A stretch of DNA of 64,000 nt, taken from Limnoglobus roseus. Its GTDB lineage: Bacteria; Planctomycetota; Planctomycetia; Gemmatales; Gemmataceae. Positions within the stretch are counted from its first letter, which is position 1. Every line of letters begins with the position of its first letter. Below, in pieces: positions 1-64,000 of this stretch. The position numbers and the translations under genes are program-made. Under the pieces are notes generated by a model. The model saw only the letters and a program-made list of their open reading frames with translations, was not told the DNA's origin and did not search any database. The stretch spans positions 124,001-188,000 of the forward strand of contig NZ_CP042425.1 in assembly GCF_008254045.1 (NCBI RefSeq), written 5' to 3'.

Positions 1-10
1 GGCGGAACCG

Positions 11-1237
11 TCATGGCGAAGGAACCTCCGGGAACAACTGCCGCACCCACTCGTCCAACGAAGGAAAGGCGAGCGGGGGGCGTAAGCCCCCTGATTCTGA
101 TGCGATATTGGAACCCCGAGCGGAAGCGACGGGGTGAGGAAACGGCCTCTCAACCCCGTCGCTTCCGCTCGGGGTTCCAGAAAGAATCAGGGGGCTTACG
201 CCCCCCGCTCGCCGGGGTTCCGACGGTGCGAGTGCCTCTCGAATCGCAATTCGCACGGCCTCGACGGTCCTCTCCGTGAAGACCAACCCCGGTAGGTCGC
301 CGTACGGCTCGAAGCCGGGGTCGTATCCGAGGACCACCGGCAGGCCGCAGGATAACGCTTCCTGCACCACGAGTGGGAACCCCTCTCGCACTTCGGCCGG
401 CAGGACGAGGACATCGGCCGCATGGTAGAGCGTTCGCAGTTCGGCTTGCGGTCGCGGCGGCAGGTACACCACGCCCGTTCGCGGCAAAGGGCCGAGCATC
501 GACACATCGCCGGGGCCACAGAACACCAGGTCGAAACGGGTGTCCGACGCCGCGAGCAACAGCGGCACCCCCTTCGTTTCGAGCAGTCGGCCGACAAACA
601 GCACCTTCGGCCGGTCGTCCCACCCGAGCGAGCGCCGGGCTTCGGCCCGTTGGTCCTGCGTCGGCGGGAAGAATCGTTCGCCGTCCACGGGGTTCATCAC
701 GAACGCCACATCAGATCGGCGGCGGAACTTCGCGAGCAACAACTGCACCCGGCTGTTGTACGCGACGGCCCGCGTCGCCAGCATCGTCGTCACTCGGCCG
801 AGCGTTTCCACCCCGACGCGGGCCAACAGCGTGGCGATCGGCGAGGCGAATTTCTGGACGCCGCCGTGATCGGTCAGCACGCTCGGCACACTTCGCCACT
901 TCGCCAGGATCATCGCGACGATGGAGCCGAGAAACAGGAAGCCGTGCGCGTGAACCACGTCCGCCCGGCCGAGTTCCCGCCACAGGATCGACACCAGCCG
1001 CGGCGAGAACAGCGGGTACGGGATGCCGAACCGGCGTTCCAACACGTGCGACGCGGGCACGCGGATGACCGTCACGCCGGTGGGGTAGTTCGGTTCTGCC
1101 CCGCGGCCGTCGCCGTCGCTAGTGACGAGCGTGACGGCGTGCCCCGCGTTCGCCAACGCCCGGATTTCCAGATCAACGAGGTTCTCGACGCCCCCGACGT
1201 GCGGCAGGGCAAGGTGCGAGACGATCAGCACTCTCAC
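11..1237 (-). CDS. GT4-type glycosyltransferase, C-terminus carrying a palindromic repeat insertion
   Basis: A family 4 (GT-B) glycosyltransferase that should transfer a sugar from a nucleotide-sugar donor to a surface polysaccharide or glycolipid acceptor. Seen: N-terminal Rossmann start VRVLIVSHLALPHVGGVE, the HAHG motif in the first domain, the donor-domain start VLFVGRLLETKG, and the GT4 motif EGFPLVVQE. The GTG start at 1237 overlaps the upstream methyltransferase stop by four bases (GTGA), so I prefer it to longer readings. About 50 residues before the last 15 are encoded by the nested inverted repeat at 68-213 and look unlike GT4 sequence (GGVSPLIL, ESGGLRPPLA); the normal C-terminal helix (SLDEWVRQLFPEV) resumes after it. 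Last gene of a four-gene minus-strand operon. Acceptor unknown. Confidence 0.88.
   Translation of the reverse strand: MRVLIVSHLALPHVGGVENLVDLEIRALANAGHAVTLVTSDGDGRGAEPNYPTGVTVIRVPASHVLERRFGIPYPLFSPRLVSILWRELGRADVVHAHGFLFLGSIVAMILAKWRSVPSVLTDHGGVQKFASPIATLLARVGVETLGRVTTMLATRAVAYNSRVQLLLAKFRRRSDVAFVMNPVDGERFFPPTQDQRAEARRSLGWDDRPKVLFVGRLLETKGVPLLLAASDTRFDLVFCGPGDVSMLGPLPRTGVVYLPPRPQAELRTLYHAADVLVLPAEVREGFPLVVQEALSCGLPVVLGYDPGFEPYGDLPGLVFTERTVEAVRIAIREALAPSEPRRAGGVSPLILSGTPSGSDGVERPFPHPVASARGSNIASESGGLRPPLAFPSLDEWVRQLFPEVPSP
68..213. repeat. Nested inverted repeat inserted in the glycosyltransferase gene
   Basis: Outer arms 68-98 and 183-213 are perfect 31-bp reverse complements. Inner arms 109-134 and 154-179 are perfect 26-bp reverse complements, leaving a loop of about 19 bases. 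The element is read through in frame by the glycosyltransferase. No target-site duplication is obvious. It resembles a REP or MITE-like element; copies elsewhere in the genome are expected but cannot be checked here. Confidence 0.9.
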
Positions 1238-1923
1238 GCCGGCACCCGCAGGACGAGGCACGTTTGCACGAACGGCCGGACTAGCCACGGCAGAAAGCGG
1301 ATCGGCCGCCCCGGCTTGCCGGTCCCGGCCGCCCGGTCCGCACCCGTCTGCCCGCGGGCACGCTCGCCGGCCGTGCGCAACATCGCCGCCGGACTCTGGA
1401 AGAAGCGGCCCGCCAGGTACGTCGTCAGGTTCCCGCACCGGATCTTCTCGGCGGCCACGACCGTCGTGTTCGGGAACAACTTCGCCAACTCCTCCGGCGA
1501 GGGGCGGAACATCGTGTCGATCGGGTCCGGGTGGTAGGGGAAGCGGTGGGGCACCGAGACGAGCAGGTACCCGCCCGGTTCGACGGCCGCCGTCAGTGCC
1601 CGACAGATGCGGTCCGGGTCGGGCACGTGTTCGAGCAGGTTGTTGCAGAACACGGAGCGGAATTTCCGTGCGCGAACGCGGTCGAGGAAGTCGGCGTCTG
1701 TGAGGTCGCCTACGAGGTCCACCCCCGGTGCGTCCTGAATGTCGGTGTGGACCACGCTCTGTCCGCGTTCAGCGAACGGGCGGAACAGGTGGCGGTCGAT
1801 CCACGGCTGCGTCCTCGCCCGGAACTCGGCCGTGTGGCTGCCGACGTTGAGCATCGGGAACACCGCCACGTCGCCGAGGCGGGCGACCTGCGCGGCAAAC
1901 CAGCGGGCTTCCTTCGGCAGCAT
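1234..1923 (-). CDS. Class I SAM-dependent methyltransferase
   Basis: A 229-residue Methyltransf_11-like protein. The SAM-binding region is divergent: MLNVGSHT replaces the usual glycine-rich motif I, followed by an acidic stretch (VVHTDIQDAPGVDLVGDLTD) and motif IV/post-I FCNNLLEHVPDPDRICRALTAAVEPGGYLLVSVPHRFP, which is typical of the family. It begins one base after the stop of the upstream membrane/TPR protein and overlaps the following glycosyltransferase start by four bases, so translation is coupled. Methylation of a sugar or lipid glycan is plausible from context but is inference. Confidence 0.85.
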   Translation of the reverse strand: MLPKEARWFAAQVARLGDVAVFPMLNVGSHTAEFRARTQPWIDRHLFRPFAERGQSVVHTDIQDAPGVDLVGDLTDADFLDRVRARKFRSVFCNNLLEHVPDPDRICRALTAAVEPGGYLLVSVPHRFPYHPDPIDTMFRPSPEELAKLFPNTTVVAAEKIRCGNLTTYLAGRFFQSPAAMLRTAGERARGQTGADRAAGTGKPGRPIRFLPWLVRPFVQTCLVLRVPA

Positions 1924-1924
1924 G

Positions 1925-3883
1925 TCACCCGCCGGGTTGCAGGTACGGCTTCCCGGCCCGGAACAAGACGAGGCGGCCCGCCAGCCAGTGTCGCTCGTAC
2001 TCGCTGCGCGACCCCGCGGCTTGGATCGCGCGTTCCTCGGCCTTCACCGCCTCGGCGAACTGCCCGCCACGAGCGTAGCAGATGGCGAGCGTGTCCCACT
2101 CCTCCCAGTCGTCGCGGTCGTTGAGCCGCACGGCGGCGCGGGCGTCGAGGTACGCCTGCCGCAAGTGTCCCTTCGTGGCCGTCGGGTCCAGGGTCGTGCG
2201 GCGGGCCGACGTGCCGAGTGAGTGTCGGTAGCCCTCCGGCGCGATCCGGCGGGCCTCGGCGAAAACGGAGTCGGCCTCAGCGGTCCGCCCCTGTTCGTCG
2301 AGACAACTCGCGAGCAACACGCGGCCGTGAATGTCGTTGAGCGACGGGATCGCGGCGCGGGCGAATTCCTCGGCCTCGGCGGGCTTGCCGTTCTGCAACA
2401 GGACGTTCGCCAGCGCGGAGTTCCGCCGGCCGTCGGTGGGCTTCGCCGTCACCAGATCGCGTAAAAACTTCTCCGCCTCCGCCCCCCGCCCCAGTTCCTC
2501 GTAGCAGTTGCCCAGCACGACCCAGTCGGCGATCAAGCCAGGGTGCTTCGCGGCGACGAGCATTTGGCCCAGGGCGTCGTCGGGGTGGCCGGTCCGCAGG
2601 AGGAATGCGGCGTAGGCCATCCGGCTCCGCGCGTTCTCCGGCCGTTGGGTGATGACGTCCAGCGCCAGGGCGGCAGGCGAGGTGTAATCCTCGTTCCGTA
2701 GGATCGTCCGCCCGGCGAGCGCCGCCGTCAGCCCGACCACCGCCACCACAGCGAGCGGGCCTCGCACGGCCGGCGGCAACAGTCGAAGCAGCGACCACCC
2801 GGCGACCACGACCGCGACGACAACGGCGATCAGCGGCAGGTACAGGCGGTGTTCGAAGGCCGGGTCTTGAATCGGAATGACGCTCGAAGTCGGGGCCAGG
2901 ATGACGAAGAACCACGCCAGCAGGAAGCCCCAGGCGGCATGGCGGACGACGCCCCACGCGGTCGCGGCCAGCGCCAGTGACACCACGAAGAGGTACGGCA
3001 CGGCGTCCGCGAACGTCGGGATCGGCCAGTCGATGTAATCGATGCACAGGTTCTTCGGCCACACCGACAGCCAGAGGTAGTACGGGACCACTTCCGTCTG
3101 CGTGAGGGCGTAACTGACCGGCGTGAACCGCGGCACGCCGAAGCCGACGGTGCCGCCCTTGTCGGTGAGGAATCCCCGCGCGAGCACCAGGGCGATGCCC
3201 AGGACCGGGCCAATGCACAGGATCGCGAGCGGCTTCCAGCGGCCCCACACCTCCCGCCACGATCTTGCCAGAAAGGTGCGGTCGTAGACGGCCGCGAGCA
3301 CCGGCACGGCGAACGTCAGTTCCTTGCACCCAGATGCGAGTACGCACGCCACGCCGCCGAGCGCGTACCACCGCCACGAGGGTTCATCCGCCGTCACGCC
3401 CCGCAGGTAGGCCCAGAGCGCGAGTAGGAAGAACAGCCCCATCAGCGACTCGCACCGCTGCACCATGTACGTGACCGATTGCGTGTTCAGCGGGTGGACG
3501 AGCCAGAGCAAGCCGACGACGAGGGCCAACCAATTCGCCGAGGCCGTGTACTGCGTGCCGAACCGCGGGAGTAACAGCGTTCGCCGGACGAGGTCGAACA
3601 GCACGACCGCGGCGGCGATGTGGACGAGGAGGTTCGCGAGGTGGTACCCGCGGGTGTTCAGCCCGTCGAGCCAGTAGTTGAGCGTGAACGTCAGCGACAC
3701 GACCGGCCGCCCGGCGAGGCGGCCCTGGAGGGGTTTGCCGAGATTCGGATCGACGATCATCGCCAAGTCATCGAGGACGAATGCCCCCTGGAACGAGTTG
3801 AAGTACGCCGCCAGCCCGGCCAGCGCGAACAGGATCAGCGTGTGCCGGAGGGTCGGGCCGGGGGTGAGGGCGGGGGCGGTCAT
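1925..3883 (-). CDS. TMTC/DUF1736-like membrane protein with C-terminal TPR repeats
   Basis: A 652-residue protein. The N-terminal 400 or so residues hold about ten hydrophobic segments, with the GT39/TMTC-like opening NSFQGAFVLDDLAMI followed by GRPVVSLTFTLNYW; the acidic DD in the first loop is the position of the catalytic acidic residues of polyprenol-phosphate-dependent GT-C enzymes. The C-terminal 230 residues read as TPR repeats (NARSRMAYAAFLLRTGHPDDAL, GNCYEELGRGAEAEKFLRDL, ANVLLQNGKPAEAEEFARAA). This order is that of the TMTC family of O-mannosyltransferases. The ATG at 3883 lies 8 bp after the preceding stop; a longer reading would overlap the upstream gene. Substrate unknown. Confidence 0.8.
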   Translation of the reverse strand: MTAPALTPGPTLRHTLILFALAGLAAYFNSFQGAFVLDDLAMIVDPNLGKPLQGRLAGRPVVSLTFTLNYWLDGLNTRGYHLANLLVHIAAAVVLFDLVRRTLLLPRFGTQYTASANWLALVVGLLWLVHPLNTQSVTYMVQRCESLMGLFFLLALWAYLRGVTADEPSWRWYALGGVACVLASGCKELTFAVPVLAAVYDRTFLARSWREVWGRWKPLAILCIGPVLGIALVLARGFLTDKGGTVGFGVPRFTPVSYALTQTEVVPYYLWLSVWPKNLCIDYIDWPIPTFADAVPYLFVVSLALAATAWGVVRHAAWGFLLAWFFVILAPTSSVIPIQDPAFEHRLYLPLIAVVVAVVVAGWSLLRLLPPAVRGPLAVVAVVGLTAALAGRTILRNEDYTSPAALALDVITQRPENARSRMAYAAFLLRTGHPDDALGQMLVAAKHPGLIADWVVLGNCYEELGRGAEAEKFLRDLVTAKPTDGRRNSALANVLLQNGKPAEAEEFARAAIPSLNDIHGRVLLASCLDEQGRTAEADSVFAEARRIAPEGYRHSLGTSARRTTLDPTATKGHLRQAYLDARAAVRLNDRDDWEEWDTLAICYARGGQFAEAVKAEERAIQAAGSRSEYERHWLAGRLVLFRAGKPYLQPGG

Positions 3884-3891
3884 AGGGCTTG

Positions 3892-5616
3892 CTACACGGG
3901 TTTGATTCGCACGACGATCAGTTGCCGGTTCAGCGGTTGCGTCTTCTCGGGGCTGCCGGTTTCGTCCAGGAGCACCTTCCACACGCCCGGCCGCTTGCGG
4001 AGTTCGGCCAGGAGGCTGTCACAGTACTCCGCTTCCACCACCATCAGGTTCACTTCGTACTTGTCCACGATGTCCCACCAGCCGGGGCGGCCTTGGCCGA
4101 CGACGCCGAGTTCGTCCCAGAAGTCCGGGTGGAACAGGTGGATGTGCGCGTACGTCACCGGCACGGCCGGGGCAAGCGCCCACATGAGGTAGTCGCCCTG
4201 CATCGGGGTGGCCAGGATCGCGCCGCGGAAGGTGCCGCCGTAGTTCGCGTTCAGAACCGCCCGCAGTTCCTTCTGCCACTCGGCCTGCAATTCCGCCTCC
4301 GGCTTCGCAATCTGCCGGGCGACCTGCCACGGCGTGCCGGCGGAGACGGTGTCCTCGACCTTCGGCACGCCGTTCCGCAGCGTGTCGGCGAGGCCGGACC
4401 AGTTCGCGATGGCCAGGGCAACGAGCACCGCCAGCATCGTCTTCCGCAAACTCGGGACGCTCGCGGTCGGCAGGAACCGCTCCGGGATGCGGGAGGCCAT
4501 GTCAGCCGCCATCGGCACGAGAACCCACGGCACGACCATCGCCCACCAGATGACCATGCGGTTCTGCACGCACACGCCGACGCCGAAGAGGAACAGCGTG
4601 AAGAGCCGACCGTAGGGCAACGCCTGCCGCGAGAGCAGGACCGCGACGGCGAGGACGGCGAGCGACCCGAGGAACGGCCAGTGCCAGCCGCGGCCCATCG
4701 TGAAGGACATCGGCTGCCACTCGCCGACGGCCGTGATGAGACTCGGGTGGCGGGTCATCTCAAACGTGCGAGAGTAAAGGCCGGGGCCGTAGGGATTCAG
4801 GCAGACCGCCAGGAACACGAGGCCGAGTGTGACCGTCAGACGGACGGCTTGTGCGTCCTTCCACGGCCGCACGGCGGGGCCGGTCGTCGGGAACAGGCAG
4901 TCGGCGATGCGACCGGCCGCGAGCGCGAACAGCAGACCGTGGACGACCAGGTAGCTGCCGTGCGTGTTCGCCCACAGCGCCGTCAATAACGGGATGAAGA
5001 CCATCGCCCGGCGACTGAGAACGTCGCGGCCCAGGGGGATCAGCAGCAGTGCGAAGAAGACCTGCCCGAAACTCTGCGGACGGAACACGGCCATGTTCGA
5101 CAGGTCGAGCATCATGACCGCGATCATGCCGAGGAAAGCAACCGGCCACGATCGGCCGATCCGACCGAACGCGACGTAGAGCAGCCCGTACCGGGCCACG
5201 ACGAGGAAAGCGTGCAGGAACCGCAGGGCTTCCACGCCGCCCGCGAGTTGCGACAGGTCGTCGCCGCCGGCGAAGTGGGTGCCGACGGCGTACACGAAGT
5301 ACATGACGAGGTGGCTGACCGTGTAGAACTGCGTGAATCGTTGCCGCCCGTCCCACCAGATGGAGAACGGCTCGCGGTCCGGGATTGCCCGGTGTTCGAC
5401 CATCCACTGCCCGTAGCGCACGTGGCCCCACACGTCGGTGTGCCAGAGCGGAAAGATCGTGTTGACGACGAACAGAATGGCCAGGAAGCCGACGGCCACG
5501 ACGTGAATGGTGCGGAAGTAGAGCAGGGCGAGCGGTGAGTTCGGGTCCGCAAAGTCGATCCCCGCCCCCACTTGTGTCGGGGCCGCCGGTGTTTCAGGGT
5601 GAGGCGAATCCGCCAT
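3892..5616 (-). CDS. Polytopic membrane protein, possible GT-C glycosyltransferase
   Basis: About 574 residues with roughly eleven hydrophobic segments and a soluble C-terminal domain of about 130 residues (from ANYGGTFRGAIL). The first loop contains PLWHTDVWGHVRYGQWMVEHRAIPDREPFS, a pattern common in bacterial DUF2079/GT-C-like membrane proteins (an acidic residue close to the first membrane helix). First gene of the minus-strand operon leading to the glycosyltransferase. I chose ATG 5616 (MADSPHPETP); an upstream ATG at 5658 would add 14 residues. The function is inferred only from topology and context. Confidence 0.75.
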   Translation of the reverse strand: MADSPHPETPAAPTQVGAGIDFADPNSPLALLYFRTIHVVAVGFLAILFVVNTIFPLWHTDVWGHVRYGQWMVEHRAIPDREPFSIWWDGRQRFTQFYTVSHLVMYFVYAVGTHFAGGDDLSQLAGGVEALRFLHAFLVVARYGLLYVAFGRIGRSWPVAFLGMIAVMMLDLSNMAVFRPQSFGQVFFALLLIPLGRDVLSRRAMVFIPLLTALWANTHGSYLVVHGLLFALAAGRIADCLFPTTGPAVRPWKDAQAVRLTVTLGLVFLAVCLNPYGPGLYSRTFEMTRHPSLITAVGEWQPMSFTMGRGWHWPFLGSLAVLAVAVLLSRQALPYGRLFTLFLFGVGVCVQNRMVIWWAMVVPWVLVPMAADMASRIPERFLPTASVPSLRKTMLAVLVALAIANWSGLADTLRNGVPKVEDTVSAGTPWQVARQIAKPEAELQAEWQKELRAVLNANYGGTFRGAILATPMQGDYLMWALAPAVPVTYAHIHLFHPDFWDELGVVGQGRPGWWDIVDKYEVNLMVVEAEYCDSLLAELRKRPGVWKVLLDETGSPEKTQPLNRQLIVVRIKPV

Positions 5617-5658
5617 GACTTGAAGGGGAGTGAGGACACATCGAAATCGTGCCGTCAT

Positions 5659-6040
5659 TTTAGCGGCATAACCGTTTGAACAAGAAAAACCTTGAGACTC
5701 GACTCAGAAATATACGGCGGATGTCGGAGAAATCGCAAGCGCCCGGAATATCGTCAACCCAGTTACATTCGTAAACAATTCCGATCGACATTACCTTACT
5801 GCGCGAATTGTTGGATCGTACGTGATTCTGTTTGTATCGATCGTGTCGATTATTTTGACACCAAAAAGAATTACGACCAGGCAAGCTGGGAAGAATTATG
5901 TTTTTATGTTGATTCTTCAGATCGGACTATTTAATTTGGCCGTGCCGATTAATCGGCTCACACGTTTTGTTCTCCCGGGTGCACGTGTACGAGCTGACTG
6001 AAAAATTAAGCCTCACCCGGATTTTCACAGGTAGCGCAAC
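5659..6040. other. AT-rich divergent intergenic region
   Basis: About 380 bp, visibly richer in A and T than the neighbouring genes, between the start of a minus-strand operon and the start of the plus-strand pilus operon. It should hold promoters for both. Short open frames on both strands have no recognisable features and I do not call them genes. No clear -35/-10 pair could be assigned. Confidence 0.5.
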
Positions 6041-6388
6041 ATGACGAATCTTCTGAAGAAGTTGTGGGCGGACGATGACGGTGCGGTCATCTCCGTCGAA
6101 CTGTTGCTCATCGTGAGCATCCTGATCTTCGGTCTGATCCCAGGCTTCGTGGCCCTGCGGAACAGCGTCAACGCGGCTCTGACGACGACGGGCAACGCCG
6201 TGCTCGCCCTTGTGCCGAGTTTCACGTTCTCGGGTTGGGTTGTGGGGCCGACCACTGGTAACTCTGCGCAAACTGTTGCCCAAGTTTCCGGCTTCCAGCG
6301 AGATACGAGCGCCAACTCCTATCTGACGGCTGACCAAATCGCCCCTACGCTACTGCCCGTTGGCCTGACCATCTCGCCGGCACCCTGA
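6041..6388 (+). CDS. Flp-type pilin-like protein, paralogue 1
   Basis: A 115-residue protein with a short charged N-terminus (MTNLLKKLWADDDG), then GAVISVELLLIVSILIFGLIPGF. This is a class III (Flp/Tad) prepilin layout: glycine cleavage site, an acidic residue a few places on, and a hydrophobic helix. The glutamate is at +6 rather than the usual +5 of Flp, and the mature part is about twice as long as a normal Flp. It opens a Tad pilus operon with a prepilin peptidase 1 kb downstream. The C-terminal tail YLTADQIAPTLLP...TISPAP is shared with the next gene, so the pair arose by duplication. Could alternatively be a pseudopilin. Confidence 0.7.
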   Translation: MTNLLKKLWADDDGAVISVELLLIVSILIFGLIPGFVALRNSVNAALTTTGNAVLALVPSFTFSGWVVGPTTGNSAQTVAQVSGFQRDTSANSYLTADQIAPTLLPVGLTISPAP

Positions 6389-6411
6389 TTGTCCTCAAGA
6401 ATTCGATTTTC

Positions 6412-6446
6412 CGCAACAGGCACGGTCGCACCCCGTGCCTGTTGCG
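6412..6446 (+). terminator. Hairpin after pilin paralogue 1
   Basis: Perfect 14-bp arms 6412-6425 and 6433-6446 with a 7-base loop, 24 bp after the stop codon. Only a short T stretch follows, so it may be a partial terminator or an mRNA-stabilising hairpin that sets pilin abundance relative to the rest of the operon. Confidence 0.55.
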
Positions 6447-6598
6447 TTTCAGGTAGCACTTCCAACACATCCCCTATAGCACGAATTTTCGACCCCGTTT
6501 CTAAAACATTCTTTTTGTCTTTTCCCCGCCAATTTCTCCACTCGTCCCAGATTGACAGCAACTCGGTTGCCGTTCGATCTCAATTCGGGACTCCTCAG

Positions 6599-6946
6599 AT
6601 GTTTACTCTCCTGCGACGCTGCTGGAACGACGACACGGGAGCCGTCGTTTCGGTCGAAATCCTGCTCACCCTGAGTATTTTGATCTTCGGAATGATTCCC
6701 GGCTTCGTGGCCTTGCGAAACAGCATGAACTCGGCCCTCACGTCGGTCGCGAACCTCTTGGTCGCGATCATCCCGAGTTTCACCTTCTCCGGCTTCGCGA
6801 TCACCGGAACGGACCAGAACAACAACCCCGTGACCATCTTGCAGATCGGCGGCGTGCAGTTCACGCCGAATCGCACGTACCTGACTGCGGATCAAATTGC
6901 ACCGGAAATCATCCCGCCGGGCGAGACAATATCTCCTGCCCCGTGA
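6599..6946 (+). CDS. Flp-type pilin-like protein, paralogue 2
   Basis: Also 115 residues and clearly paralogous to the preceding gene: MFTLLRRCWNDDTGAVVSVEILLTLSILIFGMIPGFVALRNS matches the same block, and the C-terminus YLTADQIAPEIIPPGETISPAP matches the other tail. The middle (about residues 60-90) diverges, as expected for surface-exposed pilin regions. The ATG at 6599 gives the same length as paralogue 1. The upstream 150 bp has no gene and may carry its own promoter. Confidence 0.7.
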   Translation: MFTLLRRCWNDDTGAVVSVEILLTLSILIFGMIPGFVALRNSMNSALTSVANLLVAIIPSFTFSGFAITGTDQNNNPVTILQIGGVQFTPNRTYLTADQIAPEIIPPGETISPAP

Positions 6947-7074
6947 TTCGTTTGAATCCGCACACCCGTTGAGAATGGCGGAAGATTCCCGATCGATTTT
7001 ACGGGTCTTTTCTTCCCGAAATCGTGTGCGGACGTCAGAATAACACCCAACTTCGATCCTCCGGCCGGCCACCC

Positions 7075-7686
7075 ATGACGCCCCCGTATTTCCCGATACC
7101 GTCGGCCCTCTATGTGGTAGCCGTGGCCCTGCTCCTGAGCGGATTCATGGCGGCGGCAGCCTGGATCGACTGGAAGACGTGGCGAATCCCGAAGCGGCTC
7201 ACACTCTCGATGGTCGCGGCCGGCGTGCTGATCCAGGTGATCGGCGGCATGTGGATGGCCGCCAACGAGTTGCCGGGCTGGCTGTTCCACGACGGCATGG
7301 CCCTCGGCGTTCTGGACGGGTTGCTGTTCTCGCTGGCGGGGGCGGCGACAGGCTTCGCGGTCTTCTTTGCCTTCTGGATCATGGGCGTGGGCGGCGGCGG
7401 CGACGTGAAACTCGCGACCGCCCTCGGGGCGTGGGTTGGGCCGCGAATCTTCATCGGCGTGCTACTCTTCACGATGCCGGTCGTCGCCGTCTTCGTCGTC
7501 GTGATAATGATCCGCCGTTTGATGGCAGGAAAGATCGCACCCGCAGCGAGTGCGAAAGCCGCCCCGGCCGCGGGCGTCAAAAACCTCGGCCGCCGGCCGA
7601 TGACGTTCTCGTTCCCCCTGGCGGTGGCAACGGTGCTACTCTTCTTGGTAATGTTCCGCGTGCCGTTGGGGTTGTCGAACCAATAG
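7075..7686 (+). CDS. cpaA: Prepilin peptidase, A24 family (CpaA/TadV type)
   Basis: A 203-residue integral membrane aspartic protease that cleaves the leader of prepilins. The two active-site aspartates are visible: AAWIDWKTWRIPK near residue 27 and the family motif GVGGGGDVKLATALG near residue 110. It lacks the N-terminal methyltransferase domain of PilD, as is usual for TadV/CpaA. About five membrane helices. The ATG at 7075 begins just before the first helix; the upstream extension has no conserved features. It should process the two pilin-like proteins encoded immediately upstream. Confidence 0.88.
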   Translation: MTPPYFPIPSALYVVAVALLLSGFMAAAAWIDWKTWRIPKRLTLSMVAAGVLIQVIGGMWMAANELPGWLFHDGMALGVLDGLLFSLAGAATGFAVFFAFWIMGVGGGGDVKLATALGAWVGPRIFIGVLLFTMPVVAVFVVVIMIRRLMAGKIAPAASAKAAPAAGVKNLGRRPMTFSFPLAVATVLLFLVMFRVPLGLSNQ

Positions 7687-7747
7687 TCGATTCAAAGTAC
7701 ACGCGACACTCGCAGGGACGCGAAGCTGCCTTCGATGAGGTGTTCCC

Positions 7748-8917
7748 ATGCGAGCGAGCTTTCTGCTGGTCCTGACACTGGCGGTGTTGGTCGGGTTGGC
7801 CGTGGCGGTGGGCTTCCGCTACTCGGGCTTCCTCAACCCGGCCCCGGTCGCGACCGTTCCGGTCGTGGCGGGTCCCGTCGTGGAGAAGATCGTACCACCG
7901 GCACCACTGCCGAAGGTGGTTGCCACCACGCGGAACCTATTCGCCGGCGACACGATCGACTCCTTGGACGTGTACCTCCGGAACGCGAAGCCGGAAGAGC
8001 TGAAAGATCTGGAGTCGCACAAGGACGCCTACCTCCCCTCTCTCGTGTCGAGTGCCTACTTCCGCACGCCAATGCGAAACCTGGAAGCCGACACGCCGAT
8101 CAAGAAGGCTGACCTGGAAGAGATGGCGAAGCCGGAGGCACTGCACACCCGCCTGACGCCGGGCACGCGGGCGTTGGGTGTGTCGATCCCGAAGCCGCAG
8201 TCGGCCGGCGGGTTGATTCAGGTCGGCGACTGGGTGGACGTGTACGTCACCACCGAGGTTTCGCGGACCGACCTGGACGTGAAGGTTCCGCACACCGGCT
8301 TGGTGGTGAAGGCCGCACAGGTGGTGGCGAAGCGGGACACGCTGTACAAGATTTACTCCGGCCTGCCGTCGGAATTCATCCACTTCACGCTCTCCGCCAA
8401 CCCATACCGCACCGCCCTGATCGAGTACGCCCGGACCATCGGTACCCTGTCGATGGTGCCAGTGTCGGCCGAGGAGAAGAAGAAGTACGACGTGCTGAAG
8501 GACGCTTCCGCGAACAACCCGGACAAGGCCATCGAGTTGGCCGTCGGCAACACCGACGGCCGGGAAGGCCGCGAGGAACTGCGGCGCGTCAAAGAGTACG
8601 AGGCCGGCACGCTCGGGGTCGGCGCGACCGACATCTTCCGCATCCTGAATCTGAAGCCAATTCCCGTGCCGGACCCGCCGCCGCCGCCGATGATCCCGCC
8701 GCACCCGCCGCGGCCCGAGCCGCCGACGTCGATCGAGATTTACAACGGCACGAGCAAGAAGGCCCCGGCAGTGTTCGGCCCGCCGGTCGTGCCCGAGGTG
8801 CCGGCCCCGGTCATTATCGTTCAGCCACCAGCCGTCCCGCCCAAGCAGGGCGAATACCTCTTCACGAAGCCAGTCCCTCTTCCCCCGGAACCGAAGCCCG
8901 CCACCGGCGGAAAGTGA
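7748..8917 (+). CDS. cpaB: Flp pilus assembly protein CpaB (RcpC)
   Basis: A 389-residue protein with an N-terminal membrane anchor (SFLLVLTLAVLVGLAVAVGF), an SAF-like domain (VVATTRNLFAGDTIDSLDVY, then the pairing TPIKKADLE) and the CpaB core SIPKPQSAGGLIQVGDWVDVYVTTEV. In the family it is a periplasmic component that works with the secretin. The C-terminal 90 residues are proline-rich, an extension common in planctomycete copies. The stop overlaps the cpaF start (GTGA). Confidence 0.88.
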   Translation: MRASFLLVLTLAVLVGLAVAVGFRYSGFLNPAPVATVPVVAGPVVEKIVPPAPLPKVVATTRNLFAGDTIDSLDVYLRNAKPEELKDLESHKDAYLPSLVSSAYFRTPMRNLEADTPIKKADLEEMAKPEALHTRLTPGTRALGVSIPKPQSAGGLIQVGDWVDVYVTTEVSRTDLDVKVPHTGLVVKAAQVVAKRDTLYKIYSGLPSEFIHFTLSANPYRTALIEYARTIGTLSMVPVSAEEKKKYDVLKDASANNPDKAIELAVGNTDGREGREELRRVKEYEAGTLGVGATDIFRILNLKPIPVPDPPPPPMIPPHPPRPEPPTSIEIYNGTSKKAPAVFGPPVVPEVPAPVIIVQPPAVPPKQGEYLFTKPVPLPPEPKPATGGK

Positions 8918-10251
8918 GGCAGATCATGGCCCCGTCCTCCGATGCGGCGACCGACCTCCGGGCGGCCCACTTCCGCGACGAGTTGCACCGCACCGTCGTC
9001 GAGGCGCTCGACCTGTCACGGATCGACCGCTGGAGTCCCGAGCGGGTTCGCACCGAGGTCCACACGCTAGCGGCGAAGATGGCCCCGCGGATCGACCGTT
9101 CGCTGCCGAAGCCAGTCGTGGACCGGGCGGCCAACGAGGTCATCGATGAAGTCTTCGGCCTCGGCCCGATCGAGTCGCTGTTGAAAAGCCCTGGCGTGAC
9201 CGAAGTGCTGGTGAACGCCCCGGATCAGGTCTACGTCGAACGGAACGGCCGCCTCGAACGGGTGAACGTGTCGTTCACCGACGCCGCCCACGTCACGCGG
9301 GTGATTCAGCGGATCGCCGCCCGCGTCGGTCGGCGGATCGACGAATCGTCACCGATGGTGGACGCCCGCCTGCCCGACGGCTCGCGGGTGAACGCCGTGC
9401 TGCCGCCGCTGACGCCGGACTCGCCGGTGCTGTCGATTCGGCGGTTCGGGGCGGTGCTGAGCGCCGCCGACCTGGTGAACGGCGGCACGGTGCCGCCGCA
9501 GGTGCTGAAGTTCCTGCAAGCGTGCGTCGCGTCGAAGGTCAACATCGTCGTCTCCGGCGGTACCGGCGCGGGCAAGACGACACTCCTCAACATCCTCTCC
9601 GCGTACATCCCGCCCTACGAGCGCCTCGTCACGATCGAAGACACGGCCGAGTTGAAGTTGCAGCAGCCGCACGTCGTGCGGATGGAGTCGCGGCCAGCCA
9701 ACCTCGAAGGCAAGGGGACCGTCACCACGCGGGAACTGCTGCGGAACTCCCTGCGGATGCGGCCCGACCGGATCATCGTCGGCGAGTGTCGCGGGCCGGA
9801 AGTCATCGACATGCTCCAGGCGATGAACACTGGCCACGAGGGGTCGCTCACCACCGTCCACGCGAACGACAGCTACGACGCTCTCAGCCGCCTGGAAATG
9901 ATGCTCGGCCTCGCCGGGTTCAAGGTACCAATGCCGGTAATGCGGGCGTACATCGCGTCGGCGGTGCAGTTGATCGTCCACATCTCGCGGCTGACCGGCG
10001 GCGAGCGGAAGATCACCCGCGTGACCGAGGTCCGCGGCCTGCGGAAGCGGAACAGCTACATGACGCGCGACATCTTCAAGTTCGAACAACGCGGCGTAAA
10101 AGACGGCCGGGCGTTCGGCTCGTTCCAGGTCGTGGGCCACCTGCCGAAGCTGTTGAACCAACTGGAAATGGCCGGCCACGCGATGCCGGAAAAGCTCTTT
10201 CAGGCCGGTGAGTTCCAGTCCAACGAGAACGTGTTGATGGAGGACCGTTGA
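8914..10251 (+). CDS. cpaF: Pilus assembly ATPase CpaF (TadA)
   Basis: Secretion ATPase of the type II/IV superfamily that powers Flp pilus assembly. Seen: N-terminal helical region, Walker [14 protein letters not shown] near residue 213, the Asp box ([10 protein letters not shown]), Walker B region [35 protein letters not shown] with the His box, all in order. 445 residues, normal for CpaF. The GTG start at 8914 overlaps the cpaB stop; an ATG at 8926 is the alternative. Its stop overlaps the TadB start (TGATG), indicating coupled translation. Confidence 0.93.
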
Positions 10252-11177
10252 TGTTCTCCGTCGAAATCCTGATGGCCGGGATCGTCTTGTCGGTGGTCGT
10301 GACCATCCTGGTGGTCTACGCGCTGATCGCGGCGTTCCTGCCGGAAGCGGCCCCGACCGCGGAATCCGAATCGCTCTCGACGCGGGCCGACGACATTCTG
10401 CCGCCGCGCACGTTCTTCGGCCGCACCGACCGCGGCTTCTCCCGCATCGTCCGCGACAGTTACTACGGGCTAACGACCGACAGCGCCGTCCTCTGGATGA
10501 TGCTCGTCGGCGGGTTGTTCGCGACGCTGGTGTTCATCGCGATTACCGACCCGCTCGCCACGGTGGCCGCCTTCCTGATCGGCATGGCCCTGACGTTCTT
10601 CTTCCTCGTCGTGGCCCGCGACCGCCGCCGCCGGGCGATTCAGGAGCAACTACCAGACGGCTGCTTCCAACTCGCCCGCGGGTTGCGGGCCGGGCTGGCA
10701 CTGCCGGAAGCGTTGTACCAAACAAGCGACTACACGCCCTCGCCGTTGGGGGAGGTCTTCCGCGCGTGCGGGAAGTCGATCAACCTGGGGTTGGCCGCGC
10801 CGGCGGTGATGCGGCGGGCGGCAGAAGACGTGCGACTGACCGACTTCGACCAACTCGCCGCGGTCGTGGCCCTGAACAGCGAGACGGGCGGCGACCTGCC
10901 GAATTTGCTCGACCGCCTCGCGGCCTCGATTCGCGACCGCAACCAGTTCCGCGGCTACTTCCGCTCGGTGACGGCCCTGGCCCGCATCTCGGCGTTATTC
11001 GTGGCCCTCGGCGCGCCGGTGGCGGCGCTGATTTACTTCCTGACGTACCGGTACGAGTTGTTCCTGCCGTTCGTCTACTCGCCGCTCGGCTTCTGGATGA
11101 TCCTGGCCGCCGTGGTGCTGGAAGTCCTTGGCATTCTGTGGATCCTGTGGCTCTTGCGACGGCAAGACGAGTACTAA
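10251..11177 (+). CDS. tadB: Tad pilus inner-membrane platform protein TadB
   Basis: A 308-residue type II secretion F-domain protein. It has an N-terminal membrane helix, a second pair of helices near residues 80-120, the cytoplasmic F domain (QLPDGCFQLARGLRAGLALPEALYQT...AVVALNSETGGDLPNLLDRLAASIRDR) and two C-terminal helices. With TadC it forms the platform on which CpaF acts. The ATG at 10251 shares bases with the cpaF stop. Confidence 0.9.
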   Translation: MFSVEILMAGIVLSVVVTILVVYALIAAFLPEAAPTAESESLSTRADDILPPRTFFGRTDRGFSRIVRDSYYGLTTDSAVLWMMLVGGLFATLVFIAITDPLATVAAFLIGMALTFFFLVVARDRRRRAIQEQLPDGCFQLARGLRAGLALPEALYQTSDYTPSPLGEVFRACGKSINLGLAAPAVMRRAAEDVRLTDFDQLAAVVALNSETGGDLPNLLDRLAASIRDRNQFRGYFRSVTALARISALFVALGAPVAALIYFLTYRYELFLPFVYSPLGFWMILAAVVLEVLGILWILWLLRRQDEY

Positions 11178-11181
11178 ACCC

Positions 11182-12255
11182 ATGGTCCTCGACGAATTAA
11201 CCGCGCTCGCGATCATCTTTGCCGTGACGACGTTCGTCGCGTTCCTCGGCATGGTGCTGATTGTCAACCGCGACGATGTGAACGAATATGATCCCGAGCC
11301 GTCGCGGCCGCTGTTCGGCCCCGCGAATGCGGCCCTCGCCGGTTTACTGCCCTCCACGACGGCCGGCCGCGAGTCGATTCAACAAGACCTGTGGCTGGCC
11401 GGGTACGCACAGTCGTCGGCCCTCAACAACTTCCTCTGCATCCGCAATCTGTTCACGCTCACGCCGATCATCCTCGGCTTCGCGTCGGCCCTGATGGCCG
11501 ACGACACGCGCATCGGCTGGGCGTACGTCACCGACTACCGCCCGCCGATCGGCGTTGCCCTGGCCCTGACCGGCATCCTCTTCGGCATCCTCGGCTTCGC
11601 CCTGCCGCGGCTGATCCTGCGGTCGCTCGCGAGTGCCCGCAAGGAGCGGTTGCAGCGGAGCATGCCGGTGTTGATGGACACGCTCGGACTCTGCCTGTCG
11701 TCCGGGGCCGGCCTCATCGACTCGCTGCGGCGGTCGGGCGAGGCGATCCGCCGCGGCCACCCGGACCTGTCGAACGAAGTTCGCATCGTCACCCGACAGG
11801 CCGAACTCCGGAGCCTCGACCACGCCCTCATGCAGTGGAAGCGGCGCATCCCGATCCCGGAAGTCGGCAGCCTCGTATTCCTGCTGTCGTCGTCGGACCG
11901 CCTCGGCAGCGGCATCACGCAAGGGCTGTTCGAACTGTCCGCGAGCTACCGGTCCAACGCCCGCCAGTTGGCGGAAGCGGCCGCGAACCGGGCAAACTTC
12001 TACCTGCTCTTCCCGACGGTGCTGTGCCTCCTTGCGGCCGCCGGGTTGATGCTCATCGGTCCGCCGCTGTACAAGGGGCTGAGCGAATCGCGACAACTGT
12101 TCAACGCCATCGACGACGCGACCCGCCAGCGCGAACTGCTTCAGCAGCAGCTCCAGAACACCGCCGTGCCGGGCCAACCGGCCGCCGGCGGCCCGATTCC
12201 CCCGACGGTGGCCCCCGCGCCGGCCCCACCCCCGCCTCTCTCGACCGGCTTATAG
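11182..12255 (+). CDS. tadC: Tad pilus inner-membrane platform protein TadC
   Basis: A 357-residue paralogue of TadB with the T2SF domain (RSMPVLMDTLGLCLSSGAGLIDSLRRSGEAIR...SLVFLLSSSDRLGSGITQGLFELS) and about four membrane helices; the last 60 residues are Gln/Pro/Ala-rich. It starts 4 bp after tadB and is the last recognisable Tad gene here. Secretin (CpaC/RcpA), CpaE and TadE/F/G are not in the window, so they must be encoded elsewhere or be missing. Confidence 0.88.
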   Translation: MVLDELTALAIIFAVTTFVAFLGMVLIVNRDDVNEYDPEPSRPLFGPANAALAGLLPSTTAGRESIQQDLWLAGYAQSSALNNFLCIRNLFTLTPIILGFASALMADDTRIGWAYVTDYRPPIGVALALTGILFGILGFALPRLILRSLASARKERLQRSMPVLMDTLGLCLSSGAGLIDSLRRSGEAIRRGHPDLSNEVRIVTRQAELRSLDHALMQWKRRIPIPEVGSLVFLLSSSDRLGSGITQGLFELSASYRSNARQLAEAAANRANFYLLFPTVLCLLAAAGLMLIGPPLYKGLSESRQLFNAIDDATRQRELLQQQLQNTAVPGQPAAGGPIPPTVAPAPAPPPPLSTGL

Positions 12256-12305
12256 AATGACGGGGCCGCGGCTCACCTCTCGTCGCGGCCCTGCGAGATC
12301 ACCTT

Positions 12306-12845
12306 ATGCGACACCTGCTTCTGATTGCGTTCCTGGCCGTCCCGTGTTTCGCCGGTGAGCCGGTGTCGTCCGGCGTGCCGGTCGGCAAACGGCCGGGGCC
12401 GTACAGTTTCCTCGTGGCGACCGGCCCGCAGCGCGGCCAACCGACCTGCTACATCTGCGAGCAGGCCGACAAGCCGACGGCCGTGGTCTTCGCCCGCACG
12501 CTGTCCGAACCGTTGGGGAAACTGCTCGTCAAACTCGACGCGGAAGCGGTGGCGAAGAAGGACGCCGGCTTCAAGGTCTGGATGACGCAACTCGCCCCGA
12601 ACGCCAACCTCGACGCGATCGCCAAGTGGGGCCAAGAGCAGGGCTTGAAGAACGTGCCCATCGGCGCGTTCGAAGACCTCGACGGCCCGCCCGCCTACAA
12701 GCTCCACCGCGACGCCGACGTGACGGTGCTGCTGTTCGTCAAAGAGAAGGTGGTCGCCAACTTCGCCTTCCGCAAGGACGAGTTGACCGACGCCAAGGTC
12801 GGCGAGGTGCTGAAGGCCGTGCCAGGGCTGTTCGAGAAGAAGTAA
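12306..12845 (+). CDS. Secreted thioredoxin-like protein
   Basis: A 179-residue protein with a signal peptide (MRHLLLIAFLAVPCFAG). The mature part contains a CYIC (CxxC) motif near residue 50 and alternating strands and helices (TAVVFART, VTVLLFVKEKVVANFAF), compatible with a thioredoxin-like fold. It begins 50 bp after tadC with the sequence TATAGAAT at the tadC stop as a possible -10, so it may be its own unit. The exact family is not recognised. Confidence 0.6.
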   Translation: MRHLLLIAFLAVPCFAGEPVSSGVPVGKRPGPYSFLVATGPQRGQPTCYICEQADKPTAVVFARTLSEPLGKLLVKLDAEAVAKKDAGFKVWMTQLAPNANLDAIAKWGQEQGLKNVPIGAFEDLDGPPAYKLHRDADVTVLLFVKEKVVANFAFRKDELTDAKVGEVLKAVPGLFEKK

Positions 12846-12867
12846 GAGTTCCAGACGGGAGGCATCC

Positions 12868-13290
12868 ATGCCGGAAGCAAAAGCACTAGCGGAGGTTCTT
12901 CGCCCGTTCTTCGATGCACATTCCGCTCGCCTGGATGCCGCTCTGCAAACCGCGCTCGCCCAGCCAATCGAACTGGAACCCGGTCGTTACCTCCAGTTTG
13001 AAATCTGCCCCTTCTTCTATCGTGTCACGATTACGGCCACCGAAGAGGACATCCTGCCAGACGACTGGTTGGATGGGGCCGTAGTCGCCGAACAGGTCGA
13101 AGCTATCGGGGGGAGTTCGCCCGAAGCCGAAACGGAGTTCTTGGTGAAGTGGCTCGCGGACGCTTGGGCACGAGTAGGTGGGGCGAAAGCTTGCCGGCCA
13201 GCTTTCGCGTTCTATCACGGGTATCACGACGGGCAATTCGACTTAAATGAGCGTCGGTGGAAGCCGGCATCGGAAGTCTTCGGAGAATAG
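12868..13290 (+). CDS. Hypothetical protein, 140 aa
   Basis: No signal peptide or membrane helix; acidic, with N-terminal helices followed by a strand-rich middle (YLQFEICPFFYRVTITATEED). It starts 22 bp after the preceding gene and a purine-rich stretch (GGGAGG) precedes the ATG. I do not recognise the family. Codon use matches the surrounding genes. Confidence 0.6.
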   Translation: MPEAKALAEVLRPFFDAHSARLDAALQTALAQPIELEPGRYLQFEICPFFYRVTITATEEDILPDDWLDGAVVAEQVEAIGGSSPEAETEFLVKWLADAWARVGGAKACRPAFAFYHGYHDGQFDLNERRWKPASEVFGE

Positions 13291-13339
13291 ATCACGATTC
13301 TCCGCTCACCTCGCCCGCTTCTCGCGTGTCCCTTCCCTC

Positions 13340-14014
13340 ATGCTCATTCCCCATCTCCACGACTGGCCCACCACCGAGGCGGAAGCCCTTGCGATTCAGC
13401 ACGAACTCGTCGGCCGCGTGAACGTGTCGGTGCCGCTCGGCACGATCCGCACGCTGGCCGGGTGCGATATCGCTTACGACACGGCTTCACCGAAACTCGT
13501 CGCGGCTGTCGTCGTTCTCGACTGGCCGAGTCGGACTGTGATCGAAAAGACGGTCGTGCGCGCGGAAGCGACATTCCCTTACGTGCCGGGTTTGTTGTCG
13601 TTCCGTGAACTTCCCGCACTACTAGAAGCGTTTGCGCAGTTGGGACATGCGCCGGATGCGTTTATGTTAGACGCACAGGGAGTCGCTCACCCTCGCAACT
13701 TCGGCTTGGCCTGCCACCTCGGTTTGTGGCTCGATCGGCCGTGTGTGGGTTGTGCGAAGAGTTGGCTCGTCGGCGACTACGCCGCACCGGGGCCGACGGC
13801 CGGCGACACCTCTCCCTTGACACTTCACGGACGAACCCTCGGCAGCGTGGTCCGCTCGGCCACAAACGCGAAGCCGGTCTTCGTGTCGCCGGGCCACAAG
13901 ATTGACGCGGCCGGGGCCACGGCACTGGTGTTGCAATCCCTGAGTGGATACCGACACCCCGTACCGACGAGATTGGCCCACATGCTCGCGAACGAAGAGC
14001 GGGCGAAGTTGTAG
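13340..14014 (+). CDS. nfi: Endonuclease V (deoxyinosine 3' endonuclease)
   Basis: DNA repair enzyme that cuts near deoxyinosine, and other damaged bases. 224 residues, normal for the family. Seen: AGCDIAYDT (first catalytic aspartate) and the signature LDAQGVAHPRNFGLACHLGLWLDRPCVGCAKS, in which the usual DGQG reads DAQG, followed by the late motif FVSPGHKID. The ATG at 13340 gives the family-typical N-terminus (HDWPTTEAEALAIQHEL). A longer upstream reading overlaps the preceding gene and adds nothing conserved. Confidence 0.92.
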   Translation: MLIPHLHDWPTTEAEALAIQHELVGRVNVSVPLGTIRTLAGCDIAYDTASPKLVAAVVVLDWPSRTVIEKTVVRAEATFPYVPGLLSFRELPALLEAFAQLGHAPDAFMLDAQGVAHPRNFGLACHLGLWLDRPCVGCAKSWLVGDYAAPGPTAGDTSPLTLHGRTLGSVVRSATNAKPVFVSPGHKIDAAGATALVLQSLSGYRHPVPTRLAHMLANEERAKL

Positions 14015-14411
14015 CCCGGTTCGCGAGAGCGAAAGCTGAGATGATTCTCCGGAATCCGGGCGCGTGAACCTACCGTAGAGCGTGTTGTTGTCGGCGTGCA
14101 ACGCACGTTGCGAGAAACCCGCGAGACGATCTCGGAAGCAACGGGACAGGAGGTTCGGGCGGCCGAATTTCTTGGCTTCCGACGTGCGCCCGCGACGATA
14201 CTTCAGCGTACAATGATTCCGCCGGTGAGGGTCAGGACGATCCCCGCTGGCACGAGTGACAAACCACGCGGCCGAGGCCCGACCCCAACTGTCCCCCGGG
14301 CGTCGGCCGCAGAAGAGAACGGGTTGTATTGTTCGACCCGTTCGATTTACACTCCGGCTCTGCCGCCCCACCCTTCCCCGTCCGGGTCGGTTGCGGTGTC
14401 AGGGGAGAGAA
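14015..14411. other. Intergenic region, no gene recognised
   Basis: About 400 bp between nfi and the FlgM-like gene. Open frames here show no conserved features. It should contain the promoter of the FlgM-like gene, but I could not place a convincing box. Confidence 0.4.
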
Positions 14412-14675
14412 ATGTTAATGTCGAACTTTGACGATCGTCGTTGGAATTGGCGACGGCCGCAACCGACGGAGTTGGGTGCGACTGACCTGACCAATCGTTT
14501 TGCCGAGCAATTGCCGCTGACCTCGCCACCCGACGAGCAGCCCGGCCCCGACGGCATCCGCTGGGGTTTGGTGAACCGCGTGCGGGCCGAGATCGCGGCC
14601 GGAATCTATGACGACGACGAGAAGTGGGCGATGGCCCAGGAACTCCTGTTCCAACGGGTTTGTGCCGACGATTGA
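14412..14675 (+). CDS. FlgM-like small protein
   Basis: 87 residues. The C-terminal half, GLVNRVRAEIAAGIYDDDEKWAMAQELLFQRV, resembles the FlgM anti-sigma-28 core (R-V..I..G.Y..D..K.A..L); the N-terminal half is polar and probably disordered, as in FlgM. A good Shine-Dalgarno (AGGGGAG, 14401-14407) precedes ATG 14412; ATG 14418 is also possible. No other flagellar gene is nearby, so the sigma-factor partner is unknown. The call rests on a short motif. Confidence 0.5.
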   Translation: MLMSNFDDRRWNWRRPQPTELGATDLTNRFAEQLPLTSPPDEQPGPDGIRWGLVNRVRAEIAAGIYDDDEKWAMAQELLFQRVCADD

Positions 14676-14683
14676 CCACGGAC

Positions 14684-14689
14684 TATAAT
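14684..14689 (+). promoter_or_regulatory. Putative -10 box for fur
   Basis: A perfect TATAAT 9 bp after the FlgM-like stop. No clear -35 at 16-18 bp. If used, transcription would start near 14696 and the leader would contain the terminator hairpin at 14728-14764 before the fur start at 14780. Confidence 0.45.
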
Positions 14690-14727
14690 GCCGGTGGGTT
14701 CGTCCCTCGGCCTCAATCGCATCTCAC

Positions 14728-14764
14728 GGCCGGGAACCACTCCAGTTCCCGGCCTGATTTTTTT
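14728..14764 (+). terminator. Rho-independent terminator or attenuator in front of fur
   Basis: Perfect 10-bp G+C-rich arms 14728-14737 and 14745-14754 with a 7-base loop, followed by TGATTTTTTT. It ends 15 bp before the fur start codon. It either ends the FlgM-like transcript or attenuates a fur transcript begun at the TATAAT upstream. Confidence 0.85.
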
Positions 14765-14779
14765 GACGGGAGTTCTGCC

Positions 14780-15268
14780 GTGTCGTTGCCGTCCGTTGCC
14801 GTGTCGCAGTCCCCGGAGGAGCGGTTCCGCGAATACCTCGCGAGCCGGCCGAAGCCGCAACGGTTCACCGAGCAGCAGCGCGAACTCGTCGAGCACATTT
14901 TCCAGAAGCACTCGCACTTCGAGGCCGAGCAGTTGGTCGAAGAATTGCGCGCCGCTGGGAAGCTCGCTTCCCGAGCGACTGTCTACCGAACCCTGACGAA
15001 GCTCGTGGACGCCGGTCTGCTGCGAAAAATCGAGCACGGCCCGCGGACGATCTTCGACCACGACTACGGCTACCCGTGGCACGAACACCTGATCTGTGAG
15101 CAGTGCGGCACGATCATCGAGTTTCAGCACCCCGGCCTTGAGACGGTCCTGAAAGACATTACCGCGCAGCATCAATTCCGGGCGACCGGCCATACTTTGG
15201 TGGTCCGTGGCGTCTGTGCCGAGTGCAACGCGGCGACCGCGGCCCAACGACGACGACTGGTGATGTGA
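14780..15268 (+). CDS. fur: Fur-family metalloregulator
   Basis: 162 residues. N-terminal winged helix (RFTEQQRELVEHIFQKHSHFEAEQLVEELRAAGKLASRATVYRTLTKLVDAGLLRKI) including the DNA-recognition helix SRATVYRTL, then the metal/dimer domain with YPWHEHLICEQCGTIIEF and a second CAEC pair, giving two CxxC zinc ligands. Which metal it senses cannot be told. I chose GTG 14780 with GGGAG at 14768-14772; an in-frame longer reading would run through the terminator hairpin. Confidence 0.88.
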   Translation: MSLPSVAVSQSPEERFREYLASRPKPQRFTEQQRELVEHIFQKHSHFEAEQLVEELRAAGKLASRATVYRTLTKLVDAGLLRKIEHGPRTIFDHDYGYPWHEHLICEQCGTIIEFQHPGLETVLKDITAQHQFRATGHTLVVRGVCAECNAATAAQRRRLVM

Positions 15269-15347
15269 TCCGCCGAACGCCGCTCGCGGAATCCTGAGCT
15301 ATAGTTGCGCCGGTAGGGACGCCGTTGGCTCGCTTGGTTTCGCTCTC

Positions 15348-16436
15348 ATGCAACTTTTCTGTCCCGATTGTCAGGCCGCATTCGCCGGAACGCCACACTG
15401 TCCTAAGTGCGGTGGACGGTTAATCGCGCCCCAGGAGTCGTTCGTCACGGCCGTCGTCGCGTCGGCGGAAGAACTCCCGGAGGCGGTGCAGACCACGTTC
15501 CCCGGCCGGGTCGTCCTCGGGACGACCACGGCTCTCGGGCTATTTCTGTCGCTGCGAGAATTCGCGATCGCGTTCACCGCCGGCAGCAGCACAACCGGCG
15601 ACATCGACGTTTTCACGATCTGCGGCCTTCGCCTGCTTGCCGTCGCCGCGGGCGGACTGTTGACCGGAGCGGGGCGGGCCAACGGCGCGCAGCCGGGGTT
15701 CGCAACGGGGCTATTGGTCGGCGGGTTGCTGACGGCCCACGACATTCTTCAATCCGGCGGGGCGGAGTATTGGTGGCCAATCGGGTTGGCGGTCGGATTC
15801 CCGGTAGTGGCGGCGATAGCCGGGTGGATCGGGGCGAGGATTTGGCCGGCCGCGGTCGACCTGCCGAACGTCGCCACGCCGACGGCCGTGACCGCCTCGC
15901 GGGCCAGCACGCTCACCCGGCTTTCCGAGAGTAACGAGCGACGCCGGGGAGAGCGGCCAACCGTCTGGCTGCGCATCCTCATAGGCGGCCTGCTGGCCTT
16001 CGCGGCCATCGTGACGTCTGAACCCATCCGGATGTTCCTGGCGAGAGCGTCCAGCGGCCTCTTCAACACCGGCGGCATGAACCGAGCGGCGGCGGTCGGG
16101 GCACAACTCGCCGCGATCATCCTCGTCCTCGGCGGCATGGTCGCCGGGGCAAACACCGGGGCCGGAATGCGGCACGGCTTCTACACGGCCCTGTTCACGG
16201 CCCTGAACCTGTTCGGGGCGGTTCTCGTGCGCGGAAAGCCGGACTATCCGCCCGTGACCGGCCTGTTCGCGTACCTGGATTTGCCGCTCGATTCGTACTT
16301 CGCCCCGCAGTCGATGGCCGTCATCCTGGCCTTCTTGATCGGCCTCGTCACGGCCGGCGGCTGGCTCGGCGGCCAACTCTTCCCGCCGCTCGCCCCCGCG
16401 TGGATGCGGAAGCGGAAACTCCACCAGCAGGGCTAA
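15348..16436 (+). CDS. Zinc-ribbon polytopic membrane protein
   Basis: 362 residues. The N-terminus is a zinc ribbon (FCPDCQAAFAGTPHCPKCGGRL: two CxxC pairs), followed by about eight hydrophobic segments in two blocks separated by an arginine-rich cytoplasmic stretch near residues 180-205. The layout is common for planctomycete proteins of unknown function. It is 80 bp downstream of fur and may have its own promoter. No enzymatic motif seen. Confidence 0.65.
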   Translation: MQLFCPDCQAAFAGTPHCPKCGGRLIAPQESFVTAVVASAEELPEAVQTTFPGRVVLGTTTALGLFLSLREFAIAFTAGSSTTGDIDVFTICGLRLLAVAAGGLLTGAGRANGAQPGFATGLLVGGLLTAHDILQSGGAEYWWPIGLAVGFPVVAAIAGWIGARIWPAAVDLPNVATPTAVTASRASTLTRLSESNERRRGERPTVWLRILIGGLLAFAAIVTSEPIRMFLARASSGLFNTGGMNRAAAVGAQLAAIILVLGGMVAGANTGAGMRHGFYTALFTALNLFGAVLVRGKPDYPPVTGLFAYLDLPLDSYFAPQSMAVILAFLIGLVTAGGWLGGQLFPPLAPAWMRKRKLHQQG

Positions 16437-16540
16437 CTGTTCTCACTTTCTGATCGCTCATCTAACATTCATTTGTCGCGGCTCTCACATCTCTACCGTT
16501 TCTGGAAGTGTCCCCTGGCACACTCTCTGGAGAACGACTC

Positions 16541-16996
16541 ATGCGTCTGTATGCGAAGCTGCTGCTCATCACCGGGTTCTTGGCCCTCGCGGCCGTCGGC
16601 AGCGCCCAACCCCCGGCCAAAGACGGCAAGGACGGTAAGGGCGGCCCCGGGCAAGGTGGCGGTCCCGGTCAGGGTGGCCGTGGCGGTCAGGGTGGCGGTC
16701 GCGGCATGGGCGGACAACCCGGCCAGATTCTGCCAACCTTCATCGTCGAACAACTCAAACTGACGGAAGACCAGAAGAAGCAACTCGCGTCGCTCCAGAA
16801 GGAAACGGACGAGAAGCTCGACAAGATGCTGACCGACGACCAGAAGAAGCAACTCAAGGAAATGAAGGATCGCGGTCCGGGCGGCCAAGGTGGCCCGGGC
16901 GGTCGCGGCGGTCCAGGTGGCGGTGGCCCCGGCGGCGAAGGCGGGCGTGGCGGTCGGCCGGGCGGCGATCGCGGGTCCGAGAAGAAGGCCAACTGA
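16541..16996 (+). CDS. Glycine-rich secreted protein with a Spy-like helical module
   Basis: 151 residues: signal peptide (MRLYAKLLLITGFLALAAVGSAQ), a Gly/Gln-rich stretch, a helical module LKLTEDQKKQLASLQKETDEKLDKMLTDDQKKQLKEM (about residues 72-109), and a second Gly-rich tail. The LT-DQKKQL repeats resemble Spy/CpxP-type LTxxQ helices. Nearly the same module sits inside the next gene. ATG 16541 gives a clean signal peptide. Probably a periplasmic or surface protein; function unknown. Confidence 0.7.
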   Translation: MRLYAKLLLITGFLALAAVGSAQPPAKDGKDGKGGPGQGGGPGQGGRGGQGGGRGMGGQPGQILPTFIVEQLKLTEDQKKQLASLQKETDEKLDKMLTDDQKKQLKEMKDRGPGGQGGPGGRGGPGGGGPGGEGGRGGRPGGDRGSEKKAN

Positions 16997-17079
16997 TAAG
17001 ATGACGGCATCCGGCGGGGTTTCCAACCCCGCCTCTCGCTTCGGCGACACTTTTTATTTCCCCTCCGTGTGAAGGATTG

Positions 17080-18978
17080 ATGATGAAATCGCGTGCGTTC
17101 GGTGTGGCCGCCCTCGGCCTGACCCTCCTGCTCACCCCGTTGGTGGCCCAACCACCCGGCGGCGGTGGTGGCTTCGGCGGGCCGGGCGGCATGATGGGCG
17201 GGCAAGAGCGGAAGATCGTCAAAGATTACGACAAGAACAACGACGGTTGGCTCAACAACGAGGAACGCAAGACCGCACGCGAGGCCCTCAAAAAAGACGC
17301 CAACGGCGGCGGCCGGCGGGGCGGCGGCATGATGGGCGGCGGTCGCGGTGAACAGCCCTCGCCGGGGAAGATGGTTAAGCCGGACGAGGTCAAGACTTAC
17401 GGCGGTGAGTCTCTGTACGATCCGACCGTCCTCCGCACGATCTTCCTCGAATTCGAGAACAAGGACTGGGAGAAGGAACTCGAAGACTTCCACGGCACCG
17501 ACGTGGACGTGCCCGCCGAGGTCACGGTCGATGGCAAGAAGTACCACAACGTCGGCATTCACTTCCGCGGCATGTCGTCCTACGGCGGCGTGCGGGCGGG
17601 GTCGAAGCGGTCGATGAACCTCGCCGTGGACATGGCCGACGCCAAGCAGAAGCTCAACGGCTACAAGACGCTCAACCTGCTCAACAACCACGAAGACGCC
17701 ACGGCCATGAGCACGGTGCTCTACTCACACATTGCCCGCGAGTACCTGCCGGCCCCGAAGGCGAACTTCGTCAAGGTCGTCATCAACGGCGAGAACTGGG
17801 GCGTCTACACGAACGTGCAGCAGTTCAACAAGGACTTCACGAAGGAAAACTTCAACAGCGACAAGGGTGCCCGCTGGAAGGTCCGCGGCAGCCCCGGCGG
17901 TCAGGGCGGCGTCGAGTACCTCGGCGACGACCCGGCCCGGTACAAGCGGATCTACCAGATCAAATCGAAGGACGAGGACAAATCCTGGCAGGCCCTCATC
18001 AAGCTCGCCAAGACGCTGAACCAAACCCCGGCGGACCAACTGGAAGAAGCCCTGAAGCCGATGCTCGACATCGACGGCCTGCTGTGGTTCCTGGCCCTGG
18101 ACGTGGCCCTCATCAACGGCGACGGCTTCTGGACGCGGGCGAGCGACTACACCATCTACCTCGACGAGAAGGGCAAGTTCCACTTCATCCCGCACGACAT
18201 GAACGAGTCGTTCCACGCGGCCGGCGGCCCCGGCATGGGCGGCGGCGGGCCGGGCGGTGGGATGCGGTTCGCGATGCCGAAGCCCGGCGAGGTGCTCCCG
18301 CCCGGATTGCAAGACGCCCTGGGGTTGACCGACGCGCAGAAAAAGGAACTCGCGAAGATTCAGAAGGAGACGGATGAGAAGCTGAACGCCTTCCTGACGG
18401 ACGAGCAGCGGAAGCAACTCAAGGACATGCAGGCCAATGCCGGCCAACCGATGGGCGGCTTCGGTGGTGGCGGGTTCGGCGGCGGTCCCGGTGGCCCCGG
18501 CGGCGGGTTCGGTGGTCCCGGCGGCGGTGCGGGTGGCCCTCCCGGTGGCGGTGGCCCCGGCGGTGCCGGTGGTCCCGGTGGTGGTGGATTCGGGGGCGGT
18601 CGCGGTGGCTTCGGCGGCGGTCCGGGCGGTGGCGGCGGTGGTCTCGAACTCGATCCGCTCGTCGGGCTGACCGACACGCGCAAGGCCCTGCGGAGCAAGA
18701 TTCTCTCCGTGCCGAGCCTGCGGGCGAAGTACCTGCAAGACGTGAAGACGATCGCCGAGAAGTCGCTGGACTGGAAGGTGCTCGGCCCGTTCGTGGCGAT
18801 GAACCGCAACCTGATCTCTGCCGAACTAAAAGCCGACACGAAGAAGCTGGAACCGTTTGAAGCCTTCGAACGGACGACCGGCGACACGGCCGAAGCCGGC
18901 CGCGGCCGCGAGACGGCCCTGCGAACCTTCGCCGACCAACGGCGGAAGTTCCTGCTGAGCTATCAAGAGAAGAAGTAA
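17080..18978 (+). CDS. CotH-like protein with EF-hand and inserted glycine-rich/Spy-like module
   Basis: 632 residues: signal peptide (ALGLTLLLTPLVAQ), an EF-hand-like loop (DYDKNNDGWLNNEER) near residue 49, then a CotH domain (VDGKKYHNVGIHFRGMSSYG, KRSMNLAVDM, YKTLNLLNNHEDATAMSTVLYSHIAREY, INGENWGVYTNVQQFNKDF, then DYTIYLDEKGKFHFIPHDMNESF). CotH proteins are atypical kinases in spore formers. Between HDMNESF and LELDPLVGLTD, where CotH proteins normally run straight on, about 140 residues are inserted: a Gly-rich run, a helical module nearly the same as that of the preceding gene, and a second long Gly-rich run. Start ATG 17080 after GAAGGA. Confidence 0.82.
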   Translation: MMKSRAFGVAALGLTLLLTPLVAQPPGGGGGFGGPGGMMGGQERKIVKDYDKNNDGWLNNEERKTAREALKKDANGGGRRGGGMMGGGRGEQPSPGKMVKPDEVKTYGGESLYDPTVLRTIFLEFENKDWEKELEDFHGTDVDVPAEVTVDGKKYHNVGIHFRGMSSYGGVRAGSKRSMNLAVDMADAKQKLNGYKTLNLLNNHEDATAMSTVLYSHIAREYLPAPKANFVKVVINGENWGVYTNVQQFNKDFTKENFNSDKGARWKVRGSPGGQGGVEYLGDDPARYKRIYQIKSKDEDKSWQALIKLAKTLNQTPADQLEEALKPMLDIDGLLWFLALDVALINGDGFWTRASDYTIYLDEKGKFHFIPHDMNESFHAAGGPGMGGGGPGGGMRFAMPKPGEVLPPGLQDALGLTDAQKKELAKIQKETDEKLNAFLTDEQRKQLKDMQANAGQPMGGFGGGGFGGGPGGPGGGFGGPGGGAGGPPGGGGPGGAGGPGGGGFGGGRGGFGGGPGGGGGGLELDPLVGLTDTRKALRSKILSVPSLRAKYLQDVKTIAEKSLDWKVLGPFVAMNRNLISAELKADTKKLEPFEAFERTTGDTAEAGRGRETALRTFADQRRKFLLSYQEKK

Positions 18979-18990
18979 CAGGTCGAATCC

Positions 18991-19027
18991 CGAAGGGGCG
19001 GGCGGGTCGATACCGCCCGCCCCTTCG
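18991..19027. terminator. Convergent-gene hairpin terminator
   Basis: Perfect 15-bp G+C-rich arms 18991-19005 and 19013-19027, 12 bp after the cotH-like stop. It ends immediately before the minus-strand TGA at 19028-19030. No strong T run on either side. Confidence 0.65.
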
Positions 19028-19132
19028 TCATTTCGCGTCTTCCACGATCGAGATGACCCGCACCGTTCGCTTCGCCGTCGCCAGTTTGAGGCCGGTCTGG
19101 CCCTCGATCTGTTTAACGGCGGCGGCGAATTC
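19028..19132 (-). pseudogene. In-frame remnant of the sigma-fusion C-terminus beyond a TAA stop
   Basis: Directly after the TAA (19133-19135) of the sigma-factor fusion, the same frame continues for 35 codons (34 residues) to a TGA at 19028-19030: FAAAVKQIEGQTGLKL, then ATAKRTVRVISIVEDAK. This ending has the look of the C-terminal QLGLKL...VEVLVID segment of TIGR03435-type planctomycete domains, and the codon bias is that of a coding region. I infer a recent nonsense mutation that shortened the protein. Confidence 0.6.
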
Positions 19133-21127
19133 TTACTTCGGATCGGGCTTGGCCCCACCAGCTCGGTAACTATAGTTCCAGCGAACGGCCTGCTCAGGGG
19201 ACACCTCCGCCTCGCCCACAACGCGGGCGCGAAGGTAGATACTGATGTCGTTCAGGAACTCGTCCCACGTACCGCTCCTAATGGAACCCATCGCAACACC
19301 TTTCGGGTCGATTACGTCGAGTTCGATCACATCCGGCTTGCCGTCCGGTAGCCGTTTCGGACGATACAGACCCTTCGCAACGATCACCTCGCGTTCGAGT
19401 GTGTCCACACGGACCCGAACGGCCCACTTCATCTCGTCGCGGAGAACGCCTTCTAACGACGCCGCAAAATCCTCGACCTTTGCCCCAGCCCGAAAGACGA
19501 ACTCGCCCGGAATCAAGCGGTCGAGCAGTTCCTCAGGGCATTCGAATTCCTGTCGCGGCACACCGGAGTAAAGGCACCCAAAATCCAGAACTTGTCTCAG
19601 TTGCGCGGTCTGTCGGTGGTCCACGATGCCAACCGCCCCCTTGCCGTCCATCTTGAGTTGCCCGTCGTCCACGCGATACCAAAACAAGCCCTTCTCGCGT
19701 GCTTCTTCAGATTGTTTCGCGACCTGCTTCAGATACTCGTCGCGGGCTGCCGGGTACGGTGGGGGAATCCGCTTCAGCACCTCGCCATCCTTTAGGGCAT
19801 AGGCGGCGTAGAAATCGTTCTTCCAGGCCGGCTCGTCGGCGGTCGTCTGTTTCGGCGAGTCGGCCTTCGGCTTCGCGTCCTTCCGCTCGAACTCGATCAC
19901 CGTCAGCGGGTCGGCATCCTTCGGCCGGTCCTTCGGGTCGAAGCTCTTGGGGCGGGCCACCTCCGAACGGCCGTAGTACGCGACCTTCAATTTCTCACCA
20001 TCGAGTTCGTACAGCCAGAGCATGAGCATCCGGTCGCCGACGATGTTCAATTCCTTCGGCGTCGCGCTCGGGTTGAGCACGTACCGGAGTTTGGAAATCT
20101 CCGCCCGCTCCCCGGGCTTTGTGCAGACGATGACCAACTCGTCGGTGTCAAACCTCAGTTCATACGTCGATCCCCCTGCGTCCGCCGGGGTCGCGGGGTA
20201 CTTCGACGTTTTCTTGGATGCCCACGTACCCCGTAACTTGTCCGCCTCGTCCTTCTCGGCCTTGAGCTTCTTGATAAGGGCTGGTTCCCCGGCCTTCGGG
20301 GCCAGCTTTTCGTCCGCGTTCGCCGGTCCCGGCCGGAAACCGCCGACGCCCGCGACCATCAGCACGACCACGCCGATGACGGCCACGCCGAGTTTGAGTT
20401 TGCTCAGGAACAACATCTTCGACACCTCCGCAACGAGTTGGGTGACGCCGTCCGTCGGCCCGGTGAAGGCGGCCTGCACGGCCGCGCTCGCCAGGCCCGG
20501 CGACGCCGTGGCGGTTCGGTCCGCCAGCAACGCCGCCAAGCCCGCGACGCCGAAGCCGCGGGCGGTCAATCGTTTCTGTAACATCCGGTGGGCCGTCGCC
20601 AGTCGGCTCGAAATTGTCCCCTCGGCGATGCCGAGATTCACGGCCACCTCGCGCCGGGGCTTGCCTTCGAGTTCGCACAAGACGACCGGCTCGCGGTACT
20701 TCTCTGGCAGCCTGGCCAACTCTTCGTCGAGCACTCGCAGCAACTCGGAATTGTCCGCCGTCATGGGCGGTGGCTGGGCGTTCGCCTCGCGGAGTCGCCG
20801 TTTCGTGGCCATCGCTTTCGCCTTGAGTGCCGAGTGGTACGCCACGCCGTAGAGGAAGTTGCCGACGGACGCCCGGCCGGTGAACGCCGCCGCCCGCCGG
20901 GCCAGCACGAAGAATGCGGCCTGGAAGGCGTCATCCGCGTCGGCGGCGTTGCCGATCACGCGGCGGCAGGTGCCGAAGACCATCGCCGCGTGTCGTCGCA
21001 CGATCGTGGCGAACGCAACCTCGTCCCGATTCGCGAGGAAGCGCGTGAGCAGTTCGCCGTCCGGCGTGTCATCCGGGGCGAGTTGGGCGGCCACGCGGCG
21101 AATGCCGGTGCTGAGGGCGGTCGTCAT
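19133..21127 (-). CDS. ECF sigma factor fused to transmembrane and TIGR03067-like extracytoplasmic domains
   Basis: 664 residues. Residues 20-185 are an ECF sigma-70: region 2 (LLTRFLANRDEVAFATIVRRHAAMVFGTCRRVIGN, AFQAAFFVLARRA) and region 4 (LPEKYREPVVLCELEGKPRREVAVNLGIAEGTISSRL). A single membrane helix spans about 242-263. Then come a TIGR03067-like beta domain (LRGTWASKK...YELDGEKLKVAYYG, about 285-400) and a C-terminal domain (about 420-664). This resembles Gemmata ECF sigma factors that carry their own extracytoplasmic sensor. The single-chain topology implies signal input outside the cytoplasm. The chain appears to have lost about 34 residues to a stop codon (see 19028-19132). Confidence 0.85.
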   Translation of the reverse strand: MTTALSTGIRRVAAQLAPDDTPDGELLTRFLANRDEVAFATIVRRHAAMVFGTCRRVIGNAADADDAFQAAFFVLARRAAAFTGRASVGNFLYGVAYHSALKAKAMATKRRLREANAQPPPMTADNSELLRVLDEELARLPEKYREPVVLCELEGKPRREVAVNLGIAEGTISSRLATAHRMLQKRLTARGFGVAGLAALLADRTATASPGLASAAVQAAFTGPTDGVTQLVAEVSKMLFLSKLKLGVAVIGVVVLMVAGVGGFRPGPANADEKLAPKAGEPALIKKLKAEKDEADKLRGTWASKKTSKYPATPADAGGSTYELRFDTDELVIVCTKPGERAEISKLRYVLNPSATPKELNIVGDRMLMLWLYELDGEKLKVAYYGRSEVARPKSFDPKDRPKDADPLTVIEFERKDAKPKADSPKQTTADEPAWKNDFYAAYALKDGEVLKRIPPPYPAARDEYLKQVAKQSEEAREKGLFWYRVDDGQLKMDGKGAVGIVDHRQTAQLRQVLDFGCLYSGVPRQEFECPEELLDRLIPGEFVFRAGAKVEDFAASLEGVLRDEMKWAVRVRVDTLEREVIVAKGLYRPKRLPDGKPDVIELDVIDPKGVAMGSIRSGTWDEFLNDISIYLRARVVGEAEVSPEQAVRWNYSYRAGGAKPDPK

Positions 21128-21322
21128 ACGGTCCTCACGGCGGGGCGGTTAGAGAGATGTTCCCAGAGTCCCGTCGATCCGTCGATGATTTTGCGAGAAG
21201 TGGAGGGCGTAATTCCCAATTCGACGAGTTTTGAGTCGATTACCGCGACACCGCCTCCCGTCCCCGTATTGCGAAAAGTCGGCCCGGATGGTACGTTACG
21301 ACCGCTACACTCGGCAAAGTCC

Positions 21323-21359
21323 GGCTGGGACTTGAGCCAACTTGCGCAAGTTCCCAGCC
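21323..21359. promoter_or_regulatory. Interrupted palindrome upstream of the YXWGXW gene
   Basis: Arms GGCTGGGA (21323-21330) and TCCCAGCC (21352-21359) enclose a 14-bp perfect palindrome AACTTGCGCAAGTT (21339-21352). It lies between the divergent sigma-fusion and YXWGXW genes, 72 bp before the latter's ATG, and could be an operator or a leader hairpin. Confidence 0.35.
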
Positions 21360-21430
21360 CACCCGCGTTTGGCGTGTGAAGTGCAACCTACTCCGCTTTC
21401 GCCACGGGTTTGCCCGTTCGAGGGTCTTCC

Positions 21431-23614
21431 ATGAGAATCCGCCTGCCCCGCCTCTTCTTCGCCGGCCTCGCAAGTCTCGGTCTGGCCTCCGTCACCCCGG
21501 TTTTGTCTACCGCCGCCGACCCGCAAGAGGTCGAAATTCTAGCCCGTGGTCCCGTTCACGAAGCCTTCGCGACCACGACGGAAATTGAAAAAGACCCGCA
21601 GCTCGTCCGCAAGGCTCCGCCCGAAGCGATCGAGGAACTGCCGCCCGATCAGAAGCCCGACGGCGACAACGTGCAGTGGATTCCGGGCTACTGGCACTGG
21701 GACGAGGAGCGGGCAGACTTCATCTGGATCAGTGGCTTCTGGCGTGTCCCGCCGCCGAACCGGGTGTGGGTCGCCGGCAGTTGGCGAGAAGTTCGCGGTG
21801 GCTTCCAGTGGGCACAGGGCTTCTGGCAAGAGGCCGTCCCACCGCAGGCTCAGATTCAACCGTCGCAAGCTCAGGTCGAATACCTCGCCCAACCGCCGGC
21901 GCAACTGGAAGTGGCCCCGTCCGTCCCGTCGCCTGGCGAAACCTACGTTTACGTCCCCGGCACCTGGGTTTGGCGGAACCGCTACGTCTGGCGACCCGGC
22001 TTCTGGGTCGATCACCGGCCGGGCTGGATCTGGACGCCCGCGCACTATCGATGGACGCCGGCCGGGTACATCTTCATCGACGGCTACTGGGACATGCCTC
22101 TGGCCAACCGCGGCGTGCTGTTCGCCCCGGTCTATGTGCCCCCCGGCCTCTACGCCCGGCCGAACTACTACTACTCACCGACGGTCGTGGTGGCCGAGCC
22201 GGCCCTGTACACGTCGCTGTTCGTTCGCCGCGGGTGGGGGAATTACTATTTCGGCGACTACTACGAGCACCGCTATACGCAAATCGGCTTCTCGTCGTGG
22301 ACCGGCGGGGGCGGTGGTGGCGGCGGTTTCGGCGTCTCGATCAGCGTCGGCCGATCGGTCGGGTACGACCCCCTCTGGAACTACTATCGGGTCGCCCACC
22401 GCAACGACACGGCCTGGGCCGTGGGCATCAATAACGTCTACACCGGCCGTTACAACGGCACGGTCGCCCGCCCGCCGCGAACGCTGGTCCAGCAGAACGT
22501 GGTGGTCAACAACATCACCAACAACGTCACGAACGTGACGAACAACAACACCGTGATCGTGAACAACAATAACACGGTGAACAACAACCAGATGATGTTG
22601 ACGAACCTCAGCAACGTGGCTGCCCAGAACAAGGCCATCGCGTTGAAACCGATTCAACAGCAAGACCGCGTGAAGGAACAGCAGTTCGCGAAGGAGTTGC
22701 GACAAGTGTCGGCCCAGCGGAAGCAGGCAGAGACGGCCATCGTGGACCGCGGCCAAGTGCCGGTGAAGGGGAACGACACCCCGAAGACGGCGCAATTCGA
22801 CGTGCCGAAGACGGCCATGCTTCGGGCGCAAGCCCCGGCAGCAAACGCGAAGGCCAATCCGGTCCCGCCGCCGGCGTCGAAGCTCGTTGGCCAGGCCAAC
22901 CCGGAGAACACCAAGCCGGCCCTGAAGCCGACCCCGGTCACGCCGATGAATCCGAACACGGCGGCCCAGAAGCCGGACGTGGCGAAGCCTGCTCCGACGA
23001 CGCCGATGCCGAACCCCACGCCCGGCCCGGCTCCCGCGCCGACTCCGAAGCCGATTGCCCCGGCCCCGGCTCCCACACCGAAGCCTGTGACTCCGGCCCC
23101 GGCCCCGACTCCGAAACCATTGACCCCAACCCCGACGCCCGCTCCGGCACCCACGCCGAAACCGCTGACACCGACTCCGGCTCCGGCACCCACGCCGAAG
23201 CCCGTAACGCCGGCCCCACTTCCGGCTCCGGTGCCCACGCCGGCCCCGAAGCCGCTCGTGCCGGCCCCGGCTCCGAAGCCTTTAACGCCAGCACCGGCTC
23301 CAACCCCAGCTCCGATTCCTGCTCCGAAGCCGGTAGCACCGGCCCCGACGGCTCCGAAGCCGTTGGCGCCGGCACCGGCACCGCTGCCGGCCCCGAAGCC
23401 GATGGCCAGTTTCTCGCCGCCGCCGGCACCCACGGCTCAGCGAATTGAACCGCGTCCCGTCCCGGCTGCCCCCGTCGCCCCAACGCCGACGGCGAAGCCC
23501 GCTCCGATTGCGGCACCGGCGCCAGTCGCCAAGCCGATGACTCCCCCTCCGGCCGCCAAGCCGGCTCCGGCCCACGGAGAGAAGGGCGAGAAGAAGAACG
23601 GGAATAAGGGTTGA
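21431..23614 (+). CDS. YXWGXW-repeat secreted protein with proline-rich tail
   Basis: 727 residues. Signal peptide (RLFFAGLASLGLASVTPVLSTAA), then at least six aromatic repeats of the YXWGXW/W-x-G-x-W type (IPGYWHWDEERADFIWISGFW, VWVAGSWREV, YVPGTWVWRN, YVWRPGFWVDHRPGWIW). A Gly-rich spacer follows, then an Asn-rich block (NNITNNVTNVTNNNTVIVNNN) and about 250 residues of Pro-Ala-Pro-Thr-Pro-Lys-Pro repeats. Planctomycetes encode many such proteins; they are thought to be cell-envelope proteins, without a proven role. The PAPTPKP block is tandem repetitive and should vary in length between strains. Confidence 0.8.
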   Translation: MRIRLPRLFFAGLASLGLASVTPVLSTAADPQEVEILARGPVHEAFATTTEIEKDPQLVRKAPPEAIEELPPDQKPDGDNVQWIPGYWHWDEERADFIWISGFWRVPPPNRVWVAGSWREVRGGFQWAQGFWQEAVPPQAQIQPSQAQVEYLAQPPAQLEVAPSVPSPGETYVYVPGTWVWRNRYVWRPGFWVDHRPGWIWTPAHYRWTPAGYIFIDGYWDMPLANRGVLFAPVYVPPGLYARPNYYYSPTVVVAEPALYTSLFVRRGWGNYYFGDYYEHRYTQIGFSSWTGGGGGGGGFGVSISVGRSVGYDPLWNYYRVAHRNDTAWAVGINNVYTGRYNGTVARPPRTLVQQNVVVNNITNNVTNVTNNNTVIVNNNNTVNNNQMMLTNLSNVAAQNKAIALKPIQQQDRVKEQQFAKELRQVSAQRKQAETAIVDRGQVPVKGNDTPKTAQFDVPKTAMLRAQAPAANAKANPVPPPASKLVGQANPENTKPALKPTPVTPMNPNTAAQKPDVAKPAPTTPMPNPTPGPAPAPTPKPIAPAPAPTPKPVTPAPAPTPKPLTPTPTPAPAPTPKPLTPTPAPAPTPKPVTPAPLPAPVPTPAPKPLVPAPAPKPLTPAPAPTPAPIPAPKPVAPAPTAPKPLAPAPAPLPAPKPMASFSPPPAPTAQRIEPRPVPAAPVAPTPTAKPAPIAAPAPVAKPMTPPPAAKPAPAHGEKGEKKNGNKG

Positions 23615-23628
23615 AGCGCACGACAGTA

Positions 23629-23666
23629 AACGAAAAAGCCCCGGCAGTAGCCGGGGCTTTTTCGTT
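23629..23666. terminator. Bidirectional rho-independent terminator
   Basis: Perfect 17-bp arms 23629-23645 and 23650-23666, 4-base loop, with a run of five A on the left and five T on the right inside the arms. It lies between the converging YXWGXW gene and clpB and can terminate both. Confidence 0.93.
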
Positions 23667-23682
23667 GGCATCGCTCGATGAT

Positions 23683-26286
23683 TTACGACGCCGTGAACTT
23701 CAGCGCGTCGTGGCTCACGTCGTAATCGACCGTCACGGTCGAACCGTCCTGAACCTCGCCAGTCAGCAACTTGCGGCCGAGGGCCGTTTCGACTTCCTTC
23801 TGTAACACGCGCTTCAACGGCCTCGCCCCGAAGTTCGGCTCGTAGCCAATCCCCACGAGGTACTTCTTCGCCTCCGGCGTCAGTGTCAGCGTGATCTTTC
23901 GCTCAGCCAACCGGGACACGAGGCGTTCCAGTTGGATGTCGATGATCTTCGTCAGGTCCTTTTCCGTCAGGGCGTGGAAGACGATCGTCTCGTCGATCCG
24001 GTTCAGGAACTCCGGCCGGAACGACTTGCGGAGTTCCTCCATCACGGCGTCCTTCATCCGGTCGTACACCTCGCCGATGTGCGACCCCTTGAACTGGAGA
24101 ATCTTCTGACTGCCGATGTTCGACGTCATCAGCACGATGGTGTTCTTGAAGTCCACCAGTCGCCCCTGGCTGTCCGTCAGGCGGCCGTCGTCCAGCACTT
24201 GCAAGAGCACGTTGAACACGTCCGGGTGGGCTTTCTCGATCTCGTCGAACAGGATCACGCAGTACGGCCGACGACGGACGGCTTCGGTCAACTGTCCACC
24301 CTCGTCGTAGCCGACGTACCCCGGCGGCGCGCCCACGAGGCGGCTGACGGTATGCTTCTCCTGGTACTCACTCATGTCGATGCGGACCATCGCCTTGTCG
24401 TCGTCGAACAGGAACTGCGCGAGAGCGCGGGCGAGTTCCGTCTTGCCGACGCCGGTCGGGCCGAGGAACAAAAATGAGCCGAGCGGCCGTTGCGGGTCGT
24501 TGAGGCCCGCCCGCGAGCGGATGACTGCCTCGCTGACGGCCCGCACCGCCTCGTCTTGGCCGATCACCCGCTTGTGCAACTCGTCTTCCAGGTGCAACAG
24601 CTTTGCCTTCTCGCCTTCGAGCAGTTTCACCACCGGCACGCCGGTCCACCGGCTGACCACGGCCGCGATGTCCTCCTCGCCAACCTCCTCTTTCAGCAGC
24701 CGATTGTCCTTCGCGGTCAACCCGGCCTCCATCGTCGTGAGTTTCTGCGTGAGTTCCGGCAGCTTGCCGTACTTCAGCTGCGACGCCTTCGCGAGATCGT
24801 AGTTCCGCTCCGTGACTTCGATCTCGCCCTTGACCTTCTCGATCTCCTCGCGGACCTGTTGCAGCGCGCGGACGTTATCCTTCTCCTCCTGCCACACGGC
24901 CTTGAGCGCGTCGCCCTTCTCCTTCGCGTTGGCCAGTTCCTTTTCCAAGCGTTCGAGCCGGTCCTTCGACGCCCGGTCGGTCTCCTTCTTCAACGCCTCG
25001 CGTTCGATCTCCAGCTGCATCACGCGGCGGGAAATCTCGTCGAGTTCCGTCGGCATCGAGTCGATCTCGGTGCGAATCTTCGCGGCGGCCTCGTCCACAA
25101 GGTCGATCGCCTTGTCCGGCAGGAAGCGGTCGGTGATGTAGCGGTTCGACAGCACCGCGGCCGCCACGAGCGCGGCGTCCTTAATGCGAACGCCGTGGTG
25201 CGTCTGGTAGCGATCGTTCAAGCCGCGCAAAATCGAGATCGTGTCCTCGACCGACGGCTGGTCGATGAACACTGGCTGGAAGCGGCGTTCGAGGGCCGCG
25301 TCCTTCTCGATGTGCTGGCGGTACTCGTCGAGCGTGGTCGCGCCGATGCAGTGCAATTCGCCGCGGGCGAGCATCGGCTTGAGGAGGTTGCCGGCGTCCA
25401 TCGCGCCGTCGGCCTTGCCCGCCCCGACGATGGTGTGCAGTTCGTCGATGAACAGGACGATCTGCCCCTCGGACTCGGTGACCTCTTTCAACACCGCCTT
25501 CAATCGCTCCTCGAACTCGCCGCGGTACTTCGCCCCGGCGATGAGCGAGCCCATGTCGAGGGCAACGATCTTCTTGTCCTTCAGCCCTTCCGGCACGTCG
25601 CCGCGCATGATGCGCAGGGCCAGCCCTTCGACAACGGCCGTCTTGCCGACGCCGGGTTCGCCGATGAGGACGGGGTTGTTCTTCGTGCGGCGGCTCAGCA
25701 CCTGCATCACGCGGCGAATCTCTTCATCGCGGCCGATGACCGGGTCGAGTTTGCCCTTCGCGGCCAACTGCGTGAGGTCACGGCCGTACTTTTCGAGCGA
25801 TTGGTACGTCTCTTCCGGGTTCTGCGTGGTGACGCGCTGGGAGCCGCGGACTTCCTTGAGGGCACTTTCGAGCCGCTTCTTCGTCAGGCCGAACTCGCGG
25901 AGCAGGTTGCCCGCCGGCCCGCGGTCGTCGGCCATCGCGAGCAACAAGTGCTCGACCGAGACGTACTCGTCCTTCATCCGCTTGGCTTCGTCCTCGGCTT
26001 CACCGACGAGCTTGTTGAAGCGGCCGCTGCCGTACTGGTTCTGCGGCGCGCCACTCGCGCCGGTGACCTTCGGCATCTTCTCGAGTTCGCGTTGCAGCTT
26101 CAGCGTGAGCGCGTCGGCGGCGACGCCGGCTTTGTTCAAGATGGCGGGTGTCAGACCGCGCTCCTGGTCGAGCATGGCGAGCAAGAGGTGTTCGAGGTCG
26201 ATCTGTTGATGGCCCATCTTGGCGGCGAGCGTCTGCGACCCCGCCAGCGCCTCGCGGGCCTTTTCGGTGAATCGGTTTAGGTCCAT
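23683..26286 (-). CDS. clpB: ATP-dependent disaggregase ClpB
   Basis: Hsp100 chaperone that, with DnaK, resolubilises aggregated proteins. 867 residues, normal length. Seen: N-terminal Clp repeats ([21 protein letters not shown]), first AAA+ module with Walker [16 protein letters not shown] and the pore YRGEFEERL, the long coiled-coil middle domain (about residues 390-530, rich in E/K) which separates ClpB from ClpA/ClpC, and second AAA+ with [16 protein letters not shown] and pore GYVGYDEGG. The ATG at 26286 has a strong Shine-Dalgarno (GGAGGAA) 8 bases upstream; longer readings lack conservation. No CIRCE element seen upstream. Confidence 0.96.
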
Positions 26287-26410
26287 AGGTGTGTTCCTCC
26301 AGGGAGGAAACAGCAACCGGCGTACCAACGCGGAAAGTGCTTGAATGTGAGGGGATGGGAAGAAACGCCTGCCGAAATGGCATTCCCGACGAGCCGCGAT
26401 TGAACGACGG

Positions 26411-26830
26411 TTACCGCACCGCGAAGGCGAACCTTGACAGCCCGAACATCATCGCGAACAGGAAGGCGTGCAGGAAGTGCCCACTGCCGTCGTCCTTCTT
26501 GAGCACCTCCCGCGCGAGGATGTACGACACGCCGCCGGCGATGATGGGGCTGACCGCCAGGTTCAGCAACCGCATCCACGGGAGCGGCAAAAACAGGTGC
26601 GGCGCGATCAGCGTCGAGACGAACCCGAGGCCGCCGCCGGACATCGCGTGAAGAAGGAAGATGCCGCAGCCTTCCTGCGTCTTCGACGACGTGCCCCGCG
26701 AGGCCAAGTCGAGGAGTCCGCTGCCGAGGACGTTGATGAGCAGTTCAAAGAATAGCTGAAAGACGACGACCAGGACTTCTTCCACGGGGCGGTTCTCCGA
26801 CGGCGGTGACGAGAACCGCAATTGAACCAT
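26411..26830 (-). CDS. Small polytopic membrane protein of unknown function
   Basis: 139 residues with about three hydrophobic segments ([74 protein letters not shown]). It is divergent from the phosphatase gene at 26864 with 33 bp between the starts, and 124 bp upstream of clpB on the same strand. I do not recognise the family. Confidence 0.6.
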
Positions 26831-26863
26831 GAATTGCGGCCGAACGCTAGCTAGAATACCCTC

Positions 26864-27553
26864 ATGCGCACCCTGGCCATCGGCGACATCCACGGCTGCT
26901 CGGCCATGCTCGACGACCTCCTCAGGGCCGTCAAGCCGACGCCGCAGGATCAAGTCGTCTTCCTCGGCGATTACGTTGACCGCGGGCCGGACAGCCGCGG
27001 CGTGATCGACCGCGTCCTCGCCCTGCGGCAGACACACAACGTCGTCTGCCTTCGCGGGAACCACGAACTCATGATGAGCCGGGCACGCCGGGACAAGTCC
27101 GAATACAAGATGTGGACGAGCGTCGGCGGGATGCAGGCCCTCGGTTCCTACGGCAAATCGCCCGGACGGGCGGGGACGGTCAACGACATCCCGACGGAAC
27201 ACTGGCGGTTCATCGAAGAGGAGTGCATCAACTACTACGAAACCGACATGCACATCTTCGTCCACGCCGGGGTCGCGTCCGAACTGCCGATGGACGAGCA
27301 AGATGAAATGTGGCTGTTTTGGGAGTTCCTGAACCCGACGTTCCCGCCGGCCCACCGTTCGGGCAAGGTCGTCATCTGCGGGCACAGTTCGCAGCGGTCG
27401 GGCGAGATTCTCGACTGCGAGAGTGCCATCTGCGTTGACACCTACGCCTACGGCGGCGGGTGGCTGTCGTGCCTGGACGTCGATAGCCGGCGGTACTGGC
27501 AGGTCAACCTGATCGGGCAAGTTCGAACCGGCGTGCTGGGCCATCCGCGCTGA
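26864..27553 (+). CDS. PPP-type Ser/Thr protein phosphatase
   Basis: 229 residues with the metallophosphatase signature in order: GDIHGC (residues 7-12), GDYVDRGPDSRG, LRGNHE, later FVHAG and VICGHSSQ. This is the PPP family (PrpA-like or diadenosine tetraphosphatase-like), which needs two metal ions. It could reverse phosphorylation by the many planctomycete Hanks kinases such as those in this window. A TAGAAT box at 26852-26857 ends six bases before the ATG, so the transcript may be leaderless. Confidence 0.9.
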   Translation: MRTLAIGDIHGCSAMLDDLLRAVKPTPQDQVVFLGDYVDRGPDSRGVIDRVLALRQTHNVVCLRGNHELMMSRARRDKSEYKMWTSVGGMQALGSYGKSPGRAGTVNDIPTEHWRFIEEECINYYETDMHIFVHAGVASELPMDEQDEMWLFWEFLNPTFPPAHRSGKVVICGHSSQRSGEILDCESAICVDTYAYGGGWLSCLDVDSRRYWQVNLIGQVRTGVLGHPR

Positions 27554-27616
27554 TTGCCCTTCAAGAATCCGGCCCAATCCCCTACAAAAACGAAGTACCC
27601 TCCCCGGAGCCGAATC

Positions 27617-29326
27617 ATGTCCACAAAACTGTCGGAAGAAGACAAGCGCGTCGGCGCGTACAACTTCAACCAGGCCGCGGCCGACATTGCCGCGAATAAC
27701 CCGGACCGCCGGACGTTCATGAAGGCCGTGACGGCTGCCGGGGCGGTGCTGCCGGTGTCAGCGGCGGTGTACTTCGGCTACGACTCGTGGAAGGGGAACA
27801 AGGCCGTCAAGGCCGCGATCATCGGCGTCGGCGACGAGGGCGGCGTCCTCATCGGCGAACACAACCCGGAATACCTGCAGTTCGTGGCCACCTGCGACCT
27901 GCGGCCGTCGAACCAGAAGCGAATCCTCGAAGGCGAGCCGAACGGACCGCGGAAGGGCTTCAACAAGATCTACGGCAAGGACGTTGCTGCCAAGATCAAG
28001 CAGTTCTCGGACTACAAGCAACTCATCTCCGAAGCGAAGAGCCTGGGCATTGAGGCGGTCGTGATCGCGACGCCGCTGTTCACGCACAAGGACATCGCCG
28101 TCGAGTGCATGAACGCCGGACTGCACGTGCTGTGCGAGAAGCTAATGGCCCGCGACGTGAAGTCGTGTAAGGAGATGATCGCCAGCGCCAAGAAGAACGG
28201 CGTGCTGCTCTCCGTCGGCCACCAACGGCACTACAGCCTGCTCTACGCCCATGCTCTGGAAGTCGTGAACTCCGGCATCCTCGGCGACATCAAGCACATC
28301 CGCGCACAGTGGCCGCGGAACAACTCTTGGCCGTTCGTGCCGACGGAAGCTCAGTTAAAGACGTTCGCCACCGGCAAAGACATCGACGGCAAAGAGTTCG
28401 ACATCCCGGCTCTCATTGATGGCTGGTGCAAGCCGGTGCCCAAGGAAGACGCCGAACCGTTCTTGAAGGACCCCGACGCGCTCCTCAAGAAGACCGGCTT
28501 CAAGTCGATCACGGAACTCGTCCGCTGGCGGTTGTACGACCGCACCGGCGGCGGGCTGATGGCCGAACTCGGTAGCCACCAACTCGACGCCACCAGCATC
28601 TTCCTCGGCAAAGTCCACCCGCTGTCCGTCAGCGGCGTCGGCGGCAAGTTCTTCTACGGCAAGGGCAAGAACGACCGCGAGTCGAACGACGGCGTGTTCA
28701 CCACCTTCGAGTTCCCCGGCCCGAACCACCCGAAAGGCAAGAACAAGGGCACGGACGAGAGCGACGTCGTCGTCATGACCTACACGTCGTTCAACACGAA
28801 CGAGTTCGAGGACTACGGCGAGTGCCTGATGGGCAGCCGCGGCACGATGATCGTCGAGAAAGAAGCGAACGTCTACCTCTACAAAGAGAAGGAGAAGGGT
28901 CCGGCCGCGAAGAAGGACGACAAGGGCGGCAAGGACACGCTCGTGAAGGTCACGGGCGAGGGCAGTAAGAAGCCGGCGATGGAAGCGGCGTCCACGTGGG
29001 GCGGTGGCGGGGCGAGCATCGCCAAGGCGGCCGGTGGCCCGGCGTGGGACACGGAAATTCGCGGCTATCGCACCGAGATGGAACACTTCGCCTACTGCAT
29101 CCGCCGGTGGCAAGACCTGAAGCAGCCGGTGAGCTACGAGAAGAACTCCGACGGCACGATGAAGCACAAGGACATCCTGCCCCGCTGCCACGGCGAAGTG
29201 GCGATGGCCGACGCGATCCTAGCCCTGACCGCGAACATGGCGATGGCCAAGAAGCAGCGGATCGAGTTCGAACACGGCTGGTTCGACGCCGAATCGCCGG
29301 ACGCGCCCGAGCCGAAGTACGGGTAA
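27617..29326 (+). CDS. Gfo/Idh/MocA-family oxidoreductase with Tat-type signal
   Basis: 569 residues. N-terminal twin-arginine motif DRRTFMKAVTAAGAVLPVSAAVYFG points to Tat export. A Rossmann NAD(P)-binding domain follows (KAAIIGVGDEGGVLI, then VVIATPLFTHKDIAVECMNAGLHVLCEKLMA, the family's EKP-like motif reading EKLM), then the C-terminal beta-sheet domain. Exported Gfo/Idh/MocA proteins are greatly expanded in planctomycetes and are linked to sugar metabolism. A Lys-rich low-complexity stretch (KEKEKGPAAKKDDKGGKDT) near residue 420 is unusual. The substrate cannot be told. It starts 63 bp after the phosphatase. Confidence 0.85.
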   Translation: MSTKLSEEDKRVGAYNFNQAAADIAANNPDRRTFMKAVTAAGAVLPVSAAVYFGYDSWKGNKAVKAAIIGVGDEGGVLIGEHNPEYLQFVATCDLRPSNQKRILEGEPNGPRKGFNKIYGKDVAAKIKQFSDYKQLISEAKSLGIEAVVIATPLFTHKDIAVECMNAGLHVLCEKLMARDVKSCKEMIASAKKNGVLLSVGHQRHYSLLYAHALEVVNSGILGDIKHIRAQWPRNNSWPFVPTEAQLKTFATGKDIDGKEFDIPALIDGWCKPVPKEDAEPFLKDPDALLKKTGFKSITELVRWRLYDRTGGGLMAELGSHQLDATSIFLGKVHPLSVSGVGGKFFYGKGKNDRESNDGVFTTFEFPGPNHPKGKNKGTDESDVVVMTYTSFNTNEFEDYGECLMGSRGTMIVEKEANVYLYKEKEKGPAAKKDDKGGKDTLVKVTGEGSKKPAMEAASTWGGGGASIAKAAGGPAWDTEIRGYRTEMEHFAYCIRRWQDLKQPVSYEKNSDGTMKHKDILPRCHGEVAMADAILALTANMAMAKKQRIEFEHGWFDAESPDAPEPKYG

Positions 29327-29360
29327 GCACCGTTCCGTTCGAGCTTTGAGCACCGGAGGT

Positions 29361-29531
29361 GCGGCAGACGTTAGCCGGGGGTGGAGCGGAGCGCAACCCC
29401 TGACCCTTCGCCCACAACACCAAGCCCCGGAGGGGCGGCAGACGCACCCTCTGCCGCCCCTCCGGGGCTTGTTCCTTCGACTCATCTACCAGGGGTTGCG
29501 CTCCGCTCCACCCCTGGCTAACATCTGCCGC
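29361..29531. repeat. Intergenic nested inverted repeat
   Basis: Outer arms 29361-29402 and 29490-29531 match over 40 of 42 positions as reverse complements. Inner arms 29421-29441 and 29451-29471 are perfect 21-bp reverse complements with a 9-base loop. The layout equals that of the element at 68-213, but the sequence is a different family. It lies between the oxidoreductase and the MBL gene. Confidence 0.88.
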
Positions 29532-29562
29532 CGTTCCACGGCTAAAATCCGGAGGCCCTCCG

Positions 29563-30459
29563 ATGCCATCTGATCGCCGCACGTTTCTCCAGTCCGCCGG
29601 CCTCGCCGTCGCCCTGTCCGGCACGGCGTCTGCGAGGGAACCTGTCATGAAGCACTGGGTTTGCGTTACCTGCGGCATCCAGTTCGCCGCGAGCGAGAAG
29701 GAACCGGCCGCCTGTCCGATCTGCCGGGACGAACGGCAGTACGTCGGCCACGGCGGGCAGACCTGGACCACGCTGGAAGACTACCGCAAGACGCACAAGA
29801 ACGTCATCACGGAGGAAGAGGCGAACCTGCACTCGATCCACCCGCAGCCGAAGGCGGGCATCGGCCAGCGGGCGTTCGTGGTGCGGACGCCGGACGGCAA
29901 CCTGCTGTGGGACTGCATCCCGCCGCTCGACGACGCGACGATTGCGGCGGTGAAGAAACTCGGCGGCCTGAAGGCGATCGCGATTTCGCACCCGCACTAC
30001 TACACGACGATGGTCGAGTGGAGCCGGGCGTTCGGCGGCGTGCCGATTCACTTGCACTCGCTGGACAAGCAGTGGGTGATGCGGCCGGACGACGCGGTGC
30101 AGTTCTGGGACGGCGAGACGAAGGACCTGTTCGGCGGACTCAAACTCGTCAAGTGCGGCGGCCACTTCGAGGGCTATCAAGTGCTGCACTGGCCGGCCGG
30201 AGCGGGCGGCAAGGGCGTGTTGCTGAGCGGCGACCAACCGCAAGTCTGCCAGGACACGGCCTGGGTGAGCTTCATGTGGAGCTACCCGAACTACATCCCG
30301 CTCGGTCCGGCCGCCGTCAAGCACGCCGTCGCGTGCCTGAAGCCACTGGCCTTCGACCGCATCTACGGGGCGTTCCCGAACGGCCTCGTGAAGGCCGACG
30401 CGAAGGCGGTCGTGGAGCGGTCGGCCGCCCGGTACCTGCGGATGATGGGGGGTGCGTGA
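29563..30459 (+). CDS. Metallo-beta-lactamase-fold protein with rubredoxin-like zinc ribbon
   Basis: 298 residues. The N-terminus looks like a Tat signal (SDRRTFLQSAGLAVALSGTASA). Next is a zinc ribbon (WVCVTCGIQFAASEKEPAACPICRDE, two CxxC), then a metallo-beta-lactamase-like domain (LLWDCIPPLDDATIAAVKKLGGLKAIAISHPHYYTTMVEWSRAFGGVPIHLH, later LLSGDQPQV). The canonical HxHxDH is reduced to HPHYYT, so hydrolase activity is uncertain. A second in-frame start at 29647 would give a cytosolic form. The stop overlaps the thioredoxin start (TGATG). Confidence 0.78.
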   Translation: MPSDRRTFLQSAGLAVALSGTASAREPVMKHWVCVTCGIQFAASEKEPAACPICRDERQYVGHGGQTWTTLEDYRKTHKNVITEEEANLHSIHPQPKAGIGQRAFVVRTPDGNLLWDCIPPLDDATIAAVKKLGGLKAIAISHPHYYTTMVEWSRAFGGVPIHLHSLDKQWVMRPDDAVQFWDGETKDLFGGLKLVKCGGHFEGYQVLHWPAGAGGKGVLLSGDQPQVCQDTAWVSFMWSYPNYIPLGPAAVKHAVACLKPLAFDRIYGAFPNGLVKADAKAVVERSAARYLRMMGGA

Positions 30460-30752
30460 TGCTGTTGGAAGAGTACAACTTCAAGCGCGAAGTGATCGAC
30501 GACGCCGGCCCGGTGCTGGTCGACTTCTGGGCGGCGTGGTGCGGGCCGTGCCGCCAGATGAACCCGGTGTTGGCGGCCGTCGCCAAGGATTTCAAGGTGT
30601 GCAAGGTGAACACCGAGACGAACCCGCAGTTGGCCGCGAAGTTCCACGTCTCAGCGATCCCGCTACTGCTGATCTTCCGTAACGGGCAAGTTGTCCGCCG
30701 GTTCGAGGGCGTGACCGACGAGAAGACGTTACGAGCAGCCCTCGCGAACTGA
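30459..30752 (+). CDS. Thioredoxin
   Basis: 97 residues, a compact thioredoxin with VLVDFWAAWCGPCRQMNPVL (active-site WCGPC) and the cis-proline loop SAIPLLLIF. No signal peptide, so cytoplasmic. The ATG at 30459 shares bases with the MBL stop; translation is coupled. It may keep thiols of a neighbouring enzyme reduced, but the partner is unknown. Confidence 0.9.
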   Translation: MLLEEYNFKREVIDDAGPVLVDFWAAWCGPCRQMNPVLAAVAKDFKVCKVNTETNPQLAAKFHVSAIPLLLIFRNGQVVRRFEGVTDEKTLRAALAN

Positions 30753-30764
30753 TCGAGGACACGC

Positions 30765-31469
30765 ATGCTCGGCCTCTCCCGCCGTGACCGGCGGCCGGAA
30801 CTGATGGACGACCCCGCCCTCGACGCGGCCGAACACCGTCGGGCGCTCGCCGGATTGGCCCGGCTCAACGCCGTCAGCAACGGGGCGGGGGCGGTGTGGT
30901 ATTCCATCCGCGCCCTGGCAAGCGAACTCTCGCGGCCGATCCGCGTGTTGGACGTGGCCAGCGGGTCCGGCGACGGGCCGGTCGCGATGGCCGGCATGGC
31001 GAAGCGGGCCGGGTTCTCGGTCGCGTTTGCCGGGTGCGACATCAGCCCGACGGCCGTGGCAGCCGCGACGGAGCGGGCCGCGACCGCGAACGCCCCGGTC
31101 GAGTTCTTCCAACACGACGTTTTGAAGGACGACCTGCCCGGCGGCTTCGACGTGGTGACGTGTTCGCTCTTTCTGCACCACCTCGACGAACCGGACGCGG
31201 TGCTCCTGTTGCAGCGGATGGACCGGGCCGCGACGGCACTCGGCATCGTTAGCGACTTGTCGCGGTCGCGGTGGAACTACCTCCAGGTCTGGTTCGCGTG
31301 CCGCCTCCTGACGCGGTCGCCGGTCGTGCGGTACGACGGCCCCGTCTCGGTGCGGGCGGCGTTCACGCCAGCCGAGGCGACGGCACTGGCCAAGCGGGCG
31401 GGGTTGAAGAACGTCCACGCCTCACCGCGATTCCCGTGCCGGTTTCAATTGTCGTGGAGGAAGCGGTGA
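30765..31469 (+). CDS. SAM-dependent methyltransferase of the type III PKS operon
   Basis: 234 residues. Motif I VLDVASGSGDGPVAMA, motif II AGCDISPTAV, and CSLFLHHLDEPDAVLLLQRM typical of class I O- or C-methyltransferases. It starts 12 bp after thioredoxin and its TGA overlaps the GTG of the FAD enzyme (GTGA). Such a methyltransferase beside a type III PKS probably methylates a phenolic or pyrone product; inference from context. Confidence 0.85.
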   Translation: MLGLSRRDRRPELMDDPALDAAEHRRALAGLARLNAVSNGAGAVWYSIRALASELSRPIRVLDVASGSGDGPVAMAGMAKRAGFSVAFAGCDISPTAVAAATERAATANAPVEFFQHDVLKDDLPGGFDVVTCSLFLHHLDEPDAVLLLQRMDRAATALGIVSDLSRSRWNYLQVWFACRLLTRSPVVRYDGPVSVRAAFTPAEATALAKRAGLKNVHASPRFPCRFQLSWRKR

Positions 31470-32788
31470 GCATCCCGGCGACCCTCACCTTGACGGACGC
31501 AACGGCCTTGCCCTGGGACGCGGCCATCATCGGGGCGGGACCGGCCGGGTCGGTGGCCGCCGGCCTGCTGGCCCGCGCCGGCCTGCGCACGCTGTTGATC
31601 GACCGGGCGCAATTCCCGCGGCGGAAGGTGTGCGGTTGTTGCCTGAACCAGAACGCGCTCGCCGCGCTCGCGGCGGCGGAGCTGGGAGACGTCCCCGCGC
31701 GACTGAGCGCGGTGCCCTTGCACCGCGTGCGTCTGGCGGCCGGCGGGCGGGCCGCCGACCTCGCGTGGCCGGCGGGCGTGAGCTTGTCACGGGAAGCGTT
31801 CGACGCAGAACTGGTGCGCGAAGCGATCCGCCGCGGTGCGGCCTTCCTACCCGGCACACGGGCGACGATGGGGGAAGAGGCGGGCGATGGAAGAATCGTC
31901 GAAGTGAAGGCGGCGACCTCGAATCCCCTCTCCCCCGGCTTTGAGGGGGAGAGGGTTAGGGTGAGGGGCGGTGACTTCCCAACGAACGAGGCAAGTCTCC
32001 CGTTGCAAAGAGGTCTTCCCCCTCACCCCGACCCTCTCCCCCTCAAAGCCGGGGGAGAGGGAGAAATTCGGCCTTCTCCCCCGACAACCACCCGACTGCA
32101 CGCTCGTATCGTGATCGTCGCCGACGGACTGAACGGCCAACTCGCGGGGGAAGCCAACGCTAACTCTCGCATCGGGGCGGGAGCAATGATCCCGAACCCG
32201 CCGGCGGAGTATGCGGCCGGCACAGTCTTCATGGCCACGGCCGCGGGCGGGTACGTCGGCCTCGTCCGCGTGGAAGACGGCCGACTCGACGTGGCGGCCG
32301 CGCTCGACGCCGCGTTCGTGCGCAAGCAAGGCGGCCTCGGCGAAGCGGCCGCGGCCATTCTGCGACACGCGGGCCTTCCCGCGATTGACAATCTGGCCGT
32401 CACCGAGTGGAAAGGGACGCCGGCCCTGACGCGCTCGTCGCGCACGGTCGCCGGCCCGCGGTGGTTCGCCGTCGGCGATGCCGGCGGGTACGTTGAACCG
32501 TTCACCGGCGAAGGCATGGGCTGGGCCATCTCCGCTGCCGTCGCCGTGGTGCCGCTGGCCACCGGCGGGACCGACGCCGGCGAATGGGCGAGAACGTACC
32601 GCCGGATTGTCGGCCGGCGGCAGGCGGTGTGCAAGGGGGTTGCCTGGACGCTCCGTCGACCGGCCGCGTGTCGCACGGCGGTGCGATTGCTGAGCGTTGT
32701 ACCGCAGTTATCCGGCCCGGTGATTCGTGCCATCCACCACCCCGCCCGCGTGTCTTCCAACCTCGGAAAGCAGACCCTCCCACCATGA
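31466..32788 (+). CDS. FAD-dependent oxidoreductase (geranylgeranyl-reductase/PHBH-like) with in-frame repeat insertion
   Basis: 440 residues. FAD-binding dinucleotide motif AAIIGAGPAGSVAAGLLARAGLRTLLIDR at residues 17-45, CGCCLNQNAL after it, and the second FAD motif FAVGDAGGYVEPFTGEGMGWAISA. About 55 residues near the middle (from SNPLSPGFEGERV to LPLKAGGEGE) are encoded by the inverted repeat at 31927-32060 and interrupt the family sequence between VEVKAAT and LHARIVIVADG. GTG 31466 overlaps the methyltransferase stop. The stop overlaps the PKS start (ATGA). Likely oxidises or reduces the PKS product. Confidence 0.85.
   Translation: MSIPATLTLTDATALPWDAAIIGAGPAGSVAAGLLARAGLRTLLIDRAQFPRRKVCGCCLNQNALAALAAAELGDVPARLSAVPLHRVRLAAGGRAADLAWPAGVSLSREAFDAELVREAIRRGAAFLPGTRATMGEEAGDGRIVEVKAATSNPLSPGFEGERVRVRGGDFPTNEASLPLQRGLPPHPDPLPLKAGGEGEIRPSPPTTTRLHARIVIVADGLNGQLAGEANANSRIGAGAMIPNPPAEYAAGTVFMATAAGGYVGLVRVEDGRLDVAAALDAAFVRKQGGLGEAAAAILRHAGLPAIDNLAVTEWKGTPALTRSSRTVAGPRWFAVGDAGGYVEPFTGEGMGWAISAAVAVVPLATGGTDAGEWARTYRRIVGRRQAVCKGVAWTLRRPAACRTAVRLLSVVPQLSGPVIRAIHHPARVSSNLGKQTLPP
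31927..32060. repeat. Inverted repeat inserted in the FAD oxidoreductase gene
   Basis: Arms 31927-31968 and 32019-32060 match as reverse complements over 40 of 42 positions, with a 50-base centre. In translation it gives the NPLSPGFEGERV and PHPDPLPLKAGGEGE strings that are familiar as read-through products of interspersed bacterial palindromes. It keeps the frame open. Confidence 0.88.
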
Positions 32789-33879
32789 GTTTCCAGATCC
32801 GCGGCATCGGTACGGCCCTCCCCGCCGGGCACGTGACTCCCGACGAGGGCTTGCAGGTCGCCCGCGTCATCGGTGGCCCCGTCTCGCGCGAGTCGGGGTT
32901 CCTGCCCGCCGTCTACGAGGGGTCCGGCAACCGCCGGCGGGCACTCGTTCACGGCCGCGACGTGATCCGCGACCTGTTCGAAGGCACACGACATTCCGGC
33001 TCCCCGTTCCTTCCGAACGGCGACCCAAACTTCCGCGGCCCCTCGACCGGCGTGCGGAACGCGATGTACTGCGAACACGCCCTACCGATGGCCGTGAGCG
33101 CGGCCCGTGACGCCCTCACCGCTGCCGGTCTGAGTGCCGTCGATGTCACGCACATCGTCACCGTTTCCTGCACCGGCTTCACCGCCCCCGGCTTGGACTT
33201 CGCCCTCATTCAAGGGCTGAACCTTCGGCCGACCGTCCTACGAACGCACGTCGGCTTCATGGGCTGCCACGGGGCGTTGAACGGCCTCCGCGTGGCCGAC
33301 GCCTACACGCGGGCCGACCCCGCAGCTGTGGTGCTTTTGGTGGCCGTCGAGTTGTGCAGCCTGCACTACCACTTCGGCGACGACCCGGAGAAGGTCGTCG
33401 CGAACGCCCTGTTCGCCGACGGAGCGGCGGCAGTCGTCGGCACGGCGGGCAACGGCCCGTGGCACGTGACGGCAACCGGTTCGTGCCTGATCCCGAACTC
33501 GGCCGACGCCATGACCTGGACCATCGGCGACCACGGCTTCGAGATGACGCTCTCGAAGCAGGTGCCGAAGCGAATCGCGGAACACCTCGGGGCCTGGATG
33601 CGTGAATGGCTTTCGAATCACCGACTAAGCGTTGCGGACATCCCGAGTTGGGCGGTTCACCCCGGCGGCCCAAAGATCATCGACGCGGTCGAGATGGCAC
33701 TGGGTTTGCAACAAGGTGCTACGACGGCATCGCGGCGAGTTTTTACGGAGTTTGGCAATATGTCCTCGCCAACAGTGCTATTTATCGTGCAAGACTTGAT
33801 GCAATCTCAAGCAGACAGCCCTTGCGTGATGCTCGGATTCGGCCCTGGACTCGTAGCCGAAGCCATTTTAATCGCGTAG
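32785..33879 (+). CDS. Type III polyketide synthase (chalcone/stilbene synthase family)
   Basis: 364 residues. Condenses an acyl-CoA starter with malonyl units to an alkylpyrone, alkylresorcinol or similar aromatic. The catalytic triad is in place: Cys161 in GFMGCHGALNG, His292 in VHPGGPKII and Asn325 in EFGNMSSPT. The C-terminal GFGPGL motif is present. Start ATG 32785 overlaps the FAD-enzyme stop (ATGA). Last gene of a tightly coupled set: MBL, thioredoxin, methyltransferase, FAD oxidoreductase, PKS. The three-way combination of type III PKS, methyltransferase and flavoprotein resembles phenolic-lipid operons such as srsABC of Streptomyces. Confidence 0.92.
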   Translation: MSFQIRGIGTALPAGHVTPDEGLQVARVIGGPVSRESGFLPAVYEGSGNRRRALVHGRDVIRDLFEGTRHSGSPFLPNGDPNFRGPSTGVRNAMYCEHALPMAVSAARDALTAAGLSAVDVTHIVTVSCTGFTAPGLDFALIQGLNLRPTVLRTHVGFMGCHGALNGLRVADAYTRADPAAVVLLVAVELCSLHYHFGDDPEKVVANALFADGAAAVVGTAGNGPWHVTATGSCLIPNSADAMTWTIGDHGFEMTLSKQVPKRIAEHLGAWMREWLSNHRLSVADIPSWAVHPGGPKIIDAVEMALGLQQGATTASRRVFTEFGNMSSPTVLFIVQDLMQSQADSPCVMLGFGPGLVAEAILIA

Positions 33880-34218
33880 GGCGGAATTCGGACGTTCTCA
33901 AACAAGGAGGGTCAGTCGCGGGCGTCATCGACGACACATCACGAATTTGAAGTGATCGCTCGATTTAGGGCTCGCAAGATTCCAAGGTTTCATTTGATTG
34001 GTTCTGTGAATCGAACAACGGTGACATGCCCTCGGCATGACGACTCGCGATCTCACCGGAGTCCGAATTTCCAGCACGACCCTCTCAGATTCTCTCCCTT
34101 TCACTCCAATCGGGGTGCGTTGATTTTTGTACATTCATAACCGTCGTTCCACCCGGAACCGACTCAGGGAGTGGTGCGCCGCTTTTCCTGTAGTCGAGAA
34201 TTGATCAGGAGTTCATTC
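33880..34218. other. Intergenic region, no gene recognised
   Basis: About 340 bp, more AT-rich than its surroundings, between the PKS and the DUF1559 gene. The only defined element is the Shine-Dalgarno CAGGAG (34206-34211) of the DUF1559 gene. It must carry the promoter of that gene, but no box is clear. Confidence 0.4.
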
Positions 34219-35181
34219 ATGATTTCCAATCCGTCCCGACAAGTGAAATCGGCTCGCCTGGCGTTTACGCTGATCGAGTTACTCGTCGTCATCGCAATTA
34301 TCGCCATTCTTATCGGCCTGTTGCTACCGGCGGTTCAGAAGGTTCGCGAAGCGGCCGCCCGCATGAAGTGTACCAACAACCTGAAACAGATCGCCCTGGC
34401 GATGCACAACCACGAATCGACCATGGGTTGTTTCCCGACCGGGGTGAGCAATAGTGATCCGAATGCCTACCCTGTTCCGAACACGTCTTGGACAGGAACC
34501 TGGGGCAACGGCAGAGTTGGTGCATTGGCCTTTTTGCTGCCGTACATGGAATTGGACAACGTCTATAAAGGTATTTACCATCCGGGCGCCCTTCTAACGC
34601 CTGCCACGAACACATGGGCTTGGACAGGGTCGGCGGTTACCAACAAGGCCATCATCTCCACCTTCTTGTGCCCTTCCGATACCCTGTCGGCGGACGTGGG
34701 CAACCTCAGAGAATTATATTGCTTTAACTACAATTCCACCCGTAATGGATACACCGGCTATTCGTATTTCGGGAGCGGCGTCGGTGGCCCAACGAACTAC
34801 GCGGCGAATGCCGGATGGGTCGGGAACATGCCCGGTTATATCGCCGACGTCGGCCCGTACTCGATGAACTCGAAAACGAAAGTGACCGAGATCACAGACG
34901 GAACGAGCAATACCATCGCCTTCGGCGAGTCGTTGGGCGGTTCCAAGACGAGCCGCTCGTTTATTCCGACCTGGATCTCAGGCTATATGCTCTACACGTA
35001 CACAGGTATTGGAGACAGCAGCCCCTCGATCTATCAATTCGCCAGCAAACACACGAACATCGTCAACTTCGCGCTCTGCGACGGCTCTGTTCGTACTCTT
35101 ACAACGTCGACCGACATCCCCACGGTTTTCCGTGCCGCCACCTCGATGCAGAAGGGTGACATCTCTACCCTCGATCAGTAA
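34219..35181 (+). CDS. DUF1559 prepilin-like protein
   Basis: 320 residues. Type IV pilin-like N-terminus ([55 protein letters not shown]), followed by the DUF1559 beta-rich domain with the H-x-G-like C-terminal motif [17 protein letters not shown]. This large planctomycete family is exported in the manner of pseudopilins; its role is not settled. Cleavage is expected before the Phe of FTLIE. The next gene, a small lipoprotein, is a common companion. Base composition is lower in G+C than most neighbours. Confidence 0.92.
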
Positions 35182-35238
35182 CCTTCCAAGTACTTCCAGA
35201 ACCCCGTTTGCTATTCCGTAACAACTGGACTATTCAAC

Positions 35239-35424
35239 ATGAAAAATATGATCTCGCTTATTATGTTCGGCACCGCCTTGGTGCTGACGACTGGATGCGG
35301 AGATAAATCTGACAAGCCGACGGTGACCATGCCCGCCACGGGAGGTGGCGCTCCGAAGCCAGCGGCTGTGAGTGGCGACAAGACGGATAAAGCGATCGAA
35401 AAGTCTGAAGCTCCACCCCCGTGA
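35239..35424 (+). CDS. Small lipoprotein following the DUF1559 gene
   Basis: 61 residues: signal peptide ending in the lipobox LTTGC (Cys20 region), then a short hydrophilic tail rich in Lys, Pro and Asp. It starts 57 bp after the DUF1559 gene and is followed by a strong terminator, so the pair forms one transcription unit. Small lipoproteins of this form accompany DUF1559 proteins in many planctomycetes. Function unknown. Confidence 0.75.
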   Translation: MKNMISLIMFGTALVLTTGCGDKSDKPTVTMPATGGGAPKPAAVSGDKTDKAIEKSEAPPP

Positions 35425-35484
35425 TGTTTCGCTAATCAAGCATTTTCATAGGCCGACAAATTGTCCGTTCGCTGGTGGACTCTG

Positions 35485-35528
35485 GCCCTCTCAGTCCGAT
35501 TGATGTCGGAGTGAGAGGGCTTTTTTTT
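35485..35528 (+). terminator. Rho-independent terminator of the DUF1559/lipoprotein unit
   Basis: Arms 35485-35499 and 35506-35520 pair over 14 of 15 positions with a 6-base loop, followed directly by eight T. Confidence 0.93.
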
Positions 35529-35747
35529 GAGAGACAAAGCTGATGGAACAGACCTCGCAGCAACATCCACTCCGGTACTCGGCTCATCCGACTTCTTCTT
35601 GATCACCAGGCAACCTGCTCGCGTGAGCATCTGACTCTAGTCGGCCAAGACTGGATGGTTGTCGATACGCCTGCCGACCAGGCGATATCGTAACGTCCAC
35701 GATCGATGGGACGAACTGTGCCCGTTGAACGGATATACGAACGGCCG

Positions 35748-35784
35748 ACGCCCGTCAGAGTTGGGCATCAACTCCGACGGGCGT
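35748..35784 (-). terminator. Hairpin after the Ser/Thr kinase gene
   Basis: Arms 35748-35763 and 35769-35784 pair over 15 of 16 positions with a 5-base loop, 28 bp beyond the minus-strand kinase stop. No T run on the minus strand, so termination may be weak. Confidence 0.55.
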
Positions 35785-35811
35785 TAAAAGTGATTCGGAA
35801 TGTGAGCCGAC

Positions 35812-37398
35812 TCAGTTCGGCATCGTCGAGACGGCTGGGGTATTGTCCACGAACCGCGGCTTCACAAACTTCAAGTAGATGATGCTGCCGCCGACGGCCA
35901 CGGAGGCCGCAAGAATCAGGTAGAGAGCGATCTTTTGAATGGTCGACGGCCGAGCGGTCGGCTGCGATTCTTTCCAGGCGTCCGCAGTGGGCAAGGGGAC
36001 AGTGCCGGGCAGCGGCGTGGCATCGTGCGGCCGCGACGGGTGATACGCCGGAGCGGGTTCGAGCCGTGGGATCGCGTGGGCTGAGCCGGTGCCGAGTTTC
36101 GTGAGACGGCTACCTCCGGTGGGCGGAAGCGGCGAGAAGGCGGCCGGGGCCGACGGGGCCGGACCGAACGGGTTCGCGAGTTGCCGGTGACGAGCTTCGG
36201 CCGAGGTGACACCGGACCCGGCGCCCACACCCGCCATCGCGGGAATGCGGGCCGGATTCTCCAGCACGGCGGGTGTTTGCGGGACGAGATCGACGACCTG
36301 TTCGGCACCCTCGGTCACGGCGAGGCACAGTATCGGCATTTCGGCCGCCGGCGGAATCGGCAGCGTGGCCGGCGCGAACGCCGTCAGGGCTTGCAGGACT
36401 TCGCCCGGCGACTGGTAGCGGGCGTTCGGGTCCTTCGCCATCATCTTGACCAGCACGGCCGCGAGCTCCTCGGACACTTCCGGGCGAATCTGCCGGATGG
36501 CCGTCGGCTCCTTCGTGCGGTGCCAGAGTAGTTTTTGGGAAACCGTGCCCGTCGGGAACGGCGGGTGGCCGGCGAGCAGGAAGTACAGGGTGGCCCCGAG
36601 CGCGTACACGTCCGCCCGCACGTCCACGCCGTGGCTGTTCGCGACCTGTTCAGGGGCGACGTAGTCGGCCGTGCCGAGGACGATTTTGTCATCGTACTTC
36701 ACGGTCAGCATGTCCGACGTGTCTTTGAAGAACCGGGCTAGCCCCATGTCGAGGACGCGGGCGTTGCCCTTGCGGTCGATCAGGATGTTGCCGGGCTTCA
36801 CGTCACGGTGGATGATCCCGCTCCGAAAAGCGAAGTCGAGGCCGCCGGCGACCTGTTTGACGTAGCCCACGGCCCGGTCAATGTTCATGGGGCCGAACTT
36901 CTTGACGATCTCCAGCATGTTCGACCCGTCAACGTACTCCATCACGATGAAGTGCAGATTGCCGTCTTGGTCGATGTCGTGAGTGCGGACGATGTTCGGG
37001 TGTTCAAGGATGCCGGCGGCGCGGGCCTCGCGGTAGAAGCGGCCGAGGGCGGCCGGCTGTTCCGCCTTCGCGGGCGGGAGCACCTTGATAGCCACGCGGC
37101 GTTTCATGAACATGTGTTCGCACAGGAACACCTGCCCCATGCCGCCGACGCCGACCCGCTCGAGGAGTTTGAACTTGCCGATCGTGAAGCCGCGCCACTT
37201 GCCGAGCAAGAACTGTTCCGACTGGAAGTTCGTGATGATGCCGTCCGTAACCATCCCCTCGGCCGCCTCGCGGGGGTCGGTCGGGATGCCGCGGCCTTTC
37301 TGCCGCCGCTGGAGGTAGCTCGTGAGTTTGCCCTCGTCGACCATGCCGCTTTTGCGAATGAGCTGGAGGAGTTCTTCGACGGATGCGGGGGCAGACAT
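35812..37398 (-). CDS. Membrane-anchored Ser/Thr protein kinase (Hanks type)
   Basis: 528 residues. An N-terminal helical domain of about 70 residues precedes the kinase, as in many planctomycete kinases. Gly-rich loop GVGGMGQV (83-90), catalytic Lys105, HRDVKPGN (His198-Asp200), DMG instead of DFG at 218-220, APE in DYVAPEQ. After the kinase there is a Pro/Ala-rich linker of about 150 residues and a single membrane helix (about 497-517), with only a dozen residues outside, so there is no large sensor domain. The DMG variant occurs in active bacterial kinases. Monocistronic. Confidence 0.92.
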   Translation of the reverse strand: MSAPASVEELLQLIRKSGMVDEGKLTSYLQRRQKGRGIPTDPREAAEGMVTDGIITNFQSEQFLLGKWRGFTIGKFKLLERVGVGGMGQVFLCEHMFMKRRVAIKVLPPAKAEQPAALGRFYREARAAGILEHPNIVRTHDIDQDGNLHFIVMEYVDGSNMLEIVKKFGPMNIDRAVGYVKQVAGGLDFAFRSGIIHRDVKPGNILIDRKGNARVLDMGLARFFKDTSDMLTVKYDDKIVLGTADYVAPEQVANSHGVDVRADVYALGATLYFLLAGHPPFPTGTVSQKLLWHRTKEPTAIRQIRPEVSEELAAVLVKMMAKDPNARYQSPGEVLQALTAFAPATLPIPPAAEMPILCLAVTEGAEQVVDLVPQTPAVLENPARIPAMAGVGAGSGVTSAEARHRQLANPFGPAPSAPAAFSPLPPTGGSRLTKLGTGSAHAIPRLEPAPAYHPSRPHDATPLPGTVPLPTADAWKESQPTARPSTIQKIALYLILAASVAVGGSIIYLKFVKPRFVDNTPAVSTMPN

Positions 37399-37774
37399 AG
37401 GGGCTCCGAAACGAACGATTGCAACGGGCGGACCGATATTTCAAGCGAAGGCTAGAACAGCATCCTCAGTTACGCAAATTGTTCCACCGGTGAATCACGT
37501 TCCGGGCGGAGAGCAGAATTGATGAAGGAGCAGAATGGAGAAGGGCCGTCGGCATGGCCCTTCGGTCGCAGGCTGCTTTTCGCAAGCCGATGTCCGCGAT
37601 CGGAACTCACGTCAGAGGGCCGGGAAAGACTGGTAAACCAGCGAAGAAAAATATTGCAACATTCGCCCCAGAATCGGTCCGCGGGGTCGAAAAAACTCTT
37701 GCCAGAAGCATATCACCCGGTTATCAGCCCCCACACTCGTTACTCACGGTGGCGCTTCGAGCAGGGGGAATTCG
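37399..37774. other. Divergent intergenic region
   Basis: About 375 bp between the start of the kinase gene and the start of the BBP7-like gene. No gene or repeat recognised. A Shine-Dalgarno-like GGGGGAA lies just before ATG 37775. Confidence 0.4.
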
Positions 37775-38980
37775 ATGTCATCGGTCATCCGTCGCTTTTT
37801 GGCCGTGGCCGCCGTCACGGGCGTCTGTTCACTGGCCGCCACCGCCCAATCGCCGGGGCAGCGAGCGGCCGGGTCGGGGGGATTCGCGACCGGGGCCGCC
37901 CCGGTAACGCCGATCAACCCGCCGCCGCTCATGGGGGTGTCCGCCACCGAAGAAACACCGGTGAAGGACCTCACGCCCGGCGTAATGCCCGGCCTGTTTG
38001 ACCCACTGGCCGGGGAAAGTCACGGCGGCGGCGGCGGCGCTCACGGCGGGGGCGGGGGCGGACACGGCGAAGGGTGTTCCACGTGCCCGACGCACGACGA
38101 GCACCACGACGGCGCGGGGTTCTACGGCACGGCCGAGTACCTGCTGTTGCGGCCCCGCCGCGGCGCATTCGACTTCGCCATCGTCGACCCGAACCGCGAC
38201 CTCATCCCCGGCGGCACGCTCGAAAGTCTCAACTACGAGCAGCGGAGCGCCGTGCGGGCGGGCCTCGGCTACCGGTTCAAGGACTCGGCCTGGGCGGCGG
38301 GCTTCACGTACACCTTCCTGCGGAGCGGGGCGGACCGCAGCATCGACGCCCCCGTCAACGGTTTGATCTACCCGACGCTCACCCGCCCCGGCCTCGTCGA
38401 CAACGTCGGCTTCGCCCAGGCTACGGCGAGCCTTGAGTACAACGTCTTCGACACCGAAATCAGCCGGTACGTTCACGTGGACGACCGGCTCGACTTGCGA
38501 CTGTACGGCGGTGCACGGTTCGTGACCATCCGCCAGGACTTCGAAAGCCTCTACGACCTCCGCGACGCGAACCTCGCGAGGGTGACCACGAAGTCGAACC
38601 TCGACGGCTTCGGCCCCTTGATGGGCGGCGAGGCGACGCTGCAAGTCTACAAGGGCTTCCACCTGTACGGGAAGACCTCGGCCGCGATCCTGTCGAGCCG
38701 GCTGGTGAACCCGATCGCGGAAACGAACAACAACGGCCAGACGACGTTCGCGGCCGTCGACTACCGCACCCGGCGGGTGGTCCCGATGCTCGGCACGGGC
38801 ATCGGCGGCGGCTGGCAACGCCGCGGCGTGTCGGTCCGCGTCGGCTACGAGGTGACGAACCTGTTCAACGCCATCGACCAGATCCGCTTCACCAACGACT
38901 TGGCCGAGGGCAAGGTGACGACCCGACAGGCGGACCTGTCGCTGGAAGGGCTGTTCGTGCAGTTCGCCGTCCAGTACTGA
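37775..38980 (+). CDS. BBP7-type outer-membrane beta-barrel-like protein
   Basis: 401 residues. Signal peptide (FLAVAAVTGVCSLAATAQ), a His/Gly-rich loop (HGGGGGAHGGGGGGHGEG, which could bind metal), then alternating strands typical of the planctomycete BBP7 family (GFYGTAEYLLLRPRRGAFDFAI, SAVRAGLGYRFKDSAWAAGFTYTFL, LRLYGGARFVTI, GVSVRVGYEVTNLFNAIDQI) and a terminal aromatic strand ending FAVQY. The fold is probably an outer-membrane barrel. Followed by no co-directional partner. Confidence 0.8.
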   Translation: MSSVIRRFLAVAAVTGVCSLAATAQSPGQRAAGSGGFATGAAPVTPINPPPLMGVSATEETPVKDLTPGVMPGLFDPLAGESHGGGGGAHGGGGGGHGEGCSTCPTHDEHHDGAGFYGTAEYLLLRPRRGAFDFAIVDPNRDLIPGGTLESLNYEQRSAVRAGLGYRFKDSAWAAGFTYTFLRSGADRSIDAPVNGLIYPTLTRPGLVDNVGFAQATASLEYNVFDTEISRYVHVDDRLDLRLYGGARFVTIRQDFESLYDLRDANLARVTTKSNLDGFGPLMGGEATLQVYKGFHLYGKTSAAILSSRLVNPIAETNNNGQTTFAAVDYRTRRVVPMLGTGIGGGWQRRGVSVRVGYEVTNLFNAIDQIRFTNDLAEGKVTTRQADLSLEGLFVQFAVQY

Positions 38981-39102
38981 GTTCTGGATATCAGCGCGCG
39001 GTGGCCCGGCGGTATTCCGTCGGGCCGTGTGCGTTTACCGTGGTCGCAGGCATGAAGCATGCGACCGTCAGCGGTCATCATCCTGAGCCGGGAGGGGAAA
39101 CC

Positions 39103-39435
39103 GTGCCGTATGACGAAGGGTTGGCCGACCGCGTTCGCGACTGCTTGGGTGATCGGCGGGACGTAACCGAGAAGAAGATGTTCGGGGGCCTCGCGTTCCT
39201 ACTCGGCGGGCGATTGACAGTCGCCGTCCGGCGGGATGCGTCGCTGCTCGTGCGGATCGCTCCGGACGATGTCGTGGACGCCCTTCAAGACCCGGCCGCG
39301 ACGCAGTTCCGAATGCGTGGCCGCACGTTGCGCGGATGGCTGATGATCGACCCGGACGGGATCGAAGAAGACGAACAACTCGCGGAATGGGTGAACCGGG
39401 CGGCGGCGTTCATCGAATCGCTGCCGCCCAAGTAG
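39103..39435 (+). CDS. TfoX N-terminal domain protein
   Basis: 110 residues: LADRVRDCLGDRRDVTEKKMFGGLAFLLGGRLTVAVRRDASLLVRI is the TfoX/Sxy N-terminal domain, here as a stand-alone protein, with the usual continuation FRMRGRTLRGWLMID. GTG 39103 has GGAGG at 39091-39095 with good spacing; longer readings start in non-conserved sequence. In gammaproteobacteria TfoX controls competence; stand-alone copies elsewhere have no settled role. Confidence 0.85.
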   Translation: MPYDEGLADRVRDCLGDRRDVTEKKMFGGLAFLLGGRLTVAVRRDASLLVRIAPDDVVDALQDPAATQFRMRGRTLRGWLMIDPDGIEEDEQLAEWVNRAAAFIESLPPK

Positions 39436-39439
39436 CACG

Positions 39440-40234
39440 TCAAAGGCCCAACACATCGGCCATCGTGTACATCCCGGCCGGTTTGCCAGCGAGGAACTTC
39501 GCCGCCAGCAGTGCTCCACGGGCGTAACTGTCGCGGCTGTACCCCTTGTGAACGAGTTCCATCGTCTCGCCGAGCGCGCTGAAGATGATGGTGTGCTCGC
39601 CGACGTTGTCGCCGGCCCGCACCGCGTGCACGCCGATCTCGCCGGAAGGCCGCTCGCCGACGATCCCTTCGCGGCCGTGGACGATCTCCGACTGCTTCAT
39701 GGCGTCCTGCACGATCTTCGCGAACTGCACGGCCGTGCCGCTCGGCGAGTCCTTCTTGAAGCGGTGGTGCCGTTCGACGATCTCCACGTCGAACCCCTTA
39801 CCCGCGAGTGCCTCGGCGGTCAGCTTCGTGAGCTTGAACAGGACGTTCACGACGAGGCTCATGCTCGGTGACAAGAGGATAGCCGTCTCGTGGGCCGCCT
39901 CGGCGATCTGATCGCGGTGTTCCTTTTCCAGCCCCGTCGTGGCGATGACGAGCGGCAGCTTGCGGTCCACACACGTCTTGAGAATCGCCATCGTGCCGGC
40001 CGGGATCGAGAAGTCGATGACGCAATCGATGCGGGCCGACAGCGGAATCTCGCCGGTAATCGGCACGCCGTTCTTGGGAACACCCGCGACCTCGCCGGCG
40101 TCGTGCCCGGCCCGCGGGTGCTTCGGCGAATCCAGGGCCGCGACGACTTGCAGCGCGGCGTCCTCGGCGGCGAGCGCGACGAGCCGTTGGCCCATGCGGC
40201 CACAGGCTCCGTTAATGGCGATGTGCGTCTTCAT
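39440..40234 (-). CDS. dapB: 4-hydroxy-tetrahydrodipicolinate reductase
   Basis: Reduces 4-hydroxy-tetrahydrodipicolinate with NAD(P)H in lysine and diaminopimelate synthesis. 264 residues, normal length. Seen: nucleotide-binding IAINGACGRMGQRLV, CVIDFSIPAGTMAILKTCVDRKLPLVIATTG, and the catalytic signature VEIVERHHRFKKDSPSGTAVQFA. It converges with the tfoX-domain gene (4 bp between stops) and is monocistronic or loosely linked to the next minus-strand genes. Confidence 0.96.
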   Translation of the reverse strand: MKTHIAINGACGRMGQRLVALAAEDAALQVVAALDSPKHPRAGHDAGEVAGVPKNGVPITGEIPLSARIDCVIDFSIPAGTMAILKTCVDRKLPLVIATTGLEKEHRDQIAEAAHETAILLSPSMSLVVNVLFKLTKLTAEALAGKGFDVEIVERHHRFKKDSPSGTAVQFAKIVQDAMKQSEIVHGREGIVGERPSGEIGVHAVRAGDNVGEHTIIFSALGETMELVHKGYSRDSYARGALLAAKFLAGKPAGMYTMADVLGL

Positions 40235-40505
40235 GGGAAGCCTCAGTCCTCGTTCGGCAAGTATTCGGGTAGAAGCGAATCGTCGAAGTCGTCAGCCATC
40301 CAACCGCGGGTCGTCGGACAAGGGGGTCGGCGAAGTCATCGCTAATGACCCACACGCCCGGATGCAAGTTGAAATTCCCTTCACGCCGGATGACTGGTGG
40401 CGGAGGTTGGACTGAGACCCACTTTATTTTCCGGCCGGTCGGCGACTCGTACTGTCATCCGTTCCGCCGCGGGGTCGCAAGAAACTTGCTTGCACGCCGT
40501 GATCG

Positions 40506-41129
40506 TCACGATCTTTCTCCCGCGGCGGCAGTCTTAAACTTATACCCCGTATTTGGAGTGTAAACGGCTTTGTATGCGGAATCAAAATTGTCCCGTTCCA
40601 GGTGGGGGAACACGATCCGCAGCTTCTCGAAGAGATAATTGGGATCGTCTTTCAATCGTGGATACTGGGGCATCAATAGCGGAATGTCGTGCTTGGCAAT
40701 GGCGAACAACAAGGAGTACAGCTTCTCCATCAATACGACTTCTTGCTTATCGGGATCCGCGCTGCCCCACTGGCCGCCAATGACTTGCAGTTTTCCCTCC
40801 CCTTCCGCGTCTCTCGAATTGTATCGTCTGCTTTCGGCCGCATCTTGCAACGCACGGATCGGTACGATTGCATATTCAATTTTCACGCCACTGTTGTTTA
40901 CAAGAAACTCATCGAGATACTCGCATATGTGCGGAGTTTTCACGATGTACGGGGCATTGTCGTCGTGCAAGTGGTGCTCAAGGCCCGCGTTACTGGCCGG
41001 ATCGACCCTTATACTTTCCGGAGTGAAGCCCGTCTCTTCACCCAGATGTGTCAGCAGTTGCATCAAGAAAGTTGTTCCGGCCCGACCGGTGCCGGATATT
41101 ATGATGTGCCGATCATTCTTGCGACTCAT
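40506..41129 (-). CDS. P-loop sulfotransferase-like protein
   Basis: 207 residues. N-terminal P-loop-like HIIISGTGRAGTTFLMQLLTHLG resembles the 5'-PSB loop of sulfotransferases (GTGRAGTTFL), with YIVKTPHICEYL and a following region where the 3'-PB site would fall (VVPIRALQDAAESRRY). Substrate unknown; glycan or lipid sulfation is plausible. The gene is clearly less G+C-rich than its neighbours and its codon choice differs, suggesting acquisition. 270 bp on its 3' side hold no gene. Confidence 0.65.
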   Translation of the reverse strand: MSRKNDRHIIISGTGRAGTTFLMQLLTHLGEETGFTPESIRVDPASNAGLEHHLHDDNAPYIVKTPHICEYLDEFLVNNSGVKIEYAIVPIRALQDAAESRRYNSRDAEGEGKLQVIGGQWGSADPDKQEVVLMEKLYSLLFAIAKHDIPLLMPQYPRLKDDPNYLFEKLRIVFPHLERDNFDSAYKAVYTPNTGYKFKTAAAGERS

Positions 41130-41180
41130 GGCCTTCCTTCGAAATAGTCTGTAACTGTCGTCAGCCCTACCGTAGCCCGA

Positions 41181-42575
41181 TTACGCGAACAGTTCGATCG
41201 CCTTCACGATCTCGCTCAGGTCGTTCGGCACCTGCACAGCCCGGTTGGCATAGCTCGCCCGGCGGACGCCCCGCTTGCCGAGTTTCGCCTCGAAGGTTGC
41301 CGGGTCTGCCGTGTGGTAGGCGACCGTTGCGTCGGAGTCCTTCAGCACGTGCCCGGTCAGCACGCACGCCACCCGCTCGTCGGGCGAGATGACGCCCTCC
41401 TTCACAAGCTTCAGCAGGCCGGCGACACTCGCAGCACTGGCGGGTTCGCAACCGAAGCCGCCGGCCCCGATCTTCGCCTTCGCGTCGAGAATCTCTTGGT
41501 CCGTTACCTCGCGCACGTAGCCGCCGCAGCGTTCCATAGACCGCAGGGCTTTCGGCAGGTTCACGGGGCGGTTGATCTCGATGGCGCTCGCCAGCGTGTC
41601 GGCCCGACGATCGGCGTCGTCGAGGTACTTCATGTAGGCGTTGATCTTCCCCGAATCTGGCTTGCCGCCGTTCCACCGCACGCCGTTCTTCTCGTAGAGT
41701 TGGTAGAACGTGTCCGCCCCGGCCGCGTTGATGAGCGCCAGCCGCGGCATCCGGTCGATCAGGCCGAGTTCCTTCAGTTCGAAGAACGCCTTGCCGAAGG
41801 CCGAGACGTTGCCGAGGTTGCCGCCGGGCACCACGATCCAATCGGGCACCTCCCACCGCATGGCTTCGAGGATGCGGTACATGACCGACTTCTGCCCTTC
41901 GAGGCGGAACGGGTTGATACTGTTGACGAGGTAGATGCCGAGTTGTTTCGAGACTTCCTGCACCCGCCGCAGGGCGTCGTCAAAGTCGCCGGCGATCTGC
42001 ACCGTCAGCGCCCCATAGTCGAGGGCCTGCGACAGCTTGCCGTAGCTGATCTTGCCGCTGCCGATGAAGATGACGGCCCGCATCAGGTTCGTCGCCGCAC
42101 AGTAGATCGCCAGGCTCGCGCTGGTGTTGCCGGTGCTGGCACAGGCCGCCCGCCGCGCACCGACCATCTGCGCGTGCGTGAAAGCGGCGGTCATGCCGTT
42201 GTCCTTGAAACTGCCGCTGGGGTTCATCCCCTCGTATTGCAGGAACAGGTTGCCCGGCTTCATGCCGACGTGCTTCCCGACTTGGTCGGCCTTCTGGAGA
42301 AGGGTCTGCCCCTCGCCGATGGTCATGATGCGGTCGGGCGGGGCGAACGGGAACAGGTCGCGGAACCGCCACACGCCGGAGAAGTCGAGCGGGTCGGTGC
42401 GGTTGGCCCATTTCGCCTCGAAGTGCTTGAAGCTCGTCGGGGCGGGCAGCCGGTTCCAATCGTAGGCCACGTCGTACAGGCCGCCGCACTTGGCGCACTG
42501 GAACGTCGTGTCGTGCAGGTCCGTGGTGTGGCCGCAGTGCGGGTGAATGCAGCGTTGGAAGACGGCGTCGGTCAT
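41181..42575 (-). CDS. thrC: Threonine synthase
   Basis: PLP enzyme converting O-phosphohomoserine to threonine. 464 residues. N-terminal zinc-ribbon-like region ([28 protein letters not shown]) is found in the archaeal/plant-type subgroup. PLP lysine in [30 protein letters not shown] and [16 protein letters not shown] bind the phosphate. ATG 42575 has GGGGAGG-like bases (TCCTCCCC on the plus strand) nearby. Confidence 0.95.
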
Positions 42576-42807
42576 CGGAACCTACCAGGGGAGGAACGCG
42601 AACAACGGTCGTTTTATCGGAACCCGGCAGCGGATACGAGAGGCGGCCGTTACGACCTCGTGAATCGCTGGGGCATTGCGTAGTCGCACAAATCGGGCGT
42701 TGAGAATTCGGGACGGAGCGGTTACATTATCCCTCGCGTTCGGATACGGCGGCCCCTAAAATGAACCCTTGTTCACATCACTCGGACGGATTAGATCGGT
42801 AACGGCT

Positions 42808-43473
42808 ATGAATACGCAACTCGGGCTTGGGATATACGACCTACGTGAAGCGGCACGCTTCACGCGCCTGAATCCCACTCGCGTCCGACGCTGGTTCGTT
42901 CAACGACCGTCCGAGCCAAATCGCAAACCTGTCCTTCATTCCGATTATTCCGCGATCCAAGGCGACCCCGCGATCAGCTTCTTGGACCTGATCGACGTGT
43001 TCGTTTTTGGTCAGTTGCGTACCCACGGCGTTTCATTACCCACCCTTCGCAAAGTGTCGGTCCAACTGACGAAAGTCCTCGACACTCGACACCCTTTCGC
43101 CCACCATCGGCTAGCAACGGATGGGCAGGAGGTTTTTCTCCGGGGCATCGATGCGGATGGGAAAGACGAACTCATCGAAGTGCTCACCCGCCAGCGCGTC
43201 TTTCCCGAAATTATTGCCCCCTTTCTGAAGAAGTTGGACTACGACCCGAGTACGGATCTCGCGCGGCTCTGGCACATTGGCCGCGGTGTGATCTTGGACC
43301 CTCGAATCGCGATGGGGAAACCCGTTGTTGAGGGCGTGTACGTTAAGACCGATTTACTTGCAGCGGCATGGGAGGCGAATAAGCGGAACGCCGAAGCTGT
43401 GGCACGCTGGTACAACGTCGGCCCCCAAGACGTTCTCCGCGCGGTTGAATTTGAGTTGGGCCAAGCGGCATGA
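42808..43473 (+). CDS. DUF433-containing antitoxin (VapB45-like)
   Basis: 221 residues. The N-terminal half has a winged-helix/MerR-like start (YDLREAARFTRLNPTRVRRWF). The C-terminal part is DUF433: DPRIAMGKPVVEGVYVKTDLLAAAWEANKRNAEAVARWYNVGPQDVLRAVEFEL. Large DUF433 proteins are antitoxins of VapC45-type modules (as VapB45 of Mycobacterium). The stop overlaps the toxin start (ATGA). Likely autoregulates through its HTH. Confidence 0.78.
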   Translation: MNTQLGLGIYDLREAARFTRLNPTRVRRWFVQRPSEPNRKPVLHSDYSAIQGDPAISFLDLIDVFVFGQLRTHGVSLPTLRKVSVQLTKVLDTRHPFAHHRLATDGQEVFLRGIDADGKDELIEVLTRQRVFPEIIAPFLKKLDYDPSTDLARLWHIGRGVILDPRIAMGKPVVEGVYVKTDLLAAAWEANKRNAEAVARWYNVGPQDVLRAVEFELGQAA

Positions 43474-43880
43474 GCCAATTGGCGTTCTTCTTCGACCGCT
43501 GCTTTCCGCGGCCCATCGCGTATATGATCGCTCAATACGAGAGTCGCTATCACGTTCGTTTTCTAGACGACGACTCGCGCTTTCGCACCGATTCGCCGGA
43601 TACCGAAATCATTCAAACCCTCGGGGATGATTCAAATTACCGTTGGGTGCTCCTCAGCGCCGACGCTCGCATCACCCGGCGGCCGGCCGAGCGGGCAGCA
43701 CTCTCGGGAGCGGGAATCAAATTCTTCTACTGTGGCCGAGCATGGTTCAAGATGGACATGCACGAGCAAGCATGGAAATTCGTTCGCAGCTGGCCATCGA
43801 TTGTCGAGATTGCGGAACACCACAAGCAAAAAATATTCGAGATCGAAGGAACAAACCTGAAAATTACGCCATCCGGTTGA
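43470..43880 (+). CDS. PIN-like toxin (VapC45-like)
   Basis: 136 residues. Starts with a PIN-like acidic strand LAFFFDRCFPRPIAYMI; the second acidic block is RFLDDDSRF and the third VLLSADARITRRPAERAAL, arranged as in the VapC45/DUF5615-type PIN-like RNases, a family of metal-dependent ribonucleases. Translationally coupled to the DUF433 gene by an ATGA overlap, which strongly supports a toxin-antitoxin operon. Confidence 0.75.
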   Translation: MSQLAFFFDRCFPRPIAYMIAQYESRYHVRFLDDDSRFRTDSPDTEIIQTLGDDSNYRWVLLSADARITRRPAERAALSGAGIKFFYCGRAWFKMDMHEQAWKFVRSWPSIVEIAEHHKQKIFEIEGTNLKITPSG

Positions 43881-43925
43881 TCGCCCGAGTTTAGTTGCGC
43901 GAAAGCCCAAGCATGGGAGAATGCT

Positions 43926-45392
43926 GTGCGGTTCGATCAAGTCATTCTCAACCCCACTGCTGCGGAACTGGTCGGCAACTTGCGGGCGGCGGCCGTCGCG
44001 GCGGGGCGGTTGAGCAAAAAGGCCGTCAAGGCGTTGTCCGAGAGCGAAGAACAGCAGTTGCTACGGCAGCTTTCGTCGGCCGCAGGGGAGGCTGTTCACA
44101 AGGGGAACGGAAAGTTTCGGCTGCCGGTCGCGTGGTGGACCGACCCGGCCGGCCGCAAGCACGTGCGCGTGATGGGCTACCTCGCGGACGACGACTTCGG
44201 CGGGGACGAGGGCACCGAAGAACCGCCGGCCGTTGCTCGCGTCTACCCCGGCTCGCTACTGTTCGTCGAGGCAGACGGCGACGACCCGGTTTCGCTCGTC
44301 GTCTGCGGGTGCGGGACCATCGGCACGCCGGAGGCCGTCGCGTGGATGGGCGAGACGTGCGGCCCGTGTGCCGACGCGAAGGCCGAGGGCCGGGAGGTGC
44401 CGCATCCGCTCGTCCGCCGCGGCGTCGGGGGCGGTTCGGCCGTGATGAAGGCAACGCCCGATGGCCGCGGGTTGATCCTATCGGACAAGGCACACCGCCT
44501 CGTGTACCTCGATTTGCCGACCGGCGAGCAGACGACCTCTGAGCCGACCCGCGGCGAAAACCTCTGCGGAATCGCGCTCGCGCCGGACGCCGAAAGCTGC
44601 CTGGCCGGGTACTGGTCGAACCACCTCGTCCGCTGGAACTGGCGGAACAACACGCTCAAGCGGCACGGGGAACCGCTCAGTTTCTCGCAATTCCACGTCA
44701 GCCCCGACAATGCCCACGCCGTCACCGGCGAAAGCGGTACGCTCTTCCGGATCGACTGGCAAGACGCGAGGACGCCGTTGAAACTCGAAGCCTTCCTTCC
44801 CGGCCGACACGGGGGATTCAGCCGCGACGGCGCGGTCTGGGTGTACCTGTCGGAAGAACACCAGTTCTTGGAACGCCATCTGGTGGTGGGCTATGTACAG
44901 ATCCTCCGGGCAGACGTGTTCGAAGAGTTGGAGTCCCTCGAAGACTGGCAGCAAGAGATGCTTCAGGTGCAGCACCTCGACGCCGACAACGGGTGGGCGA
45001 TCATCGCGGGCAATGACCCGGAGCACGGCACATTCGGCCCGGCCTACCTCGGCCCGGTATCGCTGCCCGGTGAGTGGCGGGAACTGCCCTACGACGACGA
45101 CGGCAGCGACAACAACATGCCGGCGGTCTTCGGCTTCACGCCCGGCGGCGAGTATGCGCTGTACCGCGACGAGGCCGGCCGGCTGGTCTTCTTCCCCACC
45201 GAGGAAGAGGGCGAAACCGTCTACCGCGTGGCCTTCCCGGTCCCGGTCGTGGCCTACGAAGGCGGCCTGGAGGCCCTGACCTTCTCGCCCGACGGCGGCA
45301 CGCTGCACGCGACCGTCGCGGCCCGCGGCGTGAACCTCGTCGTCTCGTTTCCGTGGCGACTCGTGTTGGCGGCCGCCGGGTCGATCGTGTAA
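43926..45392 (+). CDS. Propeller-like hypothetical protein, 488 aa
   Basis: No signal peptide. The N-terminal 190 residues include a possible zinc site (CGCGTIGTPEAVAWMGETCGPCADAK: several Cys). The remainder has WD40/beta-propeller-like repeats (GRGLILSDKAHRLVYLDLPTGEQTT, ESCLAGYWSNHLVRWNWRNNTL, NAHAVTGESGTLFRIDWQDA, DGGTLHATVAARGVNLVVSF). GTG 43926 is the start used. It is the last large gene before the FHA gene and the small-RNA genes. Function unknown. Confidence 0.65.
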   Translation: MRFDQVILNPTAAELVGNLRAAAVAAGRLSKKAVKALSESEEQQLLRQLSSAAGEAVHKGNGKFRLPVAWWTDPAGRKHVRVMGYLADDDFGGDEGTEEPPAVARVYPGSLLFVEADGDDPVSLVVCGCGTIGTPEAVAWMGETCGPCADAKAEGREVPHPLVRRGVGGGSAVMKATPDGRGLILSDKAHRLVYLDLPTGEQTTSEPTRGENLCGIALAPDAESCLAGYWSNHLVRWNWRNNTLKRHGEPLSFSQFHVSPDNAHAVTGESGTLFRIDWQDARTPLKLEAFLPGRHGGFSRDGAVWVYLSEEHQFLERHLVVGYVQILRADVFEELESLEDWQQEMLQVQHLDADNGWAIIAGNDPEHGTFGPAYLGPVSLPGEWRELPYDDDGSDNNMPAVFGFTPGGEYALYRDEAGRLVFFPTEEEGETVYRVAFPVPVVAYEGGLEALTFSPDGGTLHATVAARGVNLVVSFPWRLVLAAAGSIV

Positions 45393-45430
45393 AGTAGTTT
45401 CACCCCACTCACCCCAACATCTTGGCGACC

Positions 45431-45790
45431 ATGCCCGCACACCTACTCTCGCTGACCGACGGCCCGAGCATTCTCATCGATAAGCCGATCCTGCTATTCG
45501 GCCGGCACGCGGAGTGCGACGTGCAGTTGAACTCGAAGAAAGTCTCCCGGCGGCACTGTGTTCTCGCGCAAGTCAACGACTACCTCGTCATCCGCGACCT
45601 CGGCAGCACCAACGGCGTCCGCATCAACGGCAAGAAGTTGCCGGAAGGTAAACTCCACCCCGGCGACGAACTGACCATCGGCAACTTCCGCTACCAAGTT
45701 TGCGGCGACGTCCTCGGCCGCGTGGAGCCGCAATTGCCGAAGGAAATGCGGGACATGAAGCAGGAAGCCGCCGACCGCATGGCCGAGTGA
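45431..45790 (+). CDS. Single FHA-domain protein
   Basis: 119 residues, almost entirely one forkhead-associated domain: LLFGRHAECDVQLNSKKVSRRHCVLAQVNDYLVIRDLGSTNGVRINGKKLPEG contains the phosphothreonine-binding signature (GR, SRRH, STNG). It would bind phosphorylated partners of Hanks kinases, several of which are encoded nearby. It lies 38 bp after the propeller-like gene and the first small-RNA promoter begins 12 bp after its stop. Confidence 0.9.
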   Translation: MPAHLLSLTDGPSILIDKPILLFGRHAECDVQLNSKKVSRRHCVLAQVNDYLVIRDLGSTNGVRINGKKLPEGKLHPGDELTIGNFRYQVCGDVLGRVEPQLPKEMRDMKQEAADRMAE

Positions 45791-45801
45791 GCCTGGCCCC
45801 G

Positions 45802-45807
45802 TATAAC
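45802..45807 (+). promoter_or_regulatory. -10 box of small-RNA gene 1
   Basis: TATAAC within GTATAACC. Transcription would start near 45814, three bases before the 5' arm of the closing stem at 45817. The same box occurs at exactly the same distance (28 bases between box and core) before small-RNA gene 2, although the sequence between differs. No convincing -35 for this copy. Confidence 0.65.
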
Positions 45808-45816
45808 CACTCGCAA

Positions 45817-46070
45817 GTCGTTTCGTCGGCGTTCGGTTAAGCTCGCTGCTCTGCAGCAGGATGATGTTGCGTCATCCGAGCACATGGCTTGCCATGCTAC
45901 CCAAGGACGGCTGTTCCAGGACCGCTATCGGGGAATTCACCCCGGGGACGCCCGTGGTCTGGAACAACCCCGCGGATCGTGGTTCCACGGGCGTCCCCGG
46001 GGTGAATTCCCCGGCGGTCCCGTGAGCCGTCCATGTTCCAGGTCGAGAAGTTAACACGCCGCGACGCGAC
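45817..46070 (+). ncRNA. Retron-like structured RNA, copy 1
   Basis: A 219-nt core (45836-46054) repeated at 46195-46413. Fold read by hand: a closing stem joins 45817-45845 with 46044-46070 (GTTAA/TTAAC, CGGCGT/ACGCCG and shorter helices with bulges). Three small hairpins follow: 45845-45857, 45859-45877 and 45883-45896. One long hairpin follows: 45905-45912 with 46025-46032, 45919-45925 with 46014-46020, 45929-45932 with 46010-46013, then the copy-specific 23-bp perfect arms 45933-45955 and 45987-46009, capped by a conserved 31-base tip (45956-45986). A closing stem, small hairpins and a long terminal hairpin is the order of retron a1-msr-msd-a2. Its own -10 box and terminator make it a separate gene. 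Confidence 0.85.
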
Positions 46071-46071
46071 G

Positions 46072-46102
46072 TCGGAGGGGATCGCCCCTCCGATTTTCTT
46101 TT
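46072..46102 (+). terminator. Terminator of small-RNA gene 1
   Basis: Nine-bp arms 46072-46080 and 46085-46093 around the loop ATCG, then TTTTCTTTT. It begins two bases after the closing stem ends. Confidence 0.9.
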
Positions 46103-46137
46103 GGCGGTCGGGGTTCGACATTTTTCCACTTCGGTGC

Positions 46138-46166
46138 TTGCGATCCCTGCGCGGGCCAAGTATAAC
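46138..46166 (+). promoter_or_regulatory. Promoter of small-RNA gene 2
   Basis: TTGCGA (46138-46143), 17 bases, TATAAC (46161-46166). Start expected near 46173, four bases before the 5' arm of the closing stem at 46177. Confidence 0.72.
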
Positions 46167-46176
46167 CTCACCCATT

Positions 46177-46429
46177 CCATCACAACGGCCTTGCGTTAAG
46201 CTCGCTGCTCTGCAGCAGGATGATGTTGCGTCATCCGAGCACATGGCTTGCCATGCTACCCAAGGACGGCTGTTCCAGGACCGCTATCGGGCAGTGGGGT
46301 ACTATTCCACTGACGGTCTGGAACAACCCCGCGGATCGTGGTTCCGTCAGTGGAATAGTACCCCACTGCCCGGCGGTCCCGTGAGCCGTCCATGTTCCAG
46401 GTCGAGAAGTTAAGCGGCCGTTGTGATGG
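46177..46429 (+). ncRNA. Retron-like structured RNA, copy 2
   Basis: Core 46195-46413 is identical to copy 1 at the 173 backbone positions (97 left, 31 tip, 45 right). The arms 46292-46314 and 46346-46368 are a different 23-nt sequence, again perfectly complementary. The closing stem is stronger than in copy 1: 46177-46190 pairs perfectly over 14 bp with 46416-46429, continuing through GC (46193-46194/46414-46415) and TTAA (46196-46199/46410-46413); its sequence is unrelated to that of copy 1. Hairpins equal those of copy 1 shifted by 359. The copy-2 arm itself contains CAGTGG and CCACTG, so each strand could form its own small hairpin. Retron-like msr-msd RNA by architecture; not proven. Confidence 0.85.
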
Positions 46430-46434
46430 ACCGC

Positions 46435-46474
46435 CGGAGGGAGGTTGACCCCTCCCTCCGACTTCACTTTCTTC
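46435..46474 (+). terminator. Terminator of small-RNA gene 2
   Basis: Perfect 10-bp arms 46435-46444 and 46451-46460 with a 6-base loop, followed by the T-rich ACTTCACTTTCTT. The stem shares the CGGAGGG/CCCTCCG pattern of the copy-1 terminator. Confidence 0.8.
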
Positions 46475-46490
46475 CTCTCCGAGTTTGCCC

Positions 46491-49400
46491 GTGAGTGCGA
46501 CGCTCACCCTTAACGACCTGCGAAAAGCGTGGGACACGCACGACCCGCAGTTCGTCTCGCTACTGAACCAACTCGCCACGCAGACCGACCCGCAGCCCGA
46601 ACAACCGCTCCGCGACGGGGCACCGACGTTCTACCGGTGGCTGAACTACCTGCGGTCGTGGGACTTCAAGCGGTTGCCGAAGGAGCAGCAGGGACACGCC
46701 CGCGTCGAACGGCTGAAGGCGGTGGAGGCGGCCGACACCGAGGTGAAACTGCCGGAGCGGTTGAAGTCGCACGAGATCATCCTTAGCCTGTGGCAGTCGA
46801 ACGACCCGCTGGCCCGCGAGATTCTGCTGGACGCGATCGCGACCGTGCCGTTGGTCTACGGACCGTGGCGGGCACTGAAACGCATCTTCAAAGAAGCCGA
46901 AGCGAAGCACGACACCGAAGTTTACGGCGCGCTCGCGGCCCGGTTCGACGCCGCGTTCGCCGGGACGAACCGCGGCAGCGTGAGCGGGGCGACGCTCGCG
47001 TACCTCGCGCGGCGGGCGTGGCGGTACCTGCGCCGCGTGGCCGTGCAGTTGCCGGCGACCTACGCGGACGTGGCGACGGACTTCCTCGCCCGCTACCCGG
47101 AGGGGACGAACCTGAAGGCGACGTGGCTCGCGAATCACGTCTTCTTCCACGACAAGAAGAACTACGGCCGGTCGAACTTCCAGTGGGGCTACCGCGACAC
47201 CCCATCGCCGTCGGACCTGAAGCACCGGGCGTTCGCTGACCTGTGGAAGCGGTCGCCGCGGCCGCTGTTCGCGCTACTGGAGCGGGCGCGGGCCGACTTC
47301 GTCCGTGAGTTCGCTACGGCCGCACTGAAGGCCGACTTCAAGCAAGTGCTGCGCGACGTGGAAGCGGCGTGGGTGGTGCGCCTCGTGGAGGTACCGAGCG
47401 TCGCGGTTCACAACTTCGTCGTCTGGATTTTGCAGAACGTGCCGAAGTTCGAGCAGGGGGCGTTCCGCACGCTCGGCCTGCACGACGCGGTGATGAAGCT
47501 GTTCGACTCGCCGAGCGCCACCGCCCGCAAGTACGCCGCGGAGTACGCCCGCACCCACGCCCGCGACCTGTCGGTCGAGGTGCTAGTGCGGCTGGCGAAC
47601 AACAGCAACGACGTGGTGCGGAAGCTGGCCCAAGACCTCATCGGCGAGCGTGACCCGCGGAAGGACATCGGCCTGACGGCGTGGGGGCAACTGCTCGAAT
47701 CCGAGCACGGCCACAAGTTCGCCGCGGACGTGCTGGTGAAGGCATTCGGGGCAAAAGACCTGACGGCCGAGTGGTTCCGCGACCGTCTCATGACGCAGAA
47801 CTCGGACGCCTTCGCGTTCGTGTCGAAACTGCTGCCGAAGGTCCACCCCATCGCATCGCTGGGATCGACGTACTTCGTCGATCTGATCCGCCGGGCCGCC
47901 ACCCGAGATGACGACTCCGACGACCTCGTGACGTTCGCAGAAGAGTGCCTGGCGAAGTTCGACCTCGCGACGATCCCCCGCGACGACCTGCGATTCCTGG
48001 CCCTGTTCCCCGGCTCGGCCGACGTGCTGGACGCCTGGGTGATTCAGGGCAAACTCAAGCCGCAGGCGCTCGGCGTAGAGTTCTGGAAGGCCCTCGCGTT
48101 CCACCCGGAGTACGAGGCCGACCCGTGGTTGACCGACTTCCGGGCGAAGAACGGCGAGTGGGCCGCGAACCTGCAATTCAACGAGACGCGATCGACGAGT
48201 GTCCTCGGCTGGCTCGCCGACGTGCGGCAGTTCGGCTCCACCGAACTCGGCTTCGACTGGCTGATGAAACTGGTCGCCCGCGGCGAGACGAAATACCACG
48301 ACTTCGCGACAGACCGGATGATTCGGTCGTTCACCCCGGCGGACTTCGCAACCGAACAAAGCCCACCCGTCGCGACGGGTGGGCTTTCGCCCCCACCCAC
48401 AGCAACCGATCTCAAGAAGGCCACGTTCCTCTTCACCGGCAAGCTCGCGACCATGACCCGCGACGTGTCGGAAGCGAAGGTGAAGGATGCCAACGGCACG
48501 GTCGCCGGGTCGGTCACGAAGAACCTCGCGTACCTCGTCATCGGCGACGACGGCTCGCCGCTGTACGGCCAGGGCAAGAAAGGCAGCAAGCAGGTCAAGG
48601 CCGAGGAACTCAACGCGGCCGGGGCGAACATCCAGATCATCTCGGAGACGCGGTTCCTCGAAATGCTCGCCGGGCAGACGGCGGCCCCCGCGTCGGCCGA
48701 CCGCACCCTCGCCGGCTGCCAGAAGCTCTGGGCGATGGTCACGGCCCCCGGCCCGTCGGAGGCCGCTCTCGGCGAGTTCGCCCGTAAGTACATCCGCCGC
48801 CATCACCCCGCGATCTGCCAGCACGAGACGGAACGCCCCGTCGATCCCGGCGCCGAGATTCCCGCCATCTTCCTGACGTGGGATCGCGTCGAACCGCTGT
48901 TCCGCGAGAGCCGCAAGCCGATCCGCGACTTCGCGATGGAGCTGGCGAAGTGGGAGTTCGCCCGGTGGAACCCGCCGGCCGACGATCTGGTGCAAATGAG
49001 CGAGAACCCCTACGCCGACGTACGGCGGTTCGTGGCGAAGGCCCTGCTCGCGGAAGCGAACTCGGAGACGAAGACCTACCGCATCGACCCGGCCGCGCTC
49101 GTGCCGGCGGCTGCGTACCGCTTCTGCGAATCGGCCGACGACGAGACACGGGCACTCGGCATGGAACTGATCCGCCGGCTGCCGAAGCTGCGCGTGCCAG
49201 AGGAACTGTTCCGCCTGACGGAAAGCACCGACCGCCGCGTGCGGGCGTTCGTCATCCGTGCGCTGTGGGCCGCGTACCGCGATCGCTTCCTGACGTCCGG
49301 TTGGAAGCCGCCCGTGCCCCCGAAACCGCAGGTCGGCGTGAAGGCGAAGAAAGCGGCCGAGAAGTTCGAGGCCGAGCAGGGTGACGGCGTGCCGGTTCGC

Positions 49401-49760
49401 CCCGCCGCGTGGCCGGCCGCACAGCCGACGCTCGCGGAGTTCCTTCGCCGCGTGCTGTTCGAGTTGCCCCCGGGACCGCCCGAGAAGTCGAAGGTCGGCG
49501 AACCGGCCGAGGGTGACGAGAAGGACAAGAAGGTCGTCACAACGAAGCCGATCCCCGCACGCCGGGCGAAGCTCGACGCCGTCGAGACGATGCGCGACTT
49601 GGCCCTCGATGATGCTGCGTTCGCGAAGGGCGTGCTGCCGTTGTTGGAAGAATTCATGACCAGCCGCGGCGTCAGCGAACGGGCCGCGTGCCTGGTGGCC
49701 GTGACGCGGATCAAAAAAACTCTAACCACAGAGAACACAGAGGCCACAGAGAAGACATAA
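46491..49760 (+). CDS. Large helical-repeat protein with internal BRCT domain
   Basis: 1089 residues, no signal peptide or membrane helix. Residues 1-620 and 750-1000 are alpha-helical HEAT-like repeats (ATARKYAAEYARTHARDLSVEVLVRLANNSNDVVRKLAQDLIG; RVRAFVIRALWAAYRDRF). A BRCT domain lies at about 641-725 (KATFLFTGKLATMTRDVSEAKVKDANGTVAGSVTKNLAYLVIGDDGS...GANIQIISETRFLEML), the type that binds DNA ends or phosphoproteins. A perfect palindrome just before the BRCT adds QSPPVATGGLSPPPTA. The last 12 residues (TTENTEATEKT) come from the following repeat. GTG 46491 is preferred; TTG 46485 is possible. It resembles bacterial MolR/YehI-like HEAT proteins. First protein gene after the small RNAs. Confidence 0.8.
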   Translation: MSATLTLNDLRKAWDTHDPQFVSLLNQLATQTDPQPEQPLRDGAPTFYRWLNYLRSWDFKRLPKEQQGHARVERLKAVEAADTEVKLPERLKSHEIILSLWQSNDPLAREILLDAIATVPLVYGPWRALKRIFKEAEAKHDTEVYGALAARFDAAFAGTNRGSVSGATLAYLARRAWRYLRRVAVQLPATYADVATDFLARYPEGTNLKATWLANHVFFHDKKNYGRSNFQWGYRDTPSPSDLKHRAFADLWKRSPRPLFALLERARADFVREFATAALKADFKQVLRDVEAAWVVRLVEVPSVAVHNFVVWILQNVPKFEQGAFRTLGLHDAVMKLFDSPSATARKYAAEYARTHARDLSVEVLVRLANNSNDVVRKLAQDLIGERDPRKDIGLTAWGQLLESEHGHKFAADVLVKAFGAKDLTAEWFRDRLMTQNSDAFAFVSKLLPKVHPIASLGSTYFVDLIRRAATRDDDSDDLVTFAEECLAKFDLATIPRDDLRFLALFPGSADVLDAWVIQGKLKPQALGVEFWKALAFHPEYEADPWLTDFRAKNGEWAANLQFNETRSTSVLGWLADVRQFGSTELGFDWLMKLVARGETKYHDFATDRMIRSFTPADFATEQSPPVATGGLSPPPTATDLKKATFLFTGKLATMTRDVSEAKVKDANGTVAGSVTKNLAYLVIGDDGSPLYGQGKKGSKQVKAEELNAAGANIQIISETRFLEMLAGQTAAPASADRTLAGCQKLWAMVTAPGPSEAALGEFARKYIRRHHPAICQHETERPVDPGAEIPAIFLTWDRVEPLFRESRKPIRDFAMELAKWEFARWNPPADDLVQMSENPYADVRRFVAKALLAEANSETKTYRIDPAALVPAAAYRFCESADDETRALGMELIRRLPKLRVPEELFRLTESTDRRVRAFVIRALWAAYRDRFLTSGWKPPVPPKPQVGVKAKKAAEKFEAEQGDGVPVRPAAWPAAQPTLAEFLRRVLFELPPGPPEKSKVGEPAEGDEKDKKVVTTKPIPARRAKLDAVETMRDLALDDAAFAKGVLPLLEEFMTSRGVSERAACLVAVTRIKKTLTTENTEATEKT
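48358..48387. repeat. Perfect 30-bp palindrome inside the BRCT/HEAT gene
   Basis: Arms 48358-48372 and 48373-48387 are perfect 15-bp reverse complements without a loop. It is translated in frame in the linker before the BRCT domain. Confidence 0.85.
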
Positions 49761-49824
49761 ATACCGTTTCTATATTCTGAAATGGTTTCGGTCCTTCCTC
49801 TGTGATCTCTGTGTTCTCTGTGGT
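49725..49824. repeat. Palindromic intergenic repeat (CCACAGAG family)
   Basis: Perfect 18-bp arms 49725-49742 and 49807-49824, extended inward with few mismatches and closed by a small hairpin CCGTTTC/GAAATGG. It supplies the last codons of the BRCT/HEAT gene and the leader of the next gene. This wording (repeated CACAGAG) is a widespread interspersed bacterial repeat type. Confidence 0.85.
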
Positions 49825-49842
49825 GGAAAATGGGTTTCCATC

Positions 49843-52800
49843 ATGCCCGTCGAACGCTACTTCCCCTATCGCGGCGACATCACGGCGGCCGTCGGCGTCG
49901 GCGGCACGGTCGCGTTCGTCACGAGGCACGTCGAAGGCCAGCCCACGGCCGTTTACCGCCTCGACGTGGACCGCCTCGCGCTGAGCGAAACCGCCCTGCC
50001 ATGCGGCGGCGTGGCGCTCGCGGCCGATGCGAGCACCCTCTACGTCGCGGGCACGGATCGGCGCGCCTACAAAGTCGAGAAGGCTCCGAAGCCGCTCGGC
50101 GAGCCGTTCGCGGACGCCATCGTCGCCATACTGCCGGTCAGTGGGGATCGTCTCGCGGTCGTCGCCGGGAAGCACCTCGCGCTGCTGTCTCGCGGGGATG
50201 GCTCGCTTCTCCAATCGCTCGAGCTGCCCGAAGCGGGAACGTGCCTCGCGGCCGACAAGACCGGGCAGTGGCTCGCCGTCGGCACGGCGAAAGGCACGGT
50301 CGCCGTCTTCGACGGGCAAGACAAGGCCGAGTTCGAGGCGGCCGAAGCGGAGAAGTTGCACGACGGCGCGGTGACGGCGTTGCTGTTCGAGCCGGAGGAA
50401 CTGCGGTTCTTCTCCGCCGGCGCTGATCACAAGTTGCTCAGCACCTTCGCCCGCGGCCGGTTGGAACCCGAGGACAAGGGCCGCGGCAACAACCACGAAG
50501 ACATCGTCACCGTGATGCTGGCCCACGACGCGGAACGCTTCCTGACTGGCAGCCGCGACGCGACGATCAAGAACTGGCCGCGCGTCGGCGGCATCAAGCC
50601 TTCAACCTTGAAAGAAAACGTCGGCCGCGTCGTCGCGATCGTGAAGCTCGTCGCGAGCAAGCCGATGGTCGTGGCCGCGTGCGACGACAACTCGCTGCGA
50701 GTCTTCTGGCTGACCGACGATGGCCGCCTCGACGACGATTGCAAGATCAAGGCCTACGGGGCGATGGACTGGGCGAAGAACGAACTCGCCGCGGCCCACG
50801 ACAGTAAGCGCCGCGAGAAGGCGCTGAAGGCCCTGTGGGACTGGAACGACGCCGCGTCGCTGGAACTGATCGCGAAGCAGATCGAGCGCGACTCCGACCC
50901 GGCGTTGAAGGTGCAGGCCGCGAAAATCCTCGGGTGGGTGCAAAACCCGCGGGCCGTGACGCTGCTCGAACCGTTCATCACACACGCCGACGGCAAGGTC
51001 CGCGTGCAGGTCTTCGAGGGACTGGCGAACCAACTCGGTAAGGCCGACTTCAAGCCGATCGACCTGGCGTTGAAGACGAACCAGGCCGACATCGGCGTGC
51101 TGGCGGTGAAGGCACTGGAACCACTGGCGAAGGCCGACGATCAGGCGCTCGCCCGGCTGACGAGTACGCTGAACGCCCCCGCGTGGGACGTGCGCAAGGC
51201 CGCGCTCGCGGCACTGGAAGCGGTCTTCGAGCCGACTTCGCCGCAGGCCAGCCTCGTCGCGCTCGCGTCCGCCCACGGCGACCTGCGGGCGCTCGCCCTC
51301 GGCCGTGCCTTCGATCGCGGCCTACTCGCCGACGCTCGCGTGCAGTCGGCGATCCGCCGGCGGTTGGAAGACGACGACACCGGCGTTCGCAAGGTCGCGT
51401 TCCTGCTCTCCGTGCTGTCGCGGCCGAAACTCGCCGAGTTCCTGCGAAGCGCAGACGGCGAACTTCACCGGCAGTTGAACGAGATCGAAAAGAGCGACAA
51501 GGCCCCGCCCAAAGTGTCGGCGAAGGTGAAACTCGACGATGCCGACTACGACACGCTGTTACAGGCGACCGCGAGCCGGGCGCTCGACACCTGCCTCCGC
51601 GGGGCGAAGGGGCTGGCCCTGCTGCGCGACCCGCGGGCCTTCGCGCTGCTGTTGCAACTCAGCCGCGAGGAAAACACGGACGCTCGCGTCGAAGTGTGTC
51701 GCGCCCTCGCCGCGCTCGGCGACCCGCGGGCGGTCAACCGGCTGAACTCGCTGCTCTACGATTCGCAAGCCTCCGTCCGCGACGCCGCGTATTCCGCCGT
51801 GGCGAAGTTGAACGAAAAGACGCCGCTCGCGGCCGCCGAAGCGGGGTTGGCCGCGGGTGAGCCGGACGTGCGCCGCCGGGCGTTGCAAACGCTGCTCGAC
51901 GCGACGAAGGCCGGGGCCGACGGCCGCGACCTACTCGTGCGAGCGATCAACGACCCGGCCCCGACCGTTCGCTCCGAAGCGTTCAAGGCCGTGCTGAACC
52001 AGAAGGTCGCGGGCGGCGGCGAGGCCACACTTCGGTTCGCCCGGCAGTCGATCCACGCCGACGTTCGCAAGGACGTGCTGACCGAAGTGATCGCCCAGGC
52101 GGGCGAGCCGTGGGCCACGCCGTTCCTGTACGAGTTCCTCGACGACCCCGATGCCGACCTGCGAGGCGAGGCGTTCGCCGCCGCGACGCGAAAGACGAAG
52201 GAACTCGCCCCGCTCGAAGCGGCGCTGAAGTCGAAGTTCGCCGATGTGCGCACGCTCGCGGTGGACGGCTTCATTAAGAAGCACACGCCCGCGGCCCAGG
52301 CGTTTATCGTCCAAGCCCTCGCCGACGCTGACACCGGAGTCCGCCGGCTGGCGCTCTCGGCGCTGATCGACGACGAGGCCCGCGAAGCGCTGACTGCCGC
52401 CCTGCGGAGCGAGCACGCCGACGTGCGCGTGCGGGCGGCAGCGGCCCTCGGTCGGCTCGGTGACCCGGCCGCCGTCGGCCCGCTGCTCGCGCTGGCGACG
52501 GTGGCCGAGCCGGTCGAGGAGTGGAAGAAGAAGTCGTGGGCCGAGGCCGCCGAAACCGCGCTCGCGGCCCTCGCGGAGATCGGCGATCCGCAGACGTTGA
52601 AGCCGGTCCTGCCGCTGCTGGAAAGTCCGCACGCGAACCTGCGGACGGCCGCCGGGACCGCGGCGATGTGGGCAGCCCGCCCTGGTGACGAGCCGGCACT
52701 CCGCGGCCTCCTGTCGCACACCGACGCAGAGGTGAAACTGCGGGCCGCGTTCGGCCTCGCGTACCTCGGCGACGCGAGTGTGGCCCCCATCGTCATGCAC

Positions 52801-55800
52801 GACTTCGGGTCGCTCGGGCCGGACGCGCAGTTCGCCGCGGCCGTCGCACTCGGCGGCGACAGCCGCCTCGGCCTGTTCCTCGACCACCCGACGGACCATC
52901 TGCGGACGTGGGCCGTGCTGGTGCAACTGCTCCTCGAACTCCGCGGCACGACCGGAGTGCCGTCACGCCTACTCGCGTGTCTGTCGGCGAAGGCGCCGCG
53001 CATTCGGTTGACGGCGGCGGAAGCCTTGGAGGTGTACGCCGACCCTGTCCGCTTCCGCGCGTTCGTGCAAACCTTCGCCAACGACCGCGGCGACGAGGCG
53101 GCCTGGAAGATTTCGCCCGAGGTGCTCGATTCGCTCGCCGACATCCTTGCGTTTGGATCGTCGCAGTTGAAAGCCCGCACGGCCCGGCTGTTCGCGTTCT
53201 TCACACCGAAGGAGCAGGCCGGGTGGGACAAGGCGTGGGCCGTCCACGCGAAGCGGTTCGCCGCCGAGATCGCGGCCGCAAAGAAGCAGGCCGCGCCGTT
53301 GACGCCGAAGCTCTCGGCCGCGGAGTTGCGCGAACTCGCGTTCGGCGCCTACGTCGGCCTCGTTCGCGAGCAGGGTTCCGCGACCGCAACGCCGGCAACG
53401 ATCCGCGTGCGACAGACGGCCCTCGCCCGCATCTTCGCCATCGCTTCGACGAGTCCGGAGAACGCGCGGGCGGCCCGGCCGATTCTCACGCAGGCCCTCG
53501 GCGACCCGAACCAGCCGGTGCGGATGCAAGCCTTCGAGCACCTGCTCGCCCTGAACCTCGACAAGACCGCCCTCGCCGCCGACGCGCTGGAGGCGGGCCA
53601 CACCGACCTCGGCGTGAAGGGGTTGGGACTGCTCACCGACGGCACGACCGGCACGGACGGCGACGCCGTGCTGGAACGGGTGCTGCTCTCGCGGACCGAC
53701 GATCTGGCCGTGGAAGCGGCAAAGTTGCTCGCGAAGACGAAGGGCCAGGTGCCGGTCGCGGCGATCAGCTTGGACGCGGTGAGCGAGAAAATGCGGCAGC
53801 AAGCCGTCACGTGGCTGGCCGCCGAGTACGACAAGAACGCGGACGCGCAGAAGCAATTGCGGAAGGCGGTCGAGTCGCGCTACCGCCACGTGCGGCAGGC
53901 GGCGGCCATCGAGTTGGCGACAAAGAAGGACCCGGCCGCGTTCGACGTGTTGGCCACGATGCTGAAGGAGGCGACGGACGCCGCGGCGCAGAAGAAGATA
54001 GTCGATTCGATGGTGACGCTCGGCGATGGGCGGGCCGTCGGCGCGTTGCTCGACCGCGCGGAACACGACCCAACGGGCACGGCCCTGGCAAGCGATTTGT
54101 TCGTGGCGGCCGGCGGGTTCCGCAAGGTCGAGTCGGCGGATCGCCTCTTGAAGATGGCCGAGAAGAAGGAGTGGCGGGCCGCGGCGCTCGACGCCGCTCG
54201 CGTCGTCAGCGGCTTCGACCAGAACTCCGGCGATCCAGACGAGGAGGCCGCGTTCGCGAAAACGGAGCAGGAACAGCGGCCGAGACACCCGGACGTTCTC
54301 GGGAAGTTGCTCGACAAGGCGCTGGCCCTCGGCGACACCGGCCGCGTGTCGAACCTGTTGCCCGCCGCGCGATGTTCGCGCGGCCCCGCCGTCGATCCCG
54401 TGCTGGCCACGCTCGCGGCGAACCCGGACGCCGACCTCCGCCTCACCGCCGTCATCACCATCGGCTGGCGGCTCCGCAAGCGAAACGGCCCGCCGGACGC
54501 GCTGCTGAAAGCCCTTCGCCACAAAGACCCGACGACGCAGTTCGCCGCGGCCGAAGGACTCGCCCGCGGCGGTCGGGCCGAAGGCTTGCAAGTCCTGCTG
54601 TCCAGCCTGGAATACCTCGAAGACGTGGCCATGCGGCGGAACGCGGTGCTGGCGCTCGGCGAGTTGGCCGACCCGCGGGCGGTGGACGTGCTGTTGAAGT
54701 TCGCCAACGAGAATGGTCACGCTCTTCAGGAAACGGCGGCGGAAGCCCTCGGCCACCTGCGGAAGTCGCCGCGCGGCGACGAAATCGGCACTCTGCTTGA
54801 GCGCCTCGCCAAGTCGCCGATGGCCGGCGTCGCGCAGCGGGCACTCGTCGGCCTGCGGTGGTTCGACTCGCCGGGCGGGTGGACACTCATCCGCACCGCG
54901 GCGAAGTCGAACAACTGGCGCACCCGCCAGACTGCGGTGGAGCAACTCGGCTACGACGCGACCCCGGCCGGCCGCGATACCGTGCGGGAGCGGTTGCGGA
55001 AGGACGCCGACAACGACGTGGTGAACGCCGCCTTCGACGCGGCCGTGCGGCAGTTCGGCCCCGACTCGCTGGAGCCGTACTACGCGGCCGTGGAGACGCC
55101 GAACGAGAACGACTTCACCGCGATGGGCACGGCCGAGGTCGATGTGTTGAAGGCGCTCCGTGAGCGCGGGGACACGCTGCGGCTCTTGCAGACCCTGCCG
55201 CTGACGACCGGCGAAGGATTCGCCGCCGTTGAGAGCATTCTGATGTCGCGGCCCCTGCCGTCTGACGACGTGATGGCAAAGGCACTGGCGAGCGACAACC
55301 AATGGTCGGTGAAAGCCGCGGCCCGCATGATCGGCCGGGCGGTGACGCCGCCGACGGCCGTGCGGAAGCCGCTCGAAGCCGCCCTCGCCAAGTGGTGGGC
55401 CGAGTGGCAGACCCGCCGCGACACGATGCTGCGCCGCGTGGGGCAGGCCGATGAGGAGGCGACCAGGAAGGCCGTGAAGTTGGCCGAGGTCGCACTCGAA
55501 GAACTGTTGTGGCCCGCCGCCCGCTTCGGCTTCGCGGAGAAGTTGCTCGCGGAACTGCTGACCGCCCGGCCGCACGATATCTGGATGTACAGTCTGCGCA
55601 AGCACGTCCTTACCAGCCTGTCGGCCGTGCCGGCGGCGTTCCTGCCGGGACTGGAAGCGATCCTCCGCGGCACGACGGCGGAACTGCGGCCGTTGGCAGC
55701 GGGCCTGCTCGCGAAGGCCACCCCGCAACAGGCGGCGAAACTGGCGGCCGAGTTCTTCGCGGACCGCGCGGTGTACGCCCGACTCACCGGGTCGGCGAAG

Positions 55801-56103
55801 TCGGCGGACGTGGCAAAGGCGAACGCGGCGCAACCGCACTACCAACCGTTGGCCCTGCCGACGCTGATCGAGGCGAAGGACGTGCCAACGCTGGCGAAGG
55901 TGGCCCGCGACAAGAAGGCCGCCGAACCCGCTCGCTTGGGAGCCGTCGAGGGGTTGGGCTTCATGGCCGTGGTGGACGCGGAGGCGGTCCTCGCGGAGAT
56001 CGGCGCGGCCGCCGGTGACGACGAGGACGTGCGCAAGGCCGCGTGGAAGGCGTTACGGCGGTCGAAGCGTGCACGAAAACGATTCACCGCAGAGGGCACT
56101 TGA
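49843..56103 (+). CDS. Giant WD40-HEAT repeat protein, 2086 aa
   Basis: Residues 1-290 form a WD40-like beta-propeller (CLAADKTGQWLAVGTAKGTVAVFDGQD; VTVMLAHDAERFLTGSRDATIKNW; VVAACDDNSLRVFWLTDDG). The remaining 1800 residues are HEAT/PBS-lyase-type repeats (DPRAVNRLNSLLYDSQASVRDAAYSAVAKL; DVRVRAAAALGRLGDPAAVGPLLALA; DPRAVDVLLKFANENGHALQETAAEALGHL). No signal peptide. Such large superhelical scaffolds bind proteins or nucleic acids. The last six residues (FTAEGT) are encoded by the repeat at 56082. A 9-bp-arm hairpin at 54364-54384 lies within the gene (translated PAARCSRGP). Same strand and direction as the small RNAs, the SWIM gene and the RT gene; probably one functional unit. Confidence 0.82.
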   Translation: MPVERYFPYRGDITAAVGVGGTVAFVTRHVEGQPTAVYRLDVDRLALSETALPCGGVALAADASTLYVAGTDRRAYKVEKAPKPLGEPFADAIVAILPVSGDRLAVVAGKHLALLSRGDGSLLQSLELPEAGTCLAADKTGQWLAVGTAKGTVAVFDGQDKAEFEAAEAEKLHDGAVTALLFEPEELRFFSAGADHKLLSTFARGRLEPEDKGRGNNHEDIVTVMLAHDAERFLTGSRDATIKNWPRVGGIKPSTLKENVGRVVAIVKLVASKPMVVAACDDNSLRVFWLTDDGRLDDDCKIKAYGAMDWAKNELAAAHDSKRREKALKALWDWNDAASLELIAKQIERDSDPALKVQAAKILGWVQNPRAVTLLEPFITHADGKVRVQVFEGLANQLGKADFKPIDLALKTNQADIGVLAVKALEPLAKADDQALARLTSTLNAPAWDVRKAALAALEAVFEPTSPQASLVALASAHGDLRALALGRAFDRGLLADARVQSAIRRRLEDDDTGVRKVAFLLSVLSRPKLAEFLRSADGELHRQLNEIEKSDKAPPKVSAKVKLDDADYDTLLQATASRALDTCLRGAKGLALLRDPRAFALLLQLSREENTDARVEVCRALAALGDPRAVNRLNSLLYDSQASVRDAAYSAVAKLNEKTPLAAAEAGLAAGEPDVRRRALQTLLDATKAGADGRDLLVRAINDPAPTVRSEAFKAVLNQKVAGGGEATLRFARQSIHADVRKDVLTEVIAQAGEPWATPFLYEFLDDPDADLRGEAFAAATRKTKELAPLEAALKSKFADVRTLAVDGFIKKHTPAAQAFIVQALADADTGVRRLALSALIDDEAREALTAALRSEHADVRVRAAAALGRLGDPAAVGPLLALATVAEPVEEWKKKSWAEAAETALAALAEIGDPQTLKPVLPLLESPHANLRTAAGTAAMWAARPGDEPALRGLLSHTDAEVKLRAAFGLAYLGDASVAPIVMHDFGSLGPDAQFAAAVALGGDSRLGLFLDHPTDHLRTWAVLVQLLLELRGTTGVPSRLLACLSAKAPRIRLTAAEALEVYADPVRFRAFVQTFANDRGDEAAWKISPEVLDSLADILAFGSSQLKARTARLFAFFTPKEQAGWDKAWAVHAKRFAAEIAAAKKQAAPLTPKLSAAELRELAFGAYVGLVREQGSATATPATIRVRQTALARIFAIASTSPENARAARPILTQALGDPNQPVRMQAFEHLLALNLDKTALAADALEAGHTDLGVKGLGLLTDGTTGTDGDAVLERVLLSRTDDLAVEAAKLLAKTKGQVPVAAISLDAVSEKMRQQAVTWLAAEYDKNADAQKQLRKAVESRYRHVRQAAAIELATKKDPAAFDVLATMLKEATDAAAQKKIVDSMVTLGDGRAVGALLDRAEHDPTGTALASDLFVAAGGFRKVESADRLLKMAEKKEWRAAALDAARVVSGFDQNSGDPDEEAAFAKTEQEQRPRHPDVLGKLLDKALALGDTGRVSNLLPAARCSRGPAVDPVLATLAANPDADLRLTAVITIGWRLRKRNGPPDALLKALRHKDPTTQFAAAEGLARGGRAEGLQVLLSSLEYLEDVAMRRNAVLALGELADPRAVDVLLKFANENGHALQETAAEALGHLRKSPRGDEIGTLLERLAKSPMAGVAQRALVGLRWFDSPGGWTLIRTAAKSNNWRTRQTAVEQLGYDATPAGRDTVRERLRKDADNDVVNAAFDAAVRQFGPDSLEPYYAAVETPNENDFTAMGTAEVDVLKALRERGDTLRLLQTLPLTTGEGFAAVESILMSRPLPSDDVMAKALASDNQWSVKAAARMIGRAVTPPTAVRKPLEAALAKWWAEWQTRRDTMLRRVGQADEEATRKAVKLAEVALEELLWPAARFGFAEKLLAELLTARPHDIWMYSLRKHVLTSLSAVPAAFLPGLEAILRGTTAELRPLAAGLLAKATPQQAAKLAAEFFADRAVYARLTGSAKSADVAKANAAQPHYQPLALPTLIEAKDVPTLAKVARDKKAAEPARLGAVEGLGFMAVVDAEAVLAEIGAAAGDDEDVRKAAWKALRRSKRARKRFTAEGT

Positions 56104-56198
56104 GAGCACGAGAGGAAAACCAAGAAGAGAGTTCAAAGCAGGGTTTAATTCTCTTCCTCTTCTTTTCTCATGTGCCCTCCGTGCCCTCTGCGGTGAAT
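56082..56198. repeat. Palindromic intergenic repeat (CCGCAGAGGGCAC family)
   Basis: Perfect 18-bp arms 56082-56099 and 56181-56198, with further partial pairing inward. It contributes the last codons of the WD40-HEAT gene and ends 20 bp before the SWIM gene. Confidence 0.85.
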
Positions 56199-56218
56199 AA
56201 TCTTCGAGGTGATTCTCC

Positions 56219-58060
56219 ATGCCGGATGACATTCCTCCCGACCAACCCGCGACGCCGGCCCACCTGAGTTACGGCGGTAGCAGCCGCGTCGCCACCACCG
56301 GCGACACGGCCCGCGTCGAACTCTTCGGCAACCTCGACCGTCCGCCGGTCGCGTTCGACGCCACGGTGACGAACCCGATCCGCTTCCGCGAGGCACTGTC
56401 GGCCCTCTACGCCGTCGTCGGCAGCGATTACCGGTACGTGCCGAAGGACCGTACCGCGTACATGGCCTACCTGCGGCTGAAGCGCGAGACGGCCGCCCTC
56501 AACATCTGGCAGGCCCAGCAGGCGTATTTCGGTTGGCTGCTTCGCAACGACCCGCTCGCGTTCTGCATCCTCGACCCGGTCGTCAGCGTTCACCCCGATC
56601 AGGTCATGTTCGAGGTCTTCGGCAAGGACGAGAGCAGTTACGCCGCCCTCGCGTTCAAACGGTCGGCGTTCGCCGAAGTCGGCACGACCACTTGCGGCAC
56701 CACGAACATCGACTTCAGCGACGCGCTGTACCAGAGCGTGCAGCAGATGCGGTCCACCCGCAAGACGCGGCTGACCGTCGGCAGCGCCGGCGTCGGCGTG
56801 ATGACGGAAACGCGGCCCGAGGTGTTGGAGAAGCAGATCCGCATTCCCGATTCGTGGATGCGCGGCCTCCTGCAAGTGCAGTCGGCGGCGACACTGCCGT
56901 TCGACCACCTGCGGCTGGCGCCGATGGACCTGTACAACGCCCTCCGCACGCTCCGCATGAACGGCGACCGCAAGGGCAAGCGCCGCGGCCTGCGATTTGA
57001 ACTCGTGCCGGCGCAGCAACCGCGGATCGTGCTGGAGCCGTGGGAGACGGTCATCCCGGCGACGGCCGAGCCGTTCAAGGGGAAGGCCGCCCGCGTCGTA
57101 CGTGTGTGGGGCCGCCGGCGGCTCATGACCATCAAGCGACTGCTGCCGTTCGTCGAGAGCGTGGACGTGTACCTCCTCGGTAACGGCCTGCCAAGCTTCT
57201 GGGTGTTCCGCGCCGGTGACATCACGTTGACACTCGGCCTAACCGGGTTCACGTCCGCGAACTGGTCGTCGGCCCTCGGCTTCGACCTACTGCTGCCGCG
57301 GAAGACGCAGACGCCGGACGGGTTGACGAAGGTGGTGAAGTATCTCGCCGATGGCGTGTGGGCCGCGACGCGCGAGGAGATCGCGAAGGCGACCGGCGTG
57401 AAGGGGTCGGCGTTGCTCGAAACGCTTCAACTCGGCTGCCAGCAAGGGCAGTTGATGTTCGACATCGCGAACAGCGTGTACCGCCTGCGACCGATCCTGA
57501 ACGAGCCGATCGACCTGGTGCGGTTGCAGTATCGTAACCAGCGGGAGAAGGTGGCCTTCGACCTGCTGACGCGGCGCGACGCGGTGAAGATCGTCAGCGA
57601 GAACCGCATCGCCGGGCAAGGGCTGGAACTGACGGGACGGGTGTCCGTCGAGGAAGACAAGCGCGACTACCGCCCGCAGATGGTGGTGGCCGACGAGGGG
57701 CAGGTTCGCAAGGTGACGTGTACCTGCACCCTGTTCCGCACGCAGGGGATCAAGAGCGGGCCGTGCGTTCACCTGATCGCGATACGGCTGGCGTTCGCCG
57801 ACAAGGAAGCGAAGCGGGCGAAGACCGACGACGCCGTCGTCTTCGAGACGCGGGCGTTCACGAAGCGCGACGGCGACACCGAGCAGACGATGCAGCTCTC
57901 GCTCGAACGGCAGAAGTTAAAGGTGCGGTGGGGCCAGGCCGGGCAGCCGATGCGGTTGCAATCGCTGAAATTCAACAGCGAGGCCGAGGCTCGGAAGGCG
58001 TACTTCGAGCGGCTGACGGAGCTAGACGCGAAGGGCTACCTCGACGCAGTGGCGGAGTGA
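56219..58060 (+). CDS. SWIM zinc-finger protein
   Basis: 613 residues. The SWIM motif is complete: C501-x-C503-x12-C516-x-H518 (CTCTLFRTQGIKSGPCVH), a zinc-binding fold that contacts DNA or protein. The N-terminal 480 residues contain a helical and strand-rich region without a recognised domain. SWIM proteins occur with MolR/HEAT proteins in the yeh gene neighbourhood of E. coli (YehQ), where MoxR ATPase and VWA genes are also present; here no such genes are seen and a retron-type RT follows instead. It starts 115 bp after the WD40-HEAT gene; its stop is 8 bp before the repeat in front of the RT. Confidence 0.85.
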   Translation: MPDDIPPDQPATPAHLSYGGSSRVATTGDTARVELFGNLDRPPVAFDATVTNPIRFREALSALYAVVGSDYRYVPKDRTAYMAYLRLKRETAALNIWQAQQAYFGWLLRNDPLAFCILDPVVSVHPDQVMFEVFGKDESSYAALAFKRSAFAEVGTTTCGTTNIDFSDALYQSVQQMRSTRKTRLTVGSAGVGVMTETRPEVLEKQIRIPDSWMRGLLQVQSAATLPFDHLRLAPMDLYNALRTLRMNGDRKGKRRGLRFELVPAQQPRIVLEPWETVIPATAEPFKGKAARVVRVWGRRRLMTIKRLLPFVESVDVYLLGNGLPSFWVFRAGDITLTLGLTGFTSANWSSALGFDLLLPRKTQTPDGLTKVVKYLADGVWAATREEIAKATGVKGSALLETLQLGCQQGQLMFDIANSVYRLRPILNEPIDLVRLQYRNQREKVAFDLLTRRDAVKIVSENRIAGQGLELTGRVSVEEDKRDYRPQMVVADEGQVRKVTCTCTLFRTQGIKSGPCVHLIAIRLAFADKEAKRAKTDDAVVFETRAFTKRDGDTEQTMQLSLERQKLKVRWGQAGQPMRLQSLKFNSEAEARKAYFERLTELDAKGYLDAVAE

Positions 58061-58068
58061 TCGAAGAG

Positions 58069-58193
58069 AAAACGGAACGCGGATGACGCTAGATTTTGAA
58101 CGCCGGATGAAAACCGGATCAGAGCCGAAATCGGTTTTGGTCTTATCCCGCGTTGATCCGCGGTGAAATCCGGCGTCATCCGCGTTCCGTTTT
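58069..58193. repeat. 125-nt inverted repeat directly upstream of the RT gene
   Basis: Perfect 21-bp arms 58069-58089 and 58173-58193, further imperfect pairing inward and an inner hairpin with AAAACCG/CGGTTTT. It sits where a retron msr-msd normally lies. However, its CCGCG/ATCCGCG wording is that of a common interspersed repeat, and the other gaps of this operon hold unrelated palindromes of similar size. It may be a repeat or an RT-linked RNA. Confidence 0.7.
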
Positions 58194-58207
58194 AAGGAAT
58201 CCGACGA

Positions 58208-59512
58208 ATGGCAACGACCACGACCGACCCCATCGCCCTTTGGCAGAGCATCCTCCAGGCCGGCGGCGTGCGAGCGTACATCGACGCGCAGTTGAAGGAA
58301 CGCGGGTTCCTTGTGACGCGCCGCGATGCGGATGCCATGAGCGACCGCGAGAAGGATCAGTACAAGAAGGCGCTCAAGCAGGAGGCGGCCGAGAAGAAGA
58401 AGCTGAAGAAAGAGGCGTGGGCCGCGTACAAGACGGCGCACATCGTTCACCTCGGCGACGGTGTCTTCTGGAGCGATGAGGCGAAGCCGGACAAGTGGGA
58501 CACGCCGAACAGCGAGGAGCGGGCGGCCGAGAACGAACTGCCGGCTCTCGACTCGCCGAAGCAACTGGCCGAGGCGCTCAGCCTGACGATCCCGCAACTC
58601 CGCGGGATGTGCTACCACCGCGACGCGGCGACGAAGCTGCACTACGTCCGCTTCACCATCCCGAAGCGCGACGGCACGCAACGCCCGATCTGGGCGCCGC
58701 TGCCGAAGTTGAAGGCGGCCCAGCGGTGGATTCTGCACAACATTGTCGAACGCCTGCCCGTCCACGGCTCGGCCCAGGGCTTCCTCGCCGGCCGGTCGAT
58801 CCTCTCGAACGCGGCGGTTCACACGAACGCGAAGACCATCCTCAAGATGGACGTGACCGACTTCTTCCCGACGGTGACGTGGCGGCGGGTCCGCGGCGTC
58901 TTCCGGCGGGCCGGGTACCGCGAACAAATTTCGACGCTGCTCGCGCTGATCTGCACCGAGGCCCCGCGGGAGATCGTGCAACATGACGGGAAAACGTACT
59001 ACGTCTCGCTCGGCGCCCGCTGCCTGCCACAAGGCGCGCCGACCAGCCCGGCGTTGACGAACGCCCTGTGCCTGCGACTCGACCGGCGGCTGACGGCCCT
59101 CGCGGCGAAACTCGGCTGGCGATACTCGCGATATGCCGACGACATGACGTTCAGCCTGCCGGCCGGCCACGCGGGGAAGCCGCACCTCGGCAAGTTACTC
59201 GGCTGCGTGAAGCGGGTGGTGACAGCCGAGGGCTTCGAGGTGAAGGCTGAGAAGACCCGCGTCCACCGCAGCGGCGGTCGGCAGAGCGTGACCGGCCTCG
59301 TGGTCAACGGCGACGGCTCACCGCGCACGCCGCGGAAGCTCCGTCGCGAACTGCGGGCAGCCCTCCACAACTTGCAGCACGGCAAGCCGCTCAAGGACGG
59401 CGACACGCTGCCGCGACTGATGGGCTTGGCCGCCTACGTGTACATGACCGACGCGAAGCGGGGAAAGGAACTCCTGACGGCGCTCGGCAAGTTCGCGACG
59501 GGTGGACTGTAA
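58208..59512 (+). CDS. Retron-type reverse transcriptase
   Basis: 434 residues. Palm and finger motifs in order: RPIWAPLPKLKAAQRWI, NAAVH (201-205, the retron-specific NAxxH of region X), MDVTDFFPTV (first catalytic Asp), PQGAPTSPALTN (264-275), YADD (309-312), GFEVKAEKTRV, and VTGLVVN (351-357, the retron-specific VTG of region Y). Residues 1-130 form an N-terminal extension with a Lys/Glu-rich helix, longer than in classical retrons. No maturase or HNH domain, so not a group II intron RT. Retron RTs make a branched or hairpin cDNA from a cognate ncRNA. Last gene of the block that starts with the two small RNAs; ATG 58208 is 14 bp after the inverted repeat. Confidence 0.92.
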   Translation: MATTTTDPIALWQSILQAGGVRAYIDAQLKERGFLVTRRDADAMSDREKDQYKKALKQEAAEKKKLKKEAWAAYKTAHIVHLGDGVFWSDEAKPDKWDTPNSEERAAENELPALDSPKQLAEALSLTIPQLRGMCYHRDAATKLHYVRFTIPKRDGTQRPIWAPLPKLKAAQRWILHNIVERLPVHGSAQGFLAGRSILSNAAVHTNAKTILKMDVTDFFPTVTWRRVRGVFRRAGYREQISTLLALICTEAPREIVQHDGKTYYVSLGARCLPQGAPTSPALTNALCLRLDRRLTALAAKLGWRYSRYADDMTFSLPAGHAGKPHLGKLLGCVKRVVTAEGFEVKAEKTRVHRSGGRQSVTGLVVNGDGSPRTPRKLRRELRAALHNLQHGKPLKDGDTLPRLMGLAAYVYMTDAKRGKELLTALGKFATGGL

Positions 59513-59959
59513 GACTTTTCCTACGGTTGTCTGTGCCTGCCTTGAGACTCGCTCACAACCCGGCTCGAACCGCTTGCCCGTGGGCCTACCCGCAAGCGTG
59601 ACACAATTCTCACAACCAGGATCGCGAGCCCAACAACTGTGGTGCTGAAGGTACTCGCACACCGGAAGCAGACACAAGTCCTGGAACCCATCGTACCTGC
59701 CTTGTCCAACGGCGAGAACGACGTAAATGCCGGCTCCGACCAGGCACACCACAAACAGAACTAATCGCCACACCTCAGGAACCCCGACAGTTGACGTGCC
59801 CACCCTTCCCGCCGTCACGCGATTTTCACACATCCAGCCCCTAGCGAACCGGGTCACCGATCCGGTACAATCGTTCTCACCCGCAGATTCGGAGCGCTCG
59901 CCGTCTCCCCGATGTCTCGCCCCCTCCGGCAGCGCTCGGCCCCTGGGAGATTGACACCG
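59513..59959. other. Intergenic region downstream of the RT
   Basis: About 450 bp without a confident gene. A minus-strand frame with one hydrophobic helix begins at 59833 but runs far into the antisense of the RT gene, so I do not call it. No terminator is evident directly after the RT. Confidence 0.4.
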
Positions 59960-60649
59960 ATGCCTAGCCCATTCCCCGGCATGGACCCGTTCCTCGAAGA
60001 CCCGAAGGTCTGGAAACAGTTCCAACAGCAGTTCGTCTCCGGGCTGTACCACATCCTGCTGCCGAACCTTGTCGACCGGTACCGTGCCCGCATCGGCGTG
60101 CGGTCCTACGTCGTCGAGACGCCGTTGTTCACGTCGGTGCTGCGCGAGCCGCACGAGGAACAGTTCATCGAAGTCCGCGAGCGGGGCGACGGGCAACTCG
60201 TTTCCCTCATCGACGTGGTCAGCCCGGCCAACAAGACGACCGACGTCGGCCGCGAGGCGTACCACGCCACCCGCAAACTGATCCTCGGGCAACGGGCCGC
60301 GTCGCTGGAGGTAGACCTCGTGACGCAGGGCCGGCCGCTATTGGACTTCGCCCGCGACTCGCTGCCGGAACACGACTACACGTTCACCGTGACGCGGGCC
60401 GCTGCCCCAGGCAAGTTCGAAATCTACACCACCACCGTGCAGAAGCGCCTGCCGAAGTTCAAACTGCCGCTCGCCGCCGACGACCGCGACGCGATGCTCG
60501 ACCTGCAAGACGTCTTCCGGCGGGCGTACGACCTCGGGGCGTTCCAGAAGCACGTTGACTACGGCCAACCGCTCGCGGCCGCCGTCAAACTTGCGGACGT
60601 GAACCGAACCTGGATCGAACTCATGCTCAAACAGTGCAAGCTGAAATAG
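59960..60649 (+). CDS. DUF4058 protein
   Basis: 229 residues beginning MPSPFPGMDPFLEDPKVW, the DUF4058 signature, and continuing with YRARIGVRSYVVE, FIEVRERGDGQLVSLIDVVSPANKT and the terminal YDLGAFQKHVDY. The acidic motif EVRERG...IDVVSPANK recalls PD-(D/E)XK folds, but activity is unproven. Frequent in planctomycetes and cyanobacteria, often in several copies. Not obviously part of the retron block. Confidence 0.9.
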   Translation: MPSPFPGMDPFLEDPKVWKQFQQQFVSGLYHILLPNLVDRYRARIGVRSYVVETPLFTSVLREPHEEQFIEVRERGDGQLVSLIDVVSPANKTTDVGREAYHATRKLILGQRAASLEVDLVTQGRPLLDFARDSLPEHDYTFTVTRAAAPGKFEIYTTTVQKRLPKFKLPLAADDRDAMLDLQDVFRRAYDLGAFQKHVDYGQPLAAAVKLADVNRTWIELMLKQCKLK

Positions 60650-60884
60650 TTCGACCTCTGTTCGGGGCACGATTTTCACTGCAAGATCGGAACGGAAGCG
60701 GTAGAATCACGGTTCCGGCAGAAATTTCCCGGGCGGGAAGAGACGAGTTTTGACGGATTTTCCGAATCGCCTTCCCCCGTGATAATGGCACGCTAAACTC
60801 ACCGCAGAACGTGCCCCGCTCACCCACCACGTTTGTCGTGTTACCCGTGTCGGGTCGAGCTGCCGGCTAAAACCGGGTTCTGCT

Positions 60885-63137
60885 ATGGCCATTCGAACCA
60901 CCAGTACGAGTGACGGGGTGAAGACGCCCGTTCCGCTCCCGCACCTGCTCCGCAAACTGCTCGCGGCCTCGATCATCCCGCCGGGTGATTGGGAAGTTTC
61001 GACGGCCGAGACGCGCGACGCCGTCCTCGCGGCCCCGGACGACGATAGCCTGCTGCAAGCCCTCTTCGCCACGAACCTCCTCACTGCCTTCCAACTCGGC
61101 CGCCTCCGCGGGAACGAATCGCACACGCTCGTCCTCGGCAATTACCGCATTCTCGAGAAGATCGGGGCCGGCGGCATGGGCGTGGTCTTCCGGGCGGAGC
61201 ACGTGAAGCTGCGGAAGCCGGTGGCCGTGAAGGCGCTGTTCATCGACGGCGAGAAGAACCGCCGGGCGCTCGACCGCTTCTTCAACGAGGTGCTGGCCGT
61301 CACGCGGTTGAAGCACCCGCACATCGTCGCGGCCGTGGACGCCGGCGAGCAGGCCGGGGCCGGGCCGAACGGCGCGCCGGTGCCGTACCTGGTCATGGAG
61401 TACGTCGCTGGGAGCAACCTCGAAGACGCCGTGACCGAGAAGGGGCCGCTCAAGATCGAACAGTCGTGCCTCGTCGCCCACCAAGTGGCGGACGCACTGA
61501 CCGAAGCCCACCGACAAGGACTGATCCACCGTGACGTGAAGCCCGGTAACGTATTGCTGACGCCAGACGGCACTGCTAAGTTGCTCGACTTCGGCGTGGC
61601 CCGCCTGCCGACGCCGGAAGACCGGATGACGAAGGACGGCGCGCGGCTCGGCACGATCGGGTACATGGCCCCCGAGCAGGTTCGCAACGCCCGCGCCGTG
61701 GACGCGCGGGCGGACATCTTCGGTCTCGGGGCCACCCTGTTCTTCATGCTGACCGGCCGCGACCCGTTCGACCCGCCGGTCGGTTCGGCCGGGGCGCTGC
61801 ACCCGCCGTCCGCCCGCGACTTCCGCTCGGACGTGCCGGAGAGCCTGAACGCCGTGCTGATGAGGCTCATGGCGCTCAACCCGGCCGACCGCGTGCCGAC
61901 CGCCGAGGCGGCCATGCGGGAACTGCTGCCGTTCCTGAAGTCGATCACCCGGCCGACGGCCTTGATGGACCCGCTCGGGGACGGGGCGGCGGAATCGTGG
62001 GTCGAGACGGTGCCCGACGGCGTCCCCGACGCCGCCCCGGTGCCGCACCAGATTTTGGTCGTGGACGACCAAGTAGACGTTCGCCGCGTGTGCAAGTTGG
62101 CTCTGGCCGGCGACGGCGCGCGGTGCGACGAGGTTGGCAACGGCAATGACGCGGTGGCGAAGGTCCGCGAAACCGACTACGACCTCGTCCTGTTAGACGT
62201 GGACCTGCCCGGCATCAACGGCGAACAGGTGCTGCGGCGGATCCGCCAGAACCCGCCGTCGCCGCACATCAAGGTCATCATGCTCTCCGGCCGCACGAGC
62301 GGCGACGAACTGTCGCGGATGATGAACGCCGGGGCCGACGACTTCCTGACCAAGCCGTTCAGCCTCGTGCAACTGCGGGCGCGGGTGAAGTCGGCCCTCA
62401 AACTGAAGGACGCGCAAGACCGCTCCGAGACGCTGAACAGCCAGTTGATGACGCTGAACGCGGAACTGGAGCGCGGCGTCTCGTCCCGCGATAGCGAGTT
62501 GCTGCACGCCCGCGGGGCGATGGTTCTGGCACTGGCGAAACTCGTCGAACAACGGTCGGCCGAAACGGGCAGCCACCTGATCCGGTTGCAAAAATACTGC
62601 CGCGTGCTGGGCGATGCCGCCCGAAGGACGCCCGCGTTCGCGGACCGGCTGACGCCCGACTTCCTGCAAGTGCTGGAAGACGCGGCCCCGCTGCACGACA
62701 TCGGCAAGGCGGCCGTGCCCGACTACATCCTGAACAAGCCCGGCCGCCTCGACCCGCACGAGCGGGTACTGATGGAGGCGCACACGACCAACGGCGCGGA
62801 GACGCTGCAAGAAGTCGCCCGGAAGTACCGCTTCGCGACCGGCTTCCTGCAAATGGCGATCGACGTGGCCCGCAGTCACCACGAGAAGTGGGACGGCACC
62901 GGGTACCCCGACCGCATGGCCGGCGAGGAGATTCCACTGGCGGCCCGCCTCATCGCCGTGTGCGACGTGTACGACGCCCTGCGGTCTCGCCGCGTGTACA
63001 AGCCTGCCCTGTCGCACAACATGGCCATGATGACGATGGTCGACGCCTCGCCCGGCCACTTCGACCCGAGCCTGCTCATGGTCTTCCGCAGCATCGCCGA
63101 CAAGTTCGACGAAGTCTTCCGCGAGACGGGTGAGTAA
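60885..63137 (+). CDS. Ser/Thr kinase - receiver - HD-GYP fusion protein
   Basis: 750 residues with three signalling modules in one chain. Hanks kinase: Gly loop GAGGMGVV (94-101), Lys116, HRDVKPGN (215-222), DFG (235-237), APEQ. Receiver domain about 388-505: ILVVDDQ with the acidic pair, phosphoacceptor Asp near 437 in LLDVDLPG, and KPFS. HD-GYP about 545-745: LHDIGK near 602 and HHEKWDGTGYPD near 664, the hallmarks of a cyclic-di-GMP phosphodiesterase. No membrane helix, so cytoplasmic. It may link kinase signalling to c-di-GMP removal. Such a fusion is uncommon. Confidence 0.93.
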   Translation: MAIRTTSTSDGVKTPVPLPHLLRKLLAASIIPPGDWEVSTAETRDAVLAAPDDDSLLQALFATNLLTAFQLGRLRGNESHTLVLGNYRILEKIGAGGMGVVFRAEHVKLRKPVAVKALFIDGEKNRRALDRFFNEVLAVTRLKHPHIVAAVDAGEQAGAGPNGAPVPYLVMEYVAGSNLEDAVTEKGPLKIEQSCLVAHQVADALTEAHRQGLIHRDVKPGNVLLTPDGTAKLLDFGVARLPTPEDRMTKDGARLGTIGYMAPEQVRNARAVDARADIFGLGATLFFMLTGRDPFDPPVGSAGALHPPSARDFRSDVPESLNAVLMRLMALNPADRVPTAEAAMRELLPFLKSITRPTALMDPLGDGAAESWVETVPDGVPDAAPVPHQILVVDDQVDVRRVCKLALAGDGARCDEVGNGNDAVAKVRETDYDLVLLDVDLPGINGEQVLRRIRQNPPSPHIKVIMLSGRTSGDELSRMMNAGADDFLTKPFSLVQLRARVKSALKLKDAQDRSETLNSQLMTLNAELERGVSSRDSELLHARGAMVLALAKLVEQRSAETGSHLIRLQKYCRVLGDAARRTPAFADRLTPDFLQVLEDAAPLHDIGKAAVPDYILNKPGRLDPHERVLMEAHTTNGAETLQEVARKYRFATGFLQMAIDVARSHHEKWDGTGYPDRMAGEEIPLAARLIAVCDVYDALRSRRVYKPALSHNMAMMTMVDASPGHFDPSLLMVFRSIADKFDEVFRETGE

Positions 63138-63235
63138 CACGCGCCGACCGGCAAGTCGCTCCCTTGTAGCGGGTCGGCCAACGGCCGGCCAGACTTTGGC
63201 TCTGCCCCATCTCATGGTTCGTTCACAAAGCCCCC

Positions 63236-63241
63236 TATAAT
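63236..63241 (+). promoter_or_regulatory. -10 box of the M28-type peptidase gene
   Basis: Perfect TATAAT, 68 bp upstream of the start codon; no clear -35. Confidence 0.45.
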
Positions 63242-63309
63242 AATTCGCACGAACCTCCCCGGCCGCCGATCCGCGGCCGTTCTCATTCCCATTTTCGAGT
63301 GGCGCACTC

Positions 63310-64000
63310 ATGAAGCGTTTACTGGCCTGTTTGTCCCTGATGGGGGCGGCGAGCGTCTGCCCGGCCGTCACGCCGGAGGAAAGTCTGGCCCGGATGAAGA
63401 AGGACATCGGCTACCTTGCCGGTCCGGAGTGCAACGGCCGCAGCATCGGCGGCGACGGCATCAACAAGGCGGCCGACAAGATCGTGGAGGTCTTCAAGGG
63501 AGCCCGCATCCAACCCGGCAACAAGGACAGCTACTTCCAGCCGTTCACCGTCACCGGCCGCGCGCAGCTCGGCACGCCGAACAAGGTCACGCTTACCGAA
63601 AAGGGCAAGGACGGCGTCGAGTGGAAGTTTAACGACGAGTACGCCATCCTCGGCACGTCCGCGAGCGGCAAGGGCGGCGGCGAACTCGTGTTCCTCGGCT
63701 ACGGGCTGAGCGTCAACACCGACAAGCTGAAGTACGACGACTACGCCGGCCAGGACGTAAAGGGGAAGGTCGTCGTCGTCCTCCGCAAGACGCCGAAGGC
63801 CGAGCAGAAGGACACGCCGTTCGTCGGCGACCTGGCGAACAGTGCCGCGCTCGTCGCCAAGGTTGAACTGGCCGAGAAGAACGGGGCGGCCGGCATCGTC
63901 TTCGTCAACGACCGCACCGGGGCCAAGCCGGACGACCCGCTCATGGACCTGCGGCGGTCAGGCGGCACGCCGGCGAAGATTCCGGTCCTCCAGGTCAAGC
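63310..64000 (+). CDS. Secreted M28-type aminopeptidase with PA domain (cut by window end)
   Basis: First 230 residues of a longer protein. Signal peptide MKRLLACLSLMGAASVCPA, then the family N-terminus RMKKDIGYLAGPECNGRSIGGDGINKAADKIVEVFKGARI, typical of M28 metallopeptidases. A PA (protease-associated) insertion follows: DVKGKVVVVLRKTP...KVELAEKNGAAGIVFVND. The zinc-binding catalytic part lies beyond the window, so the call rests on the N-terminal pattern. Confidence 0.8.
   Translation, partial: MKRLLACLSLMGAASVCPAVTPEESLARMKKDIGYLAGPECNGRSIGGDGINKAADKIVEVFKGARIQPGNKDSYFQPFTVTGRAQLGTPNKVTLTEKGKDGVEWKFNDEYAILGTSASGKGGGELVFLGYGLSVNTDKLKYDDYAGQDVKGKVVVVLRKTPKAEQKDTPFVGDLANSAALVAKVELAEKNGAAGIVFVNDRTGAKPDDPLMDLRRSGGTPAKIPVLQVK

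Follow-up and report, generated by a model that had tools for sequence, protein, structure and literature searches.

The 64,000-nt stretch of Limnoglobus roseus DNA analysed here, called the window below, carries two tandem non-coding RNA (ncRNA) units at positions 45802-46474, flanked by an FHA-domain gene and a long gene, with a start-to-start distance of 359 nt. Their parts are the following.

45802-45807, + strand: TATAAC box of unit 1 (from the sequence)
45817-45839, + strand: 5' side of the closing stem (a1) of unit 1 (RNA fold)
45836-46054, + strand: 219-nt core of ncRNA unit 1 (covariance-model match 45831-46057, 240 bits)
45929-45957, + strand: 5' arm of the msd-like stem of unit 1, 29 nt, perfect
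45985-46013, + strand: 3' arm of the msd-like stem of unit 1
46051-46070, + strand: 3' side of the closing stem (a2) of unit 1 (RNA fold)
46071-46102, + strand: terminator-like hairpin and T-rich tail of unit 1 (RNA fold)
46137-46166, + strand: promoter-like CTTGCG-N18-TATAAC of unit 2, with TATAAC at 46161-46166 (sequence, by eye)
46176-46198, + strand: 5' side of the closing stem (a1) of unit 2 (RNA fold)
46195-46413, + strand: 219-nt core of ncRNA unit 2 (covariance-model match 46190-46416, 233 bits)
46288-46316, + strand: 5' arm of the msd-like stem of unit 2, 29 nt, perfect
46344-46372, + strand: 3' arm of the msd-like stem of unit 2
46416-46430, + strand: 3' side of the closing stem (a2) of unit 2 (RNA fold)
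46435-46460, + strand: terminator-like hairpin of unit 2 (RNA fold)

An ungapped comparison confirmed that the two cores have the same length of 219 nt, as an earlier note on this DNA had stated. Its count of 173 identical backbone positions is slightly off: 183 of the 219 positions are identical, the arms of the long hairpin account for all 36 mismatches, and the 161 positions outside the arms are the same in both units. The 5' arms agree at 11 of 29 positions. The sequences of the outer closing stems are not the same in the two units, though pairing is kept in both, and a G+C-rich hairpin lies 3' of the closing stem in each. Both units fold far better than their dinucleotide shuffles (unit 1, z = -10.8, none of 200 shuffles as good; unit 2, z = -12.2, none of 100), and the 5' part of unit 1 folded alone, cut within the hairpin, does no better than shuffles (z = -0.3). 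The boxes, the folds and these z-scores thus bear out the description of tandem units with a TATAAC box, a structured RNA and a hairpin terminator, with no clear -35 box seen by eye in unit 1. Open reading frames (ORFs) overlap the twin units. Rfam 15 gave no match at or above the gathering score in the 64-kb window, and a covariance model of the family found exactly two copies in the window genome among 150 candidates scored.

Four genes follow the units on the same strand.

46485-49760, + strand: HEAT-ARM_XIII protein, 1091 aa (PADLOC, 1135 bits)
49843-56103, + strand: second HEAT-ARM_XIII protein, 2086 aa, with HEAT repeats and a WD40-like part (PADLOC, 2040 bits; Pfam HEAT_2)
56219-58060, + strand: SWIM_XIII protein, 613 aa (PADLOC, 627 bits)
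58208-59512, + strand: retron reverse transcriptase (RT) RT_XIII, 434 aa (PADLOC, 536.8 bits; RVT_1)

Because these are matches to RT_XIII, SWIM_XIII and, twice, HEAT-ARM_XIII in PADLOC, the block of HEAT-ARM, HEAT-ARM, SWIM and RT genes is, by its protein profiles, a type XIII retron locus; retrons are bacterial reverse-transcriptase systems that in many cases serve against viruses. The assignment of the RT is clear-cut, as its second-best model reaches 300 bits against 536.8 for RT_XIII. No separate WGR gene was found in the block with the PADLOC models; the WGR_XIII model matches the first HEAT-ARM protein (125.5 bits). A profile search against PDB sequences assigned to this same protein a BRCT domain of the RFC1/NAD-ligase type at residues ~634-704 (E 1.7e-6), and residues 45-352 of the SWIM_XIII protein are predicted to adopt a PCNA-like two-domain sliding-clamp fold. 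The RT at 58208-59512 is the one described in the earlier note as lying 12 kb downstream on the same strand, with NAxxH and VTG: it carries NAAVH, YADD and VTG. In an alignment of 11 sequences of its clade, A202-H205, YADD and the VTG-type residues are conserved with small variation. Its closest solved relative in the PDB is the RT of the Ec86 retron (138 bits).

Several other features of the locus and the genome were recorded. Perfect inverted repeats of 18-21 bp with loops of 64-83 nt lie at or near the junctions of the retron genes (49725-49824, 56082-56198 and 58069-58193); two of the three contain ACAGAG/GCAGAG words, and similar junction repeats occur in the related loci L108, L110 and L113. 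On the 3' side of the RT gene, 59912-63137 holds a DUF4058 gene and a gene for a protein kinase/response-regulator/HD protein, whose membership in the retron is not implied. The window genome has a second, divergent type XIII RT with a SWIM gene (G000:C1:4809806-4813102, L071), where no clear ncRNA was identified.

The consensus of 23 aligned cores of the RNA family consists of a closing stem, short msr hairpins and a long msd hairpin. It comprises 73 pairs, with 91.4% of the alignment cells paired, and 53 of these pairs have changed on both sides. The covariation score is 0.549, with shuffles at 0.173 and slid controls at 0.11-0.17, a comparison that for the slid controls is partly biased towards the true register, as these 23 sequences had also served to derive the structure. 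The number of further pair types shows no excess (123 versus 117.6 in shuffles, with 70 of 500 shuffles reaching 123). The AGC directly after the closing stem is invariant in all 23 cores. The reading of the window units as retron ncRNAs is supported by the covariation-backed structure, by the RT_XIII assignment and by Ec86 as the nearest solved RT.

In 19 of 20 RT-clade loci of relatives, taken from the 37 RT-clade genomes besides that of the window, a family member heads the block, about 12-13 kb upstream of the RT; the genome of the twentieth (G425) has one covariance-model copy. The ncRNA copies are in tandem in G427 as well. The twin layout 12 kb from the RT stands; what the earlier note had missed is that the retron is of a known type, that the head position is usual in this clade, with tandem copies recurring, and that more novelty lies in the dispersed copies and their exchangeable stems. 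Members of the clade of the Myxococcus type have the ncRNA about 0.34 kb upstream of the RT. Within 10 kb of the RT, no such hairpin was found in Nannocystis poenicansa or in Minicystis rosea, where the distances between RT and RNA amount to 3.4 Mb and 1.9 Mb, respectively, if genome and record numbering agree.

Two observations on the architecture of these RNAs may be added. The msd hairpin of the head ncRNA of G442 (L109, ~5143-5160) has shrunk to a perfect palindrome of 16 nt, which looks like a deletion between inner palindromes. Among Myxococcota with the RT clade, groups of two or three neighbouring ncRNA copies occur in Enhygromyxa (L361, L371, L375), Nannocystis (L358, L369) and Hyalangium (L365, L372); the clustered copies have different stems, the exception being Enhygromyxa, where two of the three are alike at all but 2 positions.

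The covariance-model search of relatives proposed in the earlier note revealed a tight linkage between the RNA and the RT clade. Of 198 related genomes, 38 have the ncRNA and 38, drawn the same way, have the RT clade (at least 400 bits); the ncRNA is present in 35 of the 38 genomes with the RT clade versus 3 of the 160 without it (Fisher p = 7e-32, uncorrected for relatedness). Thus, the copies are indeed scattered, which had been named as an argument against the retron reading if they occurred in genomes lacking the RT, yet they are found in RT-bearing genomes. The RT occurs without the ncRNA in G412, G438 and G543, in two of which it lies within ~2.5 kb of a contig start. The reverse situation is found in G432 and G535, with weak ncRNA matches, and in G527, with a strong one. 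In a phylum sample of 392 genomes, the ncRNA was detected only in G000, G065 and G107 and in one weak case, G246. All 14 RT-bearing genomes hand-picked from 80 named loci with related RTs have the ncRNA; they include Singulisphaera, Paludisphaera, Nannocystis, Minicystis, Myxococcus, Hyalangium, Enhygromyxa and Psychrobacter, and two of them (L256 and L263) are, by coordinates, G475 and G497 of the 198. Neither the ncRNA nor the RT clade was found in G392, of the genus of the window genome, or in G410, of a genus of the same family in which copies are numerous.

In four deeply searched genomes of this many-copy genus, 35 (G472), 21 (G457), 11 (G483) and 13 (G436) copies score above 100 bits. 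The copy counts of the 198-genome search are lower bounds, as at most 11 candidates were scored per genome. The large repertoire is thus seen in relatives, and the window genome itself has only two copies.

Most of the dispersed copies look like genes, judging from a promoter-like box, a closing stem and a terminator, in a set of 102 units made up of 100 copies from seven genomes and the two of the window. A TTGnnn-N15..19-TAnnn[TC] box is present within 85 nt upstream in 74 of the 102 units, versus 1 and 4 of 102 in control windows. The closing-stem duplex has a mean energy of -29.9 kcal/mol versus -19.9 kcal/mol with swapped partners, with about 31-33 of the 102 stems below the 5th percentile of the swapped ones, and a hairpin below -20 kcal/mol follows the closing stem in 80 of the 102 units versus 18 of 102 in a control stretch. 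The dispersed copies have no constant partner gene, and their neighbours vary: among the first 20 neighbour ORFs scanned, 11 had Pfam matches, to diverse families, and 10 further ORFs had none. The two genes flanking one dispersed copy are not adjacent in other genomes among the matches listed, so that they defined no empty site. One ORF cluster is found within 1.5 kb of 22 of 73 dispersed copies (e.g. L200:2422-3708:- and L213:2206-2901:-), perhaps only because the family is abundant in these genomes; for the members tried, neither Pfam nor, for three of them, NCBIfam gave a name.

The long stem combines a fairly constant length with a sequence that differs between nearly all copies. The many-copy genus provided a set of 160 copies, drawn from 17 genomes and leaving out 1 of the 35 copies of G472 and 2 of the 13 of G436; in 126 of the 160, the stem is perfect over at least 28 bp. 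Since 34 of the 160 have no perfect stem of 28 bp, some copies may be dead. The stem measures 29-30 bp and the loop 25-28 nt in 71 of 100 copies, and 9 of 100 have stems shorter than 19 bp. The 144 readable arms represent 133 distinct sequences, and the pairwise identity of 102 arms peaks at 10 of 29 positions, with a thin tail and a separate group at 28-29.

The arms are also rich in palindromes. In 104 non-redundant arms we counted 81 perfect palindromes of at least 8 bp versus 18.7 expected from shuffles (sd 4.5), and 41 of at least 10 bp versus 5.2 expected (sd 2.5). The same test gave no excess in the stretch upstream of the core or in two flanking windows. The self-complementarity score of the arms is 10.65 versus 7.09 expected (sd 0.15), that of one flank being slightly raised as well (6.68 versus 6.30, sd 0.17). 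Half-sites of 5 bp form a dyad, spaced by 0-5, in 77 of the 104 arms versus 18.7 expected, a test applied to arms only, and the fold of a single arm is better than that of its shuffles (z -8). As for the origin of these sequences, exact 20-22-mers of three arms and the backbone pattern of the ncRNA had no matches in viral contigs; 19 arms compared with 8 host genomes gave, among the matches listed and with at most 40 candidates scored per genome, full-length matches only at the RNA genes. In the loci L069, L070, L073, L074, L077 and L078, several upstream hairpins with inner palindromes were seen by eye, so that type XIII as a whole may be marked by palindromic stems.

How the stems change was followed in 34 cross-genome ortholog pairs matched by their flanks (at least 400 nt on each side, with identity taken over matched pieces). 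The partners have 28-29 arm positions in common in 8 of these pairs (the L172/L238 pair being counted as 28) and only 3-16 in the other 26; the stem of one partner is imperfect in 5 of the 34. The stems of all nine head-of-block pairs among the 34 are unrelated. In the comparison of G472 with G481, four pairs agree at 29 of 29 positions and a fifth at 28, with matched flanks 74-97% identical, whereas their head-of-block pair agrees at 11 of 29, with flanks 94-95% identical, and another pair, in which the G472 stem is imperfect, at 7 of 29, with flanks 92% identical.

The reverse case, the same stem at different places, also exists. Among all copies, 20 pairs have at least 26 of the 29 arm positions in common, and ten of these are at unrelated loci, with flank identities of ~0.40-0.50 (one upstream side gave no value). 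We counted these ten as eight independent cases, with 26-29 of 29 stem positions in common. Identity in such pairs is 69-80% over the 5' msr part and 89-100% over the msd part, including the arms used for selection; in an alignment of three unrelated loci, identity spans from msd base to msd base. Likelihood mapping placed the edges of the exchanged tract, where one was found, 22-36 nt to the left and 15-30 nt to the right of the stem (LLR 1.9-10.7), two of the eight pairs having no left tract and one no measurable right edge. These edges are mapped only roughly because the backbone flanking the stem is conserved in all copies (83-87% identity beside the stem in random pairs). Half-stem sharing was found for the right half in 3 pairs versus 0.06 expected and for the left half in none versus 0.2, these being few cases. 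The stems thus appear to be exchanged between copies as cassettes covering roughly the msd domain. The agreement of the edges with that domain fits msDNA as the donor, and ordinary gene conversion could be the route instead.

Taken together, we give a probability of roughly 60% to the following reading: the twin units are interchangeable msr-msd genes, one RT copies a trans-encoded, exchangeable set of such templates, and the resulting duplexes serve as baits. The sequences themselves show the genes, the RNA structure, its linkage to the RT clade, the dispersal of the copies, the variability and dyad enrichment of the stems and the recurrence of identical stems at unrelated loci. From these data we infer that the one RT uses these RNAs, that msDNA is made and that the system acts in phage defence. 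Each RNA gene would be transcribed on its own. The RT would recognise the constant part, i.e. the closing stem, the small hairpins and the base of msd. In retrons, copying of msd is primed from the G of AGC, and the RT would accordingly start at the G of the conserved AGC. The products would be msDNAs with a common backbone, each displaying a different 29-bp duplex. As the ncRNA copies are dispersed around a single copy of the RT, the templates would act in trans, with up to ~34 dispersed copies around a single RT of the clade. The variable stem carries DNA dyads, which resemble palindromic half-sites, and appears to swap between copies as a cassette corresponding roughly to msd, which is what a retron RT copies. 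In the bait mechanism that we favour, the duplex would be held by the RT, the clamp-like SWIM protein and the BRCT-bearing HEAT-ARM protein and would present a palindromic site to phage proteins. A dimeric phage protein that binds, cuts or modifies DNA would then disturb the site, causing release of the effector. This bait step is the weakest part of the mechanism; no exact virus match was obtained for the three arms tried. We consider doubtful the more ambitious version, in which the system would be a DNA-based innate repertoire of dozens of RNA genes whose operator-like duplexes are gripped by the clamp, with msDNA itself as the donor that reshuffles the msd cassettes.

The main rival of the bait mechanism, possible in our view at clearly less than even odds, is that the stem works as a ruler: a perfect duplex with a fixed length of 29 bp would be a track for the RT and the clamp, its sequence being free. 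The constant dimensions of stem and loop combined with free sequence (71 of 100 copies) and the PCNA-like clamp predicted in the SWIM protein agree with this idea. The dyads could also be accommodated, either as self-folding arms that help the RT open the stem, in line with the z-score of -8 for single arms, or as products of template switching. However, retained stems are unchanged, at 29 of 29 positions in four G472/G481 pairs and 28 of 29 in the fifth, orthologs agree either at 28-29 of 29 positions or at no more than 16, and the same stem recurs at unrelated loci.

Alternatively, the dispersed RNAs might be non-autonomous, SINE-like repeats that move with the retron and have no role of their own. 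Their location beside varied genes with no constant partner, the broken stems of some of them (9 of 100 shorter than 19 bp) and older titles on msDNA-like repeats in Nannocystis exedens would suit such a spread. Nevertheless, most copies have kept a promoter-like box, a terminator and a perfect stem, and the boxes lie outside the predicted transcript, so that simple retrotransposition would leave them behind. High copy number is, moreover, seen in one genus only. We therefore regard this explanation as unlikely. Less probable still, at small odds, is that the units are regulatory or double-stranded RNAs acting independently of the RT. They do have promoter-like boxes and terminators of their own, far from the RT gene, but against this hypothesis stand their close association with the RT clade in several phyla, the retron order of their fold and the invariant AGC following the closing stem.

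If the preferred reading of an exchangeable, trans-encoded template set is true, it has consequences for how retrons are viewed. They are customarily seen as one RT with one RNA; reshuffled templates encoded in trans would make msDNA a repertoire rather than a single sensor. The variation of msd stems would gain a direct reason, and what msDNA senses would become testable by comparing stems inside one genome. The predicted clamp fold of the SWIM protein provides a structural handle on how the duplex might be held. Finally, the RTs of this clade probably accept many templates, which makes them of interest for making DNA in cells.

Among systems that combine an RT with repeats of confined variation, diversity-generating retroelements come to mind, with one unit as the template repeat and the other as the variable repeat. 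Near-identical repeats beside an RT that vary at defined places only recall them, yet this is hardly tenable, since both arms change together with pairing kept, the 18 mismatches of the 5' arm have A at 3 positions in unit 1 and 4 in unit 2, by eye, and thus no adenine bias, and the RT, being an RT_XIII, is of the retron kind. By analogy only, CRISPR spacers and integron cassettes are similar, as they also combine a constant frame with an exchangeable insert; in the ncRNA family, there is no array and the insert is a self-complementary hairpin. The few arms searched had no match of the CRISPR protospacer kind.

Within retrons, the window locus departs from the classical cassette, in which a single ncRNA adjoins the RT, by its two ncRNAs ~12 kb upstream. 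This holds for the comparison with Ec86 (Eco1), whose RT is the closest solved one to that of the window (138 bits): Ec86 has one ncRNA adjoining the RT, and its accessory genes are other than those of the window block. The closing stem and branch site follow a TTAGC...TAA pattern, presumably as in Ec86. All four window proteins match models of type XIII (RT_XIII, SWIM_XIII, HEAT-ARM_XIII and WGR_XIII in PADLOC), a class that reportedly goes back to Mestre et al. in 2020. Of twelve distant type XIII loci (L067-L078), six have a similar perfect hairpin of 18-34 bp located 0.2-0.6 kb upstream of the RT, and at the same cutoff no such hairpin was found there in the other six. Unlike other type XIII members, the ncRNA of the window clade comes with a promoter-like box and a terminator of its own, and it lies ~12-13 kb upstream, in tandem, dispersed, or more than 10 kb away as in Nannocystis and Minicystis.

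Literature searches on retrons with multiple or two ncRNAs returned only unrelated matches, those on the mechanism of type XIII retrons and on WGR/SWIM/HEAT retron proteins gave off-topic ones, and no retron paper was among the matches listed for retrons and sliding clamps. Queries joining retrons with Gemmata and on trans-acting retron RNA copies had no match, and PMC12548924 (PLoS Biol 2025) does not mention the terms sought. Going by titles listed in PMC6868368, the work that comes closest is on Nannocystis exedens, in whose chromosome msDNA-like sequences are likewise repeated (Lampson & Rice 1997; Lampson et al. 2002). Other Nannocystis have the window-type RT clade with twin ncRNAs. The 2002 title speaks of a partial msDNA copy, and at the level of that title the difference is that the window family consists mostly of complete RNA genes with different stems. 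In conclusion, the locus belongs to a known retron type, and the putative trans-encoded template set and the apparent exchange of stems are, as far as the literature was searched, new.
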